From Fervidobacterium pennivorans DSM 9078 (lineage in GTDB: Bacteria > Thermotogota > Thermotogae > Thermotogales > Fervidobacteriaceae), in assembly GCF_000235405.2 (NCBI RefSeq), contig NC_017095.1, positions 1,885,501 through 1,949,500 on the forward strand: a stretch of DNA of 64,000 bases, written 5' to 3'. Below are positions 1 to 64,000 of this stretch, one piece after another; position 1 is the first letter of the stretch, and the number at the start of each line of letters is the position of its first letter. The notes under the pieces were generated by a model. It saw only the letters and a program-made list of their open reading frames with translations, made no database searches and was not told the DNA's origin. The position numbers and the translations under genes were made by a program.

Positions 1-1116
1 ATGCGCCTGATTACACTGGAATTTAAAAGAGTTATCTCACGTCCTATTACGTACATAGTATTATTAGGCTTGCCGATACTTTTTATCTCACTCGGTAGTG
101 TATTTTTTAATTCATTTGGTGCGGATAGTTTGAAAATAGGGGTTTACAGTGAAGACAGGTCACCACTTTCCAAATTTACCGTGGGAATTGTCATGTCTCT
201 GTTCCATGGAGGGACAATTCAATACGTCGGTCCAGATTATGTTGAAAAACTTAAGAACGGGGAGCTTAATGCGGTTGTCATAATCCCAAGTGATTTTACT
301 ACATCGTTGTTTTTGGCAAGGCAGACGGAAATTAGGTATGTTCCAAGTCCTGTAGATACACAACTTTCGGCAGCAGCTTATCTTGTGTTTAAAAAGCTCT
401 TCGAAGACTTAAGTGGTGGTCCATTTTTCAATCCAAAAGTGCTCCAACAGATGTACACTTCATCGAGTGTGCCTGCTCCAAAACTTGTTACGGACAAGGA
501 AGTGAATTTTAGTCAAGTATTTGCACCAAGTTTGATTCTTTTGATAACCATGTTTGCTGCAATGTTGATAGGTGCAGGTAGTGTGGCTAATGACAAAGAA
601 CGTGGTCTATTTTTGTACTATTCCATCGGAAAGATAAAGCCTTATCATTACTATATTGCCAAGTTCACGACTACTTTTCTTATATCTTTCGTCGCGGGTT
701 TGGTTTCCTATTTTGTCTTTTTGATAAATGGTTTTTCCATGAGCATTCTAGTTATCTTAATCATCATTTTATCAAATGCTCTGTTTCATACGGCTTTAGG
801 AATAGCGATATCAGCATTTTCTCAAAACACCATGTCATCAAATCTTATCGCCGCAATTTTGGGTGTTCTGTTACTTTTCTCGAGCGGTTCGTTAATGCCT
901 GTATCATCTTTACCAGAGTTAGGAAAGAAGATTTTGAATTTTGTCCCAATATATAAATCAGTCTACTTACTTCGCATGGCACAGCTTTTTTCAATAAAGG
1001 ACGATTTCAAAGTTTTGATTACTAAAAATCTTTTTCTTTCGATCATAGGCGCCTCTATTTTTGGCGCATTATCAATTGTGTGCATTAAAAAAGAGTTTTC
1101 ACCAAAAAAGAGTTAA
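1..1116 (+). CDS. ABC-2 type transporter permease
   Basis: This is a 371-residue membrane subunit of an ABC transporter of the ABC-2 (export) class. There is one N-terminal membrane helix (about residues 15-35), an extracytoplasmic region of about 140 residues, then five or six hydrophobic helices from about residue 175 to 365. This is the layout of YhgE/NatB/CcmB-like ABC-2 permeases. The window starts exactly on its ATG, so its ribosome site and the expected ATP-binding partner gene, probably just upstream, cannot be seen. The N-terminal sequence MRLITLEFKR is typical of a real start. The exported substrate cannot be deduced; drugs, lipids or ions are all possible. Confidence 0.8.
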   Translation: MRLITLEFKRVISRPITYIVLLGLPILFISLGSVFFNSFGADSLKIGVYSEDRSPLSKFTVGIVMSLFHGGTIQYVGPDYVEKLKNGELNAVVIIPSDFTTSLFLARQTEIRYVPSPVDTQLSAAAYLVFKKLFEDLSGGPFFNPKVLQQMYTSSSVPAPKLVTDKEVNFSQVFAPSLILLITMFAAMLIGAGSVANDKERGLFLYYSIGKIKPYHYYIAKFTTTFLISFVAGLVSYFVFLINGFSMSILVILIIILSNALFHTALGIAISAFSQNTMSSNLIAAILGVLLLFSSGSLMPVSSLPELGKKILNFVPIYKSVYLLRMAQLFSIKDDFKVLITKNLFLSIIGASIFGALSIVCIKKEFSPKKS

Positions 1117-1175
1117 CAATTTGAGAAAAGATAAAAATACTAAGCATAAAAGAATGAAAAGACGGAGGGATAACC

Positions 1176-1859
1176 TTGGGAGAGATGGTAAAACTGATTT
1201 TTGTGCTATTGTTGGTAGTTTTAGTTGTTATCATTTCAGTAAATTCTAAGAGGCAAATTCCGTGGGATTGGCAGATTTCTCAGCACGTTAGTGAAAGTTC
1301 CGATACTTTAGCTCCAACCATTGCACAAAGCGTGCAATCCGAAAGTTCAGAAAAAGTTTCACAATCTCCAACAGCCTCAGAAACTTACACTCAATCCACA
1401 AGTTCTCAATTTAGCCTGCAAGACGCAGCTGGACAGACCGGATACACTGGCGACACAGAAAACTCAACGACCGCTGCCGAGACTTACGAGGTAAATAATA
1501 CAACGGGCACACTGTTGATACCACTTGTGACTACCGCAACGGAAACTACCAACATGACTGGCTTGGACATATATAATGAACTGAAAGAGGTTGAACAAGC
1601 TGCTAGGAAATATATAAGTGGAGGTTTTAGAATCTCAACTCTCAATTCACAGTCGATTTATTCCAAAGGTTACATGAGTGAGTATTTGGCAAATAGATAC
1701 GAAGTGGGTTACAAGCTTTCTGGAGAAGGGTACACCATATTCATTAAGCCAAAGTACGAAATTCCCGATAATGTTTTGGAGGAACTTGCAGGGAAACCTA
1801 AAATTCGGTTGGATGGACAAAGTGTAGTGTATGAGTTTTGGATAAGGGCTTACAGATAA
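1176..1859 (+). CDS. Membrane-anchored protein with Ser/Thr-rich linker, function unknown
   Basis: The start is TTG at 1176, six bases after a GGAGGG ribosome site at 1164-1169. The 227-residue product has one hydrophobic helix near the N-terminus (about residues 5-22). A low-complexity stretch rich in Ser, Thr, Gln and Glu follows (about 35-125). A compact C-terminal domain of about 95 residues ends in a beta-rich segment. The layout suggests an anchored protein whose flexible linker places a small domain outside the membrane. It lies 59 bases after the ABC-2 permease and 65 bases before the CotH-like gene, so all three could be co-transcribed. I do not recognise the C-terminal domain. Confidence 0.7.
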   Translation: MGEMVKLIFVLLLVVLVVIISVNSKRQIPWDWQISQHVSESSDTLAPTIAQSVQSESSEKVSQSPTASETYTQSTSSQFSLQDAAGQTGYTGDTENSTTAAETYEVNNTTGTLLIPLVTTATETTNMTGLDIYNELKEVEQAARKYISGGFRISTLNSQSIYSKGYMSEYLANRYEVGYKLSGEGYTIFIKPKYEIPDNVLEELAGKPKIRLDGQSVVYEFWIRAYR

Positions 1860-1924
1860 TGGTGGATGATAATTCACGGTAAAAAGGGGGAGGCTGAACA
1901 CGCTCAGTAAAAGGGGGGAGCAAA

Positions 1925-3505
1925 ATGAGAAGTCAAGTAATTGTTGCGATTGTTTTTGCCGTATTGGTTTCGACTATAGCTTTTTCCCAACTCATTATAT
2001 CCCATGAATCGGGATTTTACGAGAGCCCATTCCAAGTAGAAATTAAATCAACGGTCGGTGGGCAAATTTACTATACTATGGATGGTACTGACCCAGTCAT
2101 TGGTAATACAAGAACTGTTGAGTATGAAAGAGCTATACCTATAGTTGAACGATACGATAACACGCTTATTTATATTCCAACATCTCCTTTATATTGGAAA
2201 AAACCCGAAGGAGAATTCAAAAAAGCAACCGTTCTAAAGATTATCGAGGTTGTGAACGGAAAGGTTACTGATAGTGCCGTAAGAACATACTTTGTAGGAA
2301 TACACCACGACTTACCAGTTGTTTCAATAATCACTGATCCCTCAAACCTTTTTGATGAAGAAAAGGGAATTTACGTCCCTGGCAAACTCTTTGATTCCGC
2401 AAACCCTGAGTGGAGCGGTAACTACCACCAAAGGGGAAGCGATTGGGAAAGAAAGGCCATTATGGAATATTTTGAAAATGGAAAACTTGTTTACCGAACG
2501 GATATAGGTTTGAGGATCCATGGTGAATACACTCGGAATTTCCCGATAAAATCTCTCAGGCTATATGCGAGGAACAGGGAAGGAGAGTTCACTTATCCAT
2601 TCTTTGGAAGAATAGGTTACAAAAAGCTTATTCTAAGAAACTCCGGCAACGATTGGGAAGCGACGTATATCCGGGATTCAGCAGTGCAAGAAATCTTCAA
2701 AGGATTAAATTTTGACACACAGGATAATTATCCGGTTGTTCATTACATCAACGGAGAATACTGGGGGATAATCTATTTGATGGAGTATTACGATCAAAGA
2801 TACCTGCAAGTAAAACACGGAGTCAGTGAGAAAAACACGGTGATTATAAATGGAGATTTGAGCATACAAGATGGAAAAGAAGGCGGTCAAGAAAGCTTTG
2901 TCAAACTCGCCGAATTTGTTAAGGACAACGATTTATCAAGACCAGAAAATTATTCGTATGTTGCGAGTATGATAGATATTGACAGCTATATAGAGTACAA
3001 AATTGCTGAAATCATAGCCGGAAATATGGACTGGCCCGGTAATAACGAACGGATGTGGCGAGTTTTGAAACCTGAGGACAAACATTTTGGTGACGGTAAA
3101 TGGAGATGGATGATGTATGACATGGACCTTTCCTTTTGGGAGCCAACACATAACACACTAAAAGTTGCAATGTATGGTGACCCAAATGTTTGGGTTACTG
3201 TAACAGTGGGTGCCACATCGACACTCCTTTTCAGAAGACTATTGGAAAATGAAGACTTTAAGAAGAAATTCCTGGAAAGGTTCGACTATGTACTAAACGT
3301 GGTATTTAATGAGGATAGGGTTGTAAAAATCATAGATGAACATGCAAGTCGAATAAAGACAGAGATAGCCTTACATTCCAGACGCTGGGGAAAGCCAGAA
3401 ATAGACAACTGGGAAAGTGAAATAGAGTGGATGAAAGAGTTCGCAAGGGAACGGAAGAGATATATAAGAGAATACTTGAACGCGATTTTTGGAACTGGAA
3501 AATGA
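1925..3505 (+). CDS. Secreted CotH-type kinase-like protein with N-terminal chitobiase-C-like domain
   Basis: The 526-residue product begins with a signal peptide ending near residue 22 (AFS-QL). Residues 25-60 resemble the chitobiase/beta-hexosaminidase C-terminal beta fold (IYYTMDGTDP). From about residue 125 to 515 it matches the CotH family, with the conserved blocks GNMDWPGNNERMW (about 365) and WRWMMYDMDLSFW (about 393). CotH proteins have an atypical protein-kinase fold, and spore-coat CotH phosphorylates CotB and CotG in Bacillus. This organism shows no sign of sporulating, so an extracytoplasmic role on surface proteins or polysaccharides is inferred. GGGGGAG at 1915-1921 serves as ribosome site. 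A strong terminator follows at 3631. Confidence 0.8.
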   Translation: MRSQVIVAIVFAVLVSTIAFSQLIISHESGFYESPFQVEIKSTVGGQIYYTMDGTDPVIGNTRTVEYERAIPIVERYDNTLIYIPTSPLYWKKPEGEFKKATVLKIIEVVNGKVTDSAVRTYFVGIHHDLPVVSIITDPSNLFDEEKGIYVPGKLFDSANPEWSGNYHQRGSDWERKAIMEYFENGKLVYRTDIGLRIHGEYTRNFPIKSLRLYARNREGEFTYPFFGRIGYKKLILRNSGNDWEATYIRDSAVQEIFKGLNFDTQDNYPVVHYINGEYWGIIYLMEYYDQRYLQVKHGVSEKNTVIINGDLSIQDGKEGGQESFVKLAEFVKDNDLSRPENYSYVASMIDIDSYIEYKIAEIIAGNMDWPGNNERMWRVLKPEDKHFGDGKWRWMMYDMDLSFWEPTHNTLKVAMYGDPNVWVTVTVGATSTLLFRRLLENEDFKKKFLERFDYVLNVVFNEDRVVKIIDEHASRIKTEIALHSRRWGKPEIDNWESEIEWMKEFARERKRYIREYLNAIFGTGK

Positions 3506-3630
3506 TTTAGTTACTAAACAAGTATGCAATTACACTGTTTTACAGTTTAGCTGCTTGTTTTACGACAATTTTCCGTATGACATTTTGCTCGTGGGGAAAT
3601 TATAAAAAAGAATAAAAACGAGCAAAGATT

Positions 3631-3678
3631 AAAAAGACCGCCTTTTGTCAAAAAATTGTGAAAGGCGGTCTTTTTTTA
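3631..3678 (+). terminator. Rho-independent terminator after the CotH-like gene
   Basis: AAAGACCGCCTTT is followed, after a 16-base A/T-rich loop, by its exact complement AAAGGCGGTCTTT and a run of seven T. It ends the transcript of the CotH-like gene. Confidence 0.9.
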
Positions 3679-3764
3679 TCCATGCTGATTTCTAGGTGAA
3701 AAATCATCATCTGGAAAAAAAGTCTAAATCTTTAATTTTTAGCGAAGTAAAACTTTGTTGTTAA

Positions 3765-3793
3765 TTGAAAGTTCGTATTACTTACATTATGAT
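3765..3793 (+). promoter_or_regulatory. Sigma-A type promoter for the NSS transporter
   Basis: TTGAAA at 3765-3770 and TATGAT at 3788-3793 are separated by 17 bases. They lie about 95 bases before the transporter start, in the gap after the upstream terminator. Apart from this promoter and that terminator, nothing is recognised in 3506-3888. Confidence 0.55.
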
Positions 3794-3888
3794 TTATGTT
3801 GAGTTGTTATTCAAGATAGAACTTTTGCCCTTCGAGTTTCTTTTTATTTTTTCTTTAATCCTCAAAATTTTGGGAGGTGTGGATTTCT

Positions 3889-5502
3889 ATGGGCAACAAA
3901 AGGTCTGCTGGAAAGACAAAAGATTCTAGCAACTTATCTTTCCACGAAAGGGAACACTGGGGCAGCAAGTTAGGGCTGATTCTCGCGATGGCAGGTAACG
4001 CGATAGGTTTGGGAAACTTTTGGAGGTTTCCATATCAGGCCGCCAAAAATGGTGGCGGAGCTTTTATGATTCCTTATTTTGCTGCCTTACTGTTCATGGG
4101 AATACCTCTTTTGATAATAGAGTGGTCTATGGGACGATACGGTGGACGGTACGGATATGGAACTATAGGACCTATGGTTTACCTGCAGGCAAAAGAAGGT
4201 GCAAGTAAAAAGGTTGCTTTAGTTCTTGGTGCTTTAGCTGGAGCGATTGCACTCTCTGTTGTTGTATTGTTGAACTCTTATTACAACCATATCATAGGAT
4301 GGACGCTTGGGTATGCATGGTTGACTGCAACTGGCGGATATATGGACCCTTCAGTTGATACAGTCTCATACTTTGTTCATTATATTCAAAGTCCTTCGTT
4401 GGTTTTCACTTTCTGGATAATTACCTTGGCGATATTATGGTATGTAGCGCGAGGTGGTGTTCAGAAAGGTGTGGAAAGGCTAGCAAAAATTGCAATGCCA
4501 ACAATATATGTCTTTGCTTTGATTCTTCTTATCAGAGCACTTACACTTGGCTCACCTGTTAAACCTGAGTGGGCACCCATCAAGGGACTGGACTTTTTGT
4601 GGGCACCTCGATGGAATGAACTGAACTGGTCGTCAACACTTGCAGCGGCAGGTCAAATATTCTTCACCCTTTCACTTGGGATGGGTATAATTCAAAACTA
4701 TGCTTCTTATTTGAAAAAAGACGATGATATAGTAACATCCGCGGTTGCTACTGCTTCACTAAATGAATTTGCAGAAGTAATCCTTGCTGGAACAATAGTA
4801 ATACCCATTGCCTTTACTTTCCTTGGACCGGAAGGGTTAAAGAGTGGTGTAGGACTTTCTTTCATAGCCTTGCCGAATGTATTTAGAACGATGGTTGGTG
4901 GTAATGTCATTGGAACATTGTGGTTCTTGTTACTTTTCTTTGCAGGTATCACAAGCTCTATAGCGATGTTCAATTACTTGGTAGCATTTTTAGAAGAACA
5001 GTTTGGAGTCGACCGAAAGAAAGGTTCAAGCGTGATATTCGCACTTTATATACTCGCAGGTTTACCTATCGCGTTGGAACCAATCGTTACGAAAACAAGC
5101 GAACTATTATACCTCACAGAGCTTGACAACTGGGTAGGTTCTTATCTGTTAGTTGTTTTGGGATTGATTGAAATAATATCAGCCGTCTGGCTATTCAAGG
5201 AAAAAGGTTTAGAAGAAATCAATAATGGGAGCTACTGGAAGGTTCCAAAATGGTTCTATTCAATAGTCATGAAATTGATAACCCCGGCGTTCATAATTGT
5301 ATTGCTCGTATTTTCAACCATTGATTACGCCAAAAATGGTTATCTAAAAGTAGTGCCAGATTTTGCGAAAAATTATCCAAACTTAATTCCATGGGTCTTT
5401 GCCGCAAGGTCAGTTATGGTTCTTGTGTTCTTACTTAGCTTCATTTTGATTTATAGGGCTCTGAATAATATGCAGAAAAATGAGGCAGGTGGGAAACAAT
5501 GA
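3889..5502 (+). CDS. Sodium-dependent amino-acid transporter, NSS (SNF) family, MetP-like
   Basis: The 537-residue membrane protein has about 12 helices. The family hallmark lies near the N-terminus (WGSKLGLILAMAGNAIGLGN, then FWRFPYQ); in LeuT this segment binds Na+ and the substrate amine. NSS proteins import amino acids coupled to Na+. ATG 3889 is chosen because GGGAGGTG at 3872-3879 lies nine bases before it. An in-frame GTG at 3877 overlaps this site and is unlikely to be used. The stop codon overlaps the start of a MetS-like small subunit. This points to the two-component MetPS type, known in Corynebacterium for methionine and alanine uptake. The actual substrate is unknown. Confidence 0.9.
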   Translation: MGNKRSAGKTKDSSNLSFHEREHWGSKLGLILAMAGNAIGLGNFWRFPYQAAKNGGGAFMIPYFAALLFMGIPLLIIEWSMGRYGGRYGYGTIGPMVYLQAKEGASKKVALVLGALAGAIALSVVVLLNSYYNHIIGWTLGYAWLTATGGYMDPSVDTVSYFVHYIQSPSLVFTFWIITLAILWYVARGGVQKGVERLAKIAMPTIYVFALILLIRALTLGSPVKPEWAPIKGLDFLWAPRWNELNWSSTLAAAGQIFFTLSLGMGIIQNYASYLKKDDDIVTSAVATASLNEFAEVILAGTIVIPIAFTFLGPEGLKSGVGLSFIALPNVFRTMVGGNVIGTLWFLLLFFAGITSSIAMFNYLVAFLEEQFGVDRKKGSSVIFALYILAGLPIALEPIVTKTSELLYLTELDNWVGSYLLVVLGLIEIISAVWLFKEKGLEEINNGSYWKVPKWFYSIVMKLITPAFIIVLLVFSTIDYAKNGYLKVVPDFAKNYPNLIPWVFAARSVMVLVFLLSFILIYRALNNMQKNEAGGKQ

Positions 5503-5606
5503 GCACACCAGCACTTGTTTTTATGCTTGCCAGTTGGGGATTCATAATTCTACTCTCCGCAGCTTCAATAGGGACTATTTTAAAGAACTCTAAGAAAGCG
5601 AAATAA
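5499..5606 (+). CDS. MetS-like small subunit of the NSS transporter (35 aa)
   Basis: A 35-codon gene starts at ATG 5499, overlapping the transporter stop by four bases (ATGA). The site GGTGGGA lies just upstream. The product has one hydrophobic helix (about residues 5-27, LVFMLASWGFIILLSAASIG) and a basic tail KNSKKAK. The size, single helix and coupling behind an NSS gene match the MetS small subunit, which is required for methionine transport by MetP in Corynebacterium glutamicum. It is too short for most gene callers. Translational coupling suggests a stoichiometric complex. Confidence 0.75.
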   Translation: MSTPALVFMLASWGFIILLSAASIGTILKNSKKAK

Positions 5607-5618
5607 AAACTCCAAAAA

Positions 5619-5644
5619 TGCAGCCGCCTTGCAAGGCGGCTGCA
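5619..5644. terminator. Bidirectional hairpin between the NSS operon and the heliorhodopsin gene
   Basis: TGCAGCCGCCTT and AAGGCGGCTGCA form a perfect 12-bp stem with a GC loop between convergent genes. The flanking T and A tracts are short, so it probably serves both strands, with moderate efficiency. Confidence 0.75.
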
Positions 5645-5663
5645 ATTTAAAGACTGACCTTAA

Positions 5664-6413
5664 TTACTTAGGTTGCAACGTTCCGGCGAAAACTTGCCAG
5701 ACTAAGATTGTTTTTGAAACAAGGCTCAAGATGATGTAGACTTTTTCACCGTATAAATAGTCTTTCCACTTGCCAATCTTTTTATACTGCAAAGTCATAT
5801 TTATTGGGAATAGGTTAAAGAAAATAGCGATACTGACAAATATCCAAATCACAAAGTCAGGTGGATTTGATCTGAGTATGACTAGGAATACCACTATCCA
5901 TGGGATTAACCCAGCAAATACCCCAAAGTAGAATGGACTCCAAACGGTTTTCTCTGTGAACTGATTAATTAATTCCATCAGATATCCAAAGAGTATCATT
6001 GTTGCGTTGATTGAGAATATGAGTAGTAAAGTTCCAAAATCAGAGATACCTACGAGCATAGCTATGATGATCATCATGATGGAGGAAGAGATTGAATACT
6101 CTGCCCATCTGAATGGGTTAATACCTTTACTCAGGTCTTCGTTGTACTTTTTGTTGAATACCGTAGCAACTAATAGATGGAAAATAAACGTTATGAATGG
6201 GAAAGAAGCTATAAGATATGCAAGCTTAACATCGAAGAGATTTTCCACTGCTGGGATGAGACTGCGTGTAGTTTCATCGAATTTCAAAAATCCCCTTGTT
6301 ATGGTTATTGAAAAGTCGTTTGCAAGAACTAATACCACTATTCCTTGCACAAGATGGAAAATTGCAGCAAACAGATTCATTTCCCTCAACTTGGTAAGTT
6401 CACCATTTTTCAT
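5664..6413 (-). CDS. Heliorhodopsin
   Basis: This 249-residue protein has seven predicted helices (about 11-31, 63-86, 103-122, 125-147, 158-181, 186-209, 222-245). Heliorhodopsin hallmarks are visible. RWAEYSISSS carries Glu105, the counterion position (E107 in HeR-48C12). His20 and His79 match the internal histidines H23 and H80. NMTLQY is in helix 6. EKVYIILSLVSKTILVWQ carries Lys234, the retinal Schiff-base lysine (K241). Heliorhodopsins are photoreceptors of inverted topology with slow photocycles and unsettled function. The start ATG 6413 has AAGGGG nearby. It lies 21 bases after priA on the same strand and is the last gene of the pelG-to-here series. No retinal-synthesis gene is in the window. 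Confidence 0.9.
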   Translation of the reverse strand: MKNGELTKLREMNLFAAIFHLVQGIVVLVLANDFSITITRGFLKFDETTRSLIPAVENLFDVKLAYLIASFPFITFIFHLLVATVFNKKYNEDLSKGINPFRWAEYSISSSIMMIIIAMLVGISDFGTLLLIFSINATMILFGYLMELINQFTEKTVWSPFYFGVFAGLIPWIVVFLVILRSNPPDFVIWIFVSIAIFFNLFPINMTLQYKKIGKWKDYLYGEKVYIILSLVSKTILVWQVFAGTLQPK

Positions 6414-6434
6414 CTTAATACCCCTTTTCGTATG

Positions 6435-8774
6435 TTATATCTCCGGAGGAGTGACCTGCACAACCCAATCCCCCGGATATTTGGTTTTGATTTCACTAAT
6501 TAAATTAACAACTTTAGATACATTTGTGGTTTTAACAAAGAACTGATAACGATATTTGTTCGCAACTTTAAATACGGGGTGCTCAGAAGGGCCAAGTATT
6601 TCTATATACAGCTCTTCTGCGTTGAGAATTTCGTTGTAAACGGCGTCGATGGTTTCTCTGGCTATTTCTTCTGATTGGTTTGAATACATAACATGCACAA
6701 TATCTGCGAATGGAGGATAATTCAATTCTCTTCTTAACGACAATTCACGCTCGTAATAACCTATAACATCCTGTGCACTTGCGTAAACAATTACGGGATT
6801 GTTCGGGTCGTAGGTTTGTATGATAGCTTTGCCTTTTTCTTTTCTCCCAGCTCTACCAATGACTTGGACAAGGAGTTGAAAAGTTCTTAATGGAGCGTTT
6901 ATATCAGGATAAGATATCAACGCATCGACGTCAACGATTCCAACGAGACCTATTCGATAGATATCCAGTCCTTTTGTTATCATCTTCGTCCCTGTAACGA
7001 TTTCCAATTTTCCTTCTCTTAAAGCTTCGAGGACTTTTTTCAGTTTTTCAGGAGTGTCAATAATTTCTGCATCTATTCGTCCAATATTTTTACCAGGGAA
7101 GAGTTCCCTGAGTTCTCTTTCTATCTTTTCAGTCCCTGTGCCTTTGTCTGTGAATAGTTGAGAGCCACAAACTGGGCACATATTCGGAACACCTTTTTCC
7201 AAACCGCACAGATGACATTTCAGCTTTTCGGAATCGGAGTGGTAAGTCATGGAGACATCGCAGTTGTCACATTTCACGGTGTGACCACATACGGCACATT
7301 GGACCCTTGAAAATCCTTTTCGACGGGTGAATATCAAAGCTGACATGCCCTTGTTTAGAACGTTTGTAATTTCTTCGTGAAGTGTCTTAGATATCGAAGG
7401 AGTCACTTTCTTTTCTTTCCTCATGTCGATGATTTCAACTTCTGGTAATTCTACGTTGAATCTCTTTGTGAGAACGTGGAATTTGTAGAGCCCATCCTTT
7501 GCAAGTTTGTAGGTTTCAAGATGTGGAGTTGCAGAGCCAAATATAATGGTTACTGGAAAGTGATGTAGTATCTTTCTCACATCGTAATATGGCTCACTGT
7601 TGTTGTAGTATCCTTCGTCTTGTTCTTCATCAACAACGACAAGTTTTAAATTCTTCAAGGGAACGAAGAGGGCACTGCGCGGACCAACGAGGATGTTTAT
7701 TTCCCCTTTTACTGCTTTTGACCATATTTCTACCCTTTTTGCGTCTGTCTGATAGCTGTGATACACCGCGATGGGGATATCTGGAAAGTGTTTTCGCAGT
7801 CTTGCAATGGTTTGTTCTGTTAGTGATATCTCTGGCACAAGGTAAATCACATTACCAAAGTTCAGTGCGTGTTTAATAACATCTAAATAAACCTCTGTTT
7901 TTCCGCTTCCTGTAGGACCAAAAAGTAGGTGTTTTAAATGCGTTTTTCGGTCGTTTAATTCTTCTAAGATATTTTCTACGGCTTTGTGCTGTTCGTCCGT
8001 TAGCTTTCTTTTACTGTTAAGTTGTTCAGTTGTTTCGTTTGTAATTGGTAGTTCTGTTATTTCAACAACACCTTTATTTTTTAGTTGCACTAAAACACTT
8101 TTATCTATACCTTCGCCTTCCAAGTCGCTCAGTATTTCATCGACGGTTGATACTCCTTTTAAAAGCAAATAGTTTACAACTACCGATTGTTTTGAAGTCA
8201 ATCGTAACTTTGCCAATTCTTCTGGGGAAGCTAAAAGCTTTACAAATTCTTCTTTGCCCCTTGGTCTTGGCTTTTTAGTTTCGAAATCGCGGAAAATTCT
8301 AACCAGCCCATTTTCGATGTACTCTTTTGCCTTGCTCATTTTCCTAAATTCTTCGTATTTCATCTTTGGAAGGTTAAACAACGGGTTAGCACTTTCAACA
8401 AATAGCGTGAAGTATTTGTCAAAACTGGGAGGGAATGATAAGTCGAACAACCGACCTATTGGATAACCCAGAGAAAGTGCACAGTCGATAAATGCATTTA
8501 GTCGGACACTATCTATGAATGAAATATAGTCACAACGTTCAATGATTTTCGGTACCTTAGATGAATTCAATCCTATTTTCTCAAAGTCAATAAGTTCTTT
8601 TATGTTACTCTTCCATATTTTTTCAATACTCTCAAACTTTTGAATCACATACGCCAAAGTCTTTTTATTTCTAAAAGATACCACAACCCTTTCTCCAAGG
8701 GTTATGTTTTCAGCGGAAGAGTATACGAACATCTTGTTCTCCGAGTAATTCGATATTGCTACAACGTAATACAT
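6435..8774 (-). CDS. priA: Primosomal protein N' (replication restart helicase PriA)
   Basis: The 779-residue protein recognises stalled forks and loads the replicative helicase. Visible parts are the Walker A motif GPTGSGKT at about residues 286-293, the DEEQ-type Walker B (VVVDEEQD) near 380, and a zinc-binding insertion with eight Cys in CxxC pairs (about 485-530). The C-terminal helicase motifs include GTKMITKGLD and QVIGRAGR. The DNA-binding N-terminal third is divergent, as in other Thermotogales. ATG 8774 follows AAGGAGCAGG. It lies 36 bases after the MTHFR gene and 21 before the heliorhodopsin gene. Confidence 0.95.
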   Translation of the reverse strand: MYYVVAISNYSENKMFVYSSAENITLGERVVVSFRNKKTLAYVIQKFESIEKIWKSNIKELIDFEKIGLNSSKVPKIIERCDYISFIDSVRLNAFIDCALSLGYPIGRLFDLSFPPSFDKYFTLFVESANPLFNLPKMKYEEFRKMSKAKEYIENGLVRIFRDFETKKPRPRGKEEFVKLLASPEELAKLRLTSKQSVVVNYLLLKGVSTVDEILSDLEGEGIDKSVLVQLKNKGVVEITELPITNETTEQLNSKRKLTDEQHKAVENILEELNDRKTHLKHLLFGPTGSGKTEVYLDVIKHALNFGNVIYLVPEISLTEQTIARLRKHFPDIPIAVYHSYQTDAKRVEIWSKAVKGEINILVGPRSALFVPLKNLKLVVVDEEQDEGYYNNSEPYYDVRKILHHFPVTIIFGSATPHLETYKLAKDGLYKFHVLTKRFNVELPEVEIIDMRKEKKVTPSISKTLHEEITNVLNKGMSALIFTRRKGFSRVQCAVCGHTVKCDNCDVSMTYHSDSEKLKCHLCGLEKGVPNMCPVCGSQLFTDKGTGTEKIERELRELFPGKNIGRIDAEIIDTPEKLKKVLEALREGKLEIVTGTKMITKGLDIYRIGLVGIVDVDALISYPDINAPLRTFQLLVQVIGRAGRKEKGKAIIQTYDPNNPVIVYASAQDVIGYYERELSLRRELNYPPFADIVHVMYSNQSEEIARETIDAVYNEILNAEELYIEILGPSEHPVFKVANKYRYQFFVKTTNVSKVVNLISEIKTKYPGDWVVQVTPPEI

Positions 8775-8810
8775 CGTTACCTGCTCCTTTTGTTTGACTC
8801 TCTTGTTTTT

Positions 8811-9698
8811 TTAATACTGCGAAACTACTGCATCCGAAATTGTCTTTATCGTTTCCATTTTCTTTGTTGTGGAAGTGAGGTAAAAGCCATGGACATATGG
8901 TGCAAGCTTTTCAATTATGGAGATGCATTGATGAATTGAGTATTGTTCTAAATGTGCATCATTTTTTTGACGGAAGTATTCTTTTGGAACGAAGACGCCT
9001 GGGACTTTTGAGTAATGTTCAAGTTGTTGAAAGGATTCAAAAACCATGAGAGCGATGTAGATTTTAGTTCTTCTGAAAAGTTCTTCAGCTTCAGATTTTT
9101 CAAATAATTTTAAAATAGTCTCGGAATTGAAGATAGGTTGCGAGACGAAAAATTGGCATCCATTTTGCATTTTGAGTTCCATTCTTTCCAATGTCTGATT
9201 CAAATCTTTCTCAAATGGGCTGAAGACACCTCCCGCATTGAACGAGAAAGAACCAAAGATTTTCAAACCTGCGAGGTCTTCACCCTTTTCGTTCAGTAGT
9301 TTTGTTAGTTTGAACACATCGTATATACTAAAATCTTCAATACTCGATGAAAACGGATAGGTTCCAACCCTTGGGTCATCTCCGGAGAGAATCAAGAGAT
9401 TCTTAATACCAAGCATGTGTGCAGCGATTAAATCACCTTCTATTCGAATTGCATTTCTCGTAGTTCGTGAAAAATGCATCAGCACCTCTAATCCCATTTC
9501 TACCAGCATATGAGCAGGTGCTATGGGAGATACCCTTGCACTTCCCATAGGTAAATCTGTGACCGCAATTATTTGAGCTCCTTGTTCTACAGCTTCTTTG
9601 CAGAAAGCTAAGTATTTGTCTGGGTTCGTTCCCCTTGGAGGAAGTGTCTCTAGAATAAACCGATAAGCAAAAAATTCGGTTTTATTTGTTTCATCCAT
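8811..9698 (-). CDS. Methylenetetrahydrofolate reductase family protein (MetF-like)
   Basis: The 295-residue TIM-barrel flavoprotein would reduce 5,10-methylene-THF to 5-methyl-THF for methionine synthesis or one-carbon metabolism. The N-terminal ETLPPRGTNPDK corresponds to the family EFFPPR block with the catalytic Glu. LLILSGDDPR matches the FAD-binding loop. FFVSQPIFN matches the family block near residue 190. Length fits the bacterial catalytic domain without a regulatory extension. It lies 40 bases after pelE and 36 before priA on the same strand, so it is probably co-transcribed with them. No methionine-synthase gene is nearby. Confidence 0.85.
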   Translation of the reverse strand: MDETNKTEFFAYRFILETLPPRGTNPDKYLAFCKEAVEQGAQIIAVTDLPMGSARVSPIAPAHMLVEMGLEVLMHFSRTTRNAIRIEGDLIAAHMLGIKNLLILSGDDPRVGTYPFSSSIEDFSIYDVFKLTKLLNEKGEDLAGLKIFGSFSFNAGGVFSPFEKDLNQTLERMELKMQNGCQFFVSQPIFNSETILKLFEKSEAEELFRRTKIYIALMVFESFQQLEHYSKVPGVFVPKEYFRQKNDAHLEQYSIHQCISIIEKLAPYVHGFYLTSTTKKMETIKTISDAVVSQY

Positions 9699-9738
9699 AT
9701 GGTAACACCTCGAGTACTAAGAGTGGGGAAAAATCTAA

Positions 9739-10650
9739 TTAGTTTTCACAAATAAGCTTTCTGGTTGTTTCTGATAAGTATGCTTTTACAATATTGTATT
9801 CCCTCTTTCTGAGTTTTTCTAAAAGATACTTTTTCAGAAGTCTTGGCTCCTTTGTTACCTCATATCCTTTCAAGAAATAGTTTTCATCTTTTTCAAGATA
9901 GTACATAATTTCATAGTATTCTGGCAGGCGGTTGCTTACATTTTCCATTTTTGCGCGTAAAAGATTTTCAAGGTCTTGTCTTACAACACCTTTCGGAATA
10001 CCTGTTCTCAAATAGTTGTAAATAGTCAAGCAGGATTCTATGTCGTTAATATTCCTGGACTTTGCAATCTGTTCTTCAAAATAATTTTCTATGTCTTCGA
10101 ATGCTTGGCCGGCGTAAAGGGCAATATCCATGTGGGGGTCCTTTTGCAACATCCGGAGGTATTTCATATTCTCCTCGACATCAATACCGTGTGTTACGTA
10201 TGTGACAAGTTTCTGAGTAACGGCCTTCTTTTCAGTTGTGTCTCCAATAATAATAATTGTTTTCACCGGGAGAACTGATTTTACAGTTTCGTCGATATTT
10301 AGCCGGATCTCCGGTGGTAGTGGTATGTTGAAGAAGTCTTCAATTTCTTCATTTTTCAAAGGGATAAAGAATAGCCAGGATAGTGGATAAGCTAACACGA
10401 AAAGAACAACTTCCGGTAAATTTTTTCGCTCGATGTAAAAAAGAACTGCAGAAATGAGTATGACGATAAGGTTCTCTAAGCGGAATCCATAAAAAAGTAT
10501 GGAGAAAAGGTTAATGAAAACTATAATTTGGTTGGTACCCGAAATTATTTTAGAGCTTAATTGTTGGCGTTTGTTAATAGAATTCTTTCTGATATTTCTC
10601 ATCTCTCCGGACCCTTTGAAATCTGCATTTTTAACATACCTCGATTTCAT
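9739..10650 (-). CDS. pelE: PelE-like membrane protein of the Pel polysaccharide complex
   Basis: This 303-residue protein has hydrophobic helices at about residues 40-60, 61-76 and 80-98. A long helical cytoplasmic part follows, containing repeat-like pairs (NDIESCLTIYNYLRTGI and LPEYYEIMYYLEKDE). PelE of Pseudomonas has membrane helices followed by TPRs and bridges PelD to the rest of the synthase complex. The identification rests mostly on position directly after pelD and on this layout, since PelE sequences diverge strongly. The start ATG overlaps the end of pelD by 20 bases and has GAGAGGTTG upstream. A second start at residue 17 (MRNIRKN) is possible. Confidence 0.6.
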   Translation of the reverse strand: MKSRYVKNADFKGSGEMRNIRKNSINKRQQLSSKIISGTNQIIVFINLFSILFYGFRLENLIVILISAVLFYIERKNLPEVVLFVLAYPLSWLFFIPLKNEEIEDFFNIPLPPEIRLNIDETVKSVLPVKTIIIIGDTTEKKAVTQKLVTYVTHGIDVEENMKYLRMLQKDPHMDIALYAGQAFEDIENYFEEQIAKSRNINDIESCLTIYNYLRTGIPKGVVRQDLENLLRAKMENVSNRLPEYYEIMYYLEKDENYFLKGYEVTKEPRLLKKYLLEKLRKREYNIVKAYLSETTRKLICEN

Positions 10651-11902
10651 ATTTATTGATCAACCTCTCAAGTATTTTTGCCTTTCCTTGAGCGTCGCAG
10701 ACAGCTAAGAGGGCTCTTAGGACAATTTTACCATTTGTAGGGTATGCTACTAGCACATCGGATTTTCTGAAAGTGTTTACTATGGAGTTGTGGTATTCGG
10801 ATTTGTAGGTTATACATAATTCCTCATAAGGTATGCCAAATCTTTCTTTTCGTTTCTCGAAGACTTTCTTCTTTTTAATGTAATAATTTTCGTCCCAAGT
10901 TCCGTCTGGTTTTTTGTAGACTTCTTCCAGAGCTTTCTCTTCTTGCAGTATTGTCCTGACGTTTGCATACAACCAACCTGCAACAGCACTTATGTATTTT
11001 ACAAGAGTTTCTGAAAACTTTTCTGGCGAAACATCTTCAACAACGAAAACACCAAAGGCATTTGATTTTTCACCAATTACCACGGCAAACCAAGGCTCGA
11101 AGGAAGTTATATCTGCTTTCATTATAACTTTGGGAAGCGTTGAATATCCGTTTTGAAGAGCATCGTAAATGACTCTGGATTTTGTTGTATCGAGTGAATT
11201 TGGTAGTCTTTTCTGACCTATGCCAGCTACATACCTCATGAAATTCCCCTCGCAGCGGTAGAGATGAAGATTTTCGAGTTCGAAGAACTCAGCGATAATT
11301 TCGACAGCCCTCGTAAGCATTTCATCTACATCTAGTATTTCCAATTCTCTAAGCCTTTCAAGTAAAACTATCAATCCTTCACCTTCAAAGTAAATTCTCA
11401 TTTGTAATTGAGAGATGACTACTCTCATATCGCCTATAGCAGAAAGTAGCTTCTGGTTTTCCAGCTCCAGTCTTTTCTTATCGTTTTGTAAATCTCTAAT
11501 CTTTTTATTAAGCATCTCACCAACAACTCCAATTATGAGTCCAACAACAATGGTAAAAATTGAAACGGTATTTAAACTCAGTCCACCAATGTTTTGCACT
11601 TGTTTGAAAAGTGTTAGTAGCAGTAACTGGAATATCGAAATCGATACTAAGAAAGGCAGTAACCCATATCTTGCGGACCATATGAAGATGAAGGCAACAA
11701 GAAAAACAATTGTAACTGAAGAGCTTATAACAGAAGTGAGGTGCAAGGTAATCACTATAGCAAATGATATTATCAGTTCCAACAGTTGGAACAAAAAGCT
11801 TTTCAAGTTTGTAAAGTTGTTTTTTTGAATGAGTTTTTTCAATGCTTTGTTATTCCATAGTTTGGGAGTCTTATGTTTTCCTGTATCATTCAGTTTCTTC
11901 AA
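10631..11902 (-). CDS. pelD: PelD-like c-di-GMP receptor (4 TM, GAF, degenerate GGDEF)
   Basis: The 423-residue product has four membrane helices (about 35-130), a coiled-coil segment (about 135-165), a GAF domain (about 170-310) and a short GGDEF-like domain (about 320-423). This is the PelD architecture. The GGDEF signature is replaced by PTNGK, so cyclase activity is not expected. The inhibitory-site motif RxxD is kept as RKSD (about R379-D382) exactly five residues before it, as in c-di-GMP-binding GGDEF domains. PelD binds c-di-GMP to switch on Pel polymer synthesis. The TTG start at 11902 overlaps the end of pelG by 17 bases and its ribosome site is weak, so the start is uncertain. Confidence 0.8.
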   Translation of the reverse strand: MKKLNDTGKHKTPKLWNNKALKKLIQKNNFTNLKSFLFQLLELIISFAIVITLHLTSVISSSVTIVFLVAFIFIWSARYGLLPFLVSISIFQLLLLTLFKQVQNIGGLSLNTVSIFTIVVGLIIGVVGEMLNKKIRDLQNDKKRLELENQKLLSAIGDMRVVISQLQMRIYFEGEGLIVLLERLRELEILDVDEMLTRAVEIIAEFFELENLHLYRCEGNFMRYVAGIGQKRLPNSLDTTKSRVIYDALQNGYSTLPKVIMKADITSFEPWFAVVIGEKSNAFGVFVVEDVSPEKFSETLVKYISAVAGWLYANVRTILQEEKALEEVYKKPDGTWDENYYIKKKKVFEKRKERFGIPYEELCITYKSEYHNSIVNTFRKSDVLVAYPTNGKIVLRALLAVCDAQGKAKILERLINKYEIEVC

Positions 11903-13298
11903 AATATTTGTTTTCGTGGATAATCACCTGCCTTAAAGGAAGAGATAGTCTGTTTCGTATGAACTCAAAGTGGAGCAAATCTTTGTATACGGCTCTGAAT
12001 TTTGTCCAGCTGTAAATCACTGCTATGATGAATCCTATAGCAAATCCAATACCGGGGAAACGTATGATAGTTAACATCGAGAATACGAAGTTAATTGTGA
12101 ATGCGATTATGGAAGCATACATAGGAATATCTGGCAAATCAAAGTAATGAGCAATCAGTGAAACGTAGAGAAAAATACCGTTCGCTGCAGCTCCCACAAT
12201 ACCAAATCTTAAGGCTTTAAGACCATAATCGTTTAACAACAAAGCTTTTGCAAAAGGACCCGAGAGTATTAAGCCAGAAAGCATAAAAGCGAATTGGACT
12301 GAAAGAATGAGTTTTGTGGTTGCGTATAAGTTATTATCGAGTGTTTCTTTGGCGAGCTTGATATATGTAAGTGTGCGATTTTCTTCTATCGATTGGTAGA
12401 AAGCCCTGTAATTAAAGTAGAAATCAGTTTCTAAGTTCAGCACAAAGAGTGTCAGCGTTGGGACAATAAAGAGATAAGAAATGAACATAGGGATATCATA
12501 CTGAGGAGCAAAAATGAAACCTTTTGAAATTGAGTATTTGAAATAAGACCATGCGATGAAATCGTCTATCCAGGCTGCCATATAAGTTATGAAACCCGAA
12601 ACGGCTTGTTTTTTGTATTTTTTTACGGCTTCCAGGAATAGAAGTTTGGTCTCTTTGGAAGGTTTCACAACAAACAAATAGCGCCTTATAAACAACTGGA
12701 GCATTGAAGCTATAAACATCAGTCCGAAGTTGTAACCCAAATAAGAAAAGTATTCGCCTCTAAATTTAAAAAGATAAACACTTCCAAACAGACTCAGCAG
12801 ACTTCCGAATAAAAAACTGAGTACAACAGGAGTAAAAACCCTTATTGCCGTTATGAAAATGACTTGTACCCAAATGATTGTCAAACTTGTTAGAGAATAT
12901 GAAAACAGAAATATTTTCCAAAGCTCTGTAATTTTATTTATTAGGAAGAAGACAGTTAGGAAAGTTGCGGAAGAAAAGACTGCATATCCAAGAGATGAAA
13001 TGTAAAGCCCATATATTTTTTCGAATTCCTTTTTGTAGATTAAATCCGCTAGAAACCTCGTTACAGAAGTGGAAACACTGCCGAAGATTATCGTGGAAAA
13101 GATAAACGTGTATATGATTGCCGAAATAAAGAACGGTATCTCATTTTGCGGAATGAGTAATTGAATAACAACAAGAGTGACAGAAGACATTATCCAAGGT
13201 CCAGCACTAACATTTGCTGAATAAAAGAAACTGAATATATCAGAAAAAAAAGAGTTTTTACTTAACAATTTGTTGAGTTCAAAACCAATCCCCGCCAT
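11886..13298 (-). CDS. pelG: PelG-like polysaccharide transporter (MOP/PST fold)
   Basis: The 470-residue polytopic membrane protein has about 12 helices. Its N-terminus, MAGIGFELNKLL followed by SANVSAGPWIMSS, is characteristic of PelG, the inner-membrane component of Pel polysaccharide synthesis and export. ATG 13298 follows AAGGGG. It heads the minus-strand series pelG-pelD-pelE with overlapping ends, which supports a protein complex. PelF, the expected cytoplasmic glycosyltransferase, and PelA are not adjacent here. An extended -10 promoter lies just upstream at 13336-13341. Confidence 0.88.
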   Translation of the reverse strand: MAGIGFELNKLLSKNSFFSDIFSFFYSANVSAGPWIMSSVTLVVIQLLIPQNEIPFFISAIIYTFIFSTIIFGSVSTSVTRFLADLIYKKEFEKIYGLYISSLGYAVFSSATFLTVFFLINKITELWKIFLFSYSLTSLTIIWVQVIFITAIRVFTPVVLSFLFGSLLSLFGSVYLFKFRGEYFSYLGYNFGLMFIASMLQLFIRRYLFVVKPSKETKLLFLEAVKKYKKQAVSGFITYMAAWIDDFIAWSYFKYSISKGFIFAPQYDIPMFISYLFIVPTLTLFVLNLETDFYFNYRAFYQSIEENRTLTYIKLAKETLDNNLYATTKLILSVQFAFMLSGLILSGPFAKALLLNDYGLKALRFGIVGAAANGIFLYVSLIAHYFDLPDIPMYASIIAFTINFVFSMLTIIRFPGIGFAIGFIIAVIYSWTKFRAVYKDLLHFEFIRNRLSLPLRQVIIHENKYFEETE

Positions 13299-13335
13299 AT
13301 TTACCCCTTTTTAGGAAATTATTGGTTACATAGAA

Positions 13336-13341
13336 ATTATA
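13336..13341 (-). promoter_or_regulatory. Extended -10 promoter for the pelG series
   Basis: Read on the minus strand, TGTTATAAT is an extended -10 element about 38 bases before the pelG start. The -35 region is poor and overlaps the A/T tract beside the hairpin at 13367-13392. Confidence 0.5.
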
Positions 13342-13366
13342 ACACAATGTGTGCATAAATAAAAAA

Positions 13367-13392
13367 TACCCCCGGTCCATTATCCGGGGGGT
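13367..13392 (-). terminator. Orphan terminator-like hairpin upstream of pelG
   Basis: ACCCCCGG pairs with CCGGGGGT, with one extra G. On the minus strand it is followed by TATTTTTTATTT, the layout of an intrinsic terminator. No minus-strand gene precedes it, and it lies upstream of the pelG promoter. It may insulate pelG from antisense read-through. The rest of 13393-13620 shows no gene. Confidence 0.55.
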
Positions 13393-13621
13393 CTTGAAAA
13401 AGTTTTTCAACTCTTCCAAGGGGGGATAGGGGGGTCGCTGCACATATATTATCAGATATGTAAGGTAAAGTTTCAAGTATCGCAGTGTTAATGGAATGAT
13501 ACGGTTAGTTCAAATTCATGTTTAGATAAACTAGGTTTGAAGGTTTCGCATGGGTTTTTAACCATTTTTGGGAACAACCTATGTGTTGTTAAGTATAAAT
13601 GTAGGCACGCGCCATATAAGT

Positions 13622-13650
13622 TTGCATTGAAATTTGTTTTGGTGTATAAT
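13622..13650 (+). promoter_or_regulatory. Promoter for the RnfB-like/dprA region
   Basis: TTGCAT at 13622-13627 and TATAAT at 13645-13650 have a 17-base spacer and lie about 80 bases before the GTG start of the Fe-S protein. Confidence 0.65.
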
Positions 13651-13729
13651 AATTAAAAAACACAGTAGGTTAAGCTTGCTTTTTTTCGAACATTTTCCAT
13701 TATTTCATATATATTCGGAGGTGAACGGT

Positions 13730-14011
13730 GTGGTGGTCGTTTACTCGGCAGTCCTGCTTGGAGGACTAGGTTTTGCTTTTGGGTTGTTTCTTTCATATGT
13801 TTCTGAAAAGTTCAAAGTCGAAGAGGACCCAACGGTCAAGCTCATTTTAGAGGCTTTACCTGGAATAAATTGTGGTGCATGTGGTTATCCTGGATGCGAA
13901 GGTTACGCCAAAGCTATCGCCAAAGGAGATAAGCCTGATAAATGTTTGCCAGGTAAAAAGTCTGGAGTTGAAGAAAAAATCAGGCAGATACTTAGTCAGA
14001 AAAATAACTAA
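13730..14011 (+). CDS. Short RnfB-like Fe-S protein
   Basis: GTG 13730 is chosen because GGAGGTG at 13717-13723 lies six bases before it. An upstream in-frame extension to 13634 would overlap the promoter. The 93-residue product has one N-terminal membrane helix (about 3-22). A four-Cys motif follows (NCGACGYPGCEGYA, then C near residue 76) that binds a [4Fe-4S] cluster, as in the Fe-S domain of RnfB. The ferredoxin-type half of RnfB is absent and no rnf genes adjoin. It may be a small electron-transfer protein at the membrane. The partner is unknown. Confidence 0.75.
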   Translation: MVVVYSAVLLGGLGFAFGLFLSYVSEKFKVEEDPTVKLILEALPGINCGACGYPGCEGYAKAIAKGDKPDKCLPGKKSGVEEKIRQILSQKNN

Positions 14012-14071
14012 CTGCTGATTTCTGGAACGTTTTGCTAAAAATTAGAACCTATATATCTTGGGGGATAGGGG

Positions 14072-15082
14072 ATGGGGTTGGATACTTCGCTGAGTATTGT
14101 TGCACTTTCTAAGGTTTTTAAGAAGAATATTACGCAGATAGAGCAATATCTGCATTATGAGCCAACAATCTTTGAAGATTTTGAGAACTCCTCGCGGGAA
14201 TTTTCAGAACTGATTACCAGATTGTCGATTTATTTGCGTGAAACAGGTACTAAGCTGATAACTTACTGGGATGAAGAGTATCCTCAATCGTTAAAGAACA
14301 TACCGGACCCTCCGGTATGTTTATTTGTTAAAGGAAAATGGGAGTATTTGTCGTATAATCTTTTCGCAGTTGTTGGAACGCGTAAGATGACTAGCTACGG
14401 CAAACAGGTAACAGAAAGATTTGTTAGCGAAATTTCAAAACATTTTGTAATCGTGAGCGGTATGGCTTACGGAGTTGATACCATAGCACATTCGAGTGCT
14501 TTAAGGTTGAACAGACCTACCATTGCTGTGCTTGGATGTGGCGTGGATGTGGTGTATCCTAAATCAAATAAGATGCTTTACGAACAAATAATAGATAACG
14601 GGTGCGTAGTTAGCGAATATCTGCCTTGGGAATCGCCTAAGAAATTCACATTTGTAGAGAGAAATAGAATAATATCTGGTCTTTCGGTAGGTGTATTGGT
14701 CACCGAAGCTGGTGTTGAAAGTGGTGCGCTCATAACGGCAAAGTACGCTATTGAACAAGGAAGAGATGTTTTTGCAGTTCCAGGAGATATCTTTAGAACA
14801 ACTTCTCAGGGGACAAATTACCTTATTAAAAGCGGAGCCTTTGTTGCAACCGAACCTTCTGATATACTTGAATACTACGGCTTTAAAGACCACAGAAAGA
14901 TAGTTGAACTGACGGATGATGAAGCTCAAATCTTCGGTGCCATTGAAAGTGAGGTAACAATAGAAGAAATGTCAGAAAAACTAAATGTCCCAATCTCGCA
15001 AGTTATGCTCATTTTAACGACTTTGGAGCTCAAAGGTCTTGTTTACAGGACAGAACGCAATACGTATGCAAGGGCTAGGTAA
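14072..15082 (+). CDS. dprA: DNA-processing protein DprA
   Basis: The 336-residue product protects incoming single-stranded DNA and loads RecA during natural transformation. The Rossmann-like DprA core is visible. VVGTRKMTSYGK is at about residues 104-115 and SGMAYGVDTIAH follows near 130. GCGVDVVYP and FVERNRIISGLS are in the middle. VFAVPGDIF precedes a C-terminal winged-helix-like segment (about 280-336). The start is ATG 14072, preceded by GGGGGAT. The preceding Fe-S gene ends 60 bases upstream. Its presence is consistent with the competence reported for several Thermotogales. Confidence 0.93.
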   Translation: MGLDTSLSIVALSKVFKKNITQIEQYLHYEPTIFEDFENSSREFSELITRLSIYLRETGTKLITYWDEEYPQSLKNIPDPPVCLFVKGKWEYLSYNLFAVVGTRKMTSYGKQVTERFVSEISKHFVIVSGMAYGVDTIAHSSALRLNRPTIAVLGCGVDVVYPKSNKMLYEQIIDNGCVVSEYLPWESPKKFTFVERNRIISGLSVGVLVTEAGVESGALITAKYAIEQGRDVFAVPGDIFRTTSQGTNYLIKSGAFVATEPSDILEYYGFKDHRKIVELTDDEAQIFGAIESEVTIEEMSEKLNVPISQVMLILTTLELKGLVYRTERNTYARAR

Positions 15083-15184
15083 ACATTAAAAACGGTGTAA
15101 TAAAACGCACGGCAATATGCGGCGGTAATATCGAATATCGATTGTTAGAGATGTTTTTGCGAACGTATGGAAGGAGGCGAAAAT

Positions 15185-16027
15185 ATGCGCCTTGTTCACA
15201 CAATAGCGGAGATGAAGAAGATAGTGAACGATATCTTGAAAAGCGGCAAAAGTATAGGCTTTGTGCCCACAATGGGGTATCTTCACAAAGGACATTTGAG
15301 TTTAGTGGAAGCGGCACGCAAAGAGAACGATGTTGTTGTTGTCAGTATATTTGTCAATCCCACACAGTTTGGGCCAAATGAAGATTACAACAGGTATCCA
15401 CGTGACCTCGAGAGAGACCTGAGGTTGCTGGAACCAATAGGTGTAGACTATGTATTCAATCCATCCGTTGAGGAAATGTATCCAGCCATGTATTCAACGT
15501 ATGTCGAGGAGGTTGAGCTTTCAAAGTATCTGTGCGGTGCAAGTAGACCGGGGCACTTTAGAGGAGTTTGTACCGTTGTGACAAAACTTTTCAATATAGT
15601 GAAACCAACGAAGGCTTATTTTGGGCAAAAAGATGCCCAGCAGTTCAGAGTATTGAGAAGAATGGTAAGGGATTTGAATATGGATGTTGAGATGATAGAG
15701 ATGCCCATCGTTCGGGAAGAAGACGGACTGGCTATGTCTTCAAGGAATGTATATTTAAGTCCAGAAGAAAGAAAAGAGGCAACGAGGTTGTATAAATCGC
15801 TTCTGAAAGCCAAAGAGCTTATCGAATCTGGGGAACGTGACGTACAGAAAATAAAGAGCGAAATGTTAAAAATACTCGACCATCCACTTTTGAAAGTTGA
15901 CTATGTAGAGATAGTTGATGAAGAAACATTGAAACCGGTTGAGAAAATAGAGAGGAAAGTCATTGTAGCTCTAGCTGTTTTTGTTGGCAAGGCAAGGTTG
16001 ATAGACAACATGATTTTTGAGGTTTAA
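15185..16027 (+). CDS. panC: Pantothenate synthetase
   Basis: The 280-residue enzyme joins pantoate and beta-alanine with ATP in vitamin B5/CoA synthesis. [13 protein letters not shown] contains the HIGH-like nucleotide motif. [26 protein letters not shown] and the KMSKS-like MSSRNVYL are all present, and length matches the family. ATG 15185 follows AGGAGGCG at 15172-15179. An in-frame ATG at 15167 lies before that site and is rejected. No other pan genes are nearby, and the GH31 gene follows after 33 bases. Confidence 0.95.
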
Positions 16028-16060
16028 AACAAATAATCTTTAGCCAGGGAGGTCTTGAAG

Positions 16061-18229
16061 TTGATATATAAGATAGTCTACGGAGAAGCTGACGCAGGGA
16101 GTTTTGCAGTGTTGGGTAGATACGCAAACAAGATTTCGACAGCGAAACCTGAAGAATTTGACTCTCTCTTCAAAGATTTGTGTGCTCAAGTTGAAATTCA
16201 CGATGGTCAAGAGTTCTTCGTTGTGAAGAGACGATATCATGCTGATGGATACTTCTTCGGCTTTGGTGATAAAGTAGGTCCACTTGATAGAAATGGACGA
16301 AAATACATCTTCTGGAATACTGATAATTTTACACATCATCCAGGTGCAGACCCGCTTTACAAGTCATTCCCGTTTTACATTTACGTCTCAAAGGATTTAA
16401 AAACCAAATATGGTTGTTTTACAGACTACCCAGGGTATTTAGAGATAGACTTGAATTCGAATAACGACAAAACTCTTACTTTTAAATCGAAAGCTAAGGG
16501 ATTTGTCCAGTATATAATCGTCGAAGATTCAATAAAAAAGATTTTGGAACAGTATCTCAAACTGACAGGCAGGAACGTTGCGTTCCCTATTTGGGCGTTT
16601 GGGTATCAGCAATCGAGATGGAGCTATTTCAACGAGAATGAAGTCTTGGATATTGCCAAAAAGTTTAGAGAGAAAAAAATCCCTTGCGATGTGATTTATC
16701 TTGATATAGACTATATGGAAAAATACAAAGTCTTTACTTGGAGTAAAGAAAACTTCCCAAATTACAAAAATATGCTGGAATCACTCCACAAAGATGGATT
16801 TAAAATAGTGTCGATTCTTGACCCTGGTGTAAAGGTGGAAAAAGGATATTTCGCATTTGAAGAAGGGAAGAATAAGTACTTTTTAAAAGACTACAGTGGA
16901 GAAGATTTTGAAGGTGCTGTTTGGCCTGGAAGAGTTAGATTCCCTGACTTTTTGAACAAAAGCGTTAGAAAGTGGTGGGCGAAGAATGCGAAGAAGTATT
17001 TAAATGACGGTATAGATGGTTTTTGGAACGATATGAACGAGATAGCAATATTCGCCACGGAAAAAGACTTGGAAGAGGCAAGGGAAAAGTTAAAACATGC
17101 AAAATTGGAAGATGGCATAAACCTCGCAGGTATGTTGGGGACTATAGGCGAGATTGGACGCAGAGGACACGGAGAAGACATTTTACATCTTGATGAAACC
17201 CCGCACTGGAAAGTGAAAAATGCATATGGGTTGAACATGGTGCGTGCCACATCTGAAATGCTCCAAAAAGAGAATAAAAGACCGTTTTTGATAACTCGCT
17301 CAGCGTATTCTGGCATTCAGAGATATGGTGGTGTGTGGACCGGCGATAACCATAGTTGGTGGGAGCATATTCTCCAAGAGATAATTAGGTTGAATTCACT
17401 AAGCCTTGCAGGTGTATTCTACAGCGGATGTGATGTCGGTGGGTTTGGTGGAGATGTGAACGCACAACTGCTTATTAGATTCATGGAGTTCGGATTATTT
17501 ACTCCAATGTTTAGGAATCATTCAGCTATCGGAACAAGAAGGCAAGAACCTTGGGCATTCGGATCAGAAGTGGAAGAGATACTAAGAGAGGTAATAAGAT
17601 GGAGATACAAACTTATTCCTTACATTTACACACAATACATGTTTGGCGTTCTCAAAAACAGGCCCCTCATGAGACCTCTCTTCTACGATTTTGAACAGCT
17701 TGAAGCTTTCAACATTGAGGATGAGTATTTATTTGGAACAGATATCTTGGTTGCTCCTGTATACCGACCGAACATACAAAAACGTTTGGTTTGGTTGCCA
17801 AGAACAAGCATAGGAATTTTTGATAGGAAAATTTACAAAAGAGGATGGAACATAGTAGAGACTCCAATCCATTATATTCCAGCGTTCCAGATTAGTAACT
17901 CGGCAATACCGATGATTGAACCAACGGATTACGTTGACTTATCGAAAGTTGACAAGATATACTGGAAAGTGTTCAAAACATCCCAGAAGTCAAAAGTTGT
18001 TGGCTATTTCTACGAAGATGATGGCACCTCACTTGAGTACAAAAGAGGCGTTTACAACTTAAAACAGGTCGTAATAAAAGATGGATATCTGCGAATAAAA
18101 ACATTGAACAACAGATTTCCAGTGAAAGAACGCGAATGGGAATTTGAGATTATTGACCAGAAGGGTAATTTTAAGAAAGTTAGTGTAGTGGTGAGTAGTG
18201 ATGGAGAATATAGGATTCCAATCGAGTGA
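16061..18229 (+). CDS. Glycoside hydrolase family 31 (alpha-glucosidase/alpha-xylosidase)
   Basis: The 722-residue enzyme removes alpha-linked glucose or xylose from oligosaccharide ends. The GH31 nucleophile motif GFWNDMNE carries Asp324, and the acid/base region RSAYSGIQRYGGVWTGDN follows at about 410-430. YLDIDYM and the C-terminal beta domains also fit. It has no signal peptide, so it acts inside the cell. TTG 16061 is chosen because GGAGGT at 16048-16053 is seven bases before it; a TTG at 16055 would be too close. Its end overlaps the xseA start. The exact substrate cannot be told from sequence alone. Confidence 0.88.
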   Translation: MIYKIVYGEADAGSFAVLGRYANKISTAKPEEFDSLFKDLCAQVEIHDGQEFFVVKRRYHADGYFFGFGDKVGPLDRNGRKYIFWNTDNFTHHPGADPLYKSFPFYIYVSKDLKTKYGCFTDYPGYLEIDLNSNNDKTLTFKSKAKGFVQYIIVEDSIKKILEQYLKLTGRNVAFPIWAFGYQQSRWSYFNENEVLDIAKKFREKKIPCDVIYLDIDYMEKYKVFTWSKENFPNYKNMLESLHKDGFKIVSILDPGVKVEKGYFAFEEGKNKYFLKDYSGEDFEGAVWPGRVRFPDFLNKSVRKWWAKNAKKYLNDGIDGFWNDMNEIAIFATEKDLEEAREKLKHAKLEDGINLAGMLGTIGEIGRRGHGEDILHLDETPHWKVKNAYGLNMVRATSEMLQKENKRPFLITRSAYSGIQRYGGVWTGDNHSWWEHILQEIIRLNSLSLAGVFYSGCDVGGFGGDVNAQLLIRFMEFGLFTPMFRNHSAIGTRRQEPWAFGSEVEEILREVIRWRYKLIPYIYTQYMFGVLKNRPLMRPLFYDFEQLEAFNIEDEYLFGTDILVAPVYRPNIQKRLVWLPRTSIGIFDRKIYKRGWNIVETPIHYIPAFQISNSAIPMIEPTDYVDLSKVDKIYWKVFKTSQKSKVVGYFYEDDGTSLEYKRGVYNLKQVVIKDGYLRIKTLNNRFPVKEREWEFEIIDQKGNFKKVSVVVSSDGEYRIPIE

Positions 18230-19682
18230 ACCTTTGAATTTTGAAACACTCAGAGATTTTGTGGAATACGTCCATAGCAAGCTTAAGGAAACGAACATCT
18301 TATCACAAAGATACAGATTCGTTGCTGATGTTGTTAAGGTGAAACCATACAATGGAGCATTGTATATAACCGTTTCCCAAGAGGGAGTCGATGGAAAGAA
18401 GTTTGAGCTTACAGTTATCGTATGGAAGCATCTTTTGAGAGGGATTATGAACTATCTTTATTCTTTTGGAGTTAAAGATATTTACGATTTAGAGCACAAA
18501 AAATGGGAGTTTCAAGGAAGACTTTCTTTTTATCCAGATAGATTCCAGTTCAGTTTTTGGGCAGATTCAATTGCACCACAAGGTGAATCCGATATATTGA
18601 AAAGACGACAGAGAATAAGGGAAGAATTAAGAAAGCAAGGCTTGTTAATGGAAGTGACGCACGAACTTTCGGAGCTGGAACCTATCAGATTGATTGCGGT
18701 GATTACATCAAAAACAGCGCAAGGATATTTTGATTTTCTTTCGAACCTGTTAGTTCCAGATATCTATCGACCTGTAATACATCTATACGAATCTTCAATG
18801 CAGGGAGTTTCAACAGCGCAAGAGGTTATCTCTGCCTTGAATAGGATCGAACTTTTCTGCAGAACAAACAACGTGAGATACGATGTAATAGCCATAATCA
18901 GAGGTGGTGGAGGACCTAGTGATTTAATGTTTTTCGACGATTTAGAACTTGCCGTTCGAATCGCTTACATGAATAAATATATCCCCGTTTTGACCGGAAT
19001 TGGTCACGAGAAAGACGAGACCGTGGCAGATTACGTTGCTTGGAGACGGTTTCCTACTCCTACTGCGGTGGCAAAGGAAATCTCAAACCAGTTGAAAGGT
19101 TATATAGACGATATGGAGCAAAGCTACAGAGAACTAAAACAAAAAGTAGGTGCCGTTATTGGGGTAACTGAAGCCAGAATTCAGTCGGGAATTTTTAACG
19201 TATTGAGTGATGCATTTAAAAACAACATATCAATATTGGTTCGGAATATAAGAGAGTATGCCAAATATCTCACAAGTAAGGTAAGTTTATCTGAATTCGA
19301 GGACAGAATCTCTTTTGATTTTGTAAACAACATTTCGAAGAGATTGGAGTCAAAGTTTTCCGAGTCAGAACGATTAATTGCTGATTCATTACACGCAATG
19401 AGTAAGGATCTTTCGATTAATATAGAACAAAAGACAAGTGAATTGATAAGTTTTGAAAACATCTCTGCCGTCGTGGATAAGAATTATTTGTCATTCTACA
19501 GTAAAACAGAGCAGATGAAAATGGAACTCGAAAGTATAGGAGGACCTTTGAAGGCGTTAGCTGTTGGCGGGGCTTTAATCACGAAAAATGGCGAAATAGT
19601 TAGTAGTATAAAACAAATAAGTAGTAACGATGTTATTAAGATTAATTTTGTAGATGGTCAGGTAACTTCAAAGGTGATTTGA
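18201..19682 (+). CDS. xseA: Exodeoxyribonuclease VII large subunit
   Basis: The 493-residue nuclease subunit degrades single-stranded DNA into short oligonucleotides. An OB-fold-like domain lies at about 30-125. The catalytic domain shows the conserved blocks IAVITSKTAQGYFDFL, IIRGGGGPSDLMFFDD and TGIGHEKDETVADYVA, followed by a long helical C-terminal region. ATG 18201 is used; a GTG lies one codon earlier. It overlaps the GH31 gene by 29 bases and is followed after 53 bases by the small-subunit gene. Confidence 0.93.
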   Translation: MENIGFQSSEPLNFETLRDFVEYVHSKLKETNILSQRYRFVADVVKVKPYNGALYITVSQEGVDGKKFELTVIVWKHLLRGIMNYLYSFGVKDIYDLEHKKWEFQGRLSFYPDRFQFSFWADSIAPQGESDILKRRQRIREELRKQGLLMEVTHELSELEPIRLIAVITSKTAQGYFDFLSNLLVPDIYRPVIHLYESSMQGVSTAQEVISALNRIELFCRTNNVRYDVIAIIRGGGGPSDLMFFDDLELAVRIAYMNKYIPVLTGIGHEKDETVADYVAWRRFPTPTAVAKEISNQLKGYIDDMEQSYRELKQKVGAVIGVTEARIQSGIFNVLSDAFKNNISILVRNIREYAKYLTSKVSLSEFEDRISFDFVNNISKRLESKFSESERLIADSLHAMSKDLSINIEQKTSELISFENISAVVDKNYLSFYSKTEQMKMELESIGGPLKALAVGGALITKNGEIVSSIKQISSNDVIKINFVDGQVTSKVI

Positions 19683-19735
19683 AATAGCTTAAGATGTTCA
19701 TAATCGTCTATAATCAAAAGGGAGGGCTTAGAAAG

Positions 19736-20008
19736 ATGAAAGTTACAGAAACATTTGATATTGAGAGGATACTTGCGTTAAATGAGGAAGAAATCAACAG
19801 CCTAACATTTAAGGAACTAATGCAACTAATAGACATGATAAAAAACTACTTTATATCATCAGAGTTGGATATAGAAAAACAGATAGAGCTTTATGCAAAG
19901 GCTATACTGCTTCTTACAAGAGCGAGAGAAAAGCTTATCGCGATCAAAAAACAAAAAGAGGAAATAGATAAGAAATACGAGGACTTCCTGAAAAGCGTTG
20001 AAGAATAA
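19736..20008 (+). CDS. xseB: Exodeoxyribonuclease VII small subunit
   Basis: A 90-residue helical protein. The stretch FKELMQLIDMIKNYFISSELDIEK, continuing through IELYAKAILLLTRAREKL, matches the XseB pattern of paired helices with the conserved short connector and the L-Y-x-x-A/G motif. Start ATG 19736 follows GGGAGGG, and a longer in-frame reading to 19694 lacks a ribosome site. The location directly after xseA supports the assignment despite a diverged, charged sequence. Several small subunits wrap one XseA in the known complex. Confidence 0.8.
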   Translation: MKVTETFDIERILALNEEEINSLTFKELMQLIDMIKNYFISSELDIEKQIELYAKAILLLTRAREKLIAIKKQKEEIDKKYEDFLKSVEE

Positions 20009-20083
20009 GATATTTGAAATAATTCTAAAATTCTAACACAATGCTGGATTTAGTAGCAGGTGGGAGAGAATAGGAGGGGGTAT

Positions 20084-20815
20084 ATGCGCGAAAAAACTGA
20101 TAGAGATTTCTTTAGAAAATTTCCGCTTCTCTACGTCTTAGTTTTCTCCATCGGTGTTATTTTACTCTTCTTCGATTTCTCATTTCTATCGTTTCTCCAA
20201 AATTATATGACCATTGTTGAGTTTGCAAAAATAGGGGTAAGTATTATTTTAATTGCTTCAAGCATCTTTGAAATCATTTTTTACCTTTTCAGCTTTATTC
20301 CACTCTCAAAGTATGACAGAAATTTTGAAGAGTTAAAAACTCTCGTTGTTAGCCAAATCAGAGAAAAAGGTCACAAAATTCTTGGTGAATTTCTCTCATT
20401 CCGTCCATGGATGACCGACGAATACTTTGTGAAATCCAACCATGGGGTTCCAAAGTATTTTTATCCCGTCTATTATGTTGTAATTTCTGTTGCTAACAAT
20501 ATGCTGTACATCAACGAAGTTCGTTTTGATATCTTGCACAAGTCTTATCACATTGTTGGTTACAGTATTATACCTTTGAAAACTATTCTTTCGGCAGGTT
20601 TAGTCCAGGACAAAATCCTTTTCTCTACAGCTTCTGGTGAAGATTCTTCAACTGCGTATTTTTTGGAAATTCGAAGCTTAGGCGGAACCGTTAAGGTCCC
20701 GGTTTTTGAAGAAGAAATAACTAGCAGATTTGGGGATATTAAAAATATCCGTGACGAAACTATCATCAAACTAACGATTATTATCCAAACACTTACTCAA
20801 CAAAAAGTAATTTGA
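20084..20815 (+). CDS. Membrane protein of unknown function with two N-terminal helices
   Basis: ATG 20084 is supported by AGGAGGGGG at 20072-20080. The 243-residue product has two hydrophobic helices (about 10-30 and 40-65). A mixed alpha/beta cytoplasmic part of about 170 residues contains strand-rich stretches (VYYVVISVANNMLYINEV, TVKVPVFEEEI) that could form a PH-like fold. I do not recognise a family. It follows xseB after 75 bases. The next gene is separated by a 266-base gap containing the ABC importer promoter. Confidence 0.65.
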   Translation: MREKTDRDFFRKFPLLYVLVFSIGVILLFFDFSFLSFLQNYMTIVEFAKIGVSIILIASSIFEIIFYLFSFIPLSKYDRNFEELKTLVVSQIREKGHKILGEFLSFRPWMTDEYFVKSNHGVPKYFYPVYYVVISVANNMLYINEVRFDILHKSYHIVGYSIIPLKTILSAGLVQDKILFSTASGEDSSTAYFLEIRSLGGTVKVPVFEEEITSRFGDIKNIRDETIIKLTIIIQTLTQQKVI

Positions 20816-20938
20816 GAAACTTAGCGGTAGACTTTTAAAAAATCGAGCATAGTTGCTTTTATGAAGAATTAAATTCTCTTTTGAAAAAAGAAGTTGAAAA
20901 ACCTCTCTATTTGGCGAAAAAAATCAAATTCAAGCAAC

Positions 20939-20968
20939 TTGTAAGTTACAATCATATTGTGGTATAAT
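20939..20968 (+). promoter_or_regulatory. Promoter of the Opp-type ABC importer operon
   Basis: TTGTAA at 20939-20944 and TATAAT at 20963-20968 have an 18-base spacer. They lie 114 bases before the TTG start of the first ATPase gene. The leader between them can pair AGCTT (about 21000) with AAGCT (about 21029). No clear LacI-type palindrome was seen. Confidence 0.65.
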
Positions 20969-21081
20969 ATGTATCAGTCAATTTGAGATATGCGACCTCA
21001 GCTTTCTTGGAAATTGGAAAAGTTTTAAGCTGAAGCAAATTGAGTTCTTAAAGATAAAGCATAGAAGGAGGACTGGTAGAT

Positions 21082-22083
21082 TTGGACCCCATTCTCAGTG
21101 TTAGAAACTTAAGCACATGGTTCTATCTTGAAGAAGGAGTTCTTAAAGCAGTCAACGATGTTTCATTTGATTTGTCTCAAAACGAAGTTTTGGGGATTGT
21201 TGGTGAAACAGGTTCTGGAAAAAGTATTACAGTTAGAAGTATCATGAGACTTATTCACCATCCTGGTAAAATTGTGAACGGTCAGATTATATACAGAGGC
21301 CGTGGAAAAGAAGAAGATATTGTAAAGATGGACGAAGATGAACTTACCGAAATACGTGGTAAAGAAATATCGATGATTTTCCAAGACCCACTTACATCCT
21401 TGAACCCACTTTACACGATTGGTGACCAGCTAATGGAAACGATTATGCAGCATCAACATGTTGATAGAGCAACTGCATGGAAACTTGCAGTTGAAATGTT
21501 GGAAAAGGTTCAAATTCCCGAACCGGAAAAGCGAATGAACTCGTATCCTTTTGAATTTAGTGGTGGAATGAAACAGAGGGTTGTTATCGCTATCGCACTT
21601 TCGTGTAACCCGAAGATACTTATAGCTGACGAACCAACAACAGCACTTGATGTTACCATACAAGCCCAGATTCTTGAGTTGATGAAAGACCTTCAGAAAG
21701 AATTGAAGACGGGGACAATTTTTATCACTCATGACCTTGGGGTTATTTCTGCGATGGCTGACAGGGTTATGGTAATGTACGGTGGAAGACAGATGGAATT
21801 AGCCCCTGCAGAAGATTTGTTCCACAAGCCGATGCATCCATACACTAATATGCTCTTAAAATCCATCCCAAGGGTTGACATAAAGCAGGACAAATTAGAA
21901 TCGATACCAGGTCAACCACCGAGAATGATAGATGTTCCCGATGTTTGCCCATTTGCACCAAGATGTCCAAGAAGACTTGATAAGTGTGCGAAAGAATTGC
22001 CACCATTTGCAGAACTTGAACCAGGGCACTTTGTCAGATGCTTCAACCCAGTAGAAGTCGGAGGGGATATAAATGCCAAGTAA
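21082..22083 (+). CDS. Opp/Dpp-type ABC transporter ATP-binding protein (OppD/DppD-like)
   Basis: The 333-residue ATPase powers uptake through the permeases encoded downstream. Walker A GETGSGKS, signature FSGGMKQR, Walker B ILIADEPT and the Q-loop IFQDPLTSLNP are all intact. The C-terminal oligopeptide/dipeptide signature with Cys (CPFAPRCPRRLDKC) is present. Start is TTG 21082 after GGAGGA. Its end overlaps the next ATPase gene by 11 bases. Opp-type systems in Thermotogales often carry oligosaccharides rather than peptides, and the convergent mannan-type hydrolase operon fits that here. Confidence 0.92.
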   Translation: MDPILSVRNLSTWFYLEEGVLKAVNDVSFDLSQNEVLGIVGETGSGKSITVRSIMRLIHHPGKIVNGQIIYRGRGKEEDIVKMDEDELTEIRGKEISMIFQDPLTSLNPLYTIGDQLMETIMQHQHVDRATAWKLAVEMLEKVQIPEPEKRMNSYPFEFSGGMKQRVVIAIALSCNPKILIADEPTTALDVTIQAQILELMKDLQKELKTGTIFITHDLGVISAMADRVMVMYGGRQMELAPAEDLFHKPMHPYTNMLLKSIPRVDIKQDKLESIPGQPPRMIDVPDVCPFAPRCPRRLDKCAKELPPFAELEPGHFVRCFNPVEVGGDINAK

Positions 22084-23071
22084 TGAGGTAATTATCAGAG
22101 TACAGAACCTAAAAAAATATTTCCCTATATACAAAGGTTTTCTTATCAAAAAGCACGTTGCTGATGTTAAAGCTGTTGATGATGTTTCTTTTGAAGTCAA
22201 GAGGGGGGAAACATTTGCTCTTGTCGGTGAATCAGGATGTGGGAAGACAACAACGGCGAGAGTCATGCTAAGACTTATTGATCCAACGGATGGAAAAATA
22301 GAAATCATGGGAACGGATATTTCCAGATTGTCAAGGGAAGAACTTTTACCTTTCAGAAGAAAGATGCAGATAGTATTCCAGAATCCAATTGGGTCTTTGA
22401 ACCCGAGGATGACGGTTGGACAGATTTTGACTGAACCAATGTTGTTTCACAAGATAGTTAATTCAAAAGAAGAAGCTGAACAAAAAGCAATAGAGCTTTT
22501 AAGAATGGTAGGTTTAAAACCATTCCACATGGACAGGTATCCACACCAATTCAGCGGTGGTCAGAAACAAAGGATAGCTATTGCAAGGGCACTTAGTGTT
22601 GATCCAGAGATAATATACCTGGATGAACCAACGTCGGCGCTTGATGTTTCTGTTCAAGCTCAGATTGTCAATTTGCTTTTGAAGTTCCAAGAAGAACTTG
22701 GACTGACATATGTGTTCATTTCCCACAACCTTGCACTTGTTAGGTTTATAAGCCATCAAGTTGCAGTTATGTACTTAGGTAAGATTGTGGAGATGGGAGA
22801 TGTTAACGAGGTGTTTGATAATCCTGTTCATCCGTATACAAAGGCATTGCTGTCAGCTTCACCAATTCCAGACCCAGCTATTGAAAAGAAGAGAAAAAGA
22901 ATAATACTTACAGGAAACGTTCCGAGCCCGATAGCAAGACCAAGTGGTTGTTTCTTCCATCCGAGATGTCCATTCAAAATGCCTATTTGTGAGAAAGAAT
23001 ATCCAGAGATGAAATCCGTTTCTTCAAACCACCAGGTTGCATGCCACCTGGTAGATAAAAGGGAGGTGTAG
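22073..23071 (+). CDS. Opp/Dpp-type ABC transporter ATP-binding protein (OppF/DppF-like)
   Basis: The 332-residue partner ATPase forms the expected heterodimer with the preceding gene product. Walker A GESGCGKT, signature FSGGQKQR, Walker B IIYLDEPT, H-loop ISHNLALV and the C-terminal Cys cluster (GCFFHPRCPFKMPIC) are present. Its ATG lies inside the end of the upstream gene, indicating translational coupling. Three bases separate it from the binding-protein gene. Confidence 0.92.
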   Translation: MPSNEVIIRVQNLKKYFPIYKGFLIKKHVADVKAVDDVSFEVKRGETFALVGESGCGKTTTARVMLRLIDPTDGKIEIMGTDISRLSREELLPFRRKMQIVFQNPIGSLNPRMTVGQILTEPMLFHKIVNSKEEAEQKAIELLRMVGLKPFHMDRYPHQFSGGQKQRIAIARALSVDPEIIYLDEPTSALDVSVQAQIVNLLLKFQEELGLTYVFISHNLALVRFISHQVAVMYLGKIVEMGDVNEVFDNPVHPYTKALLSASPIPDPAIEKKRKRIILTGNVPSPIARPSGCFFHPRCPFKMPICEKEYPEMKSVSSNHQVACHLVDKREV

Positions 23072-23073
23072 GT

Positions 23074-24807
23074 ATGAGGAAGGTTCTCGTGTCACTTTTG
23101 TTGACTTTTGTTGTTTTCTTTGCATTTGCCAACTACCTTGGTTACGACGCAACGGGTAAGAAAGGTGGAACACTCATTCTTCCAACATTGAGCGGTCCAA
23201 GGACATGTAACGATACTGTGTCCAAGGAAACAAGCTCCTCAGATGTTATTGCTATGTTCATGGGATGGGGTGGAGTCCTTATTGAAAGGTCGGCTATCGA
23301 TGGAAAGTTCTACCCCGCGCTTGCAGAAAAGTGGGACGGTCCAAGGCTAACAAAAGATGGCGGTATGGAAATCATTTGGTACCTCAGAAAAGGTGTAAAG
23401 TGGAGCGATGGCACACCATTCACAGCAGACGATGTTGTCTTCACACTCAATGAAATCTACACAAATCCTGATATCCCAAGTTCATACAAGGATGTTATAA
23501 GAAGTACAAACGGATATTTACCAAAAGCGACAAAGATTAACGACTACACTGTCAGAATGTACTATCCAGAACCATTCAGGCTTGCTCTCAGATACCTTGG
23601 TGGAATGTACATATTCCCAAAACACAAGGCGGAAAAATGGGTCAAAGAAAAGAAATTCGCAGAATTCTGGACAGTTGATGCAATCAACAAGAAGGAAATT
23701 GTCGGTTTGGGACCGTTCATTCCTGTTGAATATGTGCCCGACCAATACGTAAGGTTTGTTGCAAACCCGTACTACTGGAAGAAGACAAAAGATGGTGTAC
23801 AACTTCCATTCTTGAAAGAAGTTGTTTACAAGATAATTTCCTCGCAAGATGCACAAAAACTTGCGTTTGAAAAAGGCGAAGTTGATATCTACTCACCAAG
23901 AGGAACAGAATTCAACTACTTCAAAGAAAACGAAAAGAAATTCAATATCACAGTTCTTGCATACGGTCCAGCATATGGAACACAATTCATTACATTCAAT
24001 TGGAATAACAAAGATCCAGCAAAGAGAGAATGGTTCAGAAATGTGCACTTCAGAAAAGCAGTTGCATACGCAATGGACAAGAAAAAGATGATTGATACGC
24101 TCTTCAATGGTCTTGCAATTGAACAATGGTCACCAGTTTCCATGGCATCACCATACTACAATGAAAAAGTCACTGTAAAATACCCATACGACCTTAATAA
24201 GGCAAGAGCAGAACTCAGACTTGGTGGATTCAGCTGGGACAAGAATGGTAGACTTATCGATAGCAAAGGAAGACCTGTGAAATTCGTTATTGAAACGAAC
24301 GCTGGTAATACAGTCAGAGAAGGTATGGGTAACATTATTACAGCTGCTCTCAAACAACTTGGTATGGACGTTACGTTCGTTCCAGGCGACTTTAATACAC
24401 TTGTTAACAGGATGCTCAACGTTGGTGACTGGGACGCAATTATCATTGGTTTGACTGGTTCTGATGAACCACAAGGTGGTAGGAACGTTTGGTCAATTGA
24501 AGGTTCGCTCCACTTCTGGAACCTTTCACCAAAGGTTGCTGACTGGGTTGATCCAAATGCCTACTATGTCCCAGATTTTGAAAAGGAAATTGATAAGATA
24601 TTCGCAGAAAACGTTAGAATTCTTGATGAAAACGTTGTGAAGGACTACTGGGCGAAATTCCAGAAACTTGCTTCCGAAAACATACCGCTTATTTACACAG
24701 TTAACTCACTCAGGCTCTTTGCATGGAGAAACACAGTTAAGAATGTCAAGATTACAATGCTTGGTGGAACAACCTGGAATCTTGACTGGCTCTGGAAAGA
24801 AGAATAA
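23074..24807 (+). CDS. Extracellular solute-binding protein family 5 of the ABC importer
   Basis: The 577-residue secreted receptor captures substrate for the importer. The signal peptide ends with AFA near residue 20. No lipobox Cys is seen, so anchoring is unclear. Family-5 features include WYLRKGVKWSDGTPFTADDV near residue 105 and the C-terminal lobe. GGGAGGTG precedes the ATG. A hairpin directly after the gene probably stabilises its mRNA and makes it more abundant than the permease mRNA. Peptide versus oligosaccharide cannot be settled from sequence. The adjacent glycosidase operon favours beta-mannan or glucomannan oligosaccharides. Confidence 0.9.
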   Translation: MRKVLVSLLLTFVVFFAFANYLGYDATGKKGGTLILPTLSGPRTCNDTVSKETSSSDVIAMFMGWGGVLIERSAIDGKFYPALAEKWDGPRLTKDGGMEIIWYLRKGVKWSDGTPFTADDVVFTLNEIYTNPDIPSSYKDVIRSTNGYLPKATKINDYTVRMYYPEPFRLALRYLGGMYIFPKHKAEKWVKEKKFAEFWTVDAINKKEIVGLGPFIPVEYVPDQYVRFVANPYYWKKTKDGVQLPFLKEVVYKIISSQDAQKLAFEKGEVDIYSPRGTEFNYFKENEKKFNITVLAYGPAYGTQFITFNWNNKDPAKREWFRNVHFRKAVAYAMDKKKMIDTLFNGLAIEQWSPVSMASPYYNEKVTVKYPYDLNKARAELRLGGFSWDKNGRLIDSKGRPVKFVIETNAGNTVREGMGNIITAALKQLGMDVTFVPGDFNTLVNRMLNVGDWDAIIIGLTGSDEPQGGRNVWSIEGSLHFWNLSPKVADWVDPNAYYVPDFEKEIDKIFAENVRILDENVVKDYWAKFQKLASENIPLIYTVNSLRLFAWRNTVKNVKITMLGGTTWNLDWLWKEE

Positions 24808-24828
24808 TTCTCAAAAACTATGTTTATC

Positions 24829-24848
24829 GGGCGGGCTTTCGCCCGCCC
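24829..24848 (+). terminator. Intra-operon hairpin after the binding-protein gene
   Basis: GGGCGGGC and GCCCGCCC form a perfect 8-bp stem with a TTTC loop, followed by an interrupted T tract (ATTATTAGATTTTT). As the permease genes follow without a clear new promoter, it is likely a partial terminator or 3'-end stabiliser. Confidence 0.75.
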
Positions 24849-24949
24849 ATTATTAGATTTTTAATGTTCTGATGGTTTTGTAAGTGTTTTTCAGACATCA
24901 AATTGTGAAAGGCATGCTAAAAAGGTGAACAAAGGAGAGGTGAACTGGG

Positions 24950-25915
24950 TTGATAAAATACATCGCACGCAGGCTTATCATAATGTTGCCAGAGTTGTGG
25001 ATAATAACAATCATAGTATTTGCACTCATACAACTATCACCTGGGACTTTCTTAGACCAGTACAAACTTGATCCATCTGTTTCCGCAGAGACACTAAAAG
25101 CTATGGAAAGAGAACTTGGGCTGGACAAACCGGCCATTGTTCAGTATTTCTACTGGCTTGGTAAAGTAGTTAGAGGTGATTTTGGTTATTCGTTCTATTA
25201 CAGAAGACCTGTCGCTTCTCTTATTGGCGAACGTTTACTTGGAACGTTTGTCTTGTCGCTCTACTCATTTGTTTTATCATGGATCATAGGCGTTGTTTTA
25301 GGTATTGTATCGGCATTGAAGAAGTATACGCTTACCGACAAAATTCTAACAGTTATCGCATTCAGTGGTCTTGCACTTCCAGGTTTCTTCCTTGCACTTG
25401 TACTTTTGTATATGGCTGCACGCACTGGTTGGTTCCCAATCGGTGGTATGTATAGCCCAGAAACATCCCGACTCGATGTATGGAATGCATTTAAAGATAT
25501 TTTCTGGAGAATGCAATTACCGGCCTTCACATTGACATTCGGTGGTTTTGCCGGTTTGATGAGGTATATGAGAGGTTCGTTACTTGATGTCCTTAATGAG
25601 GATTATGTTGAATTTGCTAGAGCGAAAGGAATGCCCGAAAGGGTTGTTATATACAAACATGCTTTAAGAAACGCTATAAACCCATTAATTACAATGTTCG
25701 GATACAGCCTCTCAGGTTTATTGAGCGGTGCTGTTATTACTGAAACCATATTCTCCTGGCCAGGACTCGGTAGGTTGACATATCAAGCGTTATTGCAAAA
25801 AGACTACTATGTTGTTATGGCAAGTACTGTTATTGGAACTGTTTTGCTTGTTTTAGGAAACCTTGTTGGTGACATACTGCTTGCGGCGGTTGACCCGCGC
25901 ATAAGATACGAGTAA
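24950..25915 (+). CDS. Opp/Dpp-type ABC transporter permease (OppB/DppB-like)
   Basis: The 321-residue permease has six helices. The first is near residues 9-30 (LIIMLPELWIITIIVFALIQLSPG), and the conserved EAA-type loop (DYVEFARAKGMPERVVIYKHALRNA) contacts the ATPases. The C-terminus with the VDPRIRYE ending is typical of the family. Start TTG 24950 lies after AGGAGAGGTGA. It forms a pair with the next gene, 18 bases downstream. Confidence 0.92.
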   Translation: MIKYIARRLIIMLPELWIITIIVFALIQLSPGTFLDQYKLDPSVSAETLKAMERELGLDKPAIVQYFYWLGKVVRGDFGYSFYYRRPVASLIGERLLGTFVLSLYSFVLSWIIGVVLGIVSALKKYTLTDKILTVIAFSGLALPGFFLALVLLYMAARTGWFPIGGMYSPETSRLDVWNAFKDIFWRMQLPAFTLTFGGFAGLMRYMRGSLLDVLNEDYVEFARAKGMPERVVIYKHALRNAINPLITMFGYSLSGLLSGAVITETIFSWPGLGRLTYQALLQKDYYVVMASTVIGTVLLVLGNLVGDILLAAVDPRIRYE

Positions 25916-25933
25916 TAAGGGAGGCTTTGAGAT

Positions 25934-27649
25934 ATGGCTGAAGATAAAAAGAAAAACATCAATCAAGTTCCTCAGAATGATTCTAACGCTACCGTTGAAA
26001 GTACAGAGAGCATAGATTTCGAAGAAGTTTACCTTACGCGTGGGCAACTGATGTGGCGAGCTTTCAAGAAAAACAAGCTTGCAATGTTTGGTATGTGGGT
26101 TCTTATCATTATGTATATTGCAATGATTTTTGCAGACTTCTTGGCACCATATAACCCATTTACACAAAATTTGAACCATTCTCTAAAGAAACCTACGACG
26201 GTTATGATGAAGTATAAAGTTCCAGACCTTAAAACAACGATGGCGCCGTATGTCCTTCCGGAAATTAGCTATATCGATAAATTGGACTACACTCAGAATT
26301 TTAAGACCATGCTGTTCCCAAGCAGGATAAAAGTTAAACTGAGCGATGGAACAGAGCTTGCGATAATTGATAAGCATGTTGTTGAAATAAAAGAAGATGG
26401 AACAATTGTTCCGAAATACCTTCCAAAAGGAAGGAAACTTGACGAAAGATTTGTTCTTGCAGAATCGATTAAGCTTGTTGTTAGAACAATTGGTTATGCC
26501 CAGGTGGATGGTCAATGGGTGCAGTATAAAGATGAAACAGAAGATTTGGATGCACTTGTCTTTGGAGTAGATGACAAGATATTAGAGCAGGGTAGGAACG
26601 AGAGGATAACAAATTCAAGAACTGCAAGGTCTTTTGTTGCCCAAAACGAAGGTTGGAAGTTCGGCTTCTTTGCAGCAACCGAACAAGAAGCTATGGAACG
26701 TTTGACTGCCGTAAAGCTTGAACAAGCACTTGTAGGTATCAAATATTACGACTCAGATTTTAACGAACACGAGATATCACTTGATGAAGCTAAAATTGTA
26801 TCCTACGATTACAAATTCTACCCCGTAAAATGGTTTGTTAAATCTTGGGGACCAGACAAGACTGATCCAGGAAGAGTAGGGTATCTTTTCTGGGTTATTC
26901 CTCTTCACTACCATCTGTTTGGCGTAGATAACTACGATAACAATGAATATGTGTCAATAAACATATTCGGTGCAGACAGGTACGGTAGAGATGTTTGGAG
27001 CAGAATTATTTTTGCGTCAAGAATTTCATTGACCATAGGATTCATAGGTCTGTTTGTTACATTGACGCTCTCACTCTTCTTTGGAGCGCTCGCAGGATTT
27101 TATGGTGGGCTTGTTGACGAAATTATCATGAGATTCTGTGAAATTTTAATGGCAATTCCGGGATTCTATTTGCTACTTTTACTCCGTGCGGTGTTACCAA
27201 TAGACCTACCAAGTTCCCAAACGTACATGCTCTTGATATTCATTCTTGCATTCCTTGGTTGGCCCGGTAGAGCAAGGATTATCAGAGGACAAATTCTGGC
27301 GGAAAGACAAAGAGAGTATGTTGAAGCTGCAATCGCGCTTGGGTTCCCAGATACACGTATTATGTGGAGACACATCATACCAAATCTTGCAACATACATT
27401 ATCGTAAGTTCAACACTTTCAATACCAGGTTACATCCTTGGTGAAGCCGGTCTCTCTTATCTTGGTCTTGGTATTAGGGAGCCCTCAGCATCTTGGGGTA
27501 ATATGTTGACTGCTGCACAGGATGTTTACATACTCGAAAAGGCTCCTTGGTTGCTCATTCCAGGTGCATTCATATTCATTGTCGTCCTCGCGTTTAACTT
27601 TGTTGGTGATGGTCTCAGAGACGCATTTGACCCAAGAGCGCTTGGATGA
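25934..27649 (+). CDS. Opp/Dpp-type ABC transporter permease (OppC/DppC-like) with large extracytoplasmic insert
   Basis: The 571-residue protein is almost twice the usual DppC length of about 300. The first helix (about 47-68) ends at the family block FADFLAPYNPF. The next block, GADRYGRDVWSRIIFASRISL, normally follows within about 60 residues but comes only at about 348. The intervening 250 residues are soluble and mixed alpha/beta, so they probably sit outside the membrane beside the binding protein. The remaining helices and EAA loop (EYVEAAIALGFPDTRIMWRHIIPN) are normal. The reading frame is continuous, so this is an insertion or accretion and not a sequencing error. Confidence 0.9.
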   Translation: MAEDKKKNINQVPQNDSNATVESTESIDFEEVYLTRGQLMWRAFKKNKLAMFGMWVLIIMYIAMIFADFLAPYNPFTQNLNHSLKKPTTVMMKYKVPDLKTTMAPYVLPEISYIDKLDYTQNFKTMLFPSRIKVKLSDGTELAIIDKHVVEIKEDGTIVPKYLPKGRKLDERFVLAESIKLVVRTIGYAQVDGQWVQYKDETEDLDALVFGVDDKILEQGRNERITNSRTARSFVAQNEGWKFGFFAATEQEAMERLTAVKLEQALVGIKYYDSDFNEHEISLDEAKIVSYDYKFYPVKWFVKSWGPDKTDPGRVGYLFWVIPLHYHLFGVDNYDNNEYVSINIFGADRYGRDVWSRIIFASRISLTIGFIGLFVTLTLSLFFGALAGFYGGLVDEIIMRFCEILMAIPGFYLLLLLRAVLPIDLPSSQTYMLLIFILAFLGWPGRARIIRGQILAERQREYVEAAIALGFPDTRIMWRHIIPNLATYIIVSSTLSIPGYILGEAGLSYLGLGIREPSASWGNMLTAAQDVYILEKAPWLLIPGAFIFIVVLAFNFVGDGLRDAFDPRALG

Positions 27650-27680
27650 TCATAAAAATAAAATCAGGAATATTCCAAGT

Positions 27681-27709
27681 AAAAAGTGGCGGGTTTCCCG
27701 CCACTTTTT
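27681..27709. terminator. Bidirectional terminator between ABC importer and glycosidase operon
   Basis: AAAAAGTGGCGGG and CCCGCCACTTTTT form a perfect 13-bp arm pair with a TTT loop. T runs on both strands let it end both convergent operons. Confidence 0.9.
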
Positions 27710-27723
27710 ACTTACCGAATTTT

Positions 27724-28698
27724 TCAGTTGTCATACTTTAACCAATCAACAATCTCTTGCACATAACCAAACGCTAGTGCAACGACTGTATCAGCACCAC
27801 CGTAATAAATAACAAGACGTCCTGTATCTCCATCAACAAGACAGGCAACTGGAAATACGACATTTGGGACGTCACCAACGCATTCATAAAGCATTTGTGG
27901 TGATAGCAAATAAGATTTTGAACGTTTGATAATTTTCCAAGGTTTGTCAAGGTCCAGTAATGCAGCACCGAAACTGTATACATATCCATTGCAGGAGAGC
28001 AAAACTCCATGGTAGAAAAGCAACCATCCCTCGCTAGTTTCTATAGGAACAGGGCCAGCGCCTATTTTCAATGATTGCCAAGGTGTGTAACCTGCACCCA
28101 TAACGAATCTATGCACCCCCCAATGAATCATGTCTGGACTCTCACTGTAGAAAATATCGCCAAAAGGAGTATGACCATTATCCGATGGTCTGCTGAGCAT
28201 TGCGTATTTTCCATTAATCTTGCGTGGGAATAGGACACCATTCCTATTAAACGGTAGAAAAGCGTTCTCGATTTGGTAGAATGTTTCAAAATCGAAAGTG
28301 TATCCCACTCCTATTGTTGGTCCATGGTATCCGTTACACCAAGTAATCCAATATCTATCTTCGATGAAAACTACGCGTGGATCGTATTTGTATTCACTTT
28401 CTACAGGCTCTCGCGTTTCCTGGATGAATTCAATAGGTTTGTCCTCTATTTTCCAATTAATCCCGTTCTTACTAAAACCTCTACGTAGGTTCATCCTTCT
28501 TTGTTTATCATCTACCCTGAAAACACCAGCAAAACCTTCTTTGAAGGGCACAACCGCACTGTTGAAAATGCTGTTAGAATCCTTCGCTTGGTCTCTTTGG
28601 ATGATTGGGTTTCTGGAATATCTCCAAACGACGTCACTGCAACCTTCTGGTCTATTTTCCCAAGGAATATTAGGCAGACTTTGAGTAACTATCTTCAT
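27724..28698 (-). CDS. Glycoside hydrolase family 130 (beta-mannoside phosphorylase-like)
   Basis: The 324-residue five-bladed propeller enzyme would phosphorolyse beta-1,4-mannosyl bonds, giving mannose-1-phosphate. WRYSRNPII and FNSAVVPF near the N-terminus, [16 protein letters not shown] and the C-terminal [12 protein letters not shown] block are family features. ATG 28698 follows GGAGGGATTT; an in-frame extension upstream to 28929 runs into the GH5 gene and is rejected. It is the last gene of the GH1-lacI-GH5-GH130 operon, 31 bases after GH5. Whether it prefers mannobiose, mannosyl-glucose or longer chains is not decidable here. Confidence 0.87.
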
Positions 28699-28729
28699 AT
28701 AAATCCCTCCGTTGGATAAAGCATTCGAT

Positions 28730-29812
28730 TTATTCTTTGCTTTCTCCAACCACGGCTGTTGCCAATGGTTCGATCCAGTTTTGAGACCATCTATCGTATA
28801 TGCCGAACCCTGCACAAAATTCCCAGTACGCATACGAAAATCCAAATTCTTCCGCCATTTTTCGCACACTTTCGGTCCACTTAACCCTTGAATCCATGTC
28901 TGCTTTTGAATAAGCACCGAATTCACCAAGAAAGATTGGCACTTTATTTTGCTTTGCCCAATCGCTCACGTATTTGAAATGACTTCTGATTTGGTTGATT
29001 TCCCATTCCTCGCCATTCCACTTGACTCCAACAGGTGGAGTGGGATTAACCCATTCGGCACCCTGATGTGTGAAATTGAAAGGTTCGTAGTAATGGAAGG
29101 AGACTATGATGCGTTTGTCGTTGACTAATTTTAGACTTCTCACTGCGCTATAGTGTGCCCAGTTTGGAGCATCGATAATGACAATCCGGGTTGGATTGCT
29201 CTCCCTGATAACTTTGAGCACTTTTGGATAAAGTTCGTTCCATTTTTCAGCTGTCAAATTCTGAGCAGGCTCGTTGTAGATTTCAAAGAACAGATTTTCC
29301 GGGTAATCTTTAAAGAATTTTGCAATCTGTCTCCAAATTTCCACCAAGACATTGCCGTATTTATCCGGTTCTTGATAAAGTTCTTCAAAATGGTGCGTAT
29401 TGATGATTACTGTTAGATTATTCTCAAGAGCCCTATCGACAACATGCTTAACTCTTTCGAGAAAATTCCTGTCAATATCATATGGTGGCTTTTCGGATAT
29501 ATGTGCTGACCATCTTATGGGAATCCTAACAGAATCAAATCCCCTTTTCTTTATTATCTCAAAATATTCATCCTCAATTCTTACTCCCCAAGCTCCTTCG
29601 AAAGGAGCTTCTAAAGCATTTCCAATATTTACTCCTTTACCTATAATTTTGTTGTATTCAAGTGCTGAGTTGCTATCACTTTCAGCAACTGACTGATCCA
29701 TGCTATTCACTCCTTTGTTTGGTTCATTTTTTCCACACTGAGTGGATGAGATTAGGAGCATAACAAGAAACAGGATGCAAATAAGAACATATCTGAAGTG
29801 TCTTTCTACCAT
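28730..29812 (-). CDS. Glycoside hydrolase family 5 lipoprotein (beta-glucanase or beta-mannanase)
   Basis: The 360-residue enzyme cuts beta-1,4-glucan or mannan chains outside the cell. The lipoprotein signal has its lipobox SSTQC at Cys26, so the enzyme is probably tethered to the membrane. A polar linker (27-50) precedes the TIM barrel. The acid/base Glu181 lies in IYNEP and the nucleophile Glu297 in [16 protein letters not shown] and [13 protein letters not shown] are typical of the endoglucanase-type GH5 branch. ATG 29812 is chosen because AGAGGTG lies six bases upstream; a GTG three codons earlier is less well placed. Specificity between cellulose, glucomannan and mannan is uncertain. 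Confidence 0.88.
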
Positions 29813-29840
29813 ACTACTCACCTCTTATAAATCAAACTCT

Positions 29841-30857
29841 TCACTTTACAACAGCATTTGAAATGTTCTTTACCGACGCACGTTCAACAATTTTTGTTGG
29901 AAGAACAACGTTTCGATGTATCTTCGGTCCTGTTCCTAGGATTCTTTCGATGAGAAGTTGTGCAGCCGTTTGTCCCATTTCCCACCTTGGTTGATGTATT
30001 GTTGTTAGTGGTGGATACAAAAATTCCGAGTATGGGGCGTTATCAAAACCAATTATCGATACATCTTCTGGAATAGAGAGGCCTAATTCTCTCAAAGCTC
30101 GCATCGCACCTATCGCTGACCAGTCGTTTATGCAGAAGACTGCGGTGAAATTCTTTCCATACTTTTTCAAATGGTTCATAACTCCTTCATAACCATGTTC
30201 TGGTTCGTATCCTTCATTTTCGCTGAAATAGATTTCTACATCTTTGTGCCTTTCCAAGAACTTTTTTATCCCTTTTTCCCTTTGCACAGCTGCAGGTGAA
30301 TAATGAGGACCTCTCAAGAAGAGAATCTTTCTGTGACCATTTTGGTAAAGGTATTTTAACGCAGTTAGGGCACCTGAAATGTTGTCTATATTCACCGAGT
30401 CGCATAGTATTTCTTCAATATAATAATCAAGAGCTACAATTGGTACACCACTTTTGATGAATGGTTCAATGTAGTTTAAACCACCTAGGAGTTCGCAAAG
30501 GATAACTCCATCGATTTTTCTTTTGAAAAACTGGTCAAGAACATGCTTTTCCACTTCTGGCATCATTTTTGGAACAGATACCATCACTTCAAAATTATGC
30601 TTGCTTGCGTAATCTTCGATTGCCATAGCGATTTCATTGTAATGATACCCTCTTAAATCAGGCAATAAGACACCTATTGTGTATAACAAATCCGATGCCT
30701 TCCGTAAAGAAGGCATCGGTTTATAGCCTAGATGTTTGATTGCCCGAAGTACCTTCCTTCGAGTATCTTCACTGACATTTTTCGCACCATTTAATACCCT
30801 TGAAACCGTAGCAATTGAAACACCTGCTTCCCTAGCAACGTCAAAAATGTTGGGCAT
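29841..30857 (-). CDS. LacI-family transcriptional regulator
   Basis: The 338-residue repressor starts with the LacI helix-turn-helix (NIFDVAREAGVSIATVSRVL, about residues 3-22) and hinge helix. The periplasmic-binding-protein-like effector domain follows (about 60-330). Position between GH1 and GH5 in one operon implies that it controls this glycosidase operon, and perhaps the convergent importer, in response to an imported sugar. GTTAAGGGGTG precedes the ATG. I could not find a convincing palindromic operator upstream of GH1 or the importer. Confidence 0.93.
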   Translation of the reverse strand: MPNIFDVAREAGVSIATVSRVLNGAKNVSEDTRRKVLRAIKHLGYKPMPSLRKASDLLYTIGVLLPDLRGYHYNEIAMAIEDYASKHNFEVMVSVPKMMPEVEKHVLDQFFKRKIDGVILCELLGGLNYIEPFIKSGVPIVALDYYIEEILCDSVNIDNISGALTALKYLYQNGHRKILFLRGPHYSPAAVQREKGIKKFLERHKDVEIYFSENEGYEPEHGYEGVMNHLKKYGKNFTAVFCINDWSAIGAMRALRELGLSIPEDVSIIGFDNAPYSEFLYPPLTTIHQPRWEMGQTAAQLLIERILGTGPKIHRNVVLPTKIVERASVKNISNAVVK

Positions 30858-30889
30858 TCAAACACCCCTTAACTATTTTCATTGGTTTC

Positions 30890-32287
30890 TTAGAATTTCA
30901 TCAAATTGTAAGGGTCGTATCCTTTGAACTGGTCTATACTTCTTGTCCTTGCGATTTCTCTGAAAACATACATCGAAGGTCTGGGGATATAGGTTTTCTT
31001 TTCCAAATCCGTATAAGCAAGTCCGAATCTTTTACTGTAACCTTTTGCCCATTCGTAATTGTCAATTATTGACCAATGTAAATATCCTCGTACATCGACA
31101 CCTTCGTTCATCGCCTTTTCAACAGCATAAAGGTGCGAAATAATTACTTGTGAGCGGTATTTGTCTTTCTCATCGGCAATACCGTTCTCTGTTACTATTA
31201 ATGGTTTATTGTATCTTTCGTATATAGCCTTGAGCAAATAGTAGAGTCCTTCGGGATATATTTCCCATCCGAATTCACTAGCTGGCCTTCCTGAAAGTGC
31301 AAAACCGCCTTCTGGACAAGCGTATCCGTAACCTCTAACCGTATACCAGTTAAGCTCGAAATCTTTGAAGTTAACAGGGGTAGGTAATTTGTCAATGACG
31401 GAGCGAGTGTAATAGTTAACCCCGATATAATCGATTTTATCCTTTACTTGGTCCATATAATTCCAGTTTGCAAGCCACATCGCATTTTCAAATATTTCTT
31501 CATCGTTTGGTTTCAGTGTGTCAAACCATGTAAAGGAATAAATAACTCCAACTGGTTTGTCTGTATGCTTTTTAATAGCATCGTAAGCTAAATTGTGTGC
31601 TAAAGCTTGATTTTTAAGGCTCTTGATATACCATTCTGGATTGAAATAGTTCGGTGGGAAACCTGCCATTATTTGGAAATATCCAAGCTGTGCTACAACA
31701 TGTGGTTCGTTCATGCTTGACCAATAGTCAACAATATCACTGAATTTCCATGCGATGTATTCCGCGTATTTTGCAAATTCTTTAGGAGTATCATCACTTA
31801 CCCAGCCAAGCTTATCCGTTGGTTTGCCTTTGCGCACCGCAAATGGATCATGGATCCAGAGTGGTAGTGTGAAGTGATTCAAATTGACAAATACTTTTAG
31901 ACCTTTTGCCTTCATATCTTCCATCATTTTTCTATAATGTTCAACAGCTTCTTTATTTGCAATTTCGTCCAATTTTTCGAGCATCCCTTCCCCAAAAGGA
32001 ATCTCTTTCGTAGAAGTTGGGAATATTCTCGACCATTCGATACCAATTCTTAAAGTATCCATCCCAAAATCGACTGCAAGTTGATGAATTTTTTCGTAGT
32101 TTCTCCAATACCAAGCACCATTTTCTGGTAAATCACCACTCACAATACCATTTAAAAGATTTTCGAGGTCTCTAACCCAGACAAACCAATCAGTCTGGGT
32201 ATCGAGCTCTTTAATATCATTTGGATTCCCCATTTCAAACTGGAACCCAGAAAGTGACGCACCGAACATAAATGACTTTGGAAACAC
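30890..32287 (-). CDS. Glycoside hydrolase family 1 beta-glycosidase, archaeal type
   Basis: The 465-residue intracellular enzyme would release beta-linked glucose, mannose or galactose. The acid/base Glu194 is in SSMNEPHVV and the nucleophile Glu367 in VTENGIAD. The sequence resembles archaeal LacS-type enzymes (Sulfolobus, Pyrococcus) more than bacterial BglA. Shared features are FGASLSGFQFEMG, GIVSGDLPENG, the long segment between them and EWSRIFPTS, and DVRGYLHWSIIDNYEW. The GTG start at 32287 follows GGAGGG. It is the first gene of the glycosidase operon. Archaeal relatives include beta-mannosidases, which would fit the GH5 and GH130 genes. Confidence 0.9.
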   Translation of the reverse strand: MFPKSFMFGASLSGFQFEMGNPNDIKELDTQTDWFVWVRDLENLLNGIVSGDLPENGAWYWRNYEKIHQLAVDFGMDTLRIGIEWSRIFPTSTKEIPFGEGMLEKLDEIANKEAVEHYRKMMEDMKAKGLKVFVNLNHFTLPLWIHDPFAVRKGKPTDKLGWVSDDTPKEFAKYAEYIAWKFSDIVDYWSSMNEPHVVAQLGYFQIMAGFPPNYFNPEWYIKSLKNQALAHNLAYDAIKKHTDKPVGVIYSFTWFDTLKPNDEEIFENAMWLANWNYMDQVKDKIDYIGVNYYTRSVIDKLPTPVNFKDFELNWYTVRGYGYACPEGGFALSGRPASEFGWEIYPEGLYYLLKAIYERYNKPLIVTENGIADEKDKYRSQVIISHLYAVEKAMNEGVDVRGYLHWSIIDNYEWAKGYSKRFGLAYTDLEKKTYIPRPSMYVFREIARTRSIDQFKGYDPYNLMKF

Positions 32288-32432
32288 AAATATCCCTCCT
32301 CGTATAATAAGTTCGGTAAAAATTAAAATTGGTCTTTGAAAATTGAATGCATATTTTTTAACACCTCTGGTAAAATAGTTTCAGGTTGCCCCTCCTTGAG
32401 ACTTTGTTCTCTTAAATAAGATTGCCTAACTA

Positions 32433-32507
32433 GAGTACAGCTTTTTACTTGCCGGAAAATGTTTTGCCTCGTTTTCTTATGTACCGCGAGGTTGTAAGGC
32501 TGTACTC
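32433..32507 (+). ncRNA. Structured leader of the IS110 element, candidate bridge RNA segment
   Basis: GAGTACAGC (32433-32441) pairs perfectly with GCTGTACTC (32499-32507). Inside it, CCTCG (32467-32471) pairs with CGAGG (32487-32491) around a 15-base loop. The structure ends 18 bases before the transposase start. IS110 elements are known to encode a structured bridge RNA in the non-coding end next to the transposase gene. This fold and position fit, but the full RNA limits and guide loops cannot be determined from one copy. Confidence 0.45.
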
Positions 32508-32525
32508 AATCCGGAGGTGATTCCT

Positions 32526-33674
32526 TTGGCTATTTTAGCTATTGATGTCTCAAAGAACTATCTTTCTTTCTTTTCTGATTTCATCGGTAGTGGGACTGTT
32601 GAGAACTCTCCTCAAGGTATTGTTGAACTTTTTAACAAAGCTTTTGCTTCTTCTTCCGATTTTTCTCTTGTCCTTGAATCAACTGGTGTTTTTTCTTTTA
32701 ATGTCGCTAACTTCTTCTTTCAAAACAACGTACCTGTCTTTTGGGTTAAAACTGATAACATTAAGCTCTATCGCAAAATTCTCAATCGTCCTAAAACTGA
32801 CAAAATCGATGCTGAACTTATTTTCTCTATCGCTTCTAAATTTCCTGAGTCTTTAGTCCCTTTTGTCAATAACTCATATATCATCTCTGAGCTTCGTAAT
32901 CTCACCAGACTTTATTTAAAGTTCAACGAAGATATCGCTCGATTGAAACTTAGGCTCTATTCGTATGTTTCTCTTTATTTCCCTAAACTTGACTTTAAAC
33001 TAAATAAGACTTTCGAATGCCTGCTTAAAGATTATACAATCGAAGAAATCGCAAACATGCCAATTGAAGAGTTATTTGAATATATTGCGAAAATTTCCAG
33101 ACACAATGTCTCTTCACAAGTCTTAGCAGAAAAACTCCAAACTCTTGCTAAAGATGCCTTGAGGTTGTCTGTTAATCCTTCAAACACTCTGAGAATATCT
33201 ATTGTTTCCACTATCGATTTGATACAGCACTATGAAAAACAAATCGAACTAGTAAAGAAAGAAATAAGTAAATTACTTAAAGTAATTTCGAACACACTAA
33301 CAACAGTCAAAGGGATAGGAGAAATAACTGCAGCTGGAATTATAGCCGAAATAGGAGACATCAATCGTTTCGAAAAAGCCTCAGCGTTAGCATCATACGC
33401 AGGGCTTGTATGGACAATCAATCAAAGTGGAAATTACAAATCAGAAAACAACCAACTAACGAAAAAAGGGAACAAGTATCTAAGAACATACCTAGTAATG
33501 GCAGCGAACGGAGTAAAGACATACGATCCTGTATACAAAGAATATTATCGCAAAAAGTACGCAGAAGCAACAACACACAAACACATGAGAGCGCTAATAT
33601 TAACTGCAAGGAAATTAGTAAATTTAGTGTATTATTTACTAAAGAACAACGTACCGTATGTACCGATGAAATAG
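32526..33674 (+). CDS. IS110-family transposase (DEDD recombinase)
   Basis: The 382-residue product has the RuvC-like DEDD domain at its N-terminus: AIDVSKN with Asp7, LVLESTGVF with Glu, and NRPKTDKIDAELI with the last Asp pair. The C-terminal Tnp_20-type domain includes VKGIGEITAAGIIAEIGD, ALASYAGL and the serine region INQSGNYKSE. TTG 32526 is chosen because GGAGGTGA at 32513-32520 lies five bases before it; a GTG at 32517 falls inside that site. The frame is unbroken, so the enzyme may be active. A helical region of about 110 residues separates the two domains, as usual. Confidence 0.92.
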   Translation: MAILAIDVSKNYLSFFSDFIGSGTVENSPQGIVELFNKAFASSSDFSLVLESTGVFSFNVANFFFQNNVPVFWVKTDNIKLYRKILNRPKTDKIDAELIFSIASKFPESLVPFVNNSYIISELRNLTRLYLKFNEDIARLKLRLYSYVSLYFPKLDFKLNKTFECLLKDYTIEEIANMPIEELFEYIAKISRHNVSSQVLAEKLQTLAKDALRLSVNPSNTLRISIVSTIDLIQHYEKQIELVKKEISKLLKVISNTLTTVKGIGEITAAGIIAEIGDINRFEKASALASYAGLVWTINQSGNYKSENNQLTKKGNKYLRTYLVMAANGVKTYDPVYKEYYRKKYAEATTHKHMRALILTARKLVNLVYYLLKNNVPYVPMK

Positions 33675-34092
33675 GTAAAAAGAACGAAATCAAGTATGTG
33701 AAGAATGAAGGTGAAATATTAAGTTATTGAAAGTCAAAGTGTTGACTAGGTTTTTTATTTTTCTATTTTTTCTCCTCTTGACTTATTACCGGAAATCTTG
33801 ATTAGAATATTGTTGACTACAGTTTTCACAAATAACTGGATAAATATGGTTGTTTTTAATGATACCTTTTGACGACTTCTAAATCAGAAAAAGGTGATAT
33901 GTCCTCTGTCACGCAGCCGTTTTACTTTTTCATTATATGCTTGTAAATATTTACGTTACAACCTTGATATAGGTTTTAAATTCTTCATTGTAAAACAACG
34001 TAGTAAATATTCATATGTTTTTACAGACCGCTAAATTCAGAGGAAAATTTCCCAACGTTTTGGACTTTTTTGGAATTCTTTCGAAAAAACTA

Positions 34093-34123
34093 TTGCAAAA
34101 CTTGAAATCATTAGTGGTATAAT
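34093..34123 (+). promoter_or_regulatory. Promoter for the FN3-propeller gene
   Basis: TATAAT at 34118-34123 follows GTGG. TTGCAA at 34093-34098 is the nearest -35-like hexamer, but at 19 bases the spacer is long. The preceding stretch 33675-34090 is AT-rich and shows no gene. Confidence 0.5.
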
Positions 34124-34202
34124 ATATAAAGTGATTAAGTTAATGCTTAGCAAAGAATTTCTAAAAGCATGATTTCAATCACAACCAAAGGGGGGAGATT
34201 AC

Positions 34203-37200
34203 ATGCGGAAAGTTTTCCTAGGGTTAGTTATTTTTCTTGCTATTGTATCTACCATTGTGTTCTCTCAAGTAACGTATACAACACCATTGGCGAGGTTTTA
34301 CTACGAACTAAAGGCACTAGTTGAGAATCCAGACGTAAACATTAAAGAAGCGCTTGAATCATTACTTCAAAAGTATGCACCTGTTGTTGAGCCAATCTTA
34401 CCTCCAGGCGAGTACGAAGAATACAGTCTTAGGTTGTCTGAACTTGACAAAGCTCTGTTAGAAAACGGAATATGGATTACAAGGGCAACTGTTGAAATCT
34501 TTAACCAGGAAGTTGTTGAAGGACCCTTCCTTTTGAACTACGACAGAGAGACAGGGCAAGCGACAGGTTTGATAACCAAACTGAAGGCCGGTAAATACAA
34601 TATTATTGTCAAAGTCCTTGGGCTGATTGATAAAAAAGATGAACGAATTGTTGCATATGGTCGAAAAGATGGAGTAGAAGTTGTGAGAGATAGGATTTCT
34701 TTAGCAAATATTCCACTTAACGTCCTTGTGGGTTCTGGTGGAGTTCTAGTCAACGCTCTTATAGATTTCCAAAACACAGAGTTTGTTCCCGGTGAAATCG
34801 AAAATGTGGAACCCACCAACGGTGCTACAGATGTGTTGCCAAATGTAACTTTATCCTGGTCTTCAAAACGAGCGAAGACGTATGATATTTACTTTGGAGA
34901 AGAAGGAAATATACAGTTGATTGAAAAGAACTACTTTGACAATAAATACGAAGTTAAAAATCTTAAACCATCGACGACTTACCAATGGAAAGTAGTTGCC
35001 AAGAACACTTTCGGTGAAACTGAAAGCCCTGTATTTTCGTTCAAAATAGGCGATGCACCAACGGTTCCAGAGAATCCAGTCCCATACGATGGTGCACAGA
35101 AGGTTTGGATTGAACCACGCTTAATGTGGCAAGCCGAAAGAGCAGCAAGCTATGATATTTACCTTGGAAAATCACCAGATGAATTACAACTTGTTGCAAC
35201 TGTTGATGAACCTGAATACGATACGGAACCACTCGAACTTGGAACGGCTTATTACTGGAAAGTTGTAGCAAAGAACGCTTATGGTGAAACGGAAGGACCT
35301 GTGTGGAGCTTCTCCACAGGTGACGTTCCAACAAAACCTGAACTTGTCGAACCGAAAGGTGAAAAAGTATGGATCCAGCCAACATTCAAATGGACAAGTG
35401 AAGATGCAAAGGAATACGAGTTGTATCTTGGTGTGGAGATAGACAACCTTGAACTCGTAGCTACAACTACAGTAGCTGAAATCACATTACCATACGAATT
35501 GCCTATGGACACAACTTTCTTCTGGAAAGTAGTTGCAAAGAACGACTTCGGAACAAATGAAAGCGATGTAGAAGTGTTCAAAACGGGTAAAGCCCCAGAG
35601 TTTGTTCAGATTGTAAGCCCACTTGATGGCGAGGAAGATGTCTGGAAAGACCCAGAACTTAGTTGGGAATTCGAGTGTGCTGACGCGTATGATGTGTATC
35701 TTGGAAAAGAAGCAACGGAATTGGAACTCGTTGTAGAAGATGCAACCAGCAACACATTTGTTTTGCAAAATCTTGAACTTGGGACAACGTATTACTGGAA
35801 AGTTGTTGGAAAGAACAGATTCGGTCAAGCAGAAAGCCCGGTAGTTAAATTCACTGTTGGAAATGTCCCAGCTGTTCCGTACAATCCAGAACCTCCTGAT
35901 GGTGCTGTTGACCAATTCAACAACTTAGTGGTGAGATGGGAAAGTGCGAAAGCTGATGCGTATGATCTCTACTTGGGCTTCTCGGAAGACACACTTGAAC
36001 TGTATTTGGAAAATGTTAAAGAAAGTGCAGTTGAAGTTAGGGACTTACTATTTGGAACGACGTATTATTGGAAAGTTGTTGCGAAAAATAGATTTGGCAA
36101 CACAGAAGGACCTATTTGGAAATTTACAACAGGTCAGGTCCCAGAACAACCAAAAGCTATTTATCCAGAAAACGATGCACAAGAAGTTCCTGTTGATGTA
36201 ACACTCAAGTGGGTCAGTGAAAGAGCAGAAGAATTCGAACTCTACTTCGGAACAGTTAAATTGGATCTTGTTGACAAACTTGAAACAAATGAGTACACGT
36301 TACCACAGCTCCATTTCGGAACTGAATACAAATGGAAAGTTGTTGCAAAGAACATATTCGGAGAAGTTGAAAGTGAAGTATTTACGTTCAGGACAAAACT
36401 TCCAACAATTCAAAAGCAAGAAGTTTTAGGTGGAGCTGGTCAAGATACTTCAAGAAGAATTATTAAGACAGCTGATGGAGGATACATACTTGTTGCAAGT
36501 ACACAGTCCAGCAAACTTCCAGAGTTCAAAGGTGAGTCCGACATACTTGTGGTGAAATTGACAAAAGAACTCGATGTTGAATGGATGAAACTACTTGGTG
36601 GAGCTGGCTGGGATGAAGCTGCGGATGTCAAAGAAGTCGAAGATGGATACATCGTTCTTGGATACACATTATCAAAAGAAATCCAAGGTGAATTCAACAA
36701 AGGTGGATGGGATTACTTACTCGCAAAACTTGATAGAGCAGGCAATACCAAATGGCTCAAACTCTATGGTGGCACAGGTAACGATATACCATCAAGAATC
36801 ATACAAACATCTGAAGGCGGATTCCTTATCGCTGGTACAACAAACTCTGTGAATGGTGACACTGGTGGAAATATCGGAACATGGGATAGCTGGTTGCTTA
36901 AACTTGATGCAGAAGGTAACATCATGGCAAGCAGAGTATTTGGTGGTTTGGATAGGGATAAAGCAGTAGATGTTATTGAACTTGAAGATGGATATCTTGT
37001 AGCGAATGTTACTTACTCGCTTGAAGGTAACATACCATACAACCACGGGACATCTGATATCTGGTTGTTCAAAGTAAGCAAAGACCTCAAAGATATAGTA
37101 CTTAACAAAGCTTATGGTGGAACTGACCAAGATGAAGTTTCAAGAATGATTAAGACAAACGATGGTAACTTCTTGATAGTCGGTTACACAACATCTGTTG

Positions 37201-37598
37201 ATGGCGATGTTCAAGTCAGTGCAGGTTTCTGGGACATTCTTGTGGCAAAAATTGATCCAAAAGGTGAAATTATCTGGCTCAAGACATTCGGTGGCTTTGA
37301 AGAAGACATTGCATACGCGGCTGCAGAATTCCCAGATGGTGGATTTGTAATAGTTGGACACACACTCTCAAAAGTTGATGGTCAAAAAGGTGCCGCTGAT
37401 ATCTGGTTGATAGATATCGATAACGATGGTAACCTTAGATGGTCTAAGACCTACGGTGGTAGCTTAGCTGATTATGCAAGTGATGTATTTATAGACGAAG
37501 ACGGAACGATAATAATTGTGGGTACATCCTTCTCAAGAAATGGAGACATTGGTAAAAACATCGGCGGTAGCGATATCTGGATATTCAAAGTAAAATAA
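34203..37598 (+). CDS. Large secreted protein with six FN3-like domains and seven propeller-like repeats
   Basis: The 1131-residue product has a signal peptide (cleavage near residue 22, VFS-QV) and an unknown N-terminal domain (about 25-200). Six FN3-like repeats of about 90 residues follow (about 201-735), each with the block YYWKVVAKNxFGxxESP or a variant. After them come seven repeats of about 55 residues (about 737-1131), each starting GGxxxD and containing DGGY/F-xxxxGxTxS. Seven such repeats suggest one closed beta-propeller. No enzyme motif or anchor is seen. A role in surface binding to polysaccharide, or in the toga envelope, is inferred only. The strong site GGGGGGAG precedes the ATG and a strong terminator follows. 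Confidence 0.85.
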   Translation: MRKVFLGLVIFLAIVSTIVFSQVTYTTPLARFYYELKALVENPDVNIKEALESLLQKYAPVVEPILPPGEYEEYSLRLSELDKALLENGIWITRATVEIFNQEVVEGPFLLNYDRETGQATGLITKLKAGKYNIIVKVLGLIDKKDERIVAYGRKDGVEVVRDRISLANIPLNVLVGSGGVLVNALIDFQNTEFVPGEIENVEPTNGATDVLPNVTLSWSSKRAKTYDIYFGEEGNIQLIEKNYFDNKYEVKNLKPSTTYQWKVVAKNTFGETESPVFSFKIGDAPTVPENPVPYDGAQKVWIEPRLMWQAERAASYDIYLGKSPDELQLVATVDEPEYDTEPLELGTAYYWKVVAKNAYGETEGPVWSFSTGDVPTKPELVEPKGEKVWIQPTFKWTSEDAKEYELYLGVEIDNLELVATTTVAEITLPYELPMDTTFFWKVVAKNDFGTNESDVEVFKTGKAPEFVQIVSPLDGEEDVWKDPELSWEFECADAYDVYLGKEATELELVVEDATSNTFVLQNLELGTTYYWKVVGKNRFGQAESPVVKFTVGNVPAVPYNPEPPDGAVDQFNNLVVRWESAKADAYDLYLGFSEDTLELYLENVKESAVEVRDLLFGTTYYWKVVAKNRFGNTEGPIWKFTTGQVPEQPKAIYPENDAQEVPVDVTLKWVSERAEEFELYFGTVKLDLVDKLETNEYTLPQLHFGTEYKWKVVAKNIFGEVESEVFTFRTKLPTIQKQEVLGGAGQDTSRRIIKTADGGYILVASTQSSKLPEFKGESDILVVKLTKELDVEWMKLLGGAGWDEAADVKEVEDGYIVLGYTLSKEIQGEFNKGGWDYLLAKLDRAGNTKWLKLYGGTGNDIPSRIIQTSEGGFLIAGTTNSVNGDTGGNIGTWDSWLLKLDAEGNIMASRVFGGLDRDKAVDVIELEDGYLVANVTYSLEGNIPYNHGTSDIWLFKVSKDLKDIVLNKAYGGTDQDEVSRMIKTNDGNFLIVGYTTSVDGDVQVSAGFWDILVAKIDPKGEIIWLKTFGGFEEDIAYAAAEFPDGGFVIVGHTLSKVDGQKGAADIWLIDIDNDGNLRWSKTYGGSLADYASDVFIDEDGTIIIVGTSFSRNGDIGKNIGGSDIWIFKVK

Positions 37599-37613
37599 AC
37601 CGTTCAAAAATCA

Positions 37614-37643
37614 AGAATCGGCGCTCGTAAGGGCGCCGATTCT
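37614..37643 (+). terminator. Terminator after the FN3-propeller gene
   Basis: AGAATCGGCGC and GCGCCGATTCT form a perfect 11-bp stem with an 8-base loop, followed by ATTTGTTCTTTTTT. Confidence 0.9.
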
Positions 37644-37686
37644 ATTTGTTCTTTTTTGCATTTCACTTGTTTTTTTAAAATCTATC

Positions 37687-37715
37687 TTGAAAAATTCATG
37701 TGTAAATGATAAAAT
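37687..37715 (+). promoter_or_regulatory. tRNA-Leu promoter
   Basis: TTGAAA at 37687-37692 and TAAAAT at 37710-37715 have a 17-base spacer, 21 bases before the tRNA 5' end. Confidence 0.75.
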
Positions 37716-37736
37716 ACAATATGCCCGAGGGCAAGT

Positions 37737-37825
37737 GCCGAGGTGGCGGAATTGGCAGACGCGGTTGACTCAAAATCAACAGGGGTTCAAACCCCGTGCG
37801 GGTTCAAGTCCCGCCCTCGGCACCA
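37737..37825 (+). tRNA. tRNA-Leu (anticodon CAA)
   Basis: Acceptor GCCGAGG pairs with CCTCGGC at 37815-37821, then discriminator A and an encoded CCA. The anticodon stem GTTGA/TCAAC encloses the loop CTCAAAA, giving anticodon CAA, which reads UUG. The long variable arm (AGGGGTTCAAACCCCGT region) is typical of the class II tRNA-Leu. The T loop GTTCAAGTC is normal. Confidence 0.97.
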
Positions 37826-37830
37826 AAAAT

Positions 37831-37860
37831 AAAAGCGGTGGGAAAGTTCCCACCGCTTTT
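37831..37860. terminator. Bidirectional terminator between tRNA-Leu and the first flagellin gene
   Basis: AAAAGCGGTGGGA and TCCCACCGCTTTT form a perfect 13-bp arm pair around AAGT, with T runs on both strands. It serves the tRNA on the plus strand and the flagellin gene on the minus strand. Confidence 0.92.
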
Positions 37861-37880
37861 TTTACTTATTGGAGCTATGG

Positions 37881-38684
37881 CTATCCAAGAAGTCTTAGAA
37901 CATTCTGTGCGTTTACATTAGACTGTCCAAGTATACCAACTGTTGCTTGTTGCTGGAGTCTTGTTCTAATCCATTCCATAATGCCACGTGCCATGTCTGT
38001 GTCTGTTAAAACACTCACGGAGGAGGTGAGGTTTAACATAGTGTTGCTAAGTTCTCGTGCCGCTCCTTCCAGCCGGTTTGTCACGCTACCAACATAGCTT
38101 CTTGTATTTGAGACAGTTTCTATTGCTCTATCTAGAGCTTTTAATGCGTTTTGAGCATTTTCAGTGCTGTTAAGGTTCACATTCTCAAGACCAAGAGACT
38201 TAATGTCCATGCCCGGGAGGGTGACTCTCATCTGTTGCCCTTCATTTGGACCAAGTTGAACCTGCATATCTCTTATATCACCGCCTAAAACCCTTCTGTT
38301 ATTATAAGTAGTCTGTTCAACCACCCTGTTTATCCCTTGAGCCAGCTGAGAAAATTCCTGTTGAAGTGCTGCACGGTCACTTTCCGAAAGCGTGCCATTT
38401 GAAGCTTGAACTGCGAGTTCTCTCATTCTTTGAAGATTGTTTGAAATGCTTTGAAGACCACCTTCTGCAACATTCATAACCCCGATTGCGTTGTACGTAC
38501 TTGCCATAGCTTCACGATAACCGTTGATTTGTGAGCGAATACGCTCAGCTATCGCTCCGAAAGCTACATTTTGCTGAATAGGTATCGTTGCCTGTGCCAA
38601 GCTTTGCACTTGCCTGTTTTGTTGGGTTTGCAAATTTTGAAGATACCTAATAGCCCACATTCCAACGTTGTTGTTAATCCGCAT
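37881..38684 (-). CDS. Short divergent flagellin
   Basis: The 267-residue protein has the conserved flagellin N-terminal helices (MRINNNVGM near the start, RMRELAVQASNGTLSESDR near residue 90) and C-terminal helices (RLEGAARELSNTMLN, then the usual LxxQxxxxAQNVLRLLG end). The variable D2/D3 part is almost absent. ATG 38684 is chosen because GGGAGGG lies six bases upstream; an in-frame ATG two codons earlier touches that site. The N-terminal helix is Gln-rich and differs from the two long flagellins at 40451 and 46056. It could be a minor filament or tip-proximal subunit. Confidence 0.9.
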   Translation of the reverse strand: MRINNNVGMWAIRYLQNLQTQQNRQVQSLAQATIPIQQNVAFGAIAERIRSQINGYREAMASTYNAIGVMNVAEGGLQSISNNLQRMRELAVQASNGTLSESDRAALQQEFSQLAQGINRVVEQTTYNNRRVLGGDIRDMQVQLGPNEGQQMRVTLPGMDIKSLGLENVNLNSTENAQNALKALDRAIETVSNTRSYVGSVTNRLEGAARELSNTMLNLTSSVSVLTDTDMARGIMEWIRTRLQQQATVGILGQSNVNAQNVLRLLG

Positions 38685-38897
38685 CACCATCCCTCCCTAC
38701 AGGCATGGACGGAAAAATAAGCGTAACCAAAAGTCAGTATCTTAATCGAGCCGACGTTTTTCCCTGCTCATTATATTAGACCGTGCATATGCGGAAATCG
38801 TTCAAAAGATTTTTGGGAATTTACAGTAGTAGGAGTTATAACTCTGGGAGAAGAAATATAAAGTGCCAAACGCTGAAAGACAAGGGGGAATACTCAG

Positions 38898-40268
38898 ATG
38901 TCAGACTTCCCAGAATTATCACAACTTACGGAACTAATAACACAAGGGAGATTCTCCGAAGCCAAGCAAATAGCAGAAAAGCTACCAGATATTGTTCAGA
39001 AAGAAAACGCTTTTGGCATGATATATTACTACGAAGGTAAGCTTGATGATGCAATAGAGCATTTCAAAAAAGCAGTTGAAATAGACCCCATCAATTCCGA
39101 TGTTCTTTTCAATTACGGGAAAGCCTTGTTTGATAAGAAAGACTACAAGGAAGCTTGGCGTTATCTATTACGCATTCACAATAAAGACTGGGCAGTATAC
39201 GATTTGCTTGGAGATACACAGATTGTCCAAGGGAACATTCCAATGGCACTTTACTATTACAGAAAAGCGGCAGAAATTTCACCACTTGAAGAGATGAAGA
39301 AAAAATATCTTGAATACAAAAAGCACTACCATCAAGATGTAAATATAGCGATTCTTTGCTTGCCAGGTCTTGATAATTTTATCCGTGACATTGCGGATAT
39401 ACTTGGTGAAGTCTACAACGTAAGGCTCGTTGTATCAGAGAACGGTAACGAAATAGTGCAGGCATACGAATGGGCAGATATCGTCTGGTTAGAATGGGCA
39501 AATGAATTGGCGGTGGAAGTGACGAATAAGTTGGAGAAGAAAGGGAAAAAGATAATATGTAGGCTGCATAGTTATGAGGCACTAACCAATGCCTTTCTGT
39601 ATAAGATTGTTTGGGATAAAGTGGACACTATTGTTATGGTTGCTGAGCACATGAAAGACGTTTTAAGAATGTATCACCCCGACGTTTATAAGAGGCTCGA
39701 AGACAAAATCAAAGTTATCCACAATGGGTTAAATTTGGAAAGATTTAGGTACAAGCCCAGGACAAGGGGATACAACATTGCAGTAGTAGCTCACATAAAT
39801 TACAAAAAGGATCCAACAATGTGGTTACAAATTATGGGATTACTGAAAAAAATTGATCCGAGATACAATCTATCAATTGCAGGTGATTTCCAGGATTATA
39901 GGTATCATCTTTACTTTCATTACTTTATTGAAGAAGCAGGCTTGCGAGACAATGTAAAGTTACTCGGTCATGTTAACAATATTGAAGAATTCTTGGAAGA
40001 TAAGAATTACGTGCTATCAACGAGTGTGCATGAAAGTTTTGGATATAACATAGCAGAAGCAATGGCTGTTGGTATAAAACCTGTCGTTCATAATTTTTAT
40101 GGTGCTAAGATGTTGTGGATGGAAGATACTTTGTTCAATTTTATCGAGGAGATCCCACAAATTCTTGAATTTGATTACAGGAGTGAAGTCTATAGAACTT
40201 TTGTCGAGGAAAATTATTCCTTTGAGAAACAGATAAGGCAAATTGAGGATGTTCTTTTAAAGGTTTGA
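38898..40268 (+). CDS. TPR-glycosyltransferase fusion (GT4-like), probable flagellin glycosylation
   Basis: In this 456-residue cytoplasmic protein, residues 1-135 form TPR-like helices (YYEGKLDDAIEHFKKAVEIDP, then GDTQIVQGNIPMALYYYRKAAE). Residues 145-456 form a GT-B glycosyltransferase with the C-terminal block LSTSVHESFGYNIAEAMAVG, as in family GT4. The gene lies between two flagellin genes, so transfer of sugars to flagellin, with the TPRs recognising the protein, is a reasonable inference. The sugar is unknown. AAGGGGGAA precedes the ATG. A hairpin terminator lies 35 bases after the stop. Confidence 0.83.
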   Translation: MSDFPELSQLTELITQGRFSEAKQIAEKLPDIVQKENAFGMIYYYEGKLDDAIEHFKKAVEIDPINSDVLFNYGKALFDKKDYKEAWRYLLRIHNKDWAVYDLLGDTQIVQGNIPMALYYYRKAAEISPLEEMKKKYLEYKKHYHQDVNIAILCLPGLDNFIRDIADILGEVYNVRLVVSENGNEIVQAYEWADIVWLEWANELAVEVTNKLEKKGKKIICRLHSYEALTNAFLYKIVWDKVDTIVMVAEHMKDVLRMYHPDVYKRLEDKIKVIHNGLNLERFRYKPRTRGYNIAVVAHINYKKDPTMWLQIMGLLKKIDPRYNLSIAGDFQDYRYHLYFHYFIEEAGLRDNVKLLGHVNNIEEFLEDKNYVLSTSVHESFGYNIAEAMAVGIKPVVHNFYGAKMLWMEDTLFNFIEEIPQILEFDYRSEVYRTFVEENYSFEKQIRQIEDVLLKV

Positions 40269-40303
40269 AGCATTTTATATTCGTAAACTTAAACTCTCTT
40301 CTG

Positions 40304-40334
40304 GCGGTTCTTTAGTTTCCCACTAAAGAACCGC
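40304..40334 (+). terminator. Terminator after the TPR-glycosyltransferase gene
   Basis: GCGGTTCTTTAGT and ACTAAAGAACCGC form a perfect 13-bp stem around TTCCC, followed by TAATTTTTT. Its 3' arm overlaps the -35 of the next promoter. Confidence 0.9.
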
Positions 40335-40350
40335 TAATTTTTTCCGATAA
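40324..40350 (+). promoter_or_regulatory. FliA (sigma-28) type promoter of the second flagellin gene
   Basis: TAAA at 40324-40327, a 15-base spacer and TCCGATAA at 40343-40350 match the flagellar sigma-28 consensus TAAA-N15-GCCGATAA at all but one position. The expected start near 40357 gives a leader of about 95 bases. A 16-bp palindrome AAAAGGGCGCCCTTTT follows at 40367-40382. Confidence 0.75.
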
Positions 40351-40450
40351 AAATATTGGTAAAAACAAAAGGGCGCCCTTTTGGAAGACAGATTCTGGTT
40401 TTGAGTTCTTAAGAATTTAAAGGAAAAAACTCACATGGAGGTGGAGAGTT

Positions 40451-41617
40451 ATGAGGATTAACCACAACATTAACGCTCTGAACAGCTGGCGCAACATCAT
40501 GATGACCAACATGGATATGAGCAAGACGCTTGAGAGACTCTCTTCAGGTTTGAAGATTAACAGGGCTGGAGACGACGCAGCAGGTTTGGCAATCAGTGAA
40601 AAGATGAGAGGACAAATCAAAGGTCTTGAGATGGCAGTAAAGAACGCACAAGATGCTATCTCCCTCATTCAAACAGCAGAAGGAGCACTCACAGAAGTTC
40701 ACTCAATACTCCAAAGGATGAGAGAACTAGCAGTTCAAGCCTCAAGTGATACGAATACAGACGTTGACAGAAACCAAATTCAAGCAGAACTTGATCAACT
40801 GAGAGAAGAAATAGATAGGATATCAAGAACAACAGAATTTAACACAAAGAAATTACTTGATGGAAAACTCGAGGGATTCAGGTTTAACGCTGACATTAAA
40901 GAGGTAACTGGTGGAAATATTGACGTTAAAGCATCTGGCGTTGCAACTATTTTAGAGGGAACTTATGTTATTGAAGTTGGTCAGCTTTCCGGTTCAGTTT
41001 CCAGCCAGATAGATGTTAGAGTTGTTCACATCGGTAGCAACGGACAAATACAAAATACTGCAGTTGTGAGCATAAGCGATGGACAAGTGACAGTAGGTGG
41101 GGTCAAGTTTACTTGGACAACAAATACATTTAATATTGAACAATTTGGTAGAGCTTTGCCACTCAACGAGATTATAGACAGTGCAGTTGTAAGAGTGGAA
41201 GGCGTTTATACATCGAATAATCAACTTGTATTCCAGATAGGTTCAAACGAAGGTCACAACATGATTGCTGGTATTGACAACATGAGCGCTGCAGCACTTG
41301 GATTATCGACGTCAACACTTAAAGTTACGGATCAAGACAGTGCTGAAAGAACGATAATGGTGCTTGATGCAGCAATACACAGGGTGAGTACAGCACGAGC
41401 AGCACTTGGTGCTATCCAGAACAGGTTAGAGCACACGATAGCAAACCTTGGAGTAGCAGCAGAAAACCTCACAGCAGCGGAAAGCCGAATCAGAGATGCA
41501 GACATGGCAAAAGAGATGATGCAATTCACAAAACAACAGATACTCCTCCAGTCCAGTATGTCGATGCTTGCACAAGCGAATGCACAACCACAACAGGTGT
41601 TGCAATTGATGAGATAA
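40451..41617 (+). CDS. Flagellin
   Basis: The 388-residue filament protein has classical N-terminal (MRINHNINALNSWRNI, LSSGLKINRAGDDAAGLAIS) and C-terminal (NLTAAESRIRDADMAKEMM, ending ANAQPQQVLQLMR) helices. A central variable domain of about 180 residues is surface-exposed in the filament and would be the expected glycosylation region. GGAGGTGGAG precedes the ATG. It is expressed from the sigma-28-like promoter at 40324. It is a close paralog of the gene at 46056. Its terminator has been split by an insertion sequence 54 bases after the stop codon. Confidence 0.97.
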   Translation: MRINHNINALNSWRNIMMTNMDMSKTLERLSSGLKINRAGDDAAGLAISEKMRGQIKGLEMAVKNAQDAISLIQTAEGALTEVHSILQRMRELAVQASSDTNTDVDRNQIQAELDQLREEIDRISRTTEFNTKKLLDGKLEGFRFNADIKEVTGGNIDVKASGVATILEGTYVIEVGQLSGSVSSQIDVRVVHIGSNGQIQNTAVVSISDGQVTVGGVKFTWTTNTFNIEQFGRALPLNEIIDSAVVRVEGVYTSNNQLVFQIGSNEGHNMIAGIDNMSAAALGLSTSTLKVTDQDSAERTIMVLDAAIHRVSTARAALGAIQNRLEHTIANLGVAAENLTAAESRIRDADMAKEMMQFTKQQILLQSSMSMLAQANAQPQQVLQLMR

Positions 41618-43144
41618 TCAATGAAAAGTTAATAAAACCCCAAAAATGGAAAAGCGGGCGAAAGCCCGCTTCAGATTGTTGACAAACCCCCACTTTTCGA
41701 TAAACGAAAGGTGGGGTTTTATTATCGCCAATACAACTTTTGAGAAAAATTCTAATAAAACTTCCAAATTTTTGCCCTTCCCTGGACCTCCCTTCCCCTT
41801 TTTCCATATCCAATTCGCTAATTTTTTCATGTTAAAACATGTGCAAGTCAATAACACTTGCATGTGCACCTTTTCTATCCCCCTCAGCATCGTCACCCTC
41901 ATACCGTGCTTCTCCTTCAAGTCCGCAAATACCCTCTCTATCGTCTTGCTTCTTTCTTTGTACAACTCTTTACATTCTTTCGTGTGCCTTAAATACTCTA
42001 CTTCTTCCATGTATTCTTCCCATACATGTCGGGTGATTATCTTCGTGTGATTCTTACTGCTTGTACATCTACCTAAATCTTCACATTTCTCACATACCTT
42101 CGGATCCGATTTGTATTCTTTGTACCCTTTTCTGTTTGTTGTTGAGTATTCTAATATCTGCCCTTGTGGACATATGTAGCAATCGTAATATTCATCGTAT
42201 ACGAATTGTCTTTTTTTGAAATACCCTTCTTTGTGTTGTGCACGTGTGTATGGCATGCACGGGACTATACCTTCGTCCATCAATAGCTTACATATCGGTG
42301 GAGTCTTGTATCCTGCATCCAAAGCTGCCCTTTTCGATTTGCCAGCGTTCTTTTTTGTTTTATTGAATAAGTTCTCAAACACCATGCTGTCGTGGACATT
42401 TGCTGGTGTTGTTATACAGCTTAGTATTATCCCGTTCTTATCGCATGCTATGTGTGCAGAATATCCGAACTGGTGTTCTTTTTCATTTTTGTTTATCATC
42501 CCGCTATCTGGGTCTGTCGTGCTTATTTTTATTTCCTTCAGTTTTACTTTCTCATGTGTGAAATCCAAAGGCTTCAATCCGTGTTTTTGCCTATCTTTGT
42601 TTATTTCTTCTTCTAAAGCTTGTTTGTATGTCTTGGTTTGCTCCTCTACAAATACCTTCTCGTACTTTTTCTTGTTCGCACTTGCTTTGATGTGTGTTGA
42701 ATCCATGAACACGGCATCCATATTTACCAAGCCATGCTCGATTGCTTGCTGCAGTATTTTGTTGAAGATTTGCTCAAACAAATCGGTTCCTTTGAACCTA
42801 CGTTCGTAGTTTTTACTGAACGTGCTGAAATGAGGGATGGTATCAGAAAACCCGAATCCGAGAAACCATCTGTATGCGACGTTTGTTTGTATTTCCTTTA
42901 TGGTTTGACGCATGGATTTTATGCCGAACATATATTGGATAATGGTAATTTTAATTAACACAACGGGGTCAATACTAGGTCTGCCATTATTGAGGCAGTA
43001 CTTGTCTTTGACAAGGTCGTAGATGAAATCGAAATTGATGGCGGATTCGATTTTTCTGACGAGGTGGTCATGAGGGACGAGTTGCTCGATGGAGACGGAT
43101 TCGATTTGTTCTCTGCGTGATTTATCTTTGTTGATGGTCAGCAT
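41618..43144 (-). CDS. IS1182-family transposase
   Basis: The 508-residue DDE transposase has an N-terminal domain (VPHDHLVRKIE, YCLNNGRPSIDPVVLIKI), catalytic motifs MDAVFMDSTHIKA and AALDAGYKT, and an ERVFADLKEKHGM segment containing the last Glu region. A Cys-rich patch (CPQG, CEKCEDLGRC) is typical of this family. ATG 43144 follows AGGAGGAAT. The frame has no stop inside the element: it continues through the left inverted repeat and the duplicated terminator, and ends at 41618, next to the flagellin stop. About 18 C-terminal residues are therefore read from host DNA. Confidence 0.93.
   Translation of the reverse strand: MLTINKDKSRREQIESVSIEQLVPHDHLVRKIESAINFDFIYDLVKDKYCLNNGRPSIDPVVLIKITIIQYMFGIKSMRQTIKEIQTNVAYRWFLGFGFSDTIPHFSTFSKNYERRFKGTDLFEQIFNKILQQAIEHGLVNMDAVFMDSTHIKASANKKKYEKVFVEEQTKTYKQALEEEINKDRQKHGLKPLDFTHEKVKLKEIKISTTDPDSGMINKNEKEHQFGYSAHIACDKNGIILSCITTPANVHDSMVFENLFNKTKKNAGKSKRAALDAGYKTPPICKLLMDEGIVPCMPYTRAQHKEGYFKKRQFVYDEYYDCYICPQGQILEYSTTNRKGYKEYKSDPKVCEKCEDLGRCTSSKNHTKIITRHVWEEYMEEVEYLRHTKECKELYKERSKTIERVFADLKEKHGMRVTMLRGIEKVHMQVLLTCTCFNMKKLANWIWKKGKGGPGKGKNLEVLLEFFSKVVLAIIKPHLSFIEKWGFVNNLKRAFARFSIFGVLLTFH
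41652..41671 (+). repeat. Left 20-bp target duplication of the IS1182-type element (former flagellin terminator stem)
   Basis: The palindromic 20-mer that starts AAGCGGGCG and ends GCCCGCTT occurs here and again at 43250-43269, directly abutting both ends of the element. It is the stem-loop of the flagellin terminator. This left copy has lost the T run, which now lies beyond the right copy. Confidence 0.92.
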
Positions 43145-43172
43145 GTATATTCCTCCTACTATTTGTGTAAAA

Positions 43173-43206
43173 AAAAGAGGATCCTGTTTGGAAAGGATCC
43201 TCTTTT
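43173..43206 (-). terminator. Terminator-like hairpin in the transposase leader
   Basis: AAAAGAGGATCC and GGATCCTCTTTT form a perfect 12-bp stem. On the minus strand it is followed by a run of eight T and then the transposase ribosome site. It lies directly after the expected transcription start, so most transcripts may stop before the gene. Confidence 0.8.
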
Positions 43207-43212
43207 GAAGAG

Positions 43213-43242
43213 ATTATACTTGAACAAGTTATACTTTGTCAA
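43213..43242 (-). promoter_or_regulatory. Transposase promoter overlapping the right inverted repeat
   Basis: On the minus strand, TTGACA (43242-43237) lies within the terminal repeat and TATAAT (43218-43213) follows after an 18-base spacer. Both hexamers are consensus. Confidence 0.8.
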
Positions 43243-43249
43243 CAGTCTG

Positions 43250-43269
43250 AAGCGGGCGAAAGCCCGCTT
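43250..43269 (+). repeat. Right 20-bp target duplication and displaced flagellin terminator
   Basis: This is the second copy of the 20-bp palindrome. It is followed by TTCTGTTTTTC, the T tract that originally completed the flagellin terminator. It now sits downstream of the insertion and upstream of the GT2-TPR gene. Confidence 0.92.
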
Positions 43270-43379
43270 TTCTGTTTTTCTTTGCTTTTCTAAGTTTTTA
43301 AGGAATATTCTTTATCAGGAGTGAATAATATGTTAGGAGAGTTATCAAAGACTTGAACCAAAACCTCGGAGGTTGAAAT

Positions 43380-46016
43380 ATGCCAGGAAAAAAGTGTTGC
43401 TTACTCAGTGTTGCGATGATTATGAAAAACGAAGAGCACAATCTTGACAGGGCACTTGGGAGTATTAAACCATATGTTGATGAAATTATTGTTGTCGATA
43501 CGGGTTCAACTGACAATAGTGTGGAGGTTGCCAAGAAATACACAGACAAGATTTATTTCCATGAATGGAAAGATGATTTCTCAGAAGCAAGGAATTTTTC
43601 TCTCCAATTTCCTACATGCGAATGGGTTCTAATTTATGATGCTGACGAGGAAGTTAAGGAAGATTTTGCCGGGATAAGGGAATTTCTCGCAAGTTTGCCT
43701 GATGACGTTAATACCGTATACCTTCCCACATTGAGTTATTTGGACTTGGATTTGAAAAAAACAGAGATAGCTTCAACTGCAAGGTTGTTCAGAAACGGAA
43801 CCGTAAGATACGAAAATATTGTTCACAATCAGCCTATTTACAAAGGCAAGGTTGTGGAAGCTCCCTTCACGATATACCATTACGGATACATTTGGACGCG
43901 AAAGCTAAAGAAGAAAAAATATGAGAGAACAAGGAATCTTATAGTCAAACTATTAGAAGAAAACAAAAATATGCCTTCCCAAGAAAGAGCATATTATTTA
44001 TGCCAACTTTACAAAACAGAGATGATTGGTGGAAATGCGATAGAGCTCTATCCAATAGTTAGGAAGGTAATTGAAATAATTCAAAAGGATCAAAAAATGC
44101 CTGCCATTGCTTTTGAGGTTTTACTTATGCATGCTCTCGCTTTAAATGCGAAGGGGTTCAACAAGGAAGCTCGGGAATTGCTTGAATTTTTGATAAGAAT
44201 AGAGCCTAAGAATCCAGATCCCTATTACGGGCTTTTGGCTGTAAGTGAGGCTGAAAAGAAATACGACGAGATAATATCATATGGAGAAGAGTTTCTAAAA
44301 CGAATCGAATATGTAGAAAAGAATCCTCAAGAGTTTACTTGGACGATAATTGCGATTAAGTATACCCCTATGGTTCACACTCTTCTTGCTATTGCTTACC
44401 TTAAGAAGAAAGATATTGAGAAATTTAAAATTCATTTTGAAAAGATATTTGATAAATCAAAACTTACCACAGCCGAGGCGCAAAAGCTTGTAAATGCTTT
44501 AGTCAAATATATTACAGAGGTTGATGATGATGACTTCATAAAAATTGTCCCTGAAGTTGATAAACTTTTGAATGAAGCGCATCAACTTAGTGTGCACCTT
44601 AACGTGTTTGATATTGTTGAGCGAGTGAAGAAAATAGGTATACAATTCAACTACGATCTTTTTGAACCGTTCTTGAAGGGAACCTTTGGAAAGCTCATTC
44701 TGGAAAATCTGAAGACAAAGAAAGATGGGCTGATGGAATACATCTTTGGTTTGGATGAAGATCAATGGGCAGAGAAGATAGAAAAAATGGGGCTTGAAGC
44801 TGTTTTATTCTTTTACGAAAATCTTCCGAATTCCAATCCAGAAAAATTGCGGGTACTAAACAAGCTAAGAAAATCAGAAAACGCGGTTATCAAAGGTGTT
44901 AGCCACGGACTAATTGCGGATATTTACTTAGAAAAAGCGAATTTTAAGCTGGCTCTTGAGTATTACAAGACAGCTGCTGAAATCTTGCCAGAACTTGGTA
45001 GGTTTGTGAAACCTATCTTGGATGATTTGAAAACGAAATTAGACCCAACAATAGAAGGTATATTCCACGAACTTAAAAGGTTCTACTTTGAAAACAAAGA
45101 GCTCATGACGGGGGCACTTAAAGAATTTCCAAAAGAGGAACTTGAAAGGCTTTACCTCATTTCAGACGCAGATTTTGCAAAATACATTAGCGCGACGAAT
45201 ATTTGGAAAAACAACAAGAAAAAGGCAGCACAGTTGCTTGATAGTATATCCAAAAAAGAAGAATATCCATTTTTGGAATACAGGTATGCGAAATTGTTCG
45301 AAGATTCGAAGGACCAAGAAGAGTTGAAAAAAGCCTACTTATACCATACCGAAGCTTTAAAGAAAAACACAGTGTTAGGTGATTTAGCATTAGGGGTTTA
45401 CAAATTTGATAATTTCTACCCGCATGAAGCGTTCGGAAACAAAAATGATGAGATTGTATGGGTTGGAAATATCTCGGAAAAACATTCGGGACTCGGTGTT
45501 ATCTCACCGTTGCGCGTTTGGCGGAAAGCGAGTAGATATTACTACGTTGAACCCTTCCATATCGATGAAGCGATAAGGATATACAAAGAAAGAAGAGTTG
45601 GCTATAACCTTCCGGTTTTAGAAGCCAAAAGAGAAGATATTTTAAAAGTGCTCGGAGAAGTAAATATAAAAGAAATCAAAGTTTACGAGGAAGATGAAAA
45701 ATATATTGAGCTAGTTAAAAATGTTGCATTAGAAACTGGTATTGAGTATGACGATAAATCAAAGAATATAGTAAGCTTTGAAATTGTAAACATAGCTAAG
45801 GAATTGGGTGATGTTGTGAAGAATTTTGAAAGTGGAGTGCTTTTCTATTTTGTTCCGGATTTCAACAATCATGATGATATCGTTTGGTATTATCCAATCT
45901 TTAGGTTTATTAGAACAAGAAAGCAAGTTGAAGACGAACTGAGAAAGTCTGGGGCGAAAAAGATTAGGCATTACGTCTTGAACGAGTCTTTAAGAGCTGT
46001 TGTTTTTGAAAAGTGA
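43380..46016 (+). CDS. GT2 glycosyltransferase fused to TPR region, probable flagellin glycosylation
   Basis: The first 230 residues of this 878-residue protein are a GT-A glycosyltransferase of family 2 (VAMIMKNEEHNLDRALGSI, VVDTGSTDNSVEVAKKY, and DADEEV as the metal-binding DxD). The long middle part (about 230-650) is helical with TPR-like pairs (LIADIYLEKANFKLALEYYK). The last 180 residues are mixed and unrecognised. GGAGGTTGA precedes the ATG. It lies 39 bases before a flagellin gene with which it is probably co-transcribed. Together with the gene at 38898 it makes a flagellin modification set. Confidence 0.82.
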   Translation: MPGKKCCLLSVAMIMKNEEHNLDRALGSIKPYVDEIIVVDTGSTDNSVEVAKKYTDKIYFHEWKDDFSEARNFSLQFPTCEWVLIYDADEEVKEDFAGIREFLASLPDDVNTVYLPTLSYLDLDLKKTEIASTARLFRNGTVRYENIVHNQPIYKGKVVEAPFTIYHYGYIWTRKLKKKKYERTRNLIVKLLEENKNMPSQERAYYLCQLYKTEMIGGNAIELYPIVRKVIEIIQKDQKMPAIAFEVLLMHALALNAKGFNKEARELLEFLIRIEPKNPDPYYGLLAVSEAEKKYDEIISYGEEFLKRIEYVEKNPQEFTWTIIAIKYTPMVHTLLAIAYLKKKDIEKFKIHFEKIFDKSKLTTAEAQKLVNALVKYITEVDDDDFIKIVPEVDKLLNEAHQLSVHLNVFDIVERVKKIGIQFNYDLFEPFLKGTFGKLILENLKTKKDGLMEYIFGLDEDQWAEKIEKMGLEAVLFFYENLPNSNPEKLRVLNKLRKSENAVIKGVSHGLIADIYLEKANFKLALEYYKTAAEILPELGRFVKPILDDLKTKLDPTIEGIFHELKRFYFENKELMTGALKEFPKEELERLYLISDADFAKYISATNIWKNNKKKAAQLLDSISKKEEYPFLEYRYAKLFEDSKDQEELKKAYLYHTEALKKNTVLGDLALGVYKFDNFYPHEAFGNKNDEIVWVGNISEKHSGLGVISPLRVWRKASRYYYVEPFHIDEAIRIYKERRVGYNLPVLEAKREDILKVLGEVNIKEIKVYEEDEKYIELVKNVALETGIEYDDKSKNIVSFEIVNIAKELGDVVKNFESGVLFYFVPDFNNHDDIVWYYPIFRFIRTRKQVEDELRKSGAKKIRHYVLNESLRAVVFEK

Positions 46017-46033
46017 TTAATATTTAATCACTT
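46011..46033 (+). repeat. Perfect 10-bp inverted repeat at the GT2-flagellin junction
   Basis: AAGTGATTAA and TTAATCACTT are separated by TAT. The repeat spans the stop codon of the GT2 gene and ends just before the flagellin ribosome site (GGAGGTGAGG). It could be an operator or an mRNA hairpin that sets the ratio of the two proteins. No T run follows, so it is not a normal terminator. Confidence 0.55.
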
Positions 46034-46055
46034 TACTTTCCATGGAGGTGAGGTT

Positions 46056-47228
46056 ATGCGTATCAACCACAACTTATCTGCACTGAACGCATGGAGGCAG
46101 ATAACGCTTACGGATTCTGATATGAAAAAGGTGCTCGAAAGACTTTCGTCTGGTTTGAAGATTAACAGAGCAAGTGACGATGCGGCAGGTTTGGCAATTA
46201 GCGAGAAGATGAGGGGACAAATCAAGGGCCTCGAGATGGCAGTGAAGAACGCCCAAGATGCTATTTCACTCATTCAAACAGCAGAAGGTGCACTTAACGA
46301 GGTGCATGCTATCTTGCAAAGGATGAGAGAACTCGCAGTCCAGGCGGCAAGTGACACGAATACCGATGTGGATAGGGCAAGTATCCAGGCAGAACTTGAC
46401 CAGTTAAGAGAAGAAATCGACAGAATTGCAAGGTCGACGGAATTTAACACAAAGAAACTGTTGAACGGAAATCTCGAGAGTTTCAGATTTACACCAGATG
46501 TAAAGGTTGTTGCGCAAGGAAATATAGACCTTGTGGTTAGCGCTGTGAGCTCTGCCGCAAGTGTTGTCGAAGGAACATTTGTTGTTGAAGTGGGTCAGTT
46601 CTCAGGCAATGTAACAAGTGCACTTGATGTTAGGGTGGTTCTTGTAAAACCCGATGGTGTAAGCAGTGTTATCACAAGCTATAGTCAAGGTTCTGTTGTG
46701 GTTGGCGGTGTAAAAATTGTATGGAATAAGAACAGATTCGATATTTCACAGTTTGGTGGCGGGTTGCCACTTGAAGAAGTAATCGACACAGGTGTTGCGA
46801 GGGTTGAGAAGATAAACACAACAGGTAACCAGCTTGTTTTCCAAATAGGTGCAAACGAAGGAGCTAACATGATAGCTGGTATCGATGCAGTAGATGCAAA
46901 AAATCTTGGCTTGTTAACCTCTACGTTGAAAGTCACAAGTCAGAATGATGCGGAAAGAACGATTAGTATAATCGATGCGGCGATTCACAAGGTAAGTTCG
47001 GTTAGGTCTCAACTCGGTGCAATTCAAAACAGACTTGAGCATACAATAGCAAACCTTGGAGTAGCGGCAGAAAACCTCACAGCTGCGGAAAGCCGAATTA
47101 GAGATGCAGACATGGCAAAAGAGATGATGGAATTTACAAAGTTGCAGATTCTTGGTCAGTCTGGTATGTCTATGCTTGCACAAGCAAATACTTTACCACA
47201 AAATGTCTTACAATTATTGCGAGGATAA
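46056..47228 (+). CDS. Flagellin
   Basis: The 390-residue flagellin is closely similar to the gene at 40451 at both ends (MRINHNLSALNAWRQI, LSSGLKINRASDDAAGLAIS, and the C-terminal NLTAAESRIRDADMAKEMMEF) but differs in the central variable domain. This pattern fits duplication followed by divergence of the exposed part. GGAGGTGAGG precedes the ATG. No separate sigma-28 site was found, so transcription probably comes from the GT2 gene upstream. A terminator follows after 23 bases. Confidence 0.97.
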   Translation: MRINHNLSALNAWRQITLTDSDMKKVLERLSSGLKINRASDDAAGLAISEKMRGQIKGLEMAVKNAQDAISLIQTAEGALNEVHAILQRMRELAVQAASDTNTDVDRASIQAELDQLREEIDRIARSTEFNTKKLLNGNLESFRFTPDVKVVAQGNIDLVVSAVSSAASVVEGTFVVEVGQFSGNVTSALDVRVVLVKPDGVSSVITSYSQGSVVVGGVKIVWNKNRFDISQFGGGLPLEEVIDTGVARVEKINTTGNQLVFQIGANEGANMIAGIDAVDAKNLGLLTSTLKVTSQNDAERTISIIDAAIHKVSSVRSQLGAIQNRLEHTIANLGVAAENLTAAESRIRDADMAKEMMEFTKLQILGQSGMSMLAQANTLPQNVLQLLRG

Positions 47229-47251
47229 TTTCAACATTATCGAAAAACACG

Positions 47252-47274
47252 AAGCGGGGAGTGGTGCCCCGCTT
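47252..47274 (+). terminator. Terminator after the third flagellin gene
   Basis: AAGCGGGG and CCCCGCTT form an 8-bp stem around AGTGGTG, followed by TGTTTTTT. Confidence 0.88.
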
Positions 47275-47287
47275 TGTTTTTTGGTGG

Positions 47288-47293
47288 TATAAT
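47288..47293 (+). promoter_or_regulatory. -10 element of the serine dehydratase operon
   Basis: TATAAT directly after the flagellin terminator's T tract, 40 bases before the sdaAB ATG. No good -35 hexamer is present. Confidence 0.5.
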
Positions 47294-47333
47294 ATTTCTA
47301 GTATGCTGTCTAAAACGAATAGAGGTGAATTTC

Positions 47334-47996
47334 ATGGGTTTGCTCGAAGTTTCAGGTCCTGTTATGACAGGTCCATCAAGTTCACATACACTTGGTGCTC
47401 TCAGAATTGCAAGGTTTGTGTATAAACTGATGGGAATTCCAGAAAGCGTTGTTTTTACTTTGCACGGCTCGTTTGCGTTAACTTACAAAGGTCATGGAAC
47501 GGATAGAGCGTTGCTTGCTGGTATTATCGGGTTGAAAGCAGATGACCCAAGAGTGAAAGAAGCATATGATTTGGCAAAAGATGTAGGTTTAAAGTATGAA
47601 TTTGAATTTGCAGACCTTGGTGATGTGCACCCTAATACTGTGTTAATTAAAGCGCATAAAGGAGATTTATACAACGAAGTTGAAGGTTCTTCCATCGGTG
47701 GAGGAGCAATTAGGATTACAAAAATCAACGGTGTCGAGTGTTTACTCGCTGGCGATTATCCTGCGCTGGTTGTTGTTAATAAAGATAGACCAGGAGTTCT
47801 AAAGGGGATTTTGGATTGCATAAACACGAATATCGCAAATGTCTACTTGCGAAGAGTAAATGCGCTTAAGGGGATAGCTTTAACAATCATTGAGCTCGAT
47901 GAAAATCCAACCGAGGAAGTTTTAGAATGTATCAGAACTTTGAAGAATGTTATCGAAGTGTATGCGGTAAGGCTTGAAGAAGGTGAGATGATATGA
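47334..47996 (+). CDS. sdaAB: L-serine dehydratase, iron-sulfur-dependent, beta subunit
   Basis: The 220-residue subunit belongs to the two-part enzyme that converts L-serine to pyruvate and ammonia. GPVMTGPSSSHTLGALR near the N-terminus is the family signature. The C-terminal 75 residues form an ACT-like regulatory domain (VVNKDRPGVLKGILDCINTN). ATG 47334 has AGAGGTGA upstream; a longer reading back to 47274 would start inside the terminator. Its stop overlaps the alpha-subunit start by four bases (ATGA), ensuring equal translation. Confidence 0.95.
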   Translation: MGLLEVSGPVMTGPSSSHTLGALRIARFVYKLMGIPESVVFTLHGSFALTYKGHGTDRALLAGIIGLKADDPRVKEAYDLAKDVGLKYEFEFADLGDVHPNTVLIKAHKGDLYNEVEGSSIGGGAIRITKINGVECLLAGDYPALVVVNKDRPGVLKGILDCINTNIANVYLRRVNALKGIALTIIELDENPTEEVLECIRTLKNVIEVYAVRLEEGEMI

Positions 47997-48865
47997 AATT
48001 CGCAGAACTAATCGAGATATGGCAAAACACGAATCTTGAGTTCAGTGAGATTATACTTGCTCAAGAGATGATAGAAACAGGTAGAGACCCGGAGAAAGTC
48101 AAGCAGGTGTTAAGTAATTTGTTAAGTGTTATGCTCGAGGAAGCCGAGAAGAATTTTGGTAAAAGATTCGAAACGCTTACAGGCTTGACAGGTGATAATG
48201 CCTATAAACTTGCGAATGCGAAACCAAAGATGATGAGCGAGTTTAATCATATAGCAACAGTTGTTGCACTTTCAATGGGTGAGTCAAACGCATCTATGGG
48301 AAGGATTGTCGCTTGCCCGACAGCGGGTTCGTGCGGTGTTGTTCCAGGTGCTGCTTACGCACTTTGGAAGGTTCAAAGGGCAGATTTCAATGATTTACTT
48401 AAATCGTTCATAGTTGCCTCTGGAATAGGGAATGTTGTTGCAAAGAGGGCAACGCTTTCCGGTGCAGCTGGTGGTTGTCAAGCTGAAATTGGAACAGCCA
48501 CAGCAATGGCATCCGGATTGTTGACTTACTACTATTCAAATGATCCTATCAAAGTTGGGCATGCGGCTGCTTTGGCTTTGAAAGCACTTATGGGGCTTGT
48601 ATGTGACCCCGTTGGTGGGTTTGTTGAAGTACCATGTGTGAAAAGGAATGGTAATGCTGTAAATGTGGCAATCGCTTCGGCGGAAATGGCATTAGCCGGA
48701 GTGGAGAGTGTTATACCGTTTGATGAGGTTGTTGAAGCAATGTACGAAGTTGGGAAATCACTACCTGAATCGCTGAGGGAAACAGGTCTTGGAGGTATTG
48801 CCGCCACAAAAACTGCACAAGAAATTGTTGAAAAGATACGTGAGAATTGGAAAGGGACGGAATAA
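47993..48865 (+). CDS. sdaAA: L-serine dehydratase, iron-sulfur-dependent, alpha subunit
   Basis: The 290-residue catalytic subunit has its [4Fe-4S]-binding Cys residues in ACPTAGSCGVVPG, CDPVGGFVEVPC and nearby positions. SMGESNASMGRI and GAAGGCQAEIG are also conserved. It is translationally coupled to the beta subunit. With hutU downstream it indicates amino-acid fermentation as an energy source, consistent with a peptide-using anaerobe. The oxygen-sensitive cluster fits an anaerobic lifestyle. Confidence 0.95.
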   Translation: MKFAELIEIWQNTNLEFSEIILAQEMIETGRDPEKVKQVLSNLLSVMLEEAEKNFGKRFETLTGLTGDNAYKLANAKPKMMSEFNHIATVVALSMGESNASMGRIVACPTAGSCGVVPGAAYALWKVQRADFNDLLKSFIVASGIGNVVAKRATLSGAAGGCQAEIGTATAMASGLLTYYYSNDPIKVGHAAALALKALMGLVCDPVGGFVEVPCVKRNGNAVNVAIASAEMALAGVESVIPFDEVVEAMYEVGKSLPESLRETGLGGIAATKTAQEIVEKIRENWKGTE

Positions 48866-49038
48866 AGAAAAATAGAAAAATGCGTTAAATGGTTTTTGAA
48901 ATGCTTTGAATTTATTCCCAAATGTTTGTCTTTCTTGGGTATGGTTATTTTAAGAAGAATTGAGAAAAGTTGTGGTTAGGGGTAGAATAAAAGTATGGAA
49001 TCAGTGTATGTCGGATGTTATTCGAAGGGGGTTATATT

Positions 49039-50694
49039 ATGGCAGAAGTGATTAGGGCTCCAAGGGGAACGAAGTTAACGTGTAAATCATGGCAAACAGA
49101 AGCTGCAATGCGCATGCTTATGAATAACCTCGACCCTGAAGTTGCAAGGGACCCAGCAAATTTGATAGTATACGGTGGTAAGGGTAAAGCAGCGAGAAAT
49201 TGGGAATGTTTCTACAAGATAGTCGAAGTGCTTAAGGAACTCGAAGATGATGAGACACTTATTGTTCAAAGTGGAAAACCGGTTGCCGTTTGGAAAACAC
49301 ATGAATGGGCTCCGCGTGTGCTCATTGCAAATTCCAACCTCGTTCCAAAATGGGCAACGTGGGAATATTTCAACGAACTTGAAGCACGGGGACTTATTAT
49401 GTACGGTCAGATGACCGCAGGAAGCTGGATTTATATAGGCACACAAGGTATACTCCAAGGGACTTACGAAACGTTCTATGCGGTTGCTAAAAAATACTTT
49501 GGTGGAACACTTAGAGGAAGGCTTGTGTTGACAGCTGGGCTTGGTGAGATGGGTGGAGCTCAGCCACTTGCTGTAACAATGAACGATGGTGTGGTAATCG
49601 CTGTTGAAGTGGATAAACGAATGATAGATAGAAGGCTTCAAACGGGATATCTTGATACGTGGACAGATAGCCTCGATGAAGCACTGAAAATGGCAAAAGA
49701 AGCTATGAATGAAGGTAAACCACTGTCGATAGGTCTACTTGCTAATGCTGCTGACGTGCATCCTGAACTTGTGAGAAGAGGAATCATCCCCGACGTTGTC
49801 ACGGACCAAACAGCTGCACACGATCCACTCAACGGATACGTTCCGGCAGGTATTTCTTTTGAAGAAGCACTTAAGTTGAGAAAAGAAAATCCACAAAAAT
49901 ACTTGGAGATGGTCTACGATAGTGTTGTTAAACATGTGAACGCTATTTTGGAAATGCAAAAACAAGGTGCGAAGGTCTTTGAGTATGGAAACAATATCAG
50001 AAGACTCGCTTTTGACCATGGTGTTAAGGATGCCTTCAATATTCCAGGATATGTGCCAGAATACATCAGAGACCTTTTCAGTGAAGGTAAAGGACCGTTT
50101 AGATGGGTTGCACTCTCTGGAAATCCTGAGGATATCTACAAAACAGACCAGAAGGTGTTGGAACTTTTCGGGGAAGACGAGCACTTGAGGAAATGGATAG
50201 AAATGGCTCAGAAGAAAGTAAAATGGCAAGGACTTCCGGCACGAATTTGTTGGCTTGGTATGGGTCAAAGAGCTGAGATGGGACTTGCAATGAATGAGAT
50301 GGTGAGAAAAGGCGAATTGGAAGCTCCCATTGTTATAGGTAGAGACCACCATGACACAGGTTCTGTTGCAAGTCCGTATAGGGAAACTGAGGCAATGAAA
50401 GATGGAAGTGATGCAATTGCCGACTGGCCCATTTTGAACGCTATGCTTAACGTGGCAAGCGGTGCGACGTGGGTTTCGTTCCACCACGGTGGTGGTGTTG
50501 GCATTGGTTATTCACTCCACGCTGGTGTTGTTATTGTTGCGGATGGAACTGACTTGGCAAGGCAGAAACTCGAAAGGGTGCTTACAAACGATGTAGGAAT
50601 GGGTGTTGTAAGACACGCCGATGCAGGATACGAAATAGCAATCAGAACGGCGAAAAAACACGGAATCAGAATGCCTATGTTGAAAGATGAATAA
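49039..50694 (+). CDS. hutU: Urocanate hydratase
   Basis: The 551-residue NAD+-dependent enzyme turns urocanate into imidazolone propionate in histidine breakdown. [49 protein letters not shown] and the C-terminal [14 protein letters not shown] are family signatures, and length is normal. ATG 49039 follows GAAGGGGG; an in-frame ATG at 49015 precedes this site and is rejected. No hutH, hutI or formiminoglutamate gene lies beside it, so the rest of the pathway must be elsewhere or absent. Confidence 0.96.
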
Positions 50695-50742
50695 GGGAAG
50701 TAAATTTAGTTGATTTTAAGAAGGAAGGTTTGAGAGAAAGCA

Positions 50743-51543
50743 ATGTATGTAGGACCTGAGAGGTTTAAAAAATTAGAAAAGATAGATTTTGATACTTCTG
50801 AACTTGTCGAATTTTTGGAGAGTAAGAAAGAAAGGCTAGATGTTTACCACCGCCATGTGGCGGTGGTAAGTTGTCATCTTAATCATACTGAACATTTTTC
50901 AACTTTCCCGTTTTATATGAATTTCATAGTCACACCTTCCAATGAAAAAATCGTTGGTATTTCGATTTCTTTACCGATGTCATTAACTCCCGCAATTTAC
51001 AAAATGAACGAATTGGGGAAAAAGGATGAGTTTATCAGGCTTTGTAGGGAGATTACAAACAATCTAAATGAACAGTGGGTTTGTCAATGTGGTATAATAA
51101 AATTGCCGTTAAAGACTAGGTTCATAGCGGTTGCTGGAAATGATGGGTTTTTGAACAAGGAAATGTTCAGTGAAAAGGTTTTTGGCACAGAATCGTTTTC
51201 TTTTGCAAAGCGTGTTGATGAAAAGGTTTTGGAGTTTTTGGAAAAATACAAAGATGGGAAATACAAAATATGTAAAACCATAATAAACGATGAAGGGATA
51301 AATTTCTTTGTTGTTGATAAAAAGGTAACAGATGAGTTCCGTCCATTGTATTCGGAGGTTATTTCTTTGCTAAGAAAGAAATACAACCTTGCCCCTGCCA
51401 AGTATTATCCAATATCGGAACGTGTCATTGGTTCGTTTACCCTCGAGTTCGAAACGATTTTTTCCAATGCGCCGTTTGAAAGAGTTGATAGGCTACTGGA
51501 TGATTATGAGAAAATAAAATCTGATATCGCAAAGTATTTTTGA
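50743..51543 (+). CDS. Hypothetical protein containing a 26-bp palindrome
   Basis: The 266-residue soluble protein with mixed helices and strands has no family I recognise and no signal peptide or membrane helix. It follows hutU after 48 bases and may be co-transcribed. It is not a formiminotransferase by any visible motif. Near residues 34-42 the gene contains a GC-rich near-perfect palindrome (50844-50869) that codes YHRHVAVV in frame, unlike the AT-rich surroundings. The start ATG has only a weak ribosome site (GAGAGAAAG). Confidence 0.65.
   Translation: MYVGPERFKKLEKIDFDTSELVEFLESKKERLDVYHRHVAVVSCHLNHTEHFSTFPFYMNFIVTPSNEKIVGISISLPMSLTPAIYKMNELGKKDEFIRLCREITNNLNEQWVCQCGIIKLPLKTRFIAVAGNDGFLNKEMFSEKVFGTESFSFAKRVDEKVLEFLEKYKDGKYKICKTIINDEGINFFVVDKKVTDEFRPLYSEVISLLRKKYNLAPAKYYPISERVIGSFTLEFETIFSNAPFERVDRLLDDYEKIKSDIAKYF
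50844..50869 (+). repeat. 26-bp palindrome inside a coding region
   Basis: TTACCACCGCCA and TGGCGGTGGTAA are perfect complements separated by TG. The stem is GC-rich in an AT-rich gene and no T run follows. Confidence 0.9.
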
Positions 51544-51570
51544 GCTTGCGATATGAATGGAGTTGAGTAG

Positions 51571-52314
51571 ATGAGAGTAAAACGAATGTTCTACCTAATT
51601 TTGGGTTTGTTGTTCGTTTCAAATGTATTGTTAGCCGTTGATTTTCCAAAGCCTACACCATACAAATACATCAACGATTACGTTGGTGTGGTTGAACCTG
51701 AGTATGTTCAAAAAATAATCTCGGTGGGAAAAGAACTCGAAGACAAAACCACAGCGCAGGTAACAGCTGTTGTTATTGACTCGCTGCAAGGTATGACAAT
51801 TGAAGAGTATGCGGTTGAGCTTTTCAGAAAATGGGGAATAGGGCAGAAAGGGAAAGATAACGGAGTTTTGTTGCTTGTTGCGATAAACGACAGGCAGATG
51901 CGTATAGAAGTAGGTTACGGACTTGAAGGTGCTATTCCTGATGGAAAGGCTGGACGGATTAGGGATGAATATATCATTCCATACTTCAAGGAAGGTGATT
52001 ATTCCAAAGGGATTTACTACGGATATTTGGCTCTTGCGAAAGAGGTTGCTAAGGAATACAATGTAGAACTTACGTTTGATGTAGATACAGAGTTACCTAA
52101 GAGTTCTTCTGTGGATGTTGATACGATAGTGATAATAATATTTATTGTGACTTTTATCATGTTAGCTTTGTCGAGGCGAGGGGTATGGTACATTGGTCCG
52201 CGGGGTCCAATGGGACCGGGTGGATTCGGAGGGTCTGGTAGAAGCTCTGGTGGCGGATTTGGAGGTTTTGGCGGGGGCAGAAGTGGCGGCGGTGGTGCGA
52301 GCGGGAAGTGGTGA
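51571..52314 (+). CDS. TPM-domain protein (YgcG family)
   Basis: The 247-residue protein has a signal sequence (about 1-23), a TPM domain (about 27-155, with YVGVVEPEYV, VAINDRQMRIEVGYGLEGAIPDGKAGRI), one membrane helix (about 175-193) and a Gly/Ser-rich tail (GGFGGSGRSSGGGFGGF). This is the standard YgcG layout. TPM proteins act at the outer face of the membrane, in photosystem repair in plants and in respiratory or envelope processes in some bacteria; the role here is unknown. GGAGTTGAG precedes the ATG. It follows the hypothetical gene after 27 bases. Confidence 0.88.
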   Translation: MRVKRMFYLILGLLFVSNVLLAVDFPKPTPYKYINDYVGVVEPEYVQKIISVGKELEDKTTAQVTAVVIDSLQGMTIEEYAVELFRKWGIGQKGKDNGVLLLVAINDRQMRIEVGYGLEGAIPDGKAGRIRDEYIIPYFKEGDYSKGIYYGYLALAKEVAKEYNVELTFDVDTELPKSSSVDVDTIVIIIFIVTFIMLALSRRGVWYIGPRGPMGPGGFGGSGRSSGGGFGGFGGGRSGGGGASGKW

Positions 52315-52340
52315 GGAAGATAGTGAGGTGTTGGCAGTAG

Positions 52341-53336
52341 ATGAAAAGTATTTACAAAGTCGAAAAAATAAACATACTCATATTGGAAGGCCTTGCAATA
52401 TTCTTTGTTATGCTTGTTCATGCTGGAACTCCAAACTACATTTATGCATTTTTCAGCTACGGACTAGGTTCGCTTGTGTTTGCAAGGGGATACCAGTGGA
52501 AAGAACGGAATTTAAAAGATATTATCGCTTCAAGAATTTTGCTTCTTCAAACCTACTATGTTGCCGGTTTCATTAACACACTTATATTTTTACTTATCGC
52601 GCCGAGCAACGTAATGAATTATCCAAAACGTGTTTATTTAACAAATTTTCTTATAGGTAGAATGGACAAGTTAGACCAAGTAGCAGTAAACGCGATACCT
52701 GTGTGGTTTTTTCTGATGCTTTTTCTAGCAGAGATTTTATTCAATATTGTTGAAAAGAGCAGATTTCTATTGTTCGTTTCAATCTTGGGTTCTTTCGCAT
52801 TTAGAATTTTTGAACATGAACCGCTACCTTTTAAAATTGACGCTGCGATTGTTTCATTACCCTTTTTCTGGATTGGTCGTGAATGGAAAAAGAGAAATCT
52901 TAGTGTTTCCATTGTGGATTTTATGCTTGCAACTGTTGGTTTGATTTTAATAAGTCAGGTCAACGGAGATATTTCTTGGAACAACCAATGGTTTGGCAAA
53001 AGTGGGGTCATTTCGTTCTTTGGAGAGATTCTGGCAATAATTATTATTGTGTTCCTCTCTGATTTGGTGAAGAAGATAAAAATTGATAAGTTCTTTTTGA
53101 AATTATCCATAAATGCACTTTTTGTGATTTCTTACCATATGCTAGTTGGTAGTTTAGTTTATGTTGTGATGAATTTATTTGGAATAGTTATTTCTGATGT
53201 GGTGGGATTCTTAAACAAATTTTGGTATGTTTATTTCTCACTCGACCTAATTTTGGTATACTTAACAATTAGTTATCTTCCCTCAAAAGTAAAGGCGCTG
53301 ATGATTGGTGATTTGAGGAGGATAATAGGAAAGTGA
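52341..53336 (+). CDS. Polytopic membrane protein, acyltransferase-3-like
   Basis: The 331-residue protein has nine or ten hydrophobic helices. The first contains FFVMLVHAGTP, reminiscent of the catalytic His in acyltransferase family 3 proteins, which add acetyl or succinyl groups to surface polysaccharides. Other family motifs are weak, so this is tentative. It starts 26 bases after the TPM gene and its end overlaps the GT2 gene start by four bases (GTGA), linking it to glycan synthesis. Confidence 0.55.
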   Translation: MKSIYKVEKINILILEGLAIFFVMLVHAGTPNYIYAFFSYGLGSLVFARGYQWKERNLKDIIASRILLLQTYYVAGFINTLIFLLIAPSNVMNYPKRVYLTNFLIGRMDKLDQVAVNAIPVWFFLMLFLAEILFNIVEKSRFLLFVSILGSFAFRIFEHEPLPFKIDAAIVSLPFFWIGREWKKRNLSVSIVDFMLATVGLILISQVNGDISWNNQWFGKSGVISFFGEILAIIIIVFLSDLVKKIKIDKFFLKLSINALFVISYHMLVGSLVYVVMNLFGIVISDVVGFLNKFWYVYFSLDLILVYLTISYLPSKVKALMIGDLRRIIGK

Positions 53337-54382
53337 TTTATTCTGAAAGACCACTTGTTTCTGTCGTTATTCCTGCGTATAACGTTGAAAAATTCATTCC
53401 GAAGACATTGGAGAGTGTGCTGAGGCAGACGTACGAAAATTTAGAAATAATAGTGGTAAACGATGGGTCAGTGGATAAAACGGGTGTTGTCGTCGAAAGC
53501 ATATTGGGAAATCAAAACAGATTTCCATATAAGGTGATACACAAGAAAAATGAAGGCGTAAGTGTTGCAAGGAATATAGGTATTGAAAATGCTAAAGGGA
53601 AGTATATAAAATTCCTAGATGGTGATGATTGGCTTGTTCCGGATGCTATTGAGGTGTTGGTTGAAGCGTGTGAAAGAAATAATTGCGAGATAGCCTTTGG
53701 TGGGCAGGACGTGGTAACTCCAAACGGAAAGTTTTTGTATAGGTATGACGAAACGTATGTTTACGAAGAGGGATTGAAAAACGCAAAGAAGATAACTAAA
53801 GATTTTCTTTTGAGTCGAACTCACATAAGTTTAAATTCTTCTATATTTCTTATGGATGTCATCGATACGAATCAGTTAAGGTTTACGAAAGGAGCATTAT
53901 TCGGAGAGGATAATGAATTTATTTCAAAATTTCTCAGTTTTTCATCTTTTGCTTATGTTTTAAACCGAGCTATTGCGTCAGCTGTATTTAGGTATAGCTC
54001 AACTACGAAACAGCCTACTTTAACTTGCTTTCACAATGTCGGTTCAATGAAACGGTTAAGAAGATTTTTCGAAATACGTAACGAATCTGAATTTGTTAAA
54101 ATCTTAGATGAATTTGTTATTCCGAACGCTTATGCGTGGACCATTGGCAATCTTGCTTTCAATGGATATCCATTTACAAAATGGATCAGGATTGGAAGAC
54201 GTAGAAATATTCGCGAACAAGTGCTCAAAGTAAAGTACAGGCAGAACCCAACGAAAATGGGTAGGCAACTAAGTTTTATAAGAACGACCTATGCACTTTT
54301 TCCCGAATTAACGTACATGCTGCTTAGACTTGCAGGAATTATATTTAAGTCGAAGTCAAGGGTTGAACAAATGTTTGGTTGA
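53333..54382 (+). CDS. Glycosyltransferase family 2
   Basis: The 349-residue protein has a GT-A domain at residues 1-220: VSVVIPAYNVEKFIPKTLES, VVNDGSVDKTG, GVSVARNIGIENAKGKY and LDGDDWLVPDA (the DxD region). A C-terminal part of about 120 residues is basic and probably membrane-associated. It starts at GTG 53333, overlapping the acyltransferase-like gene, and precedes another putative glycosyltransferase by 16 bases. It likely adds a sugar to a surface glycan. Confidence 0.9.
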   Translation: MIYSERPLVSVVIPAYNVEKFIPKTLESVLRQTYENLEIIVVNDGSVDKTGVVVESILGNQNRFPYKVIHKKNEGVSVARNIGIENAKGKYIKFLDGDDWLVPDAIEVLVEACERNNCEIAFGGQDVVTPNGKFLYRYDETYVYEEGLKNAKKITKDFLLSRTHISLNSSIFLMDVIDTNQLRFTKGALFGEDNEFISKFLSFSSFAYVLNRAIASAVFRYSSTTKQPTLTCFHNVGSMKRLRRFFEIRNESEFVKILDEFVIPNAYAWTIGNLAFNGYPFTKWIRIGRRRNIREQVLKVKYRQNPTKMGRQLSFIRTTYALFPELTYMLLRLAGIIFKSKSRVEQMFG

Positions 54383-54398
54383 AAGCAGGTGATTTTGA

Positions 54399-55244
54399 TT
54401 GACTGAGAAGAGATATTTGATAGCAACCGCATGCAATAAGAAATACGAAGATTTTCTCTTAAATCATTGGTTTAGATCTTTAAAAGAAAACGTTAATCTA
54501 TCAGAGATAGATGTACTTATTATGGATTATGGACTATCAGAAGATGTGGTTCAAAAACTTTCTGAACAAGGGGCTATTGTGTTGGAAGCGACAAAAAGAG
54601 ATGACTTAATAAATAATGCTCGTTTTTTTGAGCTTGCGGCCTTTTTAAAGCAAAATCCAAATTATGAAAAAGTGGCAATTACAGATTCTGGTGACTTAAT
54701 TTTTCAAGCTGATATCTCTGACTTATTTAAAAATAACTGTAGAATCGCAGGTGTAATCGAAGAAATCTCACCTGCTATTGTTTCTTTGATCAAGAAAGAA
54801 TATATACATAATTACGACGAGGTAATTAATGTACTAAAAAATAAAAAGCTTATCAATGTTGGATTTTTGATAGGTTCTAGAGATTTCTTCTTGGAAGTAG
54901 CTGAAGAAATGGCTCGTCTAACTAAGGTTGGTAATGTTTGGGGTATTGATACTATTATCCCCAATTACATAGCCTACAAAGAGGGGTTCTGCAAACTTCA
55001 CCCAAAGTACAATTTTATCCCAACTACAACAATACTAACGTATAAGATAAAGAATGGAAAATTTTTGTTTAAAGATATAGACCATTTAGAAATTATACCA
55101 GTAGTGCACAACGCTGGAAGGCATAGTATCTTAAGACCTGTGTTAGATTTTGGGTACGGTGAAGGGCACAACCACCCAAAAATTTTGACGATACTACTGC
55201 TTCGTGCTATTTATAAGATACTTTACTTTTTGAGAAATAAATGA
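54399..55244 (+). CDS. Putative glycosyltransferase (GT-A fold, GT8-like)
   Basis: The 281-residue protein starts at TTG 54399 after AGGTGA. The order of blocks resembles GT8-type or related retaining glycosyltransferases: YLIATACNKKYEDFLL at the start, VLIMDYGLS, then KVAITDSGDLIFQADISDLF with a D-x-D-like element, INVGFLIGSR, and late VVHNAGRHSIL. The match is by pattern only, so the family is uncertain. It ends the plus-strand glycan block and converges on the GT9-like gene with a 19-base gap. Confidence 0.6.
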   Translation: MTEKRYLIATACNKKYEDFLLNHWFRSLKENVNLSEIDVLIMDYGLSEDVVQKLSEQGAIVLEATKRDDLINNARFFELAAFLKQNPNYEKVAITDSGDLIFQADISDLFKNNCRIAGVIEEISPAIVSLIKKEYIHNYDEVINVLKNKKLINVGFLIGSRDFFLEVAEEMARLTKVGNVWGIDTIIPNYIAYKEGFCKLHPKYNFIPTTTILTYKIKNGKFLFKDIDHLEIIPVVHNAGRHSILRPVLDFGYGEGHNHPKILTILLLRAIYKILYFLRNK

Positions 55245-55263
55245 TTCGGACTAAAATTTTCGT

Positions 55264-56205
55264 TTAGGTAACATCGCTCTTATCCTTAAACTCTAACTGA
55301 AAAAAGCGAATTATTTCTTTTGCTATCTGTTCGACGCTTTCAGAGATAGTGAATTCTTGCATTACAGCGCGCATTTCAAAGTCACTTACTGGGAAATAAT
55401 CTTTAATCGTTGTTTTGCCAAACAAGTGGGTTGTTTTAAGATTAGGGTAGAGAACCGCAATCTTTGCTGAAGCGTTTGTCAGAAGATCTGTTATTCCACT
55501 ACGGATTGTTAACACATTTCCTGCAAAGTTGGCGAAGTGAATAGTATCTATAAGCGAGAACCGTGCCGGAATTAGCGGCATATCAGAGAGATAATCAGGA
55601 ATATCGTTGGCAAAGATGATCCAGCCGTTCGATAACGCAGTTTCAACAACTTGTCGGAAGACACTTTTTATCTCTTTCGTGGTTTTTATGGCTCTCGCAA
55701 GTGGAAATATAAACAATTTCTTCTGATGTCCTTCGTATTCGTTTTTTAATTTTATGACATCGCTCGACGCTTCAGGAAAATCGGGGATCAATTTGAATTT
55801 TAACCTGTCCTGAATCCCCATTTTCAATCGAAATACGTGCCAAAAGTTGTATCCGTTAAAAAAAAATAGTTTTTCAAACAGCCCGGGGCTGCAGATATTT
55901 AAACTTCCAGACTTTAACGGTTGCAATTTCAGGGGGTGTGAGAGAGGAAGCCACGCAAAAAATTCTGCTAAACTATCTGATATTTCAGTTACCTCGTCGA
56001 TGTCTTTGAAACATGAAACAAGTTGGTGAAATTTTTTAGGAGTTATCAAAACTATCTTTTTTAAATTGTATAGTTGTTTAACCTCTTTACTAAGAGAACA
56101 AAAAGCATATATGTCGCCAACATGTGGGGATACAATCACATAGGCTTTATCAGGATCAATATCTTTAGGAATGACCTTAAGCAGTTTTCCTAACAATGAA
56201 ATCAC
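55264..56205 (-). CDS. GT9-like glycosyltransferase (heptosyltransferase-related)
   Basis: The 313-residue GT-B protein has an N-terminal VIVSPHVGDIYAFCSLSKEV, resembling the GD-containing nucleotide-sugar entry of ADP-heptose:LPS heptosyltransferases. The second domain has KLFIFPLARAIKTTKEI and a C-terminal NVLTIRSGITDLLTNASAKI, which corresponds to the family SG/D-GxxH-xAxAxx block. The GTG start follows AAGGAGGAG. It is the last gene of the four-gene sugar-activation operon, 27 bases after the HAD phosphatase, and may transfer the sugar that operon makes. Confidence 0.6.
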   Translation of the reverse strand: MISLLGKLLKVIPKDIDPDKAYVIVSPHVGDIYAFCSLSKEVKQLYNLKKIVLITPKKFHQLVSCFKDIDEVTEISDSLAEFFAWLPLSHPLKLQPLKSGSLNICSPGLFEKLFFFNGYNFWHVFRLKMGIQDRLKFKLIPDFPEASSDVIKLKNEYEGHQKKLFIFPLARAIKTTKEIKSVFRQVVETALSNGWIIFANDIPDYLSDMPLIPARFSLIDTIHFANFAGNVLTIRSGITDLLTNASAKIAVLYPNLKTTHLFGKTTIKDYFPVSDFEMRAVMQEFTISESVEQIAKEIIRFFQLEFKDKSDVT

Positions 56206-56232
56206 AAAGATCTCCTCCTTGAGTGGTTGTCT

Positions 56233-56607
56233 CTATAGTTCGGTTATTCTTATGACTTCCAATTCAAGTTCCGAATCCCTTTCTTTATTTATTGCGTACG
56301 CTGTCAATAAGCCTGAAGGTTTAATGTCGTTGATAAGAATTCTCTCGCCTTGTGGCAAACCGAACAAGATAGCGTTATATCTTATTCCATGCTCTTTTAA
56401 AAAACTCTCAGTAATTTCGCGATATTCTTCGCTTCTTGATGTAAGTATAATTATAAAGTCAGTTTCCGGTATTTTCTCAAATAGCTCTTTAACGCCTGGT
56501 AGTAGTGTATCCCCCTCCATTAGATATCCATTATGTTTTACAAGTGTTCCATCGAGGTCAAAAATCCAGACTTTTGGTAATATGGAAAGAGCGAGCTTAA
56601 CTTTCAC
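56233..56607 (-). CDS. Small HAD-family phosphatase
   Basis: The 124-residue protein has the catalytic DLDGTLV near residue 17, the second motif LTSRSEEY near 55, and LINDIKPSG as the acidic motif region. It lacks a cap domain, as in sugar-phosphatases such as KdsC or GmhB. The GTG start overlaps the end of the isomerase gene by four bases. In context it probably dephosphorylates a sugar phosphate in the same pathway. Confidence 0.83.
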   Translation of the reverse strand: MKVKLALSILPKVWIFDLDGTLVKHNGYLMEGDTLLPGVKELFEKIPETDFIIILTSRSEEYREITESFLKEHGIRYNAILFGLPQGERILINDIKPSGLLTAYAINKERDSELELEVIRITEL

Positions 56608-57194
56608 ACTCCTTCACCTCTCAGTATTTTCCCTATAAATCCACCAGGATGATTAAACTTAAATTCGTCGATTTGAATATCGAGCCTATCTAATAATTCC
56701 ATAGCTATTGCTTGAAGTATAAAAAGATATCCAATTGAAGAATTGTTTGGAACAAGGTTCCATTTATCTCCTTCATGTTCAAGATACAGTATAACCTTTT
56801 TCTCACTCATTTTTGCAAGTATACTATTTTCATTATAAGTCATTATCCATATGTTCGCACCCTTTGCTTTTAAATGGTCATAGAGATATACTGATTCTTC
56901 TGTATTTCCACTTTTTGAGAGGAGAAGAACAAGGTCACCTGCTTTTACAATCCCAAGGTCTCCATGAACGGCATTGTTTGTATGAAGAAAATATGCGGGT
57001 ACACCAAGAGAAATAAGAGTGCCAGTAAATTTTTCGCATATTGGCACGTTTTTCCCAAGAGCAGATGTCACTATCTTCTTACCGTTCCTTATTGTTTCAA
57101 CCATTTCTGTTATGAGCTTTTCTAATTCTACTTTGTCAATTCTTTCCACAATTCCTTTCAATGCTTCCAATTGTTTTTCAAGATGGTTCAACAT
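56604..57194 (-). CDS. SIS-domain sugar-phosphate isomerase (KdsD/KpsF-like, no CBS domains)
   Basis: The 196-residue protein has a SIS fold with SALGKNVPICEKFTGTLISLG, AVHGDLGIVKAGDLVLLLSKSGNTEE and the C-terminal NHPGGFIGK. The last block is characteristic of arabinose-5-phosphate isomerases (ribulose-5-P to arabinose-5-P). The CBS pair of full-length KdsD is absent, as in short forms. GGAGGTG precedes the ATG, which directly follows the stop of the nucleotidyltransferase-kinase gene. No kdsA or kdsB is nearby, so the product may feed another pathway. Confidence 0.82.
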   Translation of the reverse strand: MLNHLEKQLEALKGIVERIDKVELEKLITEMVETIRNGKKIVTSALGKNVPICEKFTGTLISLGVPAYFLHTNNAVHGDLGIVKAGDLVLLLSKSGNTEESVYLYDHLKAKGANIWIMTYNENSILAKMSEKKVILYLEHEGDKWNLVPNNSSIGYLFILQAIAMELLDRLDIQIDEFKFNHPGGFIGKILRGEGV

Positions 57195-58691
57195 TTACAA
57201 CACCTCCGCAAGTTTTAACGCACCGTTATAAAAGGCACCGCATATCATATCATAGTCATCCCAAGCGTACGTAGTCAAAGATAACCATATTATTGCATGA
57301 AGCAATTTAATCTTTTCTGTCTTATTAATACCCACTATCTCGAAAAATAAATGTTCAAAATTTTCGTAACCGTTTGATTCAATGGCGATTTCTACGCTAT
57401 CATGAAAAATTTTGAGCTCGAATCTTTTTCTATTGAATTTGTCGTAGTTTCCTACAAGGCTGTAGTAAACTTTTGCAAAGTCATAGTCGGGATCGCCGAA
57501 TATCTTTGTATGCCCGAAATACCCTCTTGGGTCTATAAAATAGACCATCCCATCATCGGTAACCATAGTGTTCGAGAAAGTTGGGTCACCATGGATTATG
57601 GTAAAAGGATTGTTAAAGAATTTCTCTAAAGCCTTTTTAATCTCCTCTTCTAAAAGAAACGGATTCGGGACTATTTTACCGTTTATGTAAAGCTCGGGCT
57701 TTTCTGAGTGTGGAATTATGTTTTTTACCTCATAAAGTCTTTCGAATGTTTTTTGATAATACTCCCTATAGTAACTCATTTTGCATGGTGGGATTGTTTG
57801 ATAACTATGCAGTTTAGAAAGGGCTTCCAGTATTTTAACGAGCACTTCGTGAGTAGGTTGTAACTCAAAAGGATGTTTGGCATTTAGCTTTTCAAGTTTC
57901 AAAGGTTTGCCAGACAAAACCGTGGGTATGTGTTCGTATTGGTATTTCGACACGTGATTGTACCAGGCAATCTCTAATTCTGCCAGTTCAAATCCCTTTT
58001 TATCGATAGGCTCTTTCACAACCACATTATCTAGCACTGTTACTTTATTAAAAGGCCTTGAAACAGCCTCAGAAAGGAGTTTTTCGTATTCTTCTGTAGT
58101 TCCAAATTCCTTGACTCCTCGCAGAACTATTGTATCGAATACCAAATCTTTTCTTGTACTTAAATATCTAACGAATTCTCCATTATCTGGGACATCTTTT
58201 ATGAGTTCCTTATCCTGAAAGACGAAAAATCCGGCAACGCCATTGGTTATTGATGGCTCTTCACGGAATTCCCCATTTTCGTAAGACCATCTACATGGAA
58301 ATGTTCCTGACAGACCAACATAATTCTTGGGTTTTTCATCGTTTGGAAGTTTAAAATCATCTGGGAAATAAAGGTCGCACCAGGTGATTATAAATGGTGT
58401 TCCTTGTGGTATGTAGCTAAGTGCTTCTTGAAGTCCTGCACACGTGCCCGAACCATGAGCTTTGACCAAAATATAGTTTTCTTTTGCGTATTTTCGCAGG
58501 TAGTCTCTAAGTACCTCGTATTTATAGTCACCTATGATAATAAATTTTGAACCCGAGAACTTAGACATCGTGTTCAAGATAAGAGGAGTTCCATATACAG
58601 GGATTAAGGCTTTTGGTTTATTGAAAGTGTACTTACCCAATCTGCTTCCTTTCCCGCCTGCTTGCACGATTATGTATTTGTACTCTACCAT
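57195..58691 (-). CDS. Fused sugar nucleotidyltransferase and APH-type kinase
   Basis: In this 498-residue two-domain protein, residues 1-215 are an NTP_transferase domain with GGKGSRLG and KPKALIPV as the nucleotide-binding loop and ITWCDLYFPDD as the metal-binding region. Residues 220-498 are a kinase of the aminoglycoside/choline phosphotransferase fold with HGDPTFSNT (catalytic loop) and YFIDPRGYFG (metal-binding Asp). Together they could phosphorylate a sugar and then attach a nucleotide. The gene heads the operon isomerase-HAD-GT9. AGGTGA lies before the ATG. The sugar is not predictable. Confidence 0.82.
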   Translation of the reverse strand: MVEYKYIIVQAGGKGSRLGKYTFNKPKALIPVYGTPLILNTMSKFSGSKFIIIGDYKYEVLRDYLRKYAKENYILVKAHGSGTCAGLQEALSYIPQGTPFIITWCDLYFPDDFKLPNDEKPKNYVGLSGTFPCRWSYENGEFREEPSITNGVAGFFVFQDKELIKDVPDNGEFVRYLSTRKDLVFDTIVLRGVKEFGTTEEYEKLLSEAVSRPFNKVTVLDNVVVKEPIDKKGFELAELEIAWYNHVSKYQYEHIPTVLSGKPLKLEKLNAKHPFELQPTHEVLVKILEALSKLHSYQTIPPCKMSYYREYYQKTFERLYEVKNIIPHSEKPELYINGKIVPNPFLLEEEIKKALEKFFNNPFTIIHGDPTFSNTMVTDDGMVYFIDPRGYFGHTKIFGDPDYDFAKVYYSLVGNYDKFNRKRFELKIFHDSVEIAIESNGYENFEHLFFEIVGINKTEKIKLLHAIIWLSLTTYAWDDYDMICGAFYNGALKLAEVL

Positions 58692-58746
58692 ACATCACTC
58701 ACCTCGTCTTTGGGTATTTAGGTCTCCTTTTGAGATTATATTACCG

Positions 58747-58774
58747 TTGACAACCCCAATCCTTATGGTAAAAT
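58747..58774 (+). promoter_or_regulatory. tRNA-Gln promoter
   Basis: TTGACA at 58747-58752 and TAAAAT at 58769-58774, with a 16-base spacer, lie 30 bases before the tRNA. Confidence 0.75.
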
Positions 58775-58804
58775 ATATCTTGCCTTGCTTTGTTCAAGGC
58801 GTGT

Positions 58805-58878
58805 TGGGAGGTCGTCTAATGGCAGGACTGCGGACTCTGGATCCGCCAGTGGAGGTTCGAATCCTCCCCTCCCAGCCA
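58805..58878 (+). tRNA. tRNA-Gln (anticodon CTG)
   Basis: Acceptor TGGGAGG pairs with CCTCCCA at 58868-58874, followed by discriminator G and encoded CCA. The anticodon stem GCGGA/TCCGC holds the loop CTCTGGA, giving CTG, which reads CAG. The D loop and the T arm GGAGG-TTCGAAT-CCTCC are normal. An initial U is typical of tRNA-Gln. Confidence 0.96.
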
Positions 58879-58895
58879 AATTTAATACCTATCAT

Positions 58896-58917
58896 AAAGC
58901 TCCCGTACGGGAGCTTT
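58896..58917. terminator. Bidirectional terminator between tRNA-Gln and hisS
   Basis: AAAGCTCCCGT and ACGGGAGCTTT form a continuous 22-bp palindrome followed by TAATTTTTT on the plus strand. On the minus strand a T-rich stretch follows too. Confidence 0.85.
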
Positions 58918-58924
58918 TAATTTT

Positions 58925-60190
58925 TTAAGCGAGTTCTGTTAACAGGTCTTTGATACCAGTGACAACGAAGTTCTTTTCGAACTCAAGTTGTTCGCCCGTT
59001 TCCATGTTCTTGACTAATACGATGTCCCTTTCAAGTTCGTTCTCACCAATAATTATACAAAGCTTTGCACCTGTTCTTGCAGCGTTTTTGAGTTGCGCAC
59101 TAAGACCTCTTTCCATGATTTCAAGGTTCACTGCTATACCTTCCCTGCGCAGCTGCTGTGCAAGTTTCATCGCTTCTATTCTGACTGCCTCTCCTCCAAA
59201 GTGTGCAATATAGACTTCATTTATCTTTATATCATCAACATTCACATTTTCAGCTTTTAATGCAAGTATCAGTCTTTCCATACCAGCAGCGAATCCTAAT
59301 GCCGGCACGTCTTTACCACCAATTTCTTTTATTAAGTTGTCGTATCTTCCGCCACCGGCAATTGCGCTCATCGCGCCAAGTTTGTGATGGTGCACTTCGA
59401 ACACAGTTCGGTTATAGTAATCAAGCCCTCTTACGAGTCTTGGATCTTCTATGTATTTTATTTCAAGGGCGTCGAGTAATTTTTTTAGTTCTTCATAATG
59501 TTTTCGTGCGTTTTCCCCTATGTAGTCAATAAGTTTTGGAGCTTGTTTTGCGTATTCGACGTCTACTTTACAGTCGAGCAATCTCAATGGATTACGTTCG
59601 TATCTTACTTTACAATCATCGCAAAGATGCTCCAGGTGCTGAGCATAATACTCTTTGAGCGCTTGTTTGTAATTTGCGCGGTCCTCTGTGTCTCCAAGGG
59701 TGTTTATATGTATCTCAAAATCCACAAGACCTATGTCCCTAAGGAATCTATCAACAAAAGCTATTAATTCCGCGTCAGCGAGCGCAGATGGACTTCCAAA
59801 TATTTCTGCACCAAATTGATGAAATTGTCTTTGCCTTCCAGATTGCGGACGTTCGTACCGAAACATTGGACCGATGTAAAAATATTTTTGAGGGAAGCCT
59901 TGGGTAATCAAACCATTTTCGACAAATGCGCGCACAACTGGAGCGGTTCCTTCTGGTCTTAGGGTGATGCTCCTACCACCTTTGTCTTCAAATGTATACA
60001 TCTCTTTTTGGACGATATCTGTATCTTGACCAACACTTCTGACAAACAATTTTGTCTCCTCAAATATCGGTGTGCGAATTTCTGTAAATCCGTACACCAA
60101 AGAAATCTTTCTGGCTTTTTCTTCTATCCAGTACCAATACTTCATCTCTTGGCCGTATAAATCTTCCGTTCCTTTTATTTTTTGGTACAC
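58925..60190 (-). CDS. hisS: Histidyl-tRNA synthetase
   Basis: The 421-residue class II synthetase charges tRNA-His. KGTEDLYG at the start, motif 2 TLRPEGTAPVVRAF, the His-binding block VRGLDYYNRTVFE and motif 3 GFAAGMERLILAL are visible, followed by the anticodon-binding domain. It starts at GTG 60190 with GGAGGTGGAAAGG before it, overlapping the end of the TPR gene by 16 bases. It is the last gene of the rmlA-HAD-TPR-hisS series. Confidence 0.97.
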   Translation of the reverse strand: MYQKIKGTEDLYGQEMKYWYWIEEKARKISLVYGFTEIRTPIFEETKLFVRSVGQDTDIVQKEMYTFEDKGGRSITLRPEGTAPVVRAFVENGLITQGFPQKYFYIGPMFRYERPQSGRQRQFHQFGAEIFGSPSALADAELIAFVDRFLRDIGLVDFEIHINTLGDTEDRANYKQALKEYYAQHLEHLCDDCKVRYERNPLRLLDCKVDVEYAKQAPKLIDYIGENARKHYEELKKLLDALEIKYIEDPRLVRGLDYYNRTVFEVHHHKLGAMSAIAGGGRYDNLIKEIGGKDVPALGFAAGMERLILALKAENVNVDDIKINEVYIAHFGGEAVRIEAMKLAQQLRREGIAVNLEIMERGLSAQLKNAARTGAKLCIIIGENELERDIVLVKNMETGEQLEFEKNFVVTGIKDLLTELA

Positions 60191-60924
60191 TTCCTTTCCA
60201 CCTCCGGGATTCTGTTCTTTATCTCATTTTTTGCTTCCTCGTCAACTACTTTCCATTCTGGTCTGATGGGCAACTGGAGTGCTCTTTTATAGATGTTTAG
60301 TGCATCGCAAAACTGTCCTTTCTTCTCGAAAAGTTTCCCATACATCAAATAAGTGTAAATGTGTTCTGGGTTGTTATCTAAAGCCTTTTTTAAATATTGC
60401 TCAGCGAGCATAAGGTTTGGAAAAAGCGGGACTTCCAAATTTCGAACGCCTGCTAAAAAGAAAGGTTCCCATTCTTTGGGTCCGTATTGCATGGCTTGGT
60501 TAAGATGGTAGTCTATTTTTCCAACAAGCGTTATAGCAAGAAGATTATTTTTTTGAACCCTATGGGAGAGTACAACCGCCATCGCATAGTGAAATTTCCA
60601 GAATTCTGGATACTTTTTGAGCATTTCATCGGCTAGTTTGTAGGCTTTTTCAGAATAACTGTAATCCACACCGGCCCAACTGTAAAGTTCGCTAAGGGCG
60701 ATTATGTAATCAGCTTTTTCTATCAGCGTTAACTTTTCAAAATCTAAAGAGCCAAGGAACTGTACAAGTTCCTTGGCTTGTCGATTGCCTATCATGTACT
60801 GGATTTTGTAGGATATTTCACTCATTTGTTCGGTACTGGAAAATGCAAAGCTAAGAGCTCCTAAGAGAACAAATAAAATCGTAGTTTCAAACAATTTGGT
60901 TATTTTCATCACCAGCTTACTCAT
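60175..60924 (-). CDS. Secreted or anchored TPR-like protein
   Basis: The 249-residue protein has an N-terminal hydrophobic signal (about 8-28, ending SFAFSS). Helical repeats of TPR type follow: ALSELYSWAGVDYSYSEKAY, AEQYLKKALDNNPEHIYTYL and GKLFEKKGQFCDALNIYKRAL. TPRs bind proteins, and the partner here is unknown. ATG 60924 overlaps the HAD gene end by eight bases; an alternative ATG at 60909 would give a shorter signal peptide. It overlaps hisS at the other end, so the genes form one unit. Confidence 0.75.
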   Translation of the reverse strand: MSKLVMKITKLFETTILFVLLGALSFAFSSTEQMSEISYKIQYMIGNRQAKELVQFLGSLDFEKLTLIEKADYIIALSELYSWAGVDYSYSEKAYKLADEMLKKYPEFWKFHYAMAVVLSHRVQKNNLLAITLVGKIDYHLNQAMQYGPKEWEPFFLAGVRNLEVPLFPNLMLAEQYLKKALDNNPEHIYTYLMYGKLFEKKGQFCDALNIYKRALQLPIRPEWKVVDEEAKNEIKNRIPEVERKCTKK

Positions 60925-61753
60925 CTATTCCGAGAGCCCATTTTCTTACTGCGTAAGCAACTCCTGCTTCGTTATTGGATTTTGTGATGTATCTTGCATA
61001 TTGCTTAACCTCGCTGTGCCCGTTTTCCATAACTACCGGATAACCCACCATCTTAAGAAGCCCTATGTCGTTGAAGCTGTCTCCTAAGTACATCGTTTCT
61101 TCTGGAGCAACGTTAAAGTATTCAAACAGATACTTTATCGAGAGTTCTTTTGAAGCATTTGGTCCGAAGACTTCATAAAAAGTTTCTTCGTTTATCGTGT
61201 TATTTTTTACAATGCTTGTTGCATTTCTCACTTCACCAAGAGATTCATTTAAAGCGAGCATTATCCGTTCCTCGTTTCCAACAAGTGCTACTTCGGCAAC
61301 AGTGAGTTTGTTTTTTAAGTATTTTAACACATCATCGACAATATTCAATCTCCAGCGATTTTGATTCAGATAAAGTGAAAAATTACCGCTGTATGGCTGG
61401 TCTATGTACATATCTTTTTCTTCGAGGAAGTCTCTATAGAGTATGTAGAAAATTTTATACTTTCTTGCCGTCTCAATGACCCTTTCGGCAATTTCTGTTT
61501 TAAGCTCGGACTTGTATATGACTTTATCTTCCATCCACTGGTAAATAAATGCACCGTTTTGGAAGATGACAGGGACATCGAGTCCTAGTTTTTCGACGTA
61601 TGGTTTGGCTGAGTAGAAATTTCTGCCTGTTGCAACACTTACGTGTATACCTTTGTCCATTGCTGCTTTTAGTGCCTCGATATTTTCTCTCGGTATATGT
61701 TTTTCATCGTTTAAAAGTGTACCATCTAAGTCTGTAACTATGAGCTTTACCAT
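60917..61753 (-). CDS. Cof-type HAD hydrolase
   Basis: The 278-residue phosphatase has VTDLDGTLLND at the N-terminus (nucleophile Asp), SVATGRNF as second motif and YLGDSFNDIGLLKMVG as the acidic motif, with a C2-type cap between. This is the Cof/YbiV group, which acts on sugar phosphates and pyridoxal phosphate. GGAGGTTAG precedes the ATG. It starts 24 bases after the RmlA-like gene, so a sugar-phosphate substrate is plausible but unproven. Confidence 0.9.
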   Translation of the reverse strand: MVKLIVTDLDGTLLNDEKHIPRENIEALKAAMDKGIHVSVATGRNFYSAKPYVEKLGLDVPVIFQNGAFIYQWMEDKVIYKSELKTEIAERVIETARKYKIFYILYRDFLEEKDMYIDQPYSGNFSLYLNQNRWRLNIVDDVLKYLKNKLTVAEVALVGNEERIMLALNESLGEVRNATSIVKNNTINEETFYEVFGPNASKELSIKYLFEYFNVAPEETMYLGDSFNDIGLLKMVGYPVVMENGHSEVKQYARYITKSNNEAGVAYAVRKWALGIDE

Positions 61754-61777
61754 CTCTCTAACCTCCGGACCTTTGTG

Positions 61778-62857
61778 TTATCTTGAGACAATAACTTTAC
61801 TGAGGTCGCCCACGATTATCTGAACACCTTTTGGTTTGCCATCGTTCTCTGAGATTTCTACCTTCTTACCTATGACGGAGGAATCTATCCTGAACGAAAG
61901 GTTTGAAATCTTAACTTCGTCCATAACGATGGAATTTTCGATTTCGCAGTTTTCAATCATTACCCCGTTACCTATCGATGTGTAAGGACCTATGTACGCG
62001 TTTGAAATAGTGCAGTTGTCCCCAATAATTACAGGTCCTCTTATGACACTGTTGACTACTTCTGAATTCTTTCCAACACTTACCCTACCTTGTATAACTG
62101 ATGAGGCTTCAACGGTGCCCTCAATTTTGAATTCTTCGATAATTTCATCCAAAATCTTGTGGTTTGCCTCTATAAGGTCTTCAGGTTTACCTGTGTCCTT
62201 CCACCAACCGTATATTATGTGCCCTTCAACAGTTCCTTTATGTTGAATGAGCCAGTCTATCGCATCTGTGATTTCAAGTTCCCCACGCCAGGATGGTTTG
62301 ATATTGGCTATACCTTCGAAAATGTCTTTTCTGAATAGATAAAGCCCAATGATTGCAAGGTTTGAAGGCGGTTCTTTGGGTTTCTCGATAGTTTTGATAA
62401 TTTTATTTCCTTCCATTACCGCTATACCAAAGCGTGATGGTTCTTGGACTGGAGAGAGCATAATCAATGCGCTTAACTCCTTCTTTTCTTCAAATTCTTT
62501 TACAAAGGGTCTTATATCGTCCATGATGAGGTTGTCACCAAGGTACATCATGAAATCCTCGTCTCCGAGGAAGTCTTTTGCCATGAGAACGGCATGTGCC
62601 AAACCTTTTGGTTCTTCTTGGAGGATGTAAGTCAGGTTGACGCCGTATTGTGAACCATCACCAAGTGCAGCTATGAAATCTTGCCTGTTTTCTGGACTGA
62701 CAATGATTCCTATCTCCTTAATCCCCGCGCTTTTGATTTTCTCGATAGTGTAGAGTATAACAGGTTTGTTTGCAACAGGAATAAGGTGTTTTGCCGTTGT
62801 GTAGGTAAGAGGTCTTAAACGTGTTCCTTTCCCTGCGCAAAGAATAATAGCCTTCAC
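61778..62857 (-). CDS. RmlA-like glucose-1-phosphate nucleotidyltransferase (long form with left-handed helix)
   Basis: The 359-residue enzyme probably makes dTDP-glucose from glucose-1-phosphate. LCAGKGTRLRPLT and KHLIPVANKP form the nucleotide site. EEPKGLAHAVL and YLGDNLI (metal-binding Asp) follow. The last 110 residues carry left-handed beta-helix hexapeptides (SVIRGPVIIGDNCTI, SIGNGVMIENCEIENS), typical of the longer RmlA/StrD form. GTG 62857 is chosen because AAGGGGTGA lies five bases upstream; a GTG three codons earlier overlaps that site. No other rml genes are nearby. Confidence 0.88.
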   Translation of the reverse strand: MKAIILCAGKGTRLRPLTYTTAKHLIPVANKPVILYTIEKIKSAGIKEIGIIVSPENRQDFIAALGDGSQYGVNLTYILQEEPKGLAHAVLMAKDFLGDEDFMMYLGDNLIMDDIRPFVKEFEEKKELSALIMLSPVQEPSRFGIAVMEGNKIIKTIEKPKEPPSNLAIIGLYLFRKDIFEGIANIKPSWRGELEITDAIDWLIQHKGTVEGHIIYGWWKDTGKPEDLIEANHKILDEIIEEFKIEGTVEASSVIQGRVSVGKNSEVVNSVIRGPVIIGDNCTISNAYIGPYTSIGNGVMIENCEIENSIVMDEVKISNLSFRIDSSVIGKKVEISENDGKPKGVQIIVGDLSKVIVSR

Positions 62858-62919
62858 ATTTCTCACCCCTTGTCGATGATTTTAATTGAATCAGTTACGT
62901 TATTTTAAGAAGCAAAACT

Positions 62920-62947
62920 ATTATATAACAATAGTGTTGGATTTCAA
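62920..62947 (-). promoter_or_regulatory. Promoter of the rmlA-HAD-TPR-hisS operon
   Basis: On the minus strand TTGAAA (62947-62942) and TATAAT (62925-62920) have a 16-base spacer, 62 bases before the rmlA-like start. Confidence 0.65.
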
Positions 62948-63153
62948 ATAGAATTAACCTAAAAACAGACCTCTTTTTAAAGAGCATATCGAAGAATTCT
63001 TAAGAAAAAATGAGAAGCTCTCAGGTTAGTTTAAAATAAATCGTTTTTTGTATGTTCCACTTGGATGGTGTAATTTGTTTCCTTAGAACGAACATGCTAG
63101 TATTATTGTGATAGAAAGCGATTTTCAATTAATGGTTTTTAGGAGGGATTAAG

Positions 63154-64000
63154 ATGACCAGTTCGCAAGTTCTGAAATTAATCGAACAGGAAGGTATCAA
63201 TTTCATAGACCTCAAGGTTGTTGACCTCTGGGGTAGATGGAGACACGTGACACTTGCAAGAACAAACTTTTCCGAAAAGACTTTCGTTGAAGGTGTAGGA
63301 TTTGATGCTTCAAATCTTGGCTATGCCGAGGTCTTCAACAGTGACATGGTTATTATTCCAGACCCCGAGACCGCATTTATCGAAGAATACGATGGTGAAA
63401 AAGTTCTTTCAATGATTTGTGATGTCTACGAAGTTGAAAATATGACACCATGCTCGCATGACCCGAGAACAATTTTGAAGAAAACACTTAAGTCAATAAA
63501 AGATATCGCAGATGAAGTTTATCTGGGGCCTGAATACGAATTTCATATCTTTGAAGATGTGAGATACGATGTGAAGTCTAACAGAATCATGTTCGAAATT
63601 GACAGTTCGGAGGGGTTTTGGAAATCCAGTGAGACAGGGGAATATTTCATTGGGAGGAAGAAAGGTTACCACAGAATCCCTCCATTTGATAGGTTGATGG
63701 AAGTCAGAAATGCGATTGTTAAAAAGTTGCTTGAATACGGAGTGCCTGTTAAGTACCACCATCACGAAGTTGGAACTTGTCAAGTAGAGATTGAATTAAC
63801 ATTTGTAGATGCTTTGAAAGCGGCAGATTACACGATGCTTGTCAAACACGTTGCAAGAATGGTTGCAAAACAGTACGGATACTTAGTAACATTCATGCCA
63901 AAACCTATGTTTGACGAAGCTGGTAATGGGATGCATGTGCACCAATTCTTGAAAAAGAACGGTAAGAACATATTCAACGGGGATAAACTTTACAATCTTT
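63154..64000 (+). CDS. glnA: Glutamine synthetase type I (5' part)
   Basis: The first 282 residues run to the window end without a stop. The enzyme makes glutamine from glutamate, ammonia and ATP. The beta-grasp N-terminal domain (FIDLKVVDLWGRWRHVTL, GVGFDASNLGYAEV) and the catalytic start (YLGPEYEFHIFED, HHHEVGTCQVEIEL, TFMPKPMFDEAGNGMHVHQ) are all present. ATG 63154 follows AGGAGGG at 63141-63147. The C-terminal third and any downstream genes lie outside the window. Confidence 0.96.
   Translation, partial: MTSSQVLKLIEQEGINFIDLKVVDLWGRWRHVTLARTNFSEKTFVEGVGFDASNLGYAEVFNSDMVIIPDPETAFIEEYDGEKVLSMICDVYEVENMTPCSHDPRTILKKTLKSIKDIADEVYLGPEYEFHIFEDVRYDVKSNRIMFEIDSSEGFWKSSETGEYFIGRKKGYHRIPPFDRLMEVRNAIVKKLLEYGVPVKYHHHEVGTCQVEIELTFVDALKAADYTMLVKHVARMVAKQYGYLVTFMPKPMFDEAGNGMHVHQFLKKNGKNIFNGDKLYNL

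Follow-up and report, generated by a model that had tools for sequence, protein, structure and literature searches.

Four consecutive genes on the minus strand of the window (the whole 64,000-nucleotide stretch of DNA analysed here) raise the question of which sugar they would activate and where that sugar would go. The four open reading frames span exactly 55264-58691, the interval of the original prediction, which had described a tightly coupled isomerase, kinase, phosphatase, nucleotidyltransferase and transferase set belonging to neither the Kdo nor the ADP-heptose pathway, with an end product that might be a nucleotide-pentose or heptose not yet described.

A compact four-gene block

The genes and their features are listed below in the 5' to 3' order of the minus strand.

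57195..58691, minus strand: gene 1, predicted sugar-1-phosphate nucleotidyltransferase fused to an APH-type kinase, 498 aa (Pfam, model and PHROG evidence)
58032-58691, minus strand: gene 1, nucleotidyltransferase (NTase) domain, about aa 1-220
57198-58019, minus strand: gene 1, APH-type kinase domain, about aa 225-498
57570..57593, minus strand: gene 1, kinase catalytic motif HGDPTFSN (APH/Brenner-type HxD...N), aa 367-374, conserved in relatives
57522..57533, minus strand: gene 1, kinase metal-binding motif DPRG, aa 387-390, conserved in relatives
56604..57194, minus strand: gene 2, single-domain SIS isomerase of the D-arabinose-5-phosphate isomerase type (KdsD/GutQ/KpsF), 196 aa
56233..56607, minus strand: gene 3, small capless HAD phosphatase, 124 aa, with DLDG, TSR and GERILIND motifs
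55264..56205, minus strand: gene 4, GT-B glycosyltransferase of GT9-like fold (structure model), 313 aa

The junctions are tight: the stop of the NTase-kinase abuts the start of the isomerase (57195/57194, 0-nt gap), the isomerase gene runs 4 nt into that of the phosphatase, and 27 nt separate the phosphatase from the transferase. The block comes after hisS and tRNA-Gln, and three plus-strand genes (52341-55244) converge on it. A scan for sigma-70 promoters and terminators returned a count no higher than in shuffled sequences.

Predicted enzymes of the block

Both halves of gene 1 exceeded Pfam cut-offs, as a MobA-like NTP transferase (NTP_transf_3, 2.8e-10) and as an APH domain (2.8e-6). Comparison of its AlphaFold model (pLDDT 93.4) with known structures placed MurU, HddC and the inositol-1-phosphate cytidylyltransferases (IPCT) closest in fold to the NTase part, and similarity to the MurU profile was weak (8.7e-4). 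Residues H367, G368, D369, F372, S373 and N374 of the catalytic motif are invariant in 31 bacterial relatives and also in phage members, as is the DPRG motif. We found no demonstrated activity for any enzyme of the gene 1 family in the literature covered, with two 2025 studies lying outside its reach.

Gene 2 matched the SIS domain above the Pfam cut-off (8.7e-16) and lacks CBS domains; against TIGR00393 (KpsF/GutQ/KdsD) it gave 6.7e-30 and 104.6 bits versus a cut-off of 203.7, with the CBS half of the model absent. Profile matches included 5uqi and the Escherichia coli arabinose-5-phosphate (A5P) isomerase 2xhz, and the single-domain relatives 5uqi and 3etn matched it well. Residues K48, E100, E141 and H182 of gene 2 correspond, at a constant offset of 11, to the catalytic residues of E. 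coli KdsD (K59, E111, E152 and H193); K48, E141 and H182 are invariant in eight bacterial and phage members, and E100 is mostly kept. The matches were to A5P-isomerase families, with none to GmhA. Gene 2 is the sole KdsD-like SIS protein in the genome, the other SIS matches being open reading frames of 609, 279 and 312 aa that, judged by length, appear to be of GlmS and RpiR type. Pentatricopeptide matches of gene 2 in the PDB were dismissed as a repeat-sequence artefact.

For gene 3, profile matches to PNKP-phosphatase and HAD-III families were weak, as was the Pfam match, and residues D17, D19, N93 and D94 are invariant in 18 relatives. Gene 4, which carries the family motif G-x-R-S-G-x-x-D, gave a confident GT-B model (pLDDT 86.5) with top PDB folds of the GT9 protein 3tov, WaaF (1psw), WaaC (2h1h) and TibC (E values down to 9.6e-9, TM 0.50-0.57). 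It matched nothing in Pfam, PF01075 (GT9) included, and only 1 of 32 members of its family matched PF01075 (2.3e-4). The predicted GT9-like transferase thus stands at the level of fold, where GT9 is the top match, but not at that of the GT9 sequence profile, and the model suggests a diverged GT-B transferase.

Kdo and heptose pathways in the host genome

Searches of the genome, a single contig of 2.17 Mb, returned no match for kdsA or for the adenylyltransferase domain of HldE (domain II), a match for kdsB only far below cut-off, and for gmhA (TIGR00441) a single match, also below cut-off, to the 279-aa SIS protein and not to gene 2. We therefore rejected the Kdo and heptose pathways as the context of the block. 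The expectation that kdsA and kdsB would be missing was borne out, and no standard Kdo or heptose genes elsewhere in the genome account for the activities.

The GDP- and ADP-heptose pathways (GmhA, HddA or HldE, GmhB and HddC) share with the block the logic of isomerase, kinase, phosphatase and nucleotidyltransferase. The parts differ, however: the isomerase here is of the KdsD and not the GmhA type, the kinase is APH and not GHMP or ribokinase type, and the HAD protein is another one. Two further gene sets were compared and set aside, the Campylobacter CDP-glucitol pathway (PMC10918830), which uses a cytidylyltransferase and a reductase, and the CA_C2195 neighbourhoods (PMC4000134), which hold a different gene set.

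Recurrence of the gene set across phyla

To judge conservation, we scanned a genome collection and found 283 relatives of gene 1, the best of them mostly in Lachnospiraceae and other Clostridia, with others in Treponema, Fibrobacter, Selenomonadales and Coprothermobacteraceae. The nearest named relative in these scans is annotated as Thermotogota, which places the host in that phylum, probably close to Fervidobacterium. Within Thermotogota, gene 1 was found in 4 of 103 genomes. Neighbourhoods were counted at 81 loci, drawn from several phyla, of which 79 have the isomerase, 65 a member of the gene 4 family and 58 the HAD gene; 11 of 13 checked genomes without the HAD gene at the locus encode it elsewhere. 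The order NTase-kinase, SIS, HAD was commonest (47 of the 58 loci with all three). Six loci encode an NTase-kinase-SIS fusion, and two, in Fibrobacteria, fuse a gene 4 family member to the NTase-kinase, so that genes 1, 2 and 4 are physically linked. A small accompanying protein family could not be followed past the first round, as its iterative profile took in fused transferases.

This recurrence, together with the fusions, indicates that the four-gene grouping is not due to chance, and the genes are not scattered in relatives. The tight coupling originally proposed from this one locus therefore holds at the ORF junctions, across the 81 loci and in the fused genes.

The same counts bear on a reading in which gene 1 activates an alcohol (choline or a polyol) in the manner of LicC-LicA, with the SIS and HAD genes as mere neighbours. 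LicCA-type fusions of an NTase with a kinase are known, and LicD-family genes occur at 17 of the 81 loci. Yet the isomerase is nearly always present and is in six cases fused to gene 1, and profile searches with gene 1 matched APH and sugar NTases but no choline kinase or LicC model. We consider such a role highly improbable.

A predicted route from ribulose-5-phosphate

Taken together, we favour, with a probability of about 0.6, a cassette for sugar activation and transfer in a surface-glycan locus, the sugar being most likely D-arabinose. The SIS protein would convert ribulose-5-phosphate (Ru5P) to A5P, the HAD protein would remove the 5-phosphate to give D-arabinose, the APH-type kinase domain of gene 1 would phosphorylate C1 to give D-arabinose-1-P, the NTase domain would turn this into NDP-D-arabinose, and gene 4 would transfer the arabinose to a surface glycan. 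In this scheme we infer the substrate and the acceptor, C1 as the site of phosphorylation, which of kinase and phosphatase acts first, and the nucleotide and ring form.

By analogy, the kinase and phosphatase could act through a free sugar, as in MupP-AmgK-MurU, or through a bisphosphate, as in HldE-GmhB. The MupP/AmgK/MurU system for UDP-MurNAc resembles the cassette in having a HAD phosphatase, an APH-type anomeric kinase and a MurU-like NTase in the same logical order; it differs in substrate and fusion, and the cassette has in addition a transferase of its own and an isomerase resembling KdsD. In the bisphosphate version, the kinase would convert A5P to the 1,5-bisphosphate and the HAD protein would then remove the 5-phosphate, yielding the same product. 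GmhB is likewise a small capless HAD, and the close coupling of the parts in their commonest order fits this route; on the other hand, the sugars phosphorylated by AmgK, MTR kinase and similar APH-type anomeric kinases have no free phosphate at their other end. We hold the bisphosphate route to be a reasonable but less probable variant.

Relatives in phages with arabinosylated DNA

Gene 1 retrieved 348 phage records by tblastn, mostly T4-like, at 27-28% identity over the full length, with 40% identity in cyanophage S-SRM01; gene 2 retrieved 270 phage records. That the phage relatives of gene 1 share only 27-29% identity with it tells against the favoured reading. Genes 1, 2 and 3 matched the PHROG families phrog_4098 (3.5e-61), phrog_5670 (2.7e-30), which carries the name arabinose 5-phosphate isomerase, and phrog_1238 (7.9e-8), to which RB69p051 belongs; all three are families of RB69 or AbTZA1 proteins. 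The link of gene 3 to phage HAD proteins consists of that single PHROG match, and a profile-profile comparison of bacterial HADs with only two phage HADs was not significant. Relatives of genes 1-3 adjoin one another in RB69 (p055, p053-052 and p051), and in phage Lazarus the order is SIS, NTase-kinase and HAD, followed by a thymidylate-synthase-like gene. In S-SRM01, a SIS-NTase-kinase-HAD module lies inside a fucosyl/glycosyltransferase cluster, which argues that the module is not limited to DNA modification.

RB69 DNA carries arabinose (PMC6024577; PMC13390438), the modification being 5-arabinosyl-cytosine on a 5-hydroxy-cytosine base (PMC13390438). Thomas et al. proposed in 2018 that ORF53_52c and ORF055c make UDP-arabinose, and pointed out relatives in Butyrivibrio (PMC6024577). 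One of these, the 'GutQ' protein SFQ39577.1 of Butyrivibrio proteoclasticus P18 (PMC6024577), the species and strain of locus L095 in our set, joins NTase-kinase and SIS in one chain, whereas the window has separate genes. In June 2026, the phage arabinose pathway was still termed uncharacterised and its arabinose precursor unclear (PMC13390438).

The RB69-type module and the cassette share a related isomerase, NTase-kinase fusion and HAD protein, adjacent and co-oriented, with kinase motifs kept. They differ in that the phage module serves DNA modification, whereas the bacterial cassette sits in surface-glycan loci with a GT9-like transferase, and the transferases are unrelated; the gene 4 profile showed no relation to the phage arabinosyltransferase RB69 ORF003c at the sensitivity used. 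Neither a DNA arabinosyltransferase nor a 5-hydroxy-dCMP synthase is encoded in the four-gene block. The cassette thus resembles the sugar-supply half of the phage module and does not itself belong to the system that modifies DNA.

An A5P-type isomerase together with a related module in arabinose-DNA phages favours a nucleotide-pentose, D-arabinose, and makes a heptose unlikely. One could instead suppose that the same architecture activates a sugar phosphate other than that of arabinose, the candidates being ribose, xylose, a deoxypentose and a heptose derived from sedoheptulose-7-phosphate, and that the specificity of the isomerase has drifted. Phage Thanatos has a relative of gene 1, and the sugar on its DNA is a deoxypentose, not arabinose (PMC12838424); ADP-heptose is the usual donor of GT9-fold enzymes; and the closest NTase folds include that of HddC, which acts as a nucleotidyltransferase on heptose-1-phosphate. 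The A5P-isomerase matches of gene 2 and the gmhA and HldE searches above point the other way, and we judge another sugar to be unlikely. The Thanatos protein showed no activity on xylose-1-phosphate with any of the five NTPs (PMC12838424), which counts against the favoured reading.

Single-chain activation of D-arabinose also has a eukaryotic precedent, which is a close functional parallel to the cassette by analogy. The arabino/fuco-kinase of Leishmania is of the GHMP type. GDP-D-arabinose is known in trypanosomatids, and Leishmania makes it with a single kinase-pyrophosphorylase polypeptide, an arrangement shared with gene 1; an A5P phosphatase has been postulated there, its enzyme unidentified (PMC11301363). 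The Leishmania enzyme is nevertheless of other ancestry, eukaryotic, and salvages free D-arabinose. With these precedents (PMC6024577; PMC11301363), the pentose half of the originally proposed product is the one retained, and the product is not fully undescribed.

A variable slot with a probable role in sugar supply

We compared the native context of the cassette with that in same-genus relatives, which places it in a variable slot.

54731..58744, no strand assigned: variable slot, here holding the four-gene cassette (comparison with genomes G007 and G008)

In G007 and G008 the slot is occupied by two same-strand genes, for UDP-galactopyranose mutase (GLF) and a transferase, and hisS of G007 is 97% identical to that of the window. 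Seven other genomes of the genus have GLF, an eighth being only 60% complete, and GLF was absent from both cassette-bearing genomes of the family, the present one (G000) and G009, in which the cassette also adjoins hisS. The locus thus looks like a site at which sugar cassettes are swapped, and from presence, absence and position the cassette appears to replace the galactofuranose supply at a surface-glycan locus. Upstream in the window are genes for a flagellin and for a GT2 protein that bears TPRs, which makes flagella one possible, if speculative, acceptor. We found no arabinose-containing glycan reported from the host organism.

Implications

What is chiefly new is that the bacterial cassette and the phage module are related; part of this, the similarity of two of the proteins to Butyrivibrio ones, had been pointed out in 2018 (PMC6024577). 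We see an even chance that a complete de novo route from Ru5P to NDP-D-arabinose occurs across several phyla as a mobile surface-glycan cassette, that T4-like phages arabinosylate DNA with a homologous set and that the fused NTase-kinase would found a new enzyme family. Such a route would differ from the mycobacterial decaprenyl and trypanosomatid salvage routes.

Because arabinose-DNA phages carry relatives of three cassette genes, the cassette offers a way into the phage pathway. It is a candidate for the full gene set, phosphatase and kinase included, that supplies activated arabinose in DNA-arabinosylating phages (PMC13390438), and the bacterial proteins are convenient for biochemistry, some coming from a probable thermophile and some being single-chain fusions. 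Under the favoured reading, the sugar used by the phages would be D-arabinose, and D-arabinose would also be expected in the surface glycans of numerous bacteria of gut and rumen in which 'NTP transferase / phosphotransferase' genes at present lack annotation. In Thermotogota, it would mean an exchange of galactofuranose for arabinose cassettes at a single locus.

Slot content and neighbouring genes

In the window, the slot at 54731-58744 holds the four-gene cassette, whereas close relatives have a mutase-transferase pair instead in the equivalent position:

L152, 10372-12536: UDP-galactopyranose mutase and unclassified transferase
L153, 10506-12667: the same pair

A small protein family (119-182 aa), present in about 36 of the 81 loci compared, often adjoins the gene 4-type (GT9-like) transferase; Pfam gave no convincing match for it. 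Members include:

L023, 10466-10942
L083, 10586-11131
L081, 13996-14352
L024, 10023-10508

This protein is possibly a fifth component of the cassette.

Phage and plasmid relatives

Cassette relatives also occur in phages and on a plasmid:

Cyanophage S-SRM01 (L108), 5414-7826: SIS, NTase-kinase and HAD
Phage RB69 (L111), 3709-4095: RB69p051, annotated 'phosphoheptose isomerase'
Planktothrix agardhii plasmid AP017992 (L110), 7989-9880: NTase-kinase and HAD

The S-SRM01 HAD is 62% identical to that of the window; all three genes sit within a glycan cluster of the phage that also has fucose and glycosyltransferase genes. RB69p051 has HAD motifs in its sequence; its label is likely a misnomer, passed on to PHROG 1238. 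No SIS gene lies near the plasmid pair, which neighbours glycine amidinotransferase, sterol desaturase-like, dioxygenase and sulfotransferase genes; this gene set perhaps yields a glycosylated secondary metabolite.

Other possibly glycan-related genes

Window 54399-55244: a protein of 281 aa that contains a DSGD motif
Window 43380-47228: GT2-TPR protein immediately preceding a flagellin gene

The former, without a Pfam match and kept in G007 and G008, two same-genus genomes with the mutase in the slot, is probably an unclassified glycosyltransferase. The latter, together with the flagellin gene, is suggestive of flagellin glycosylation.
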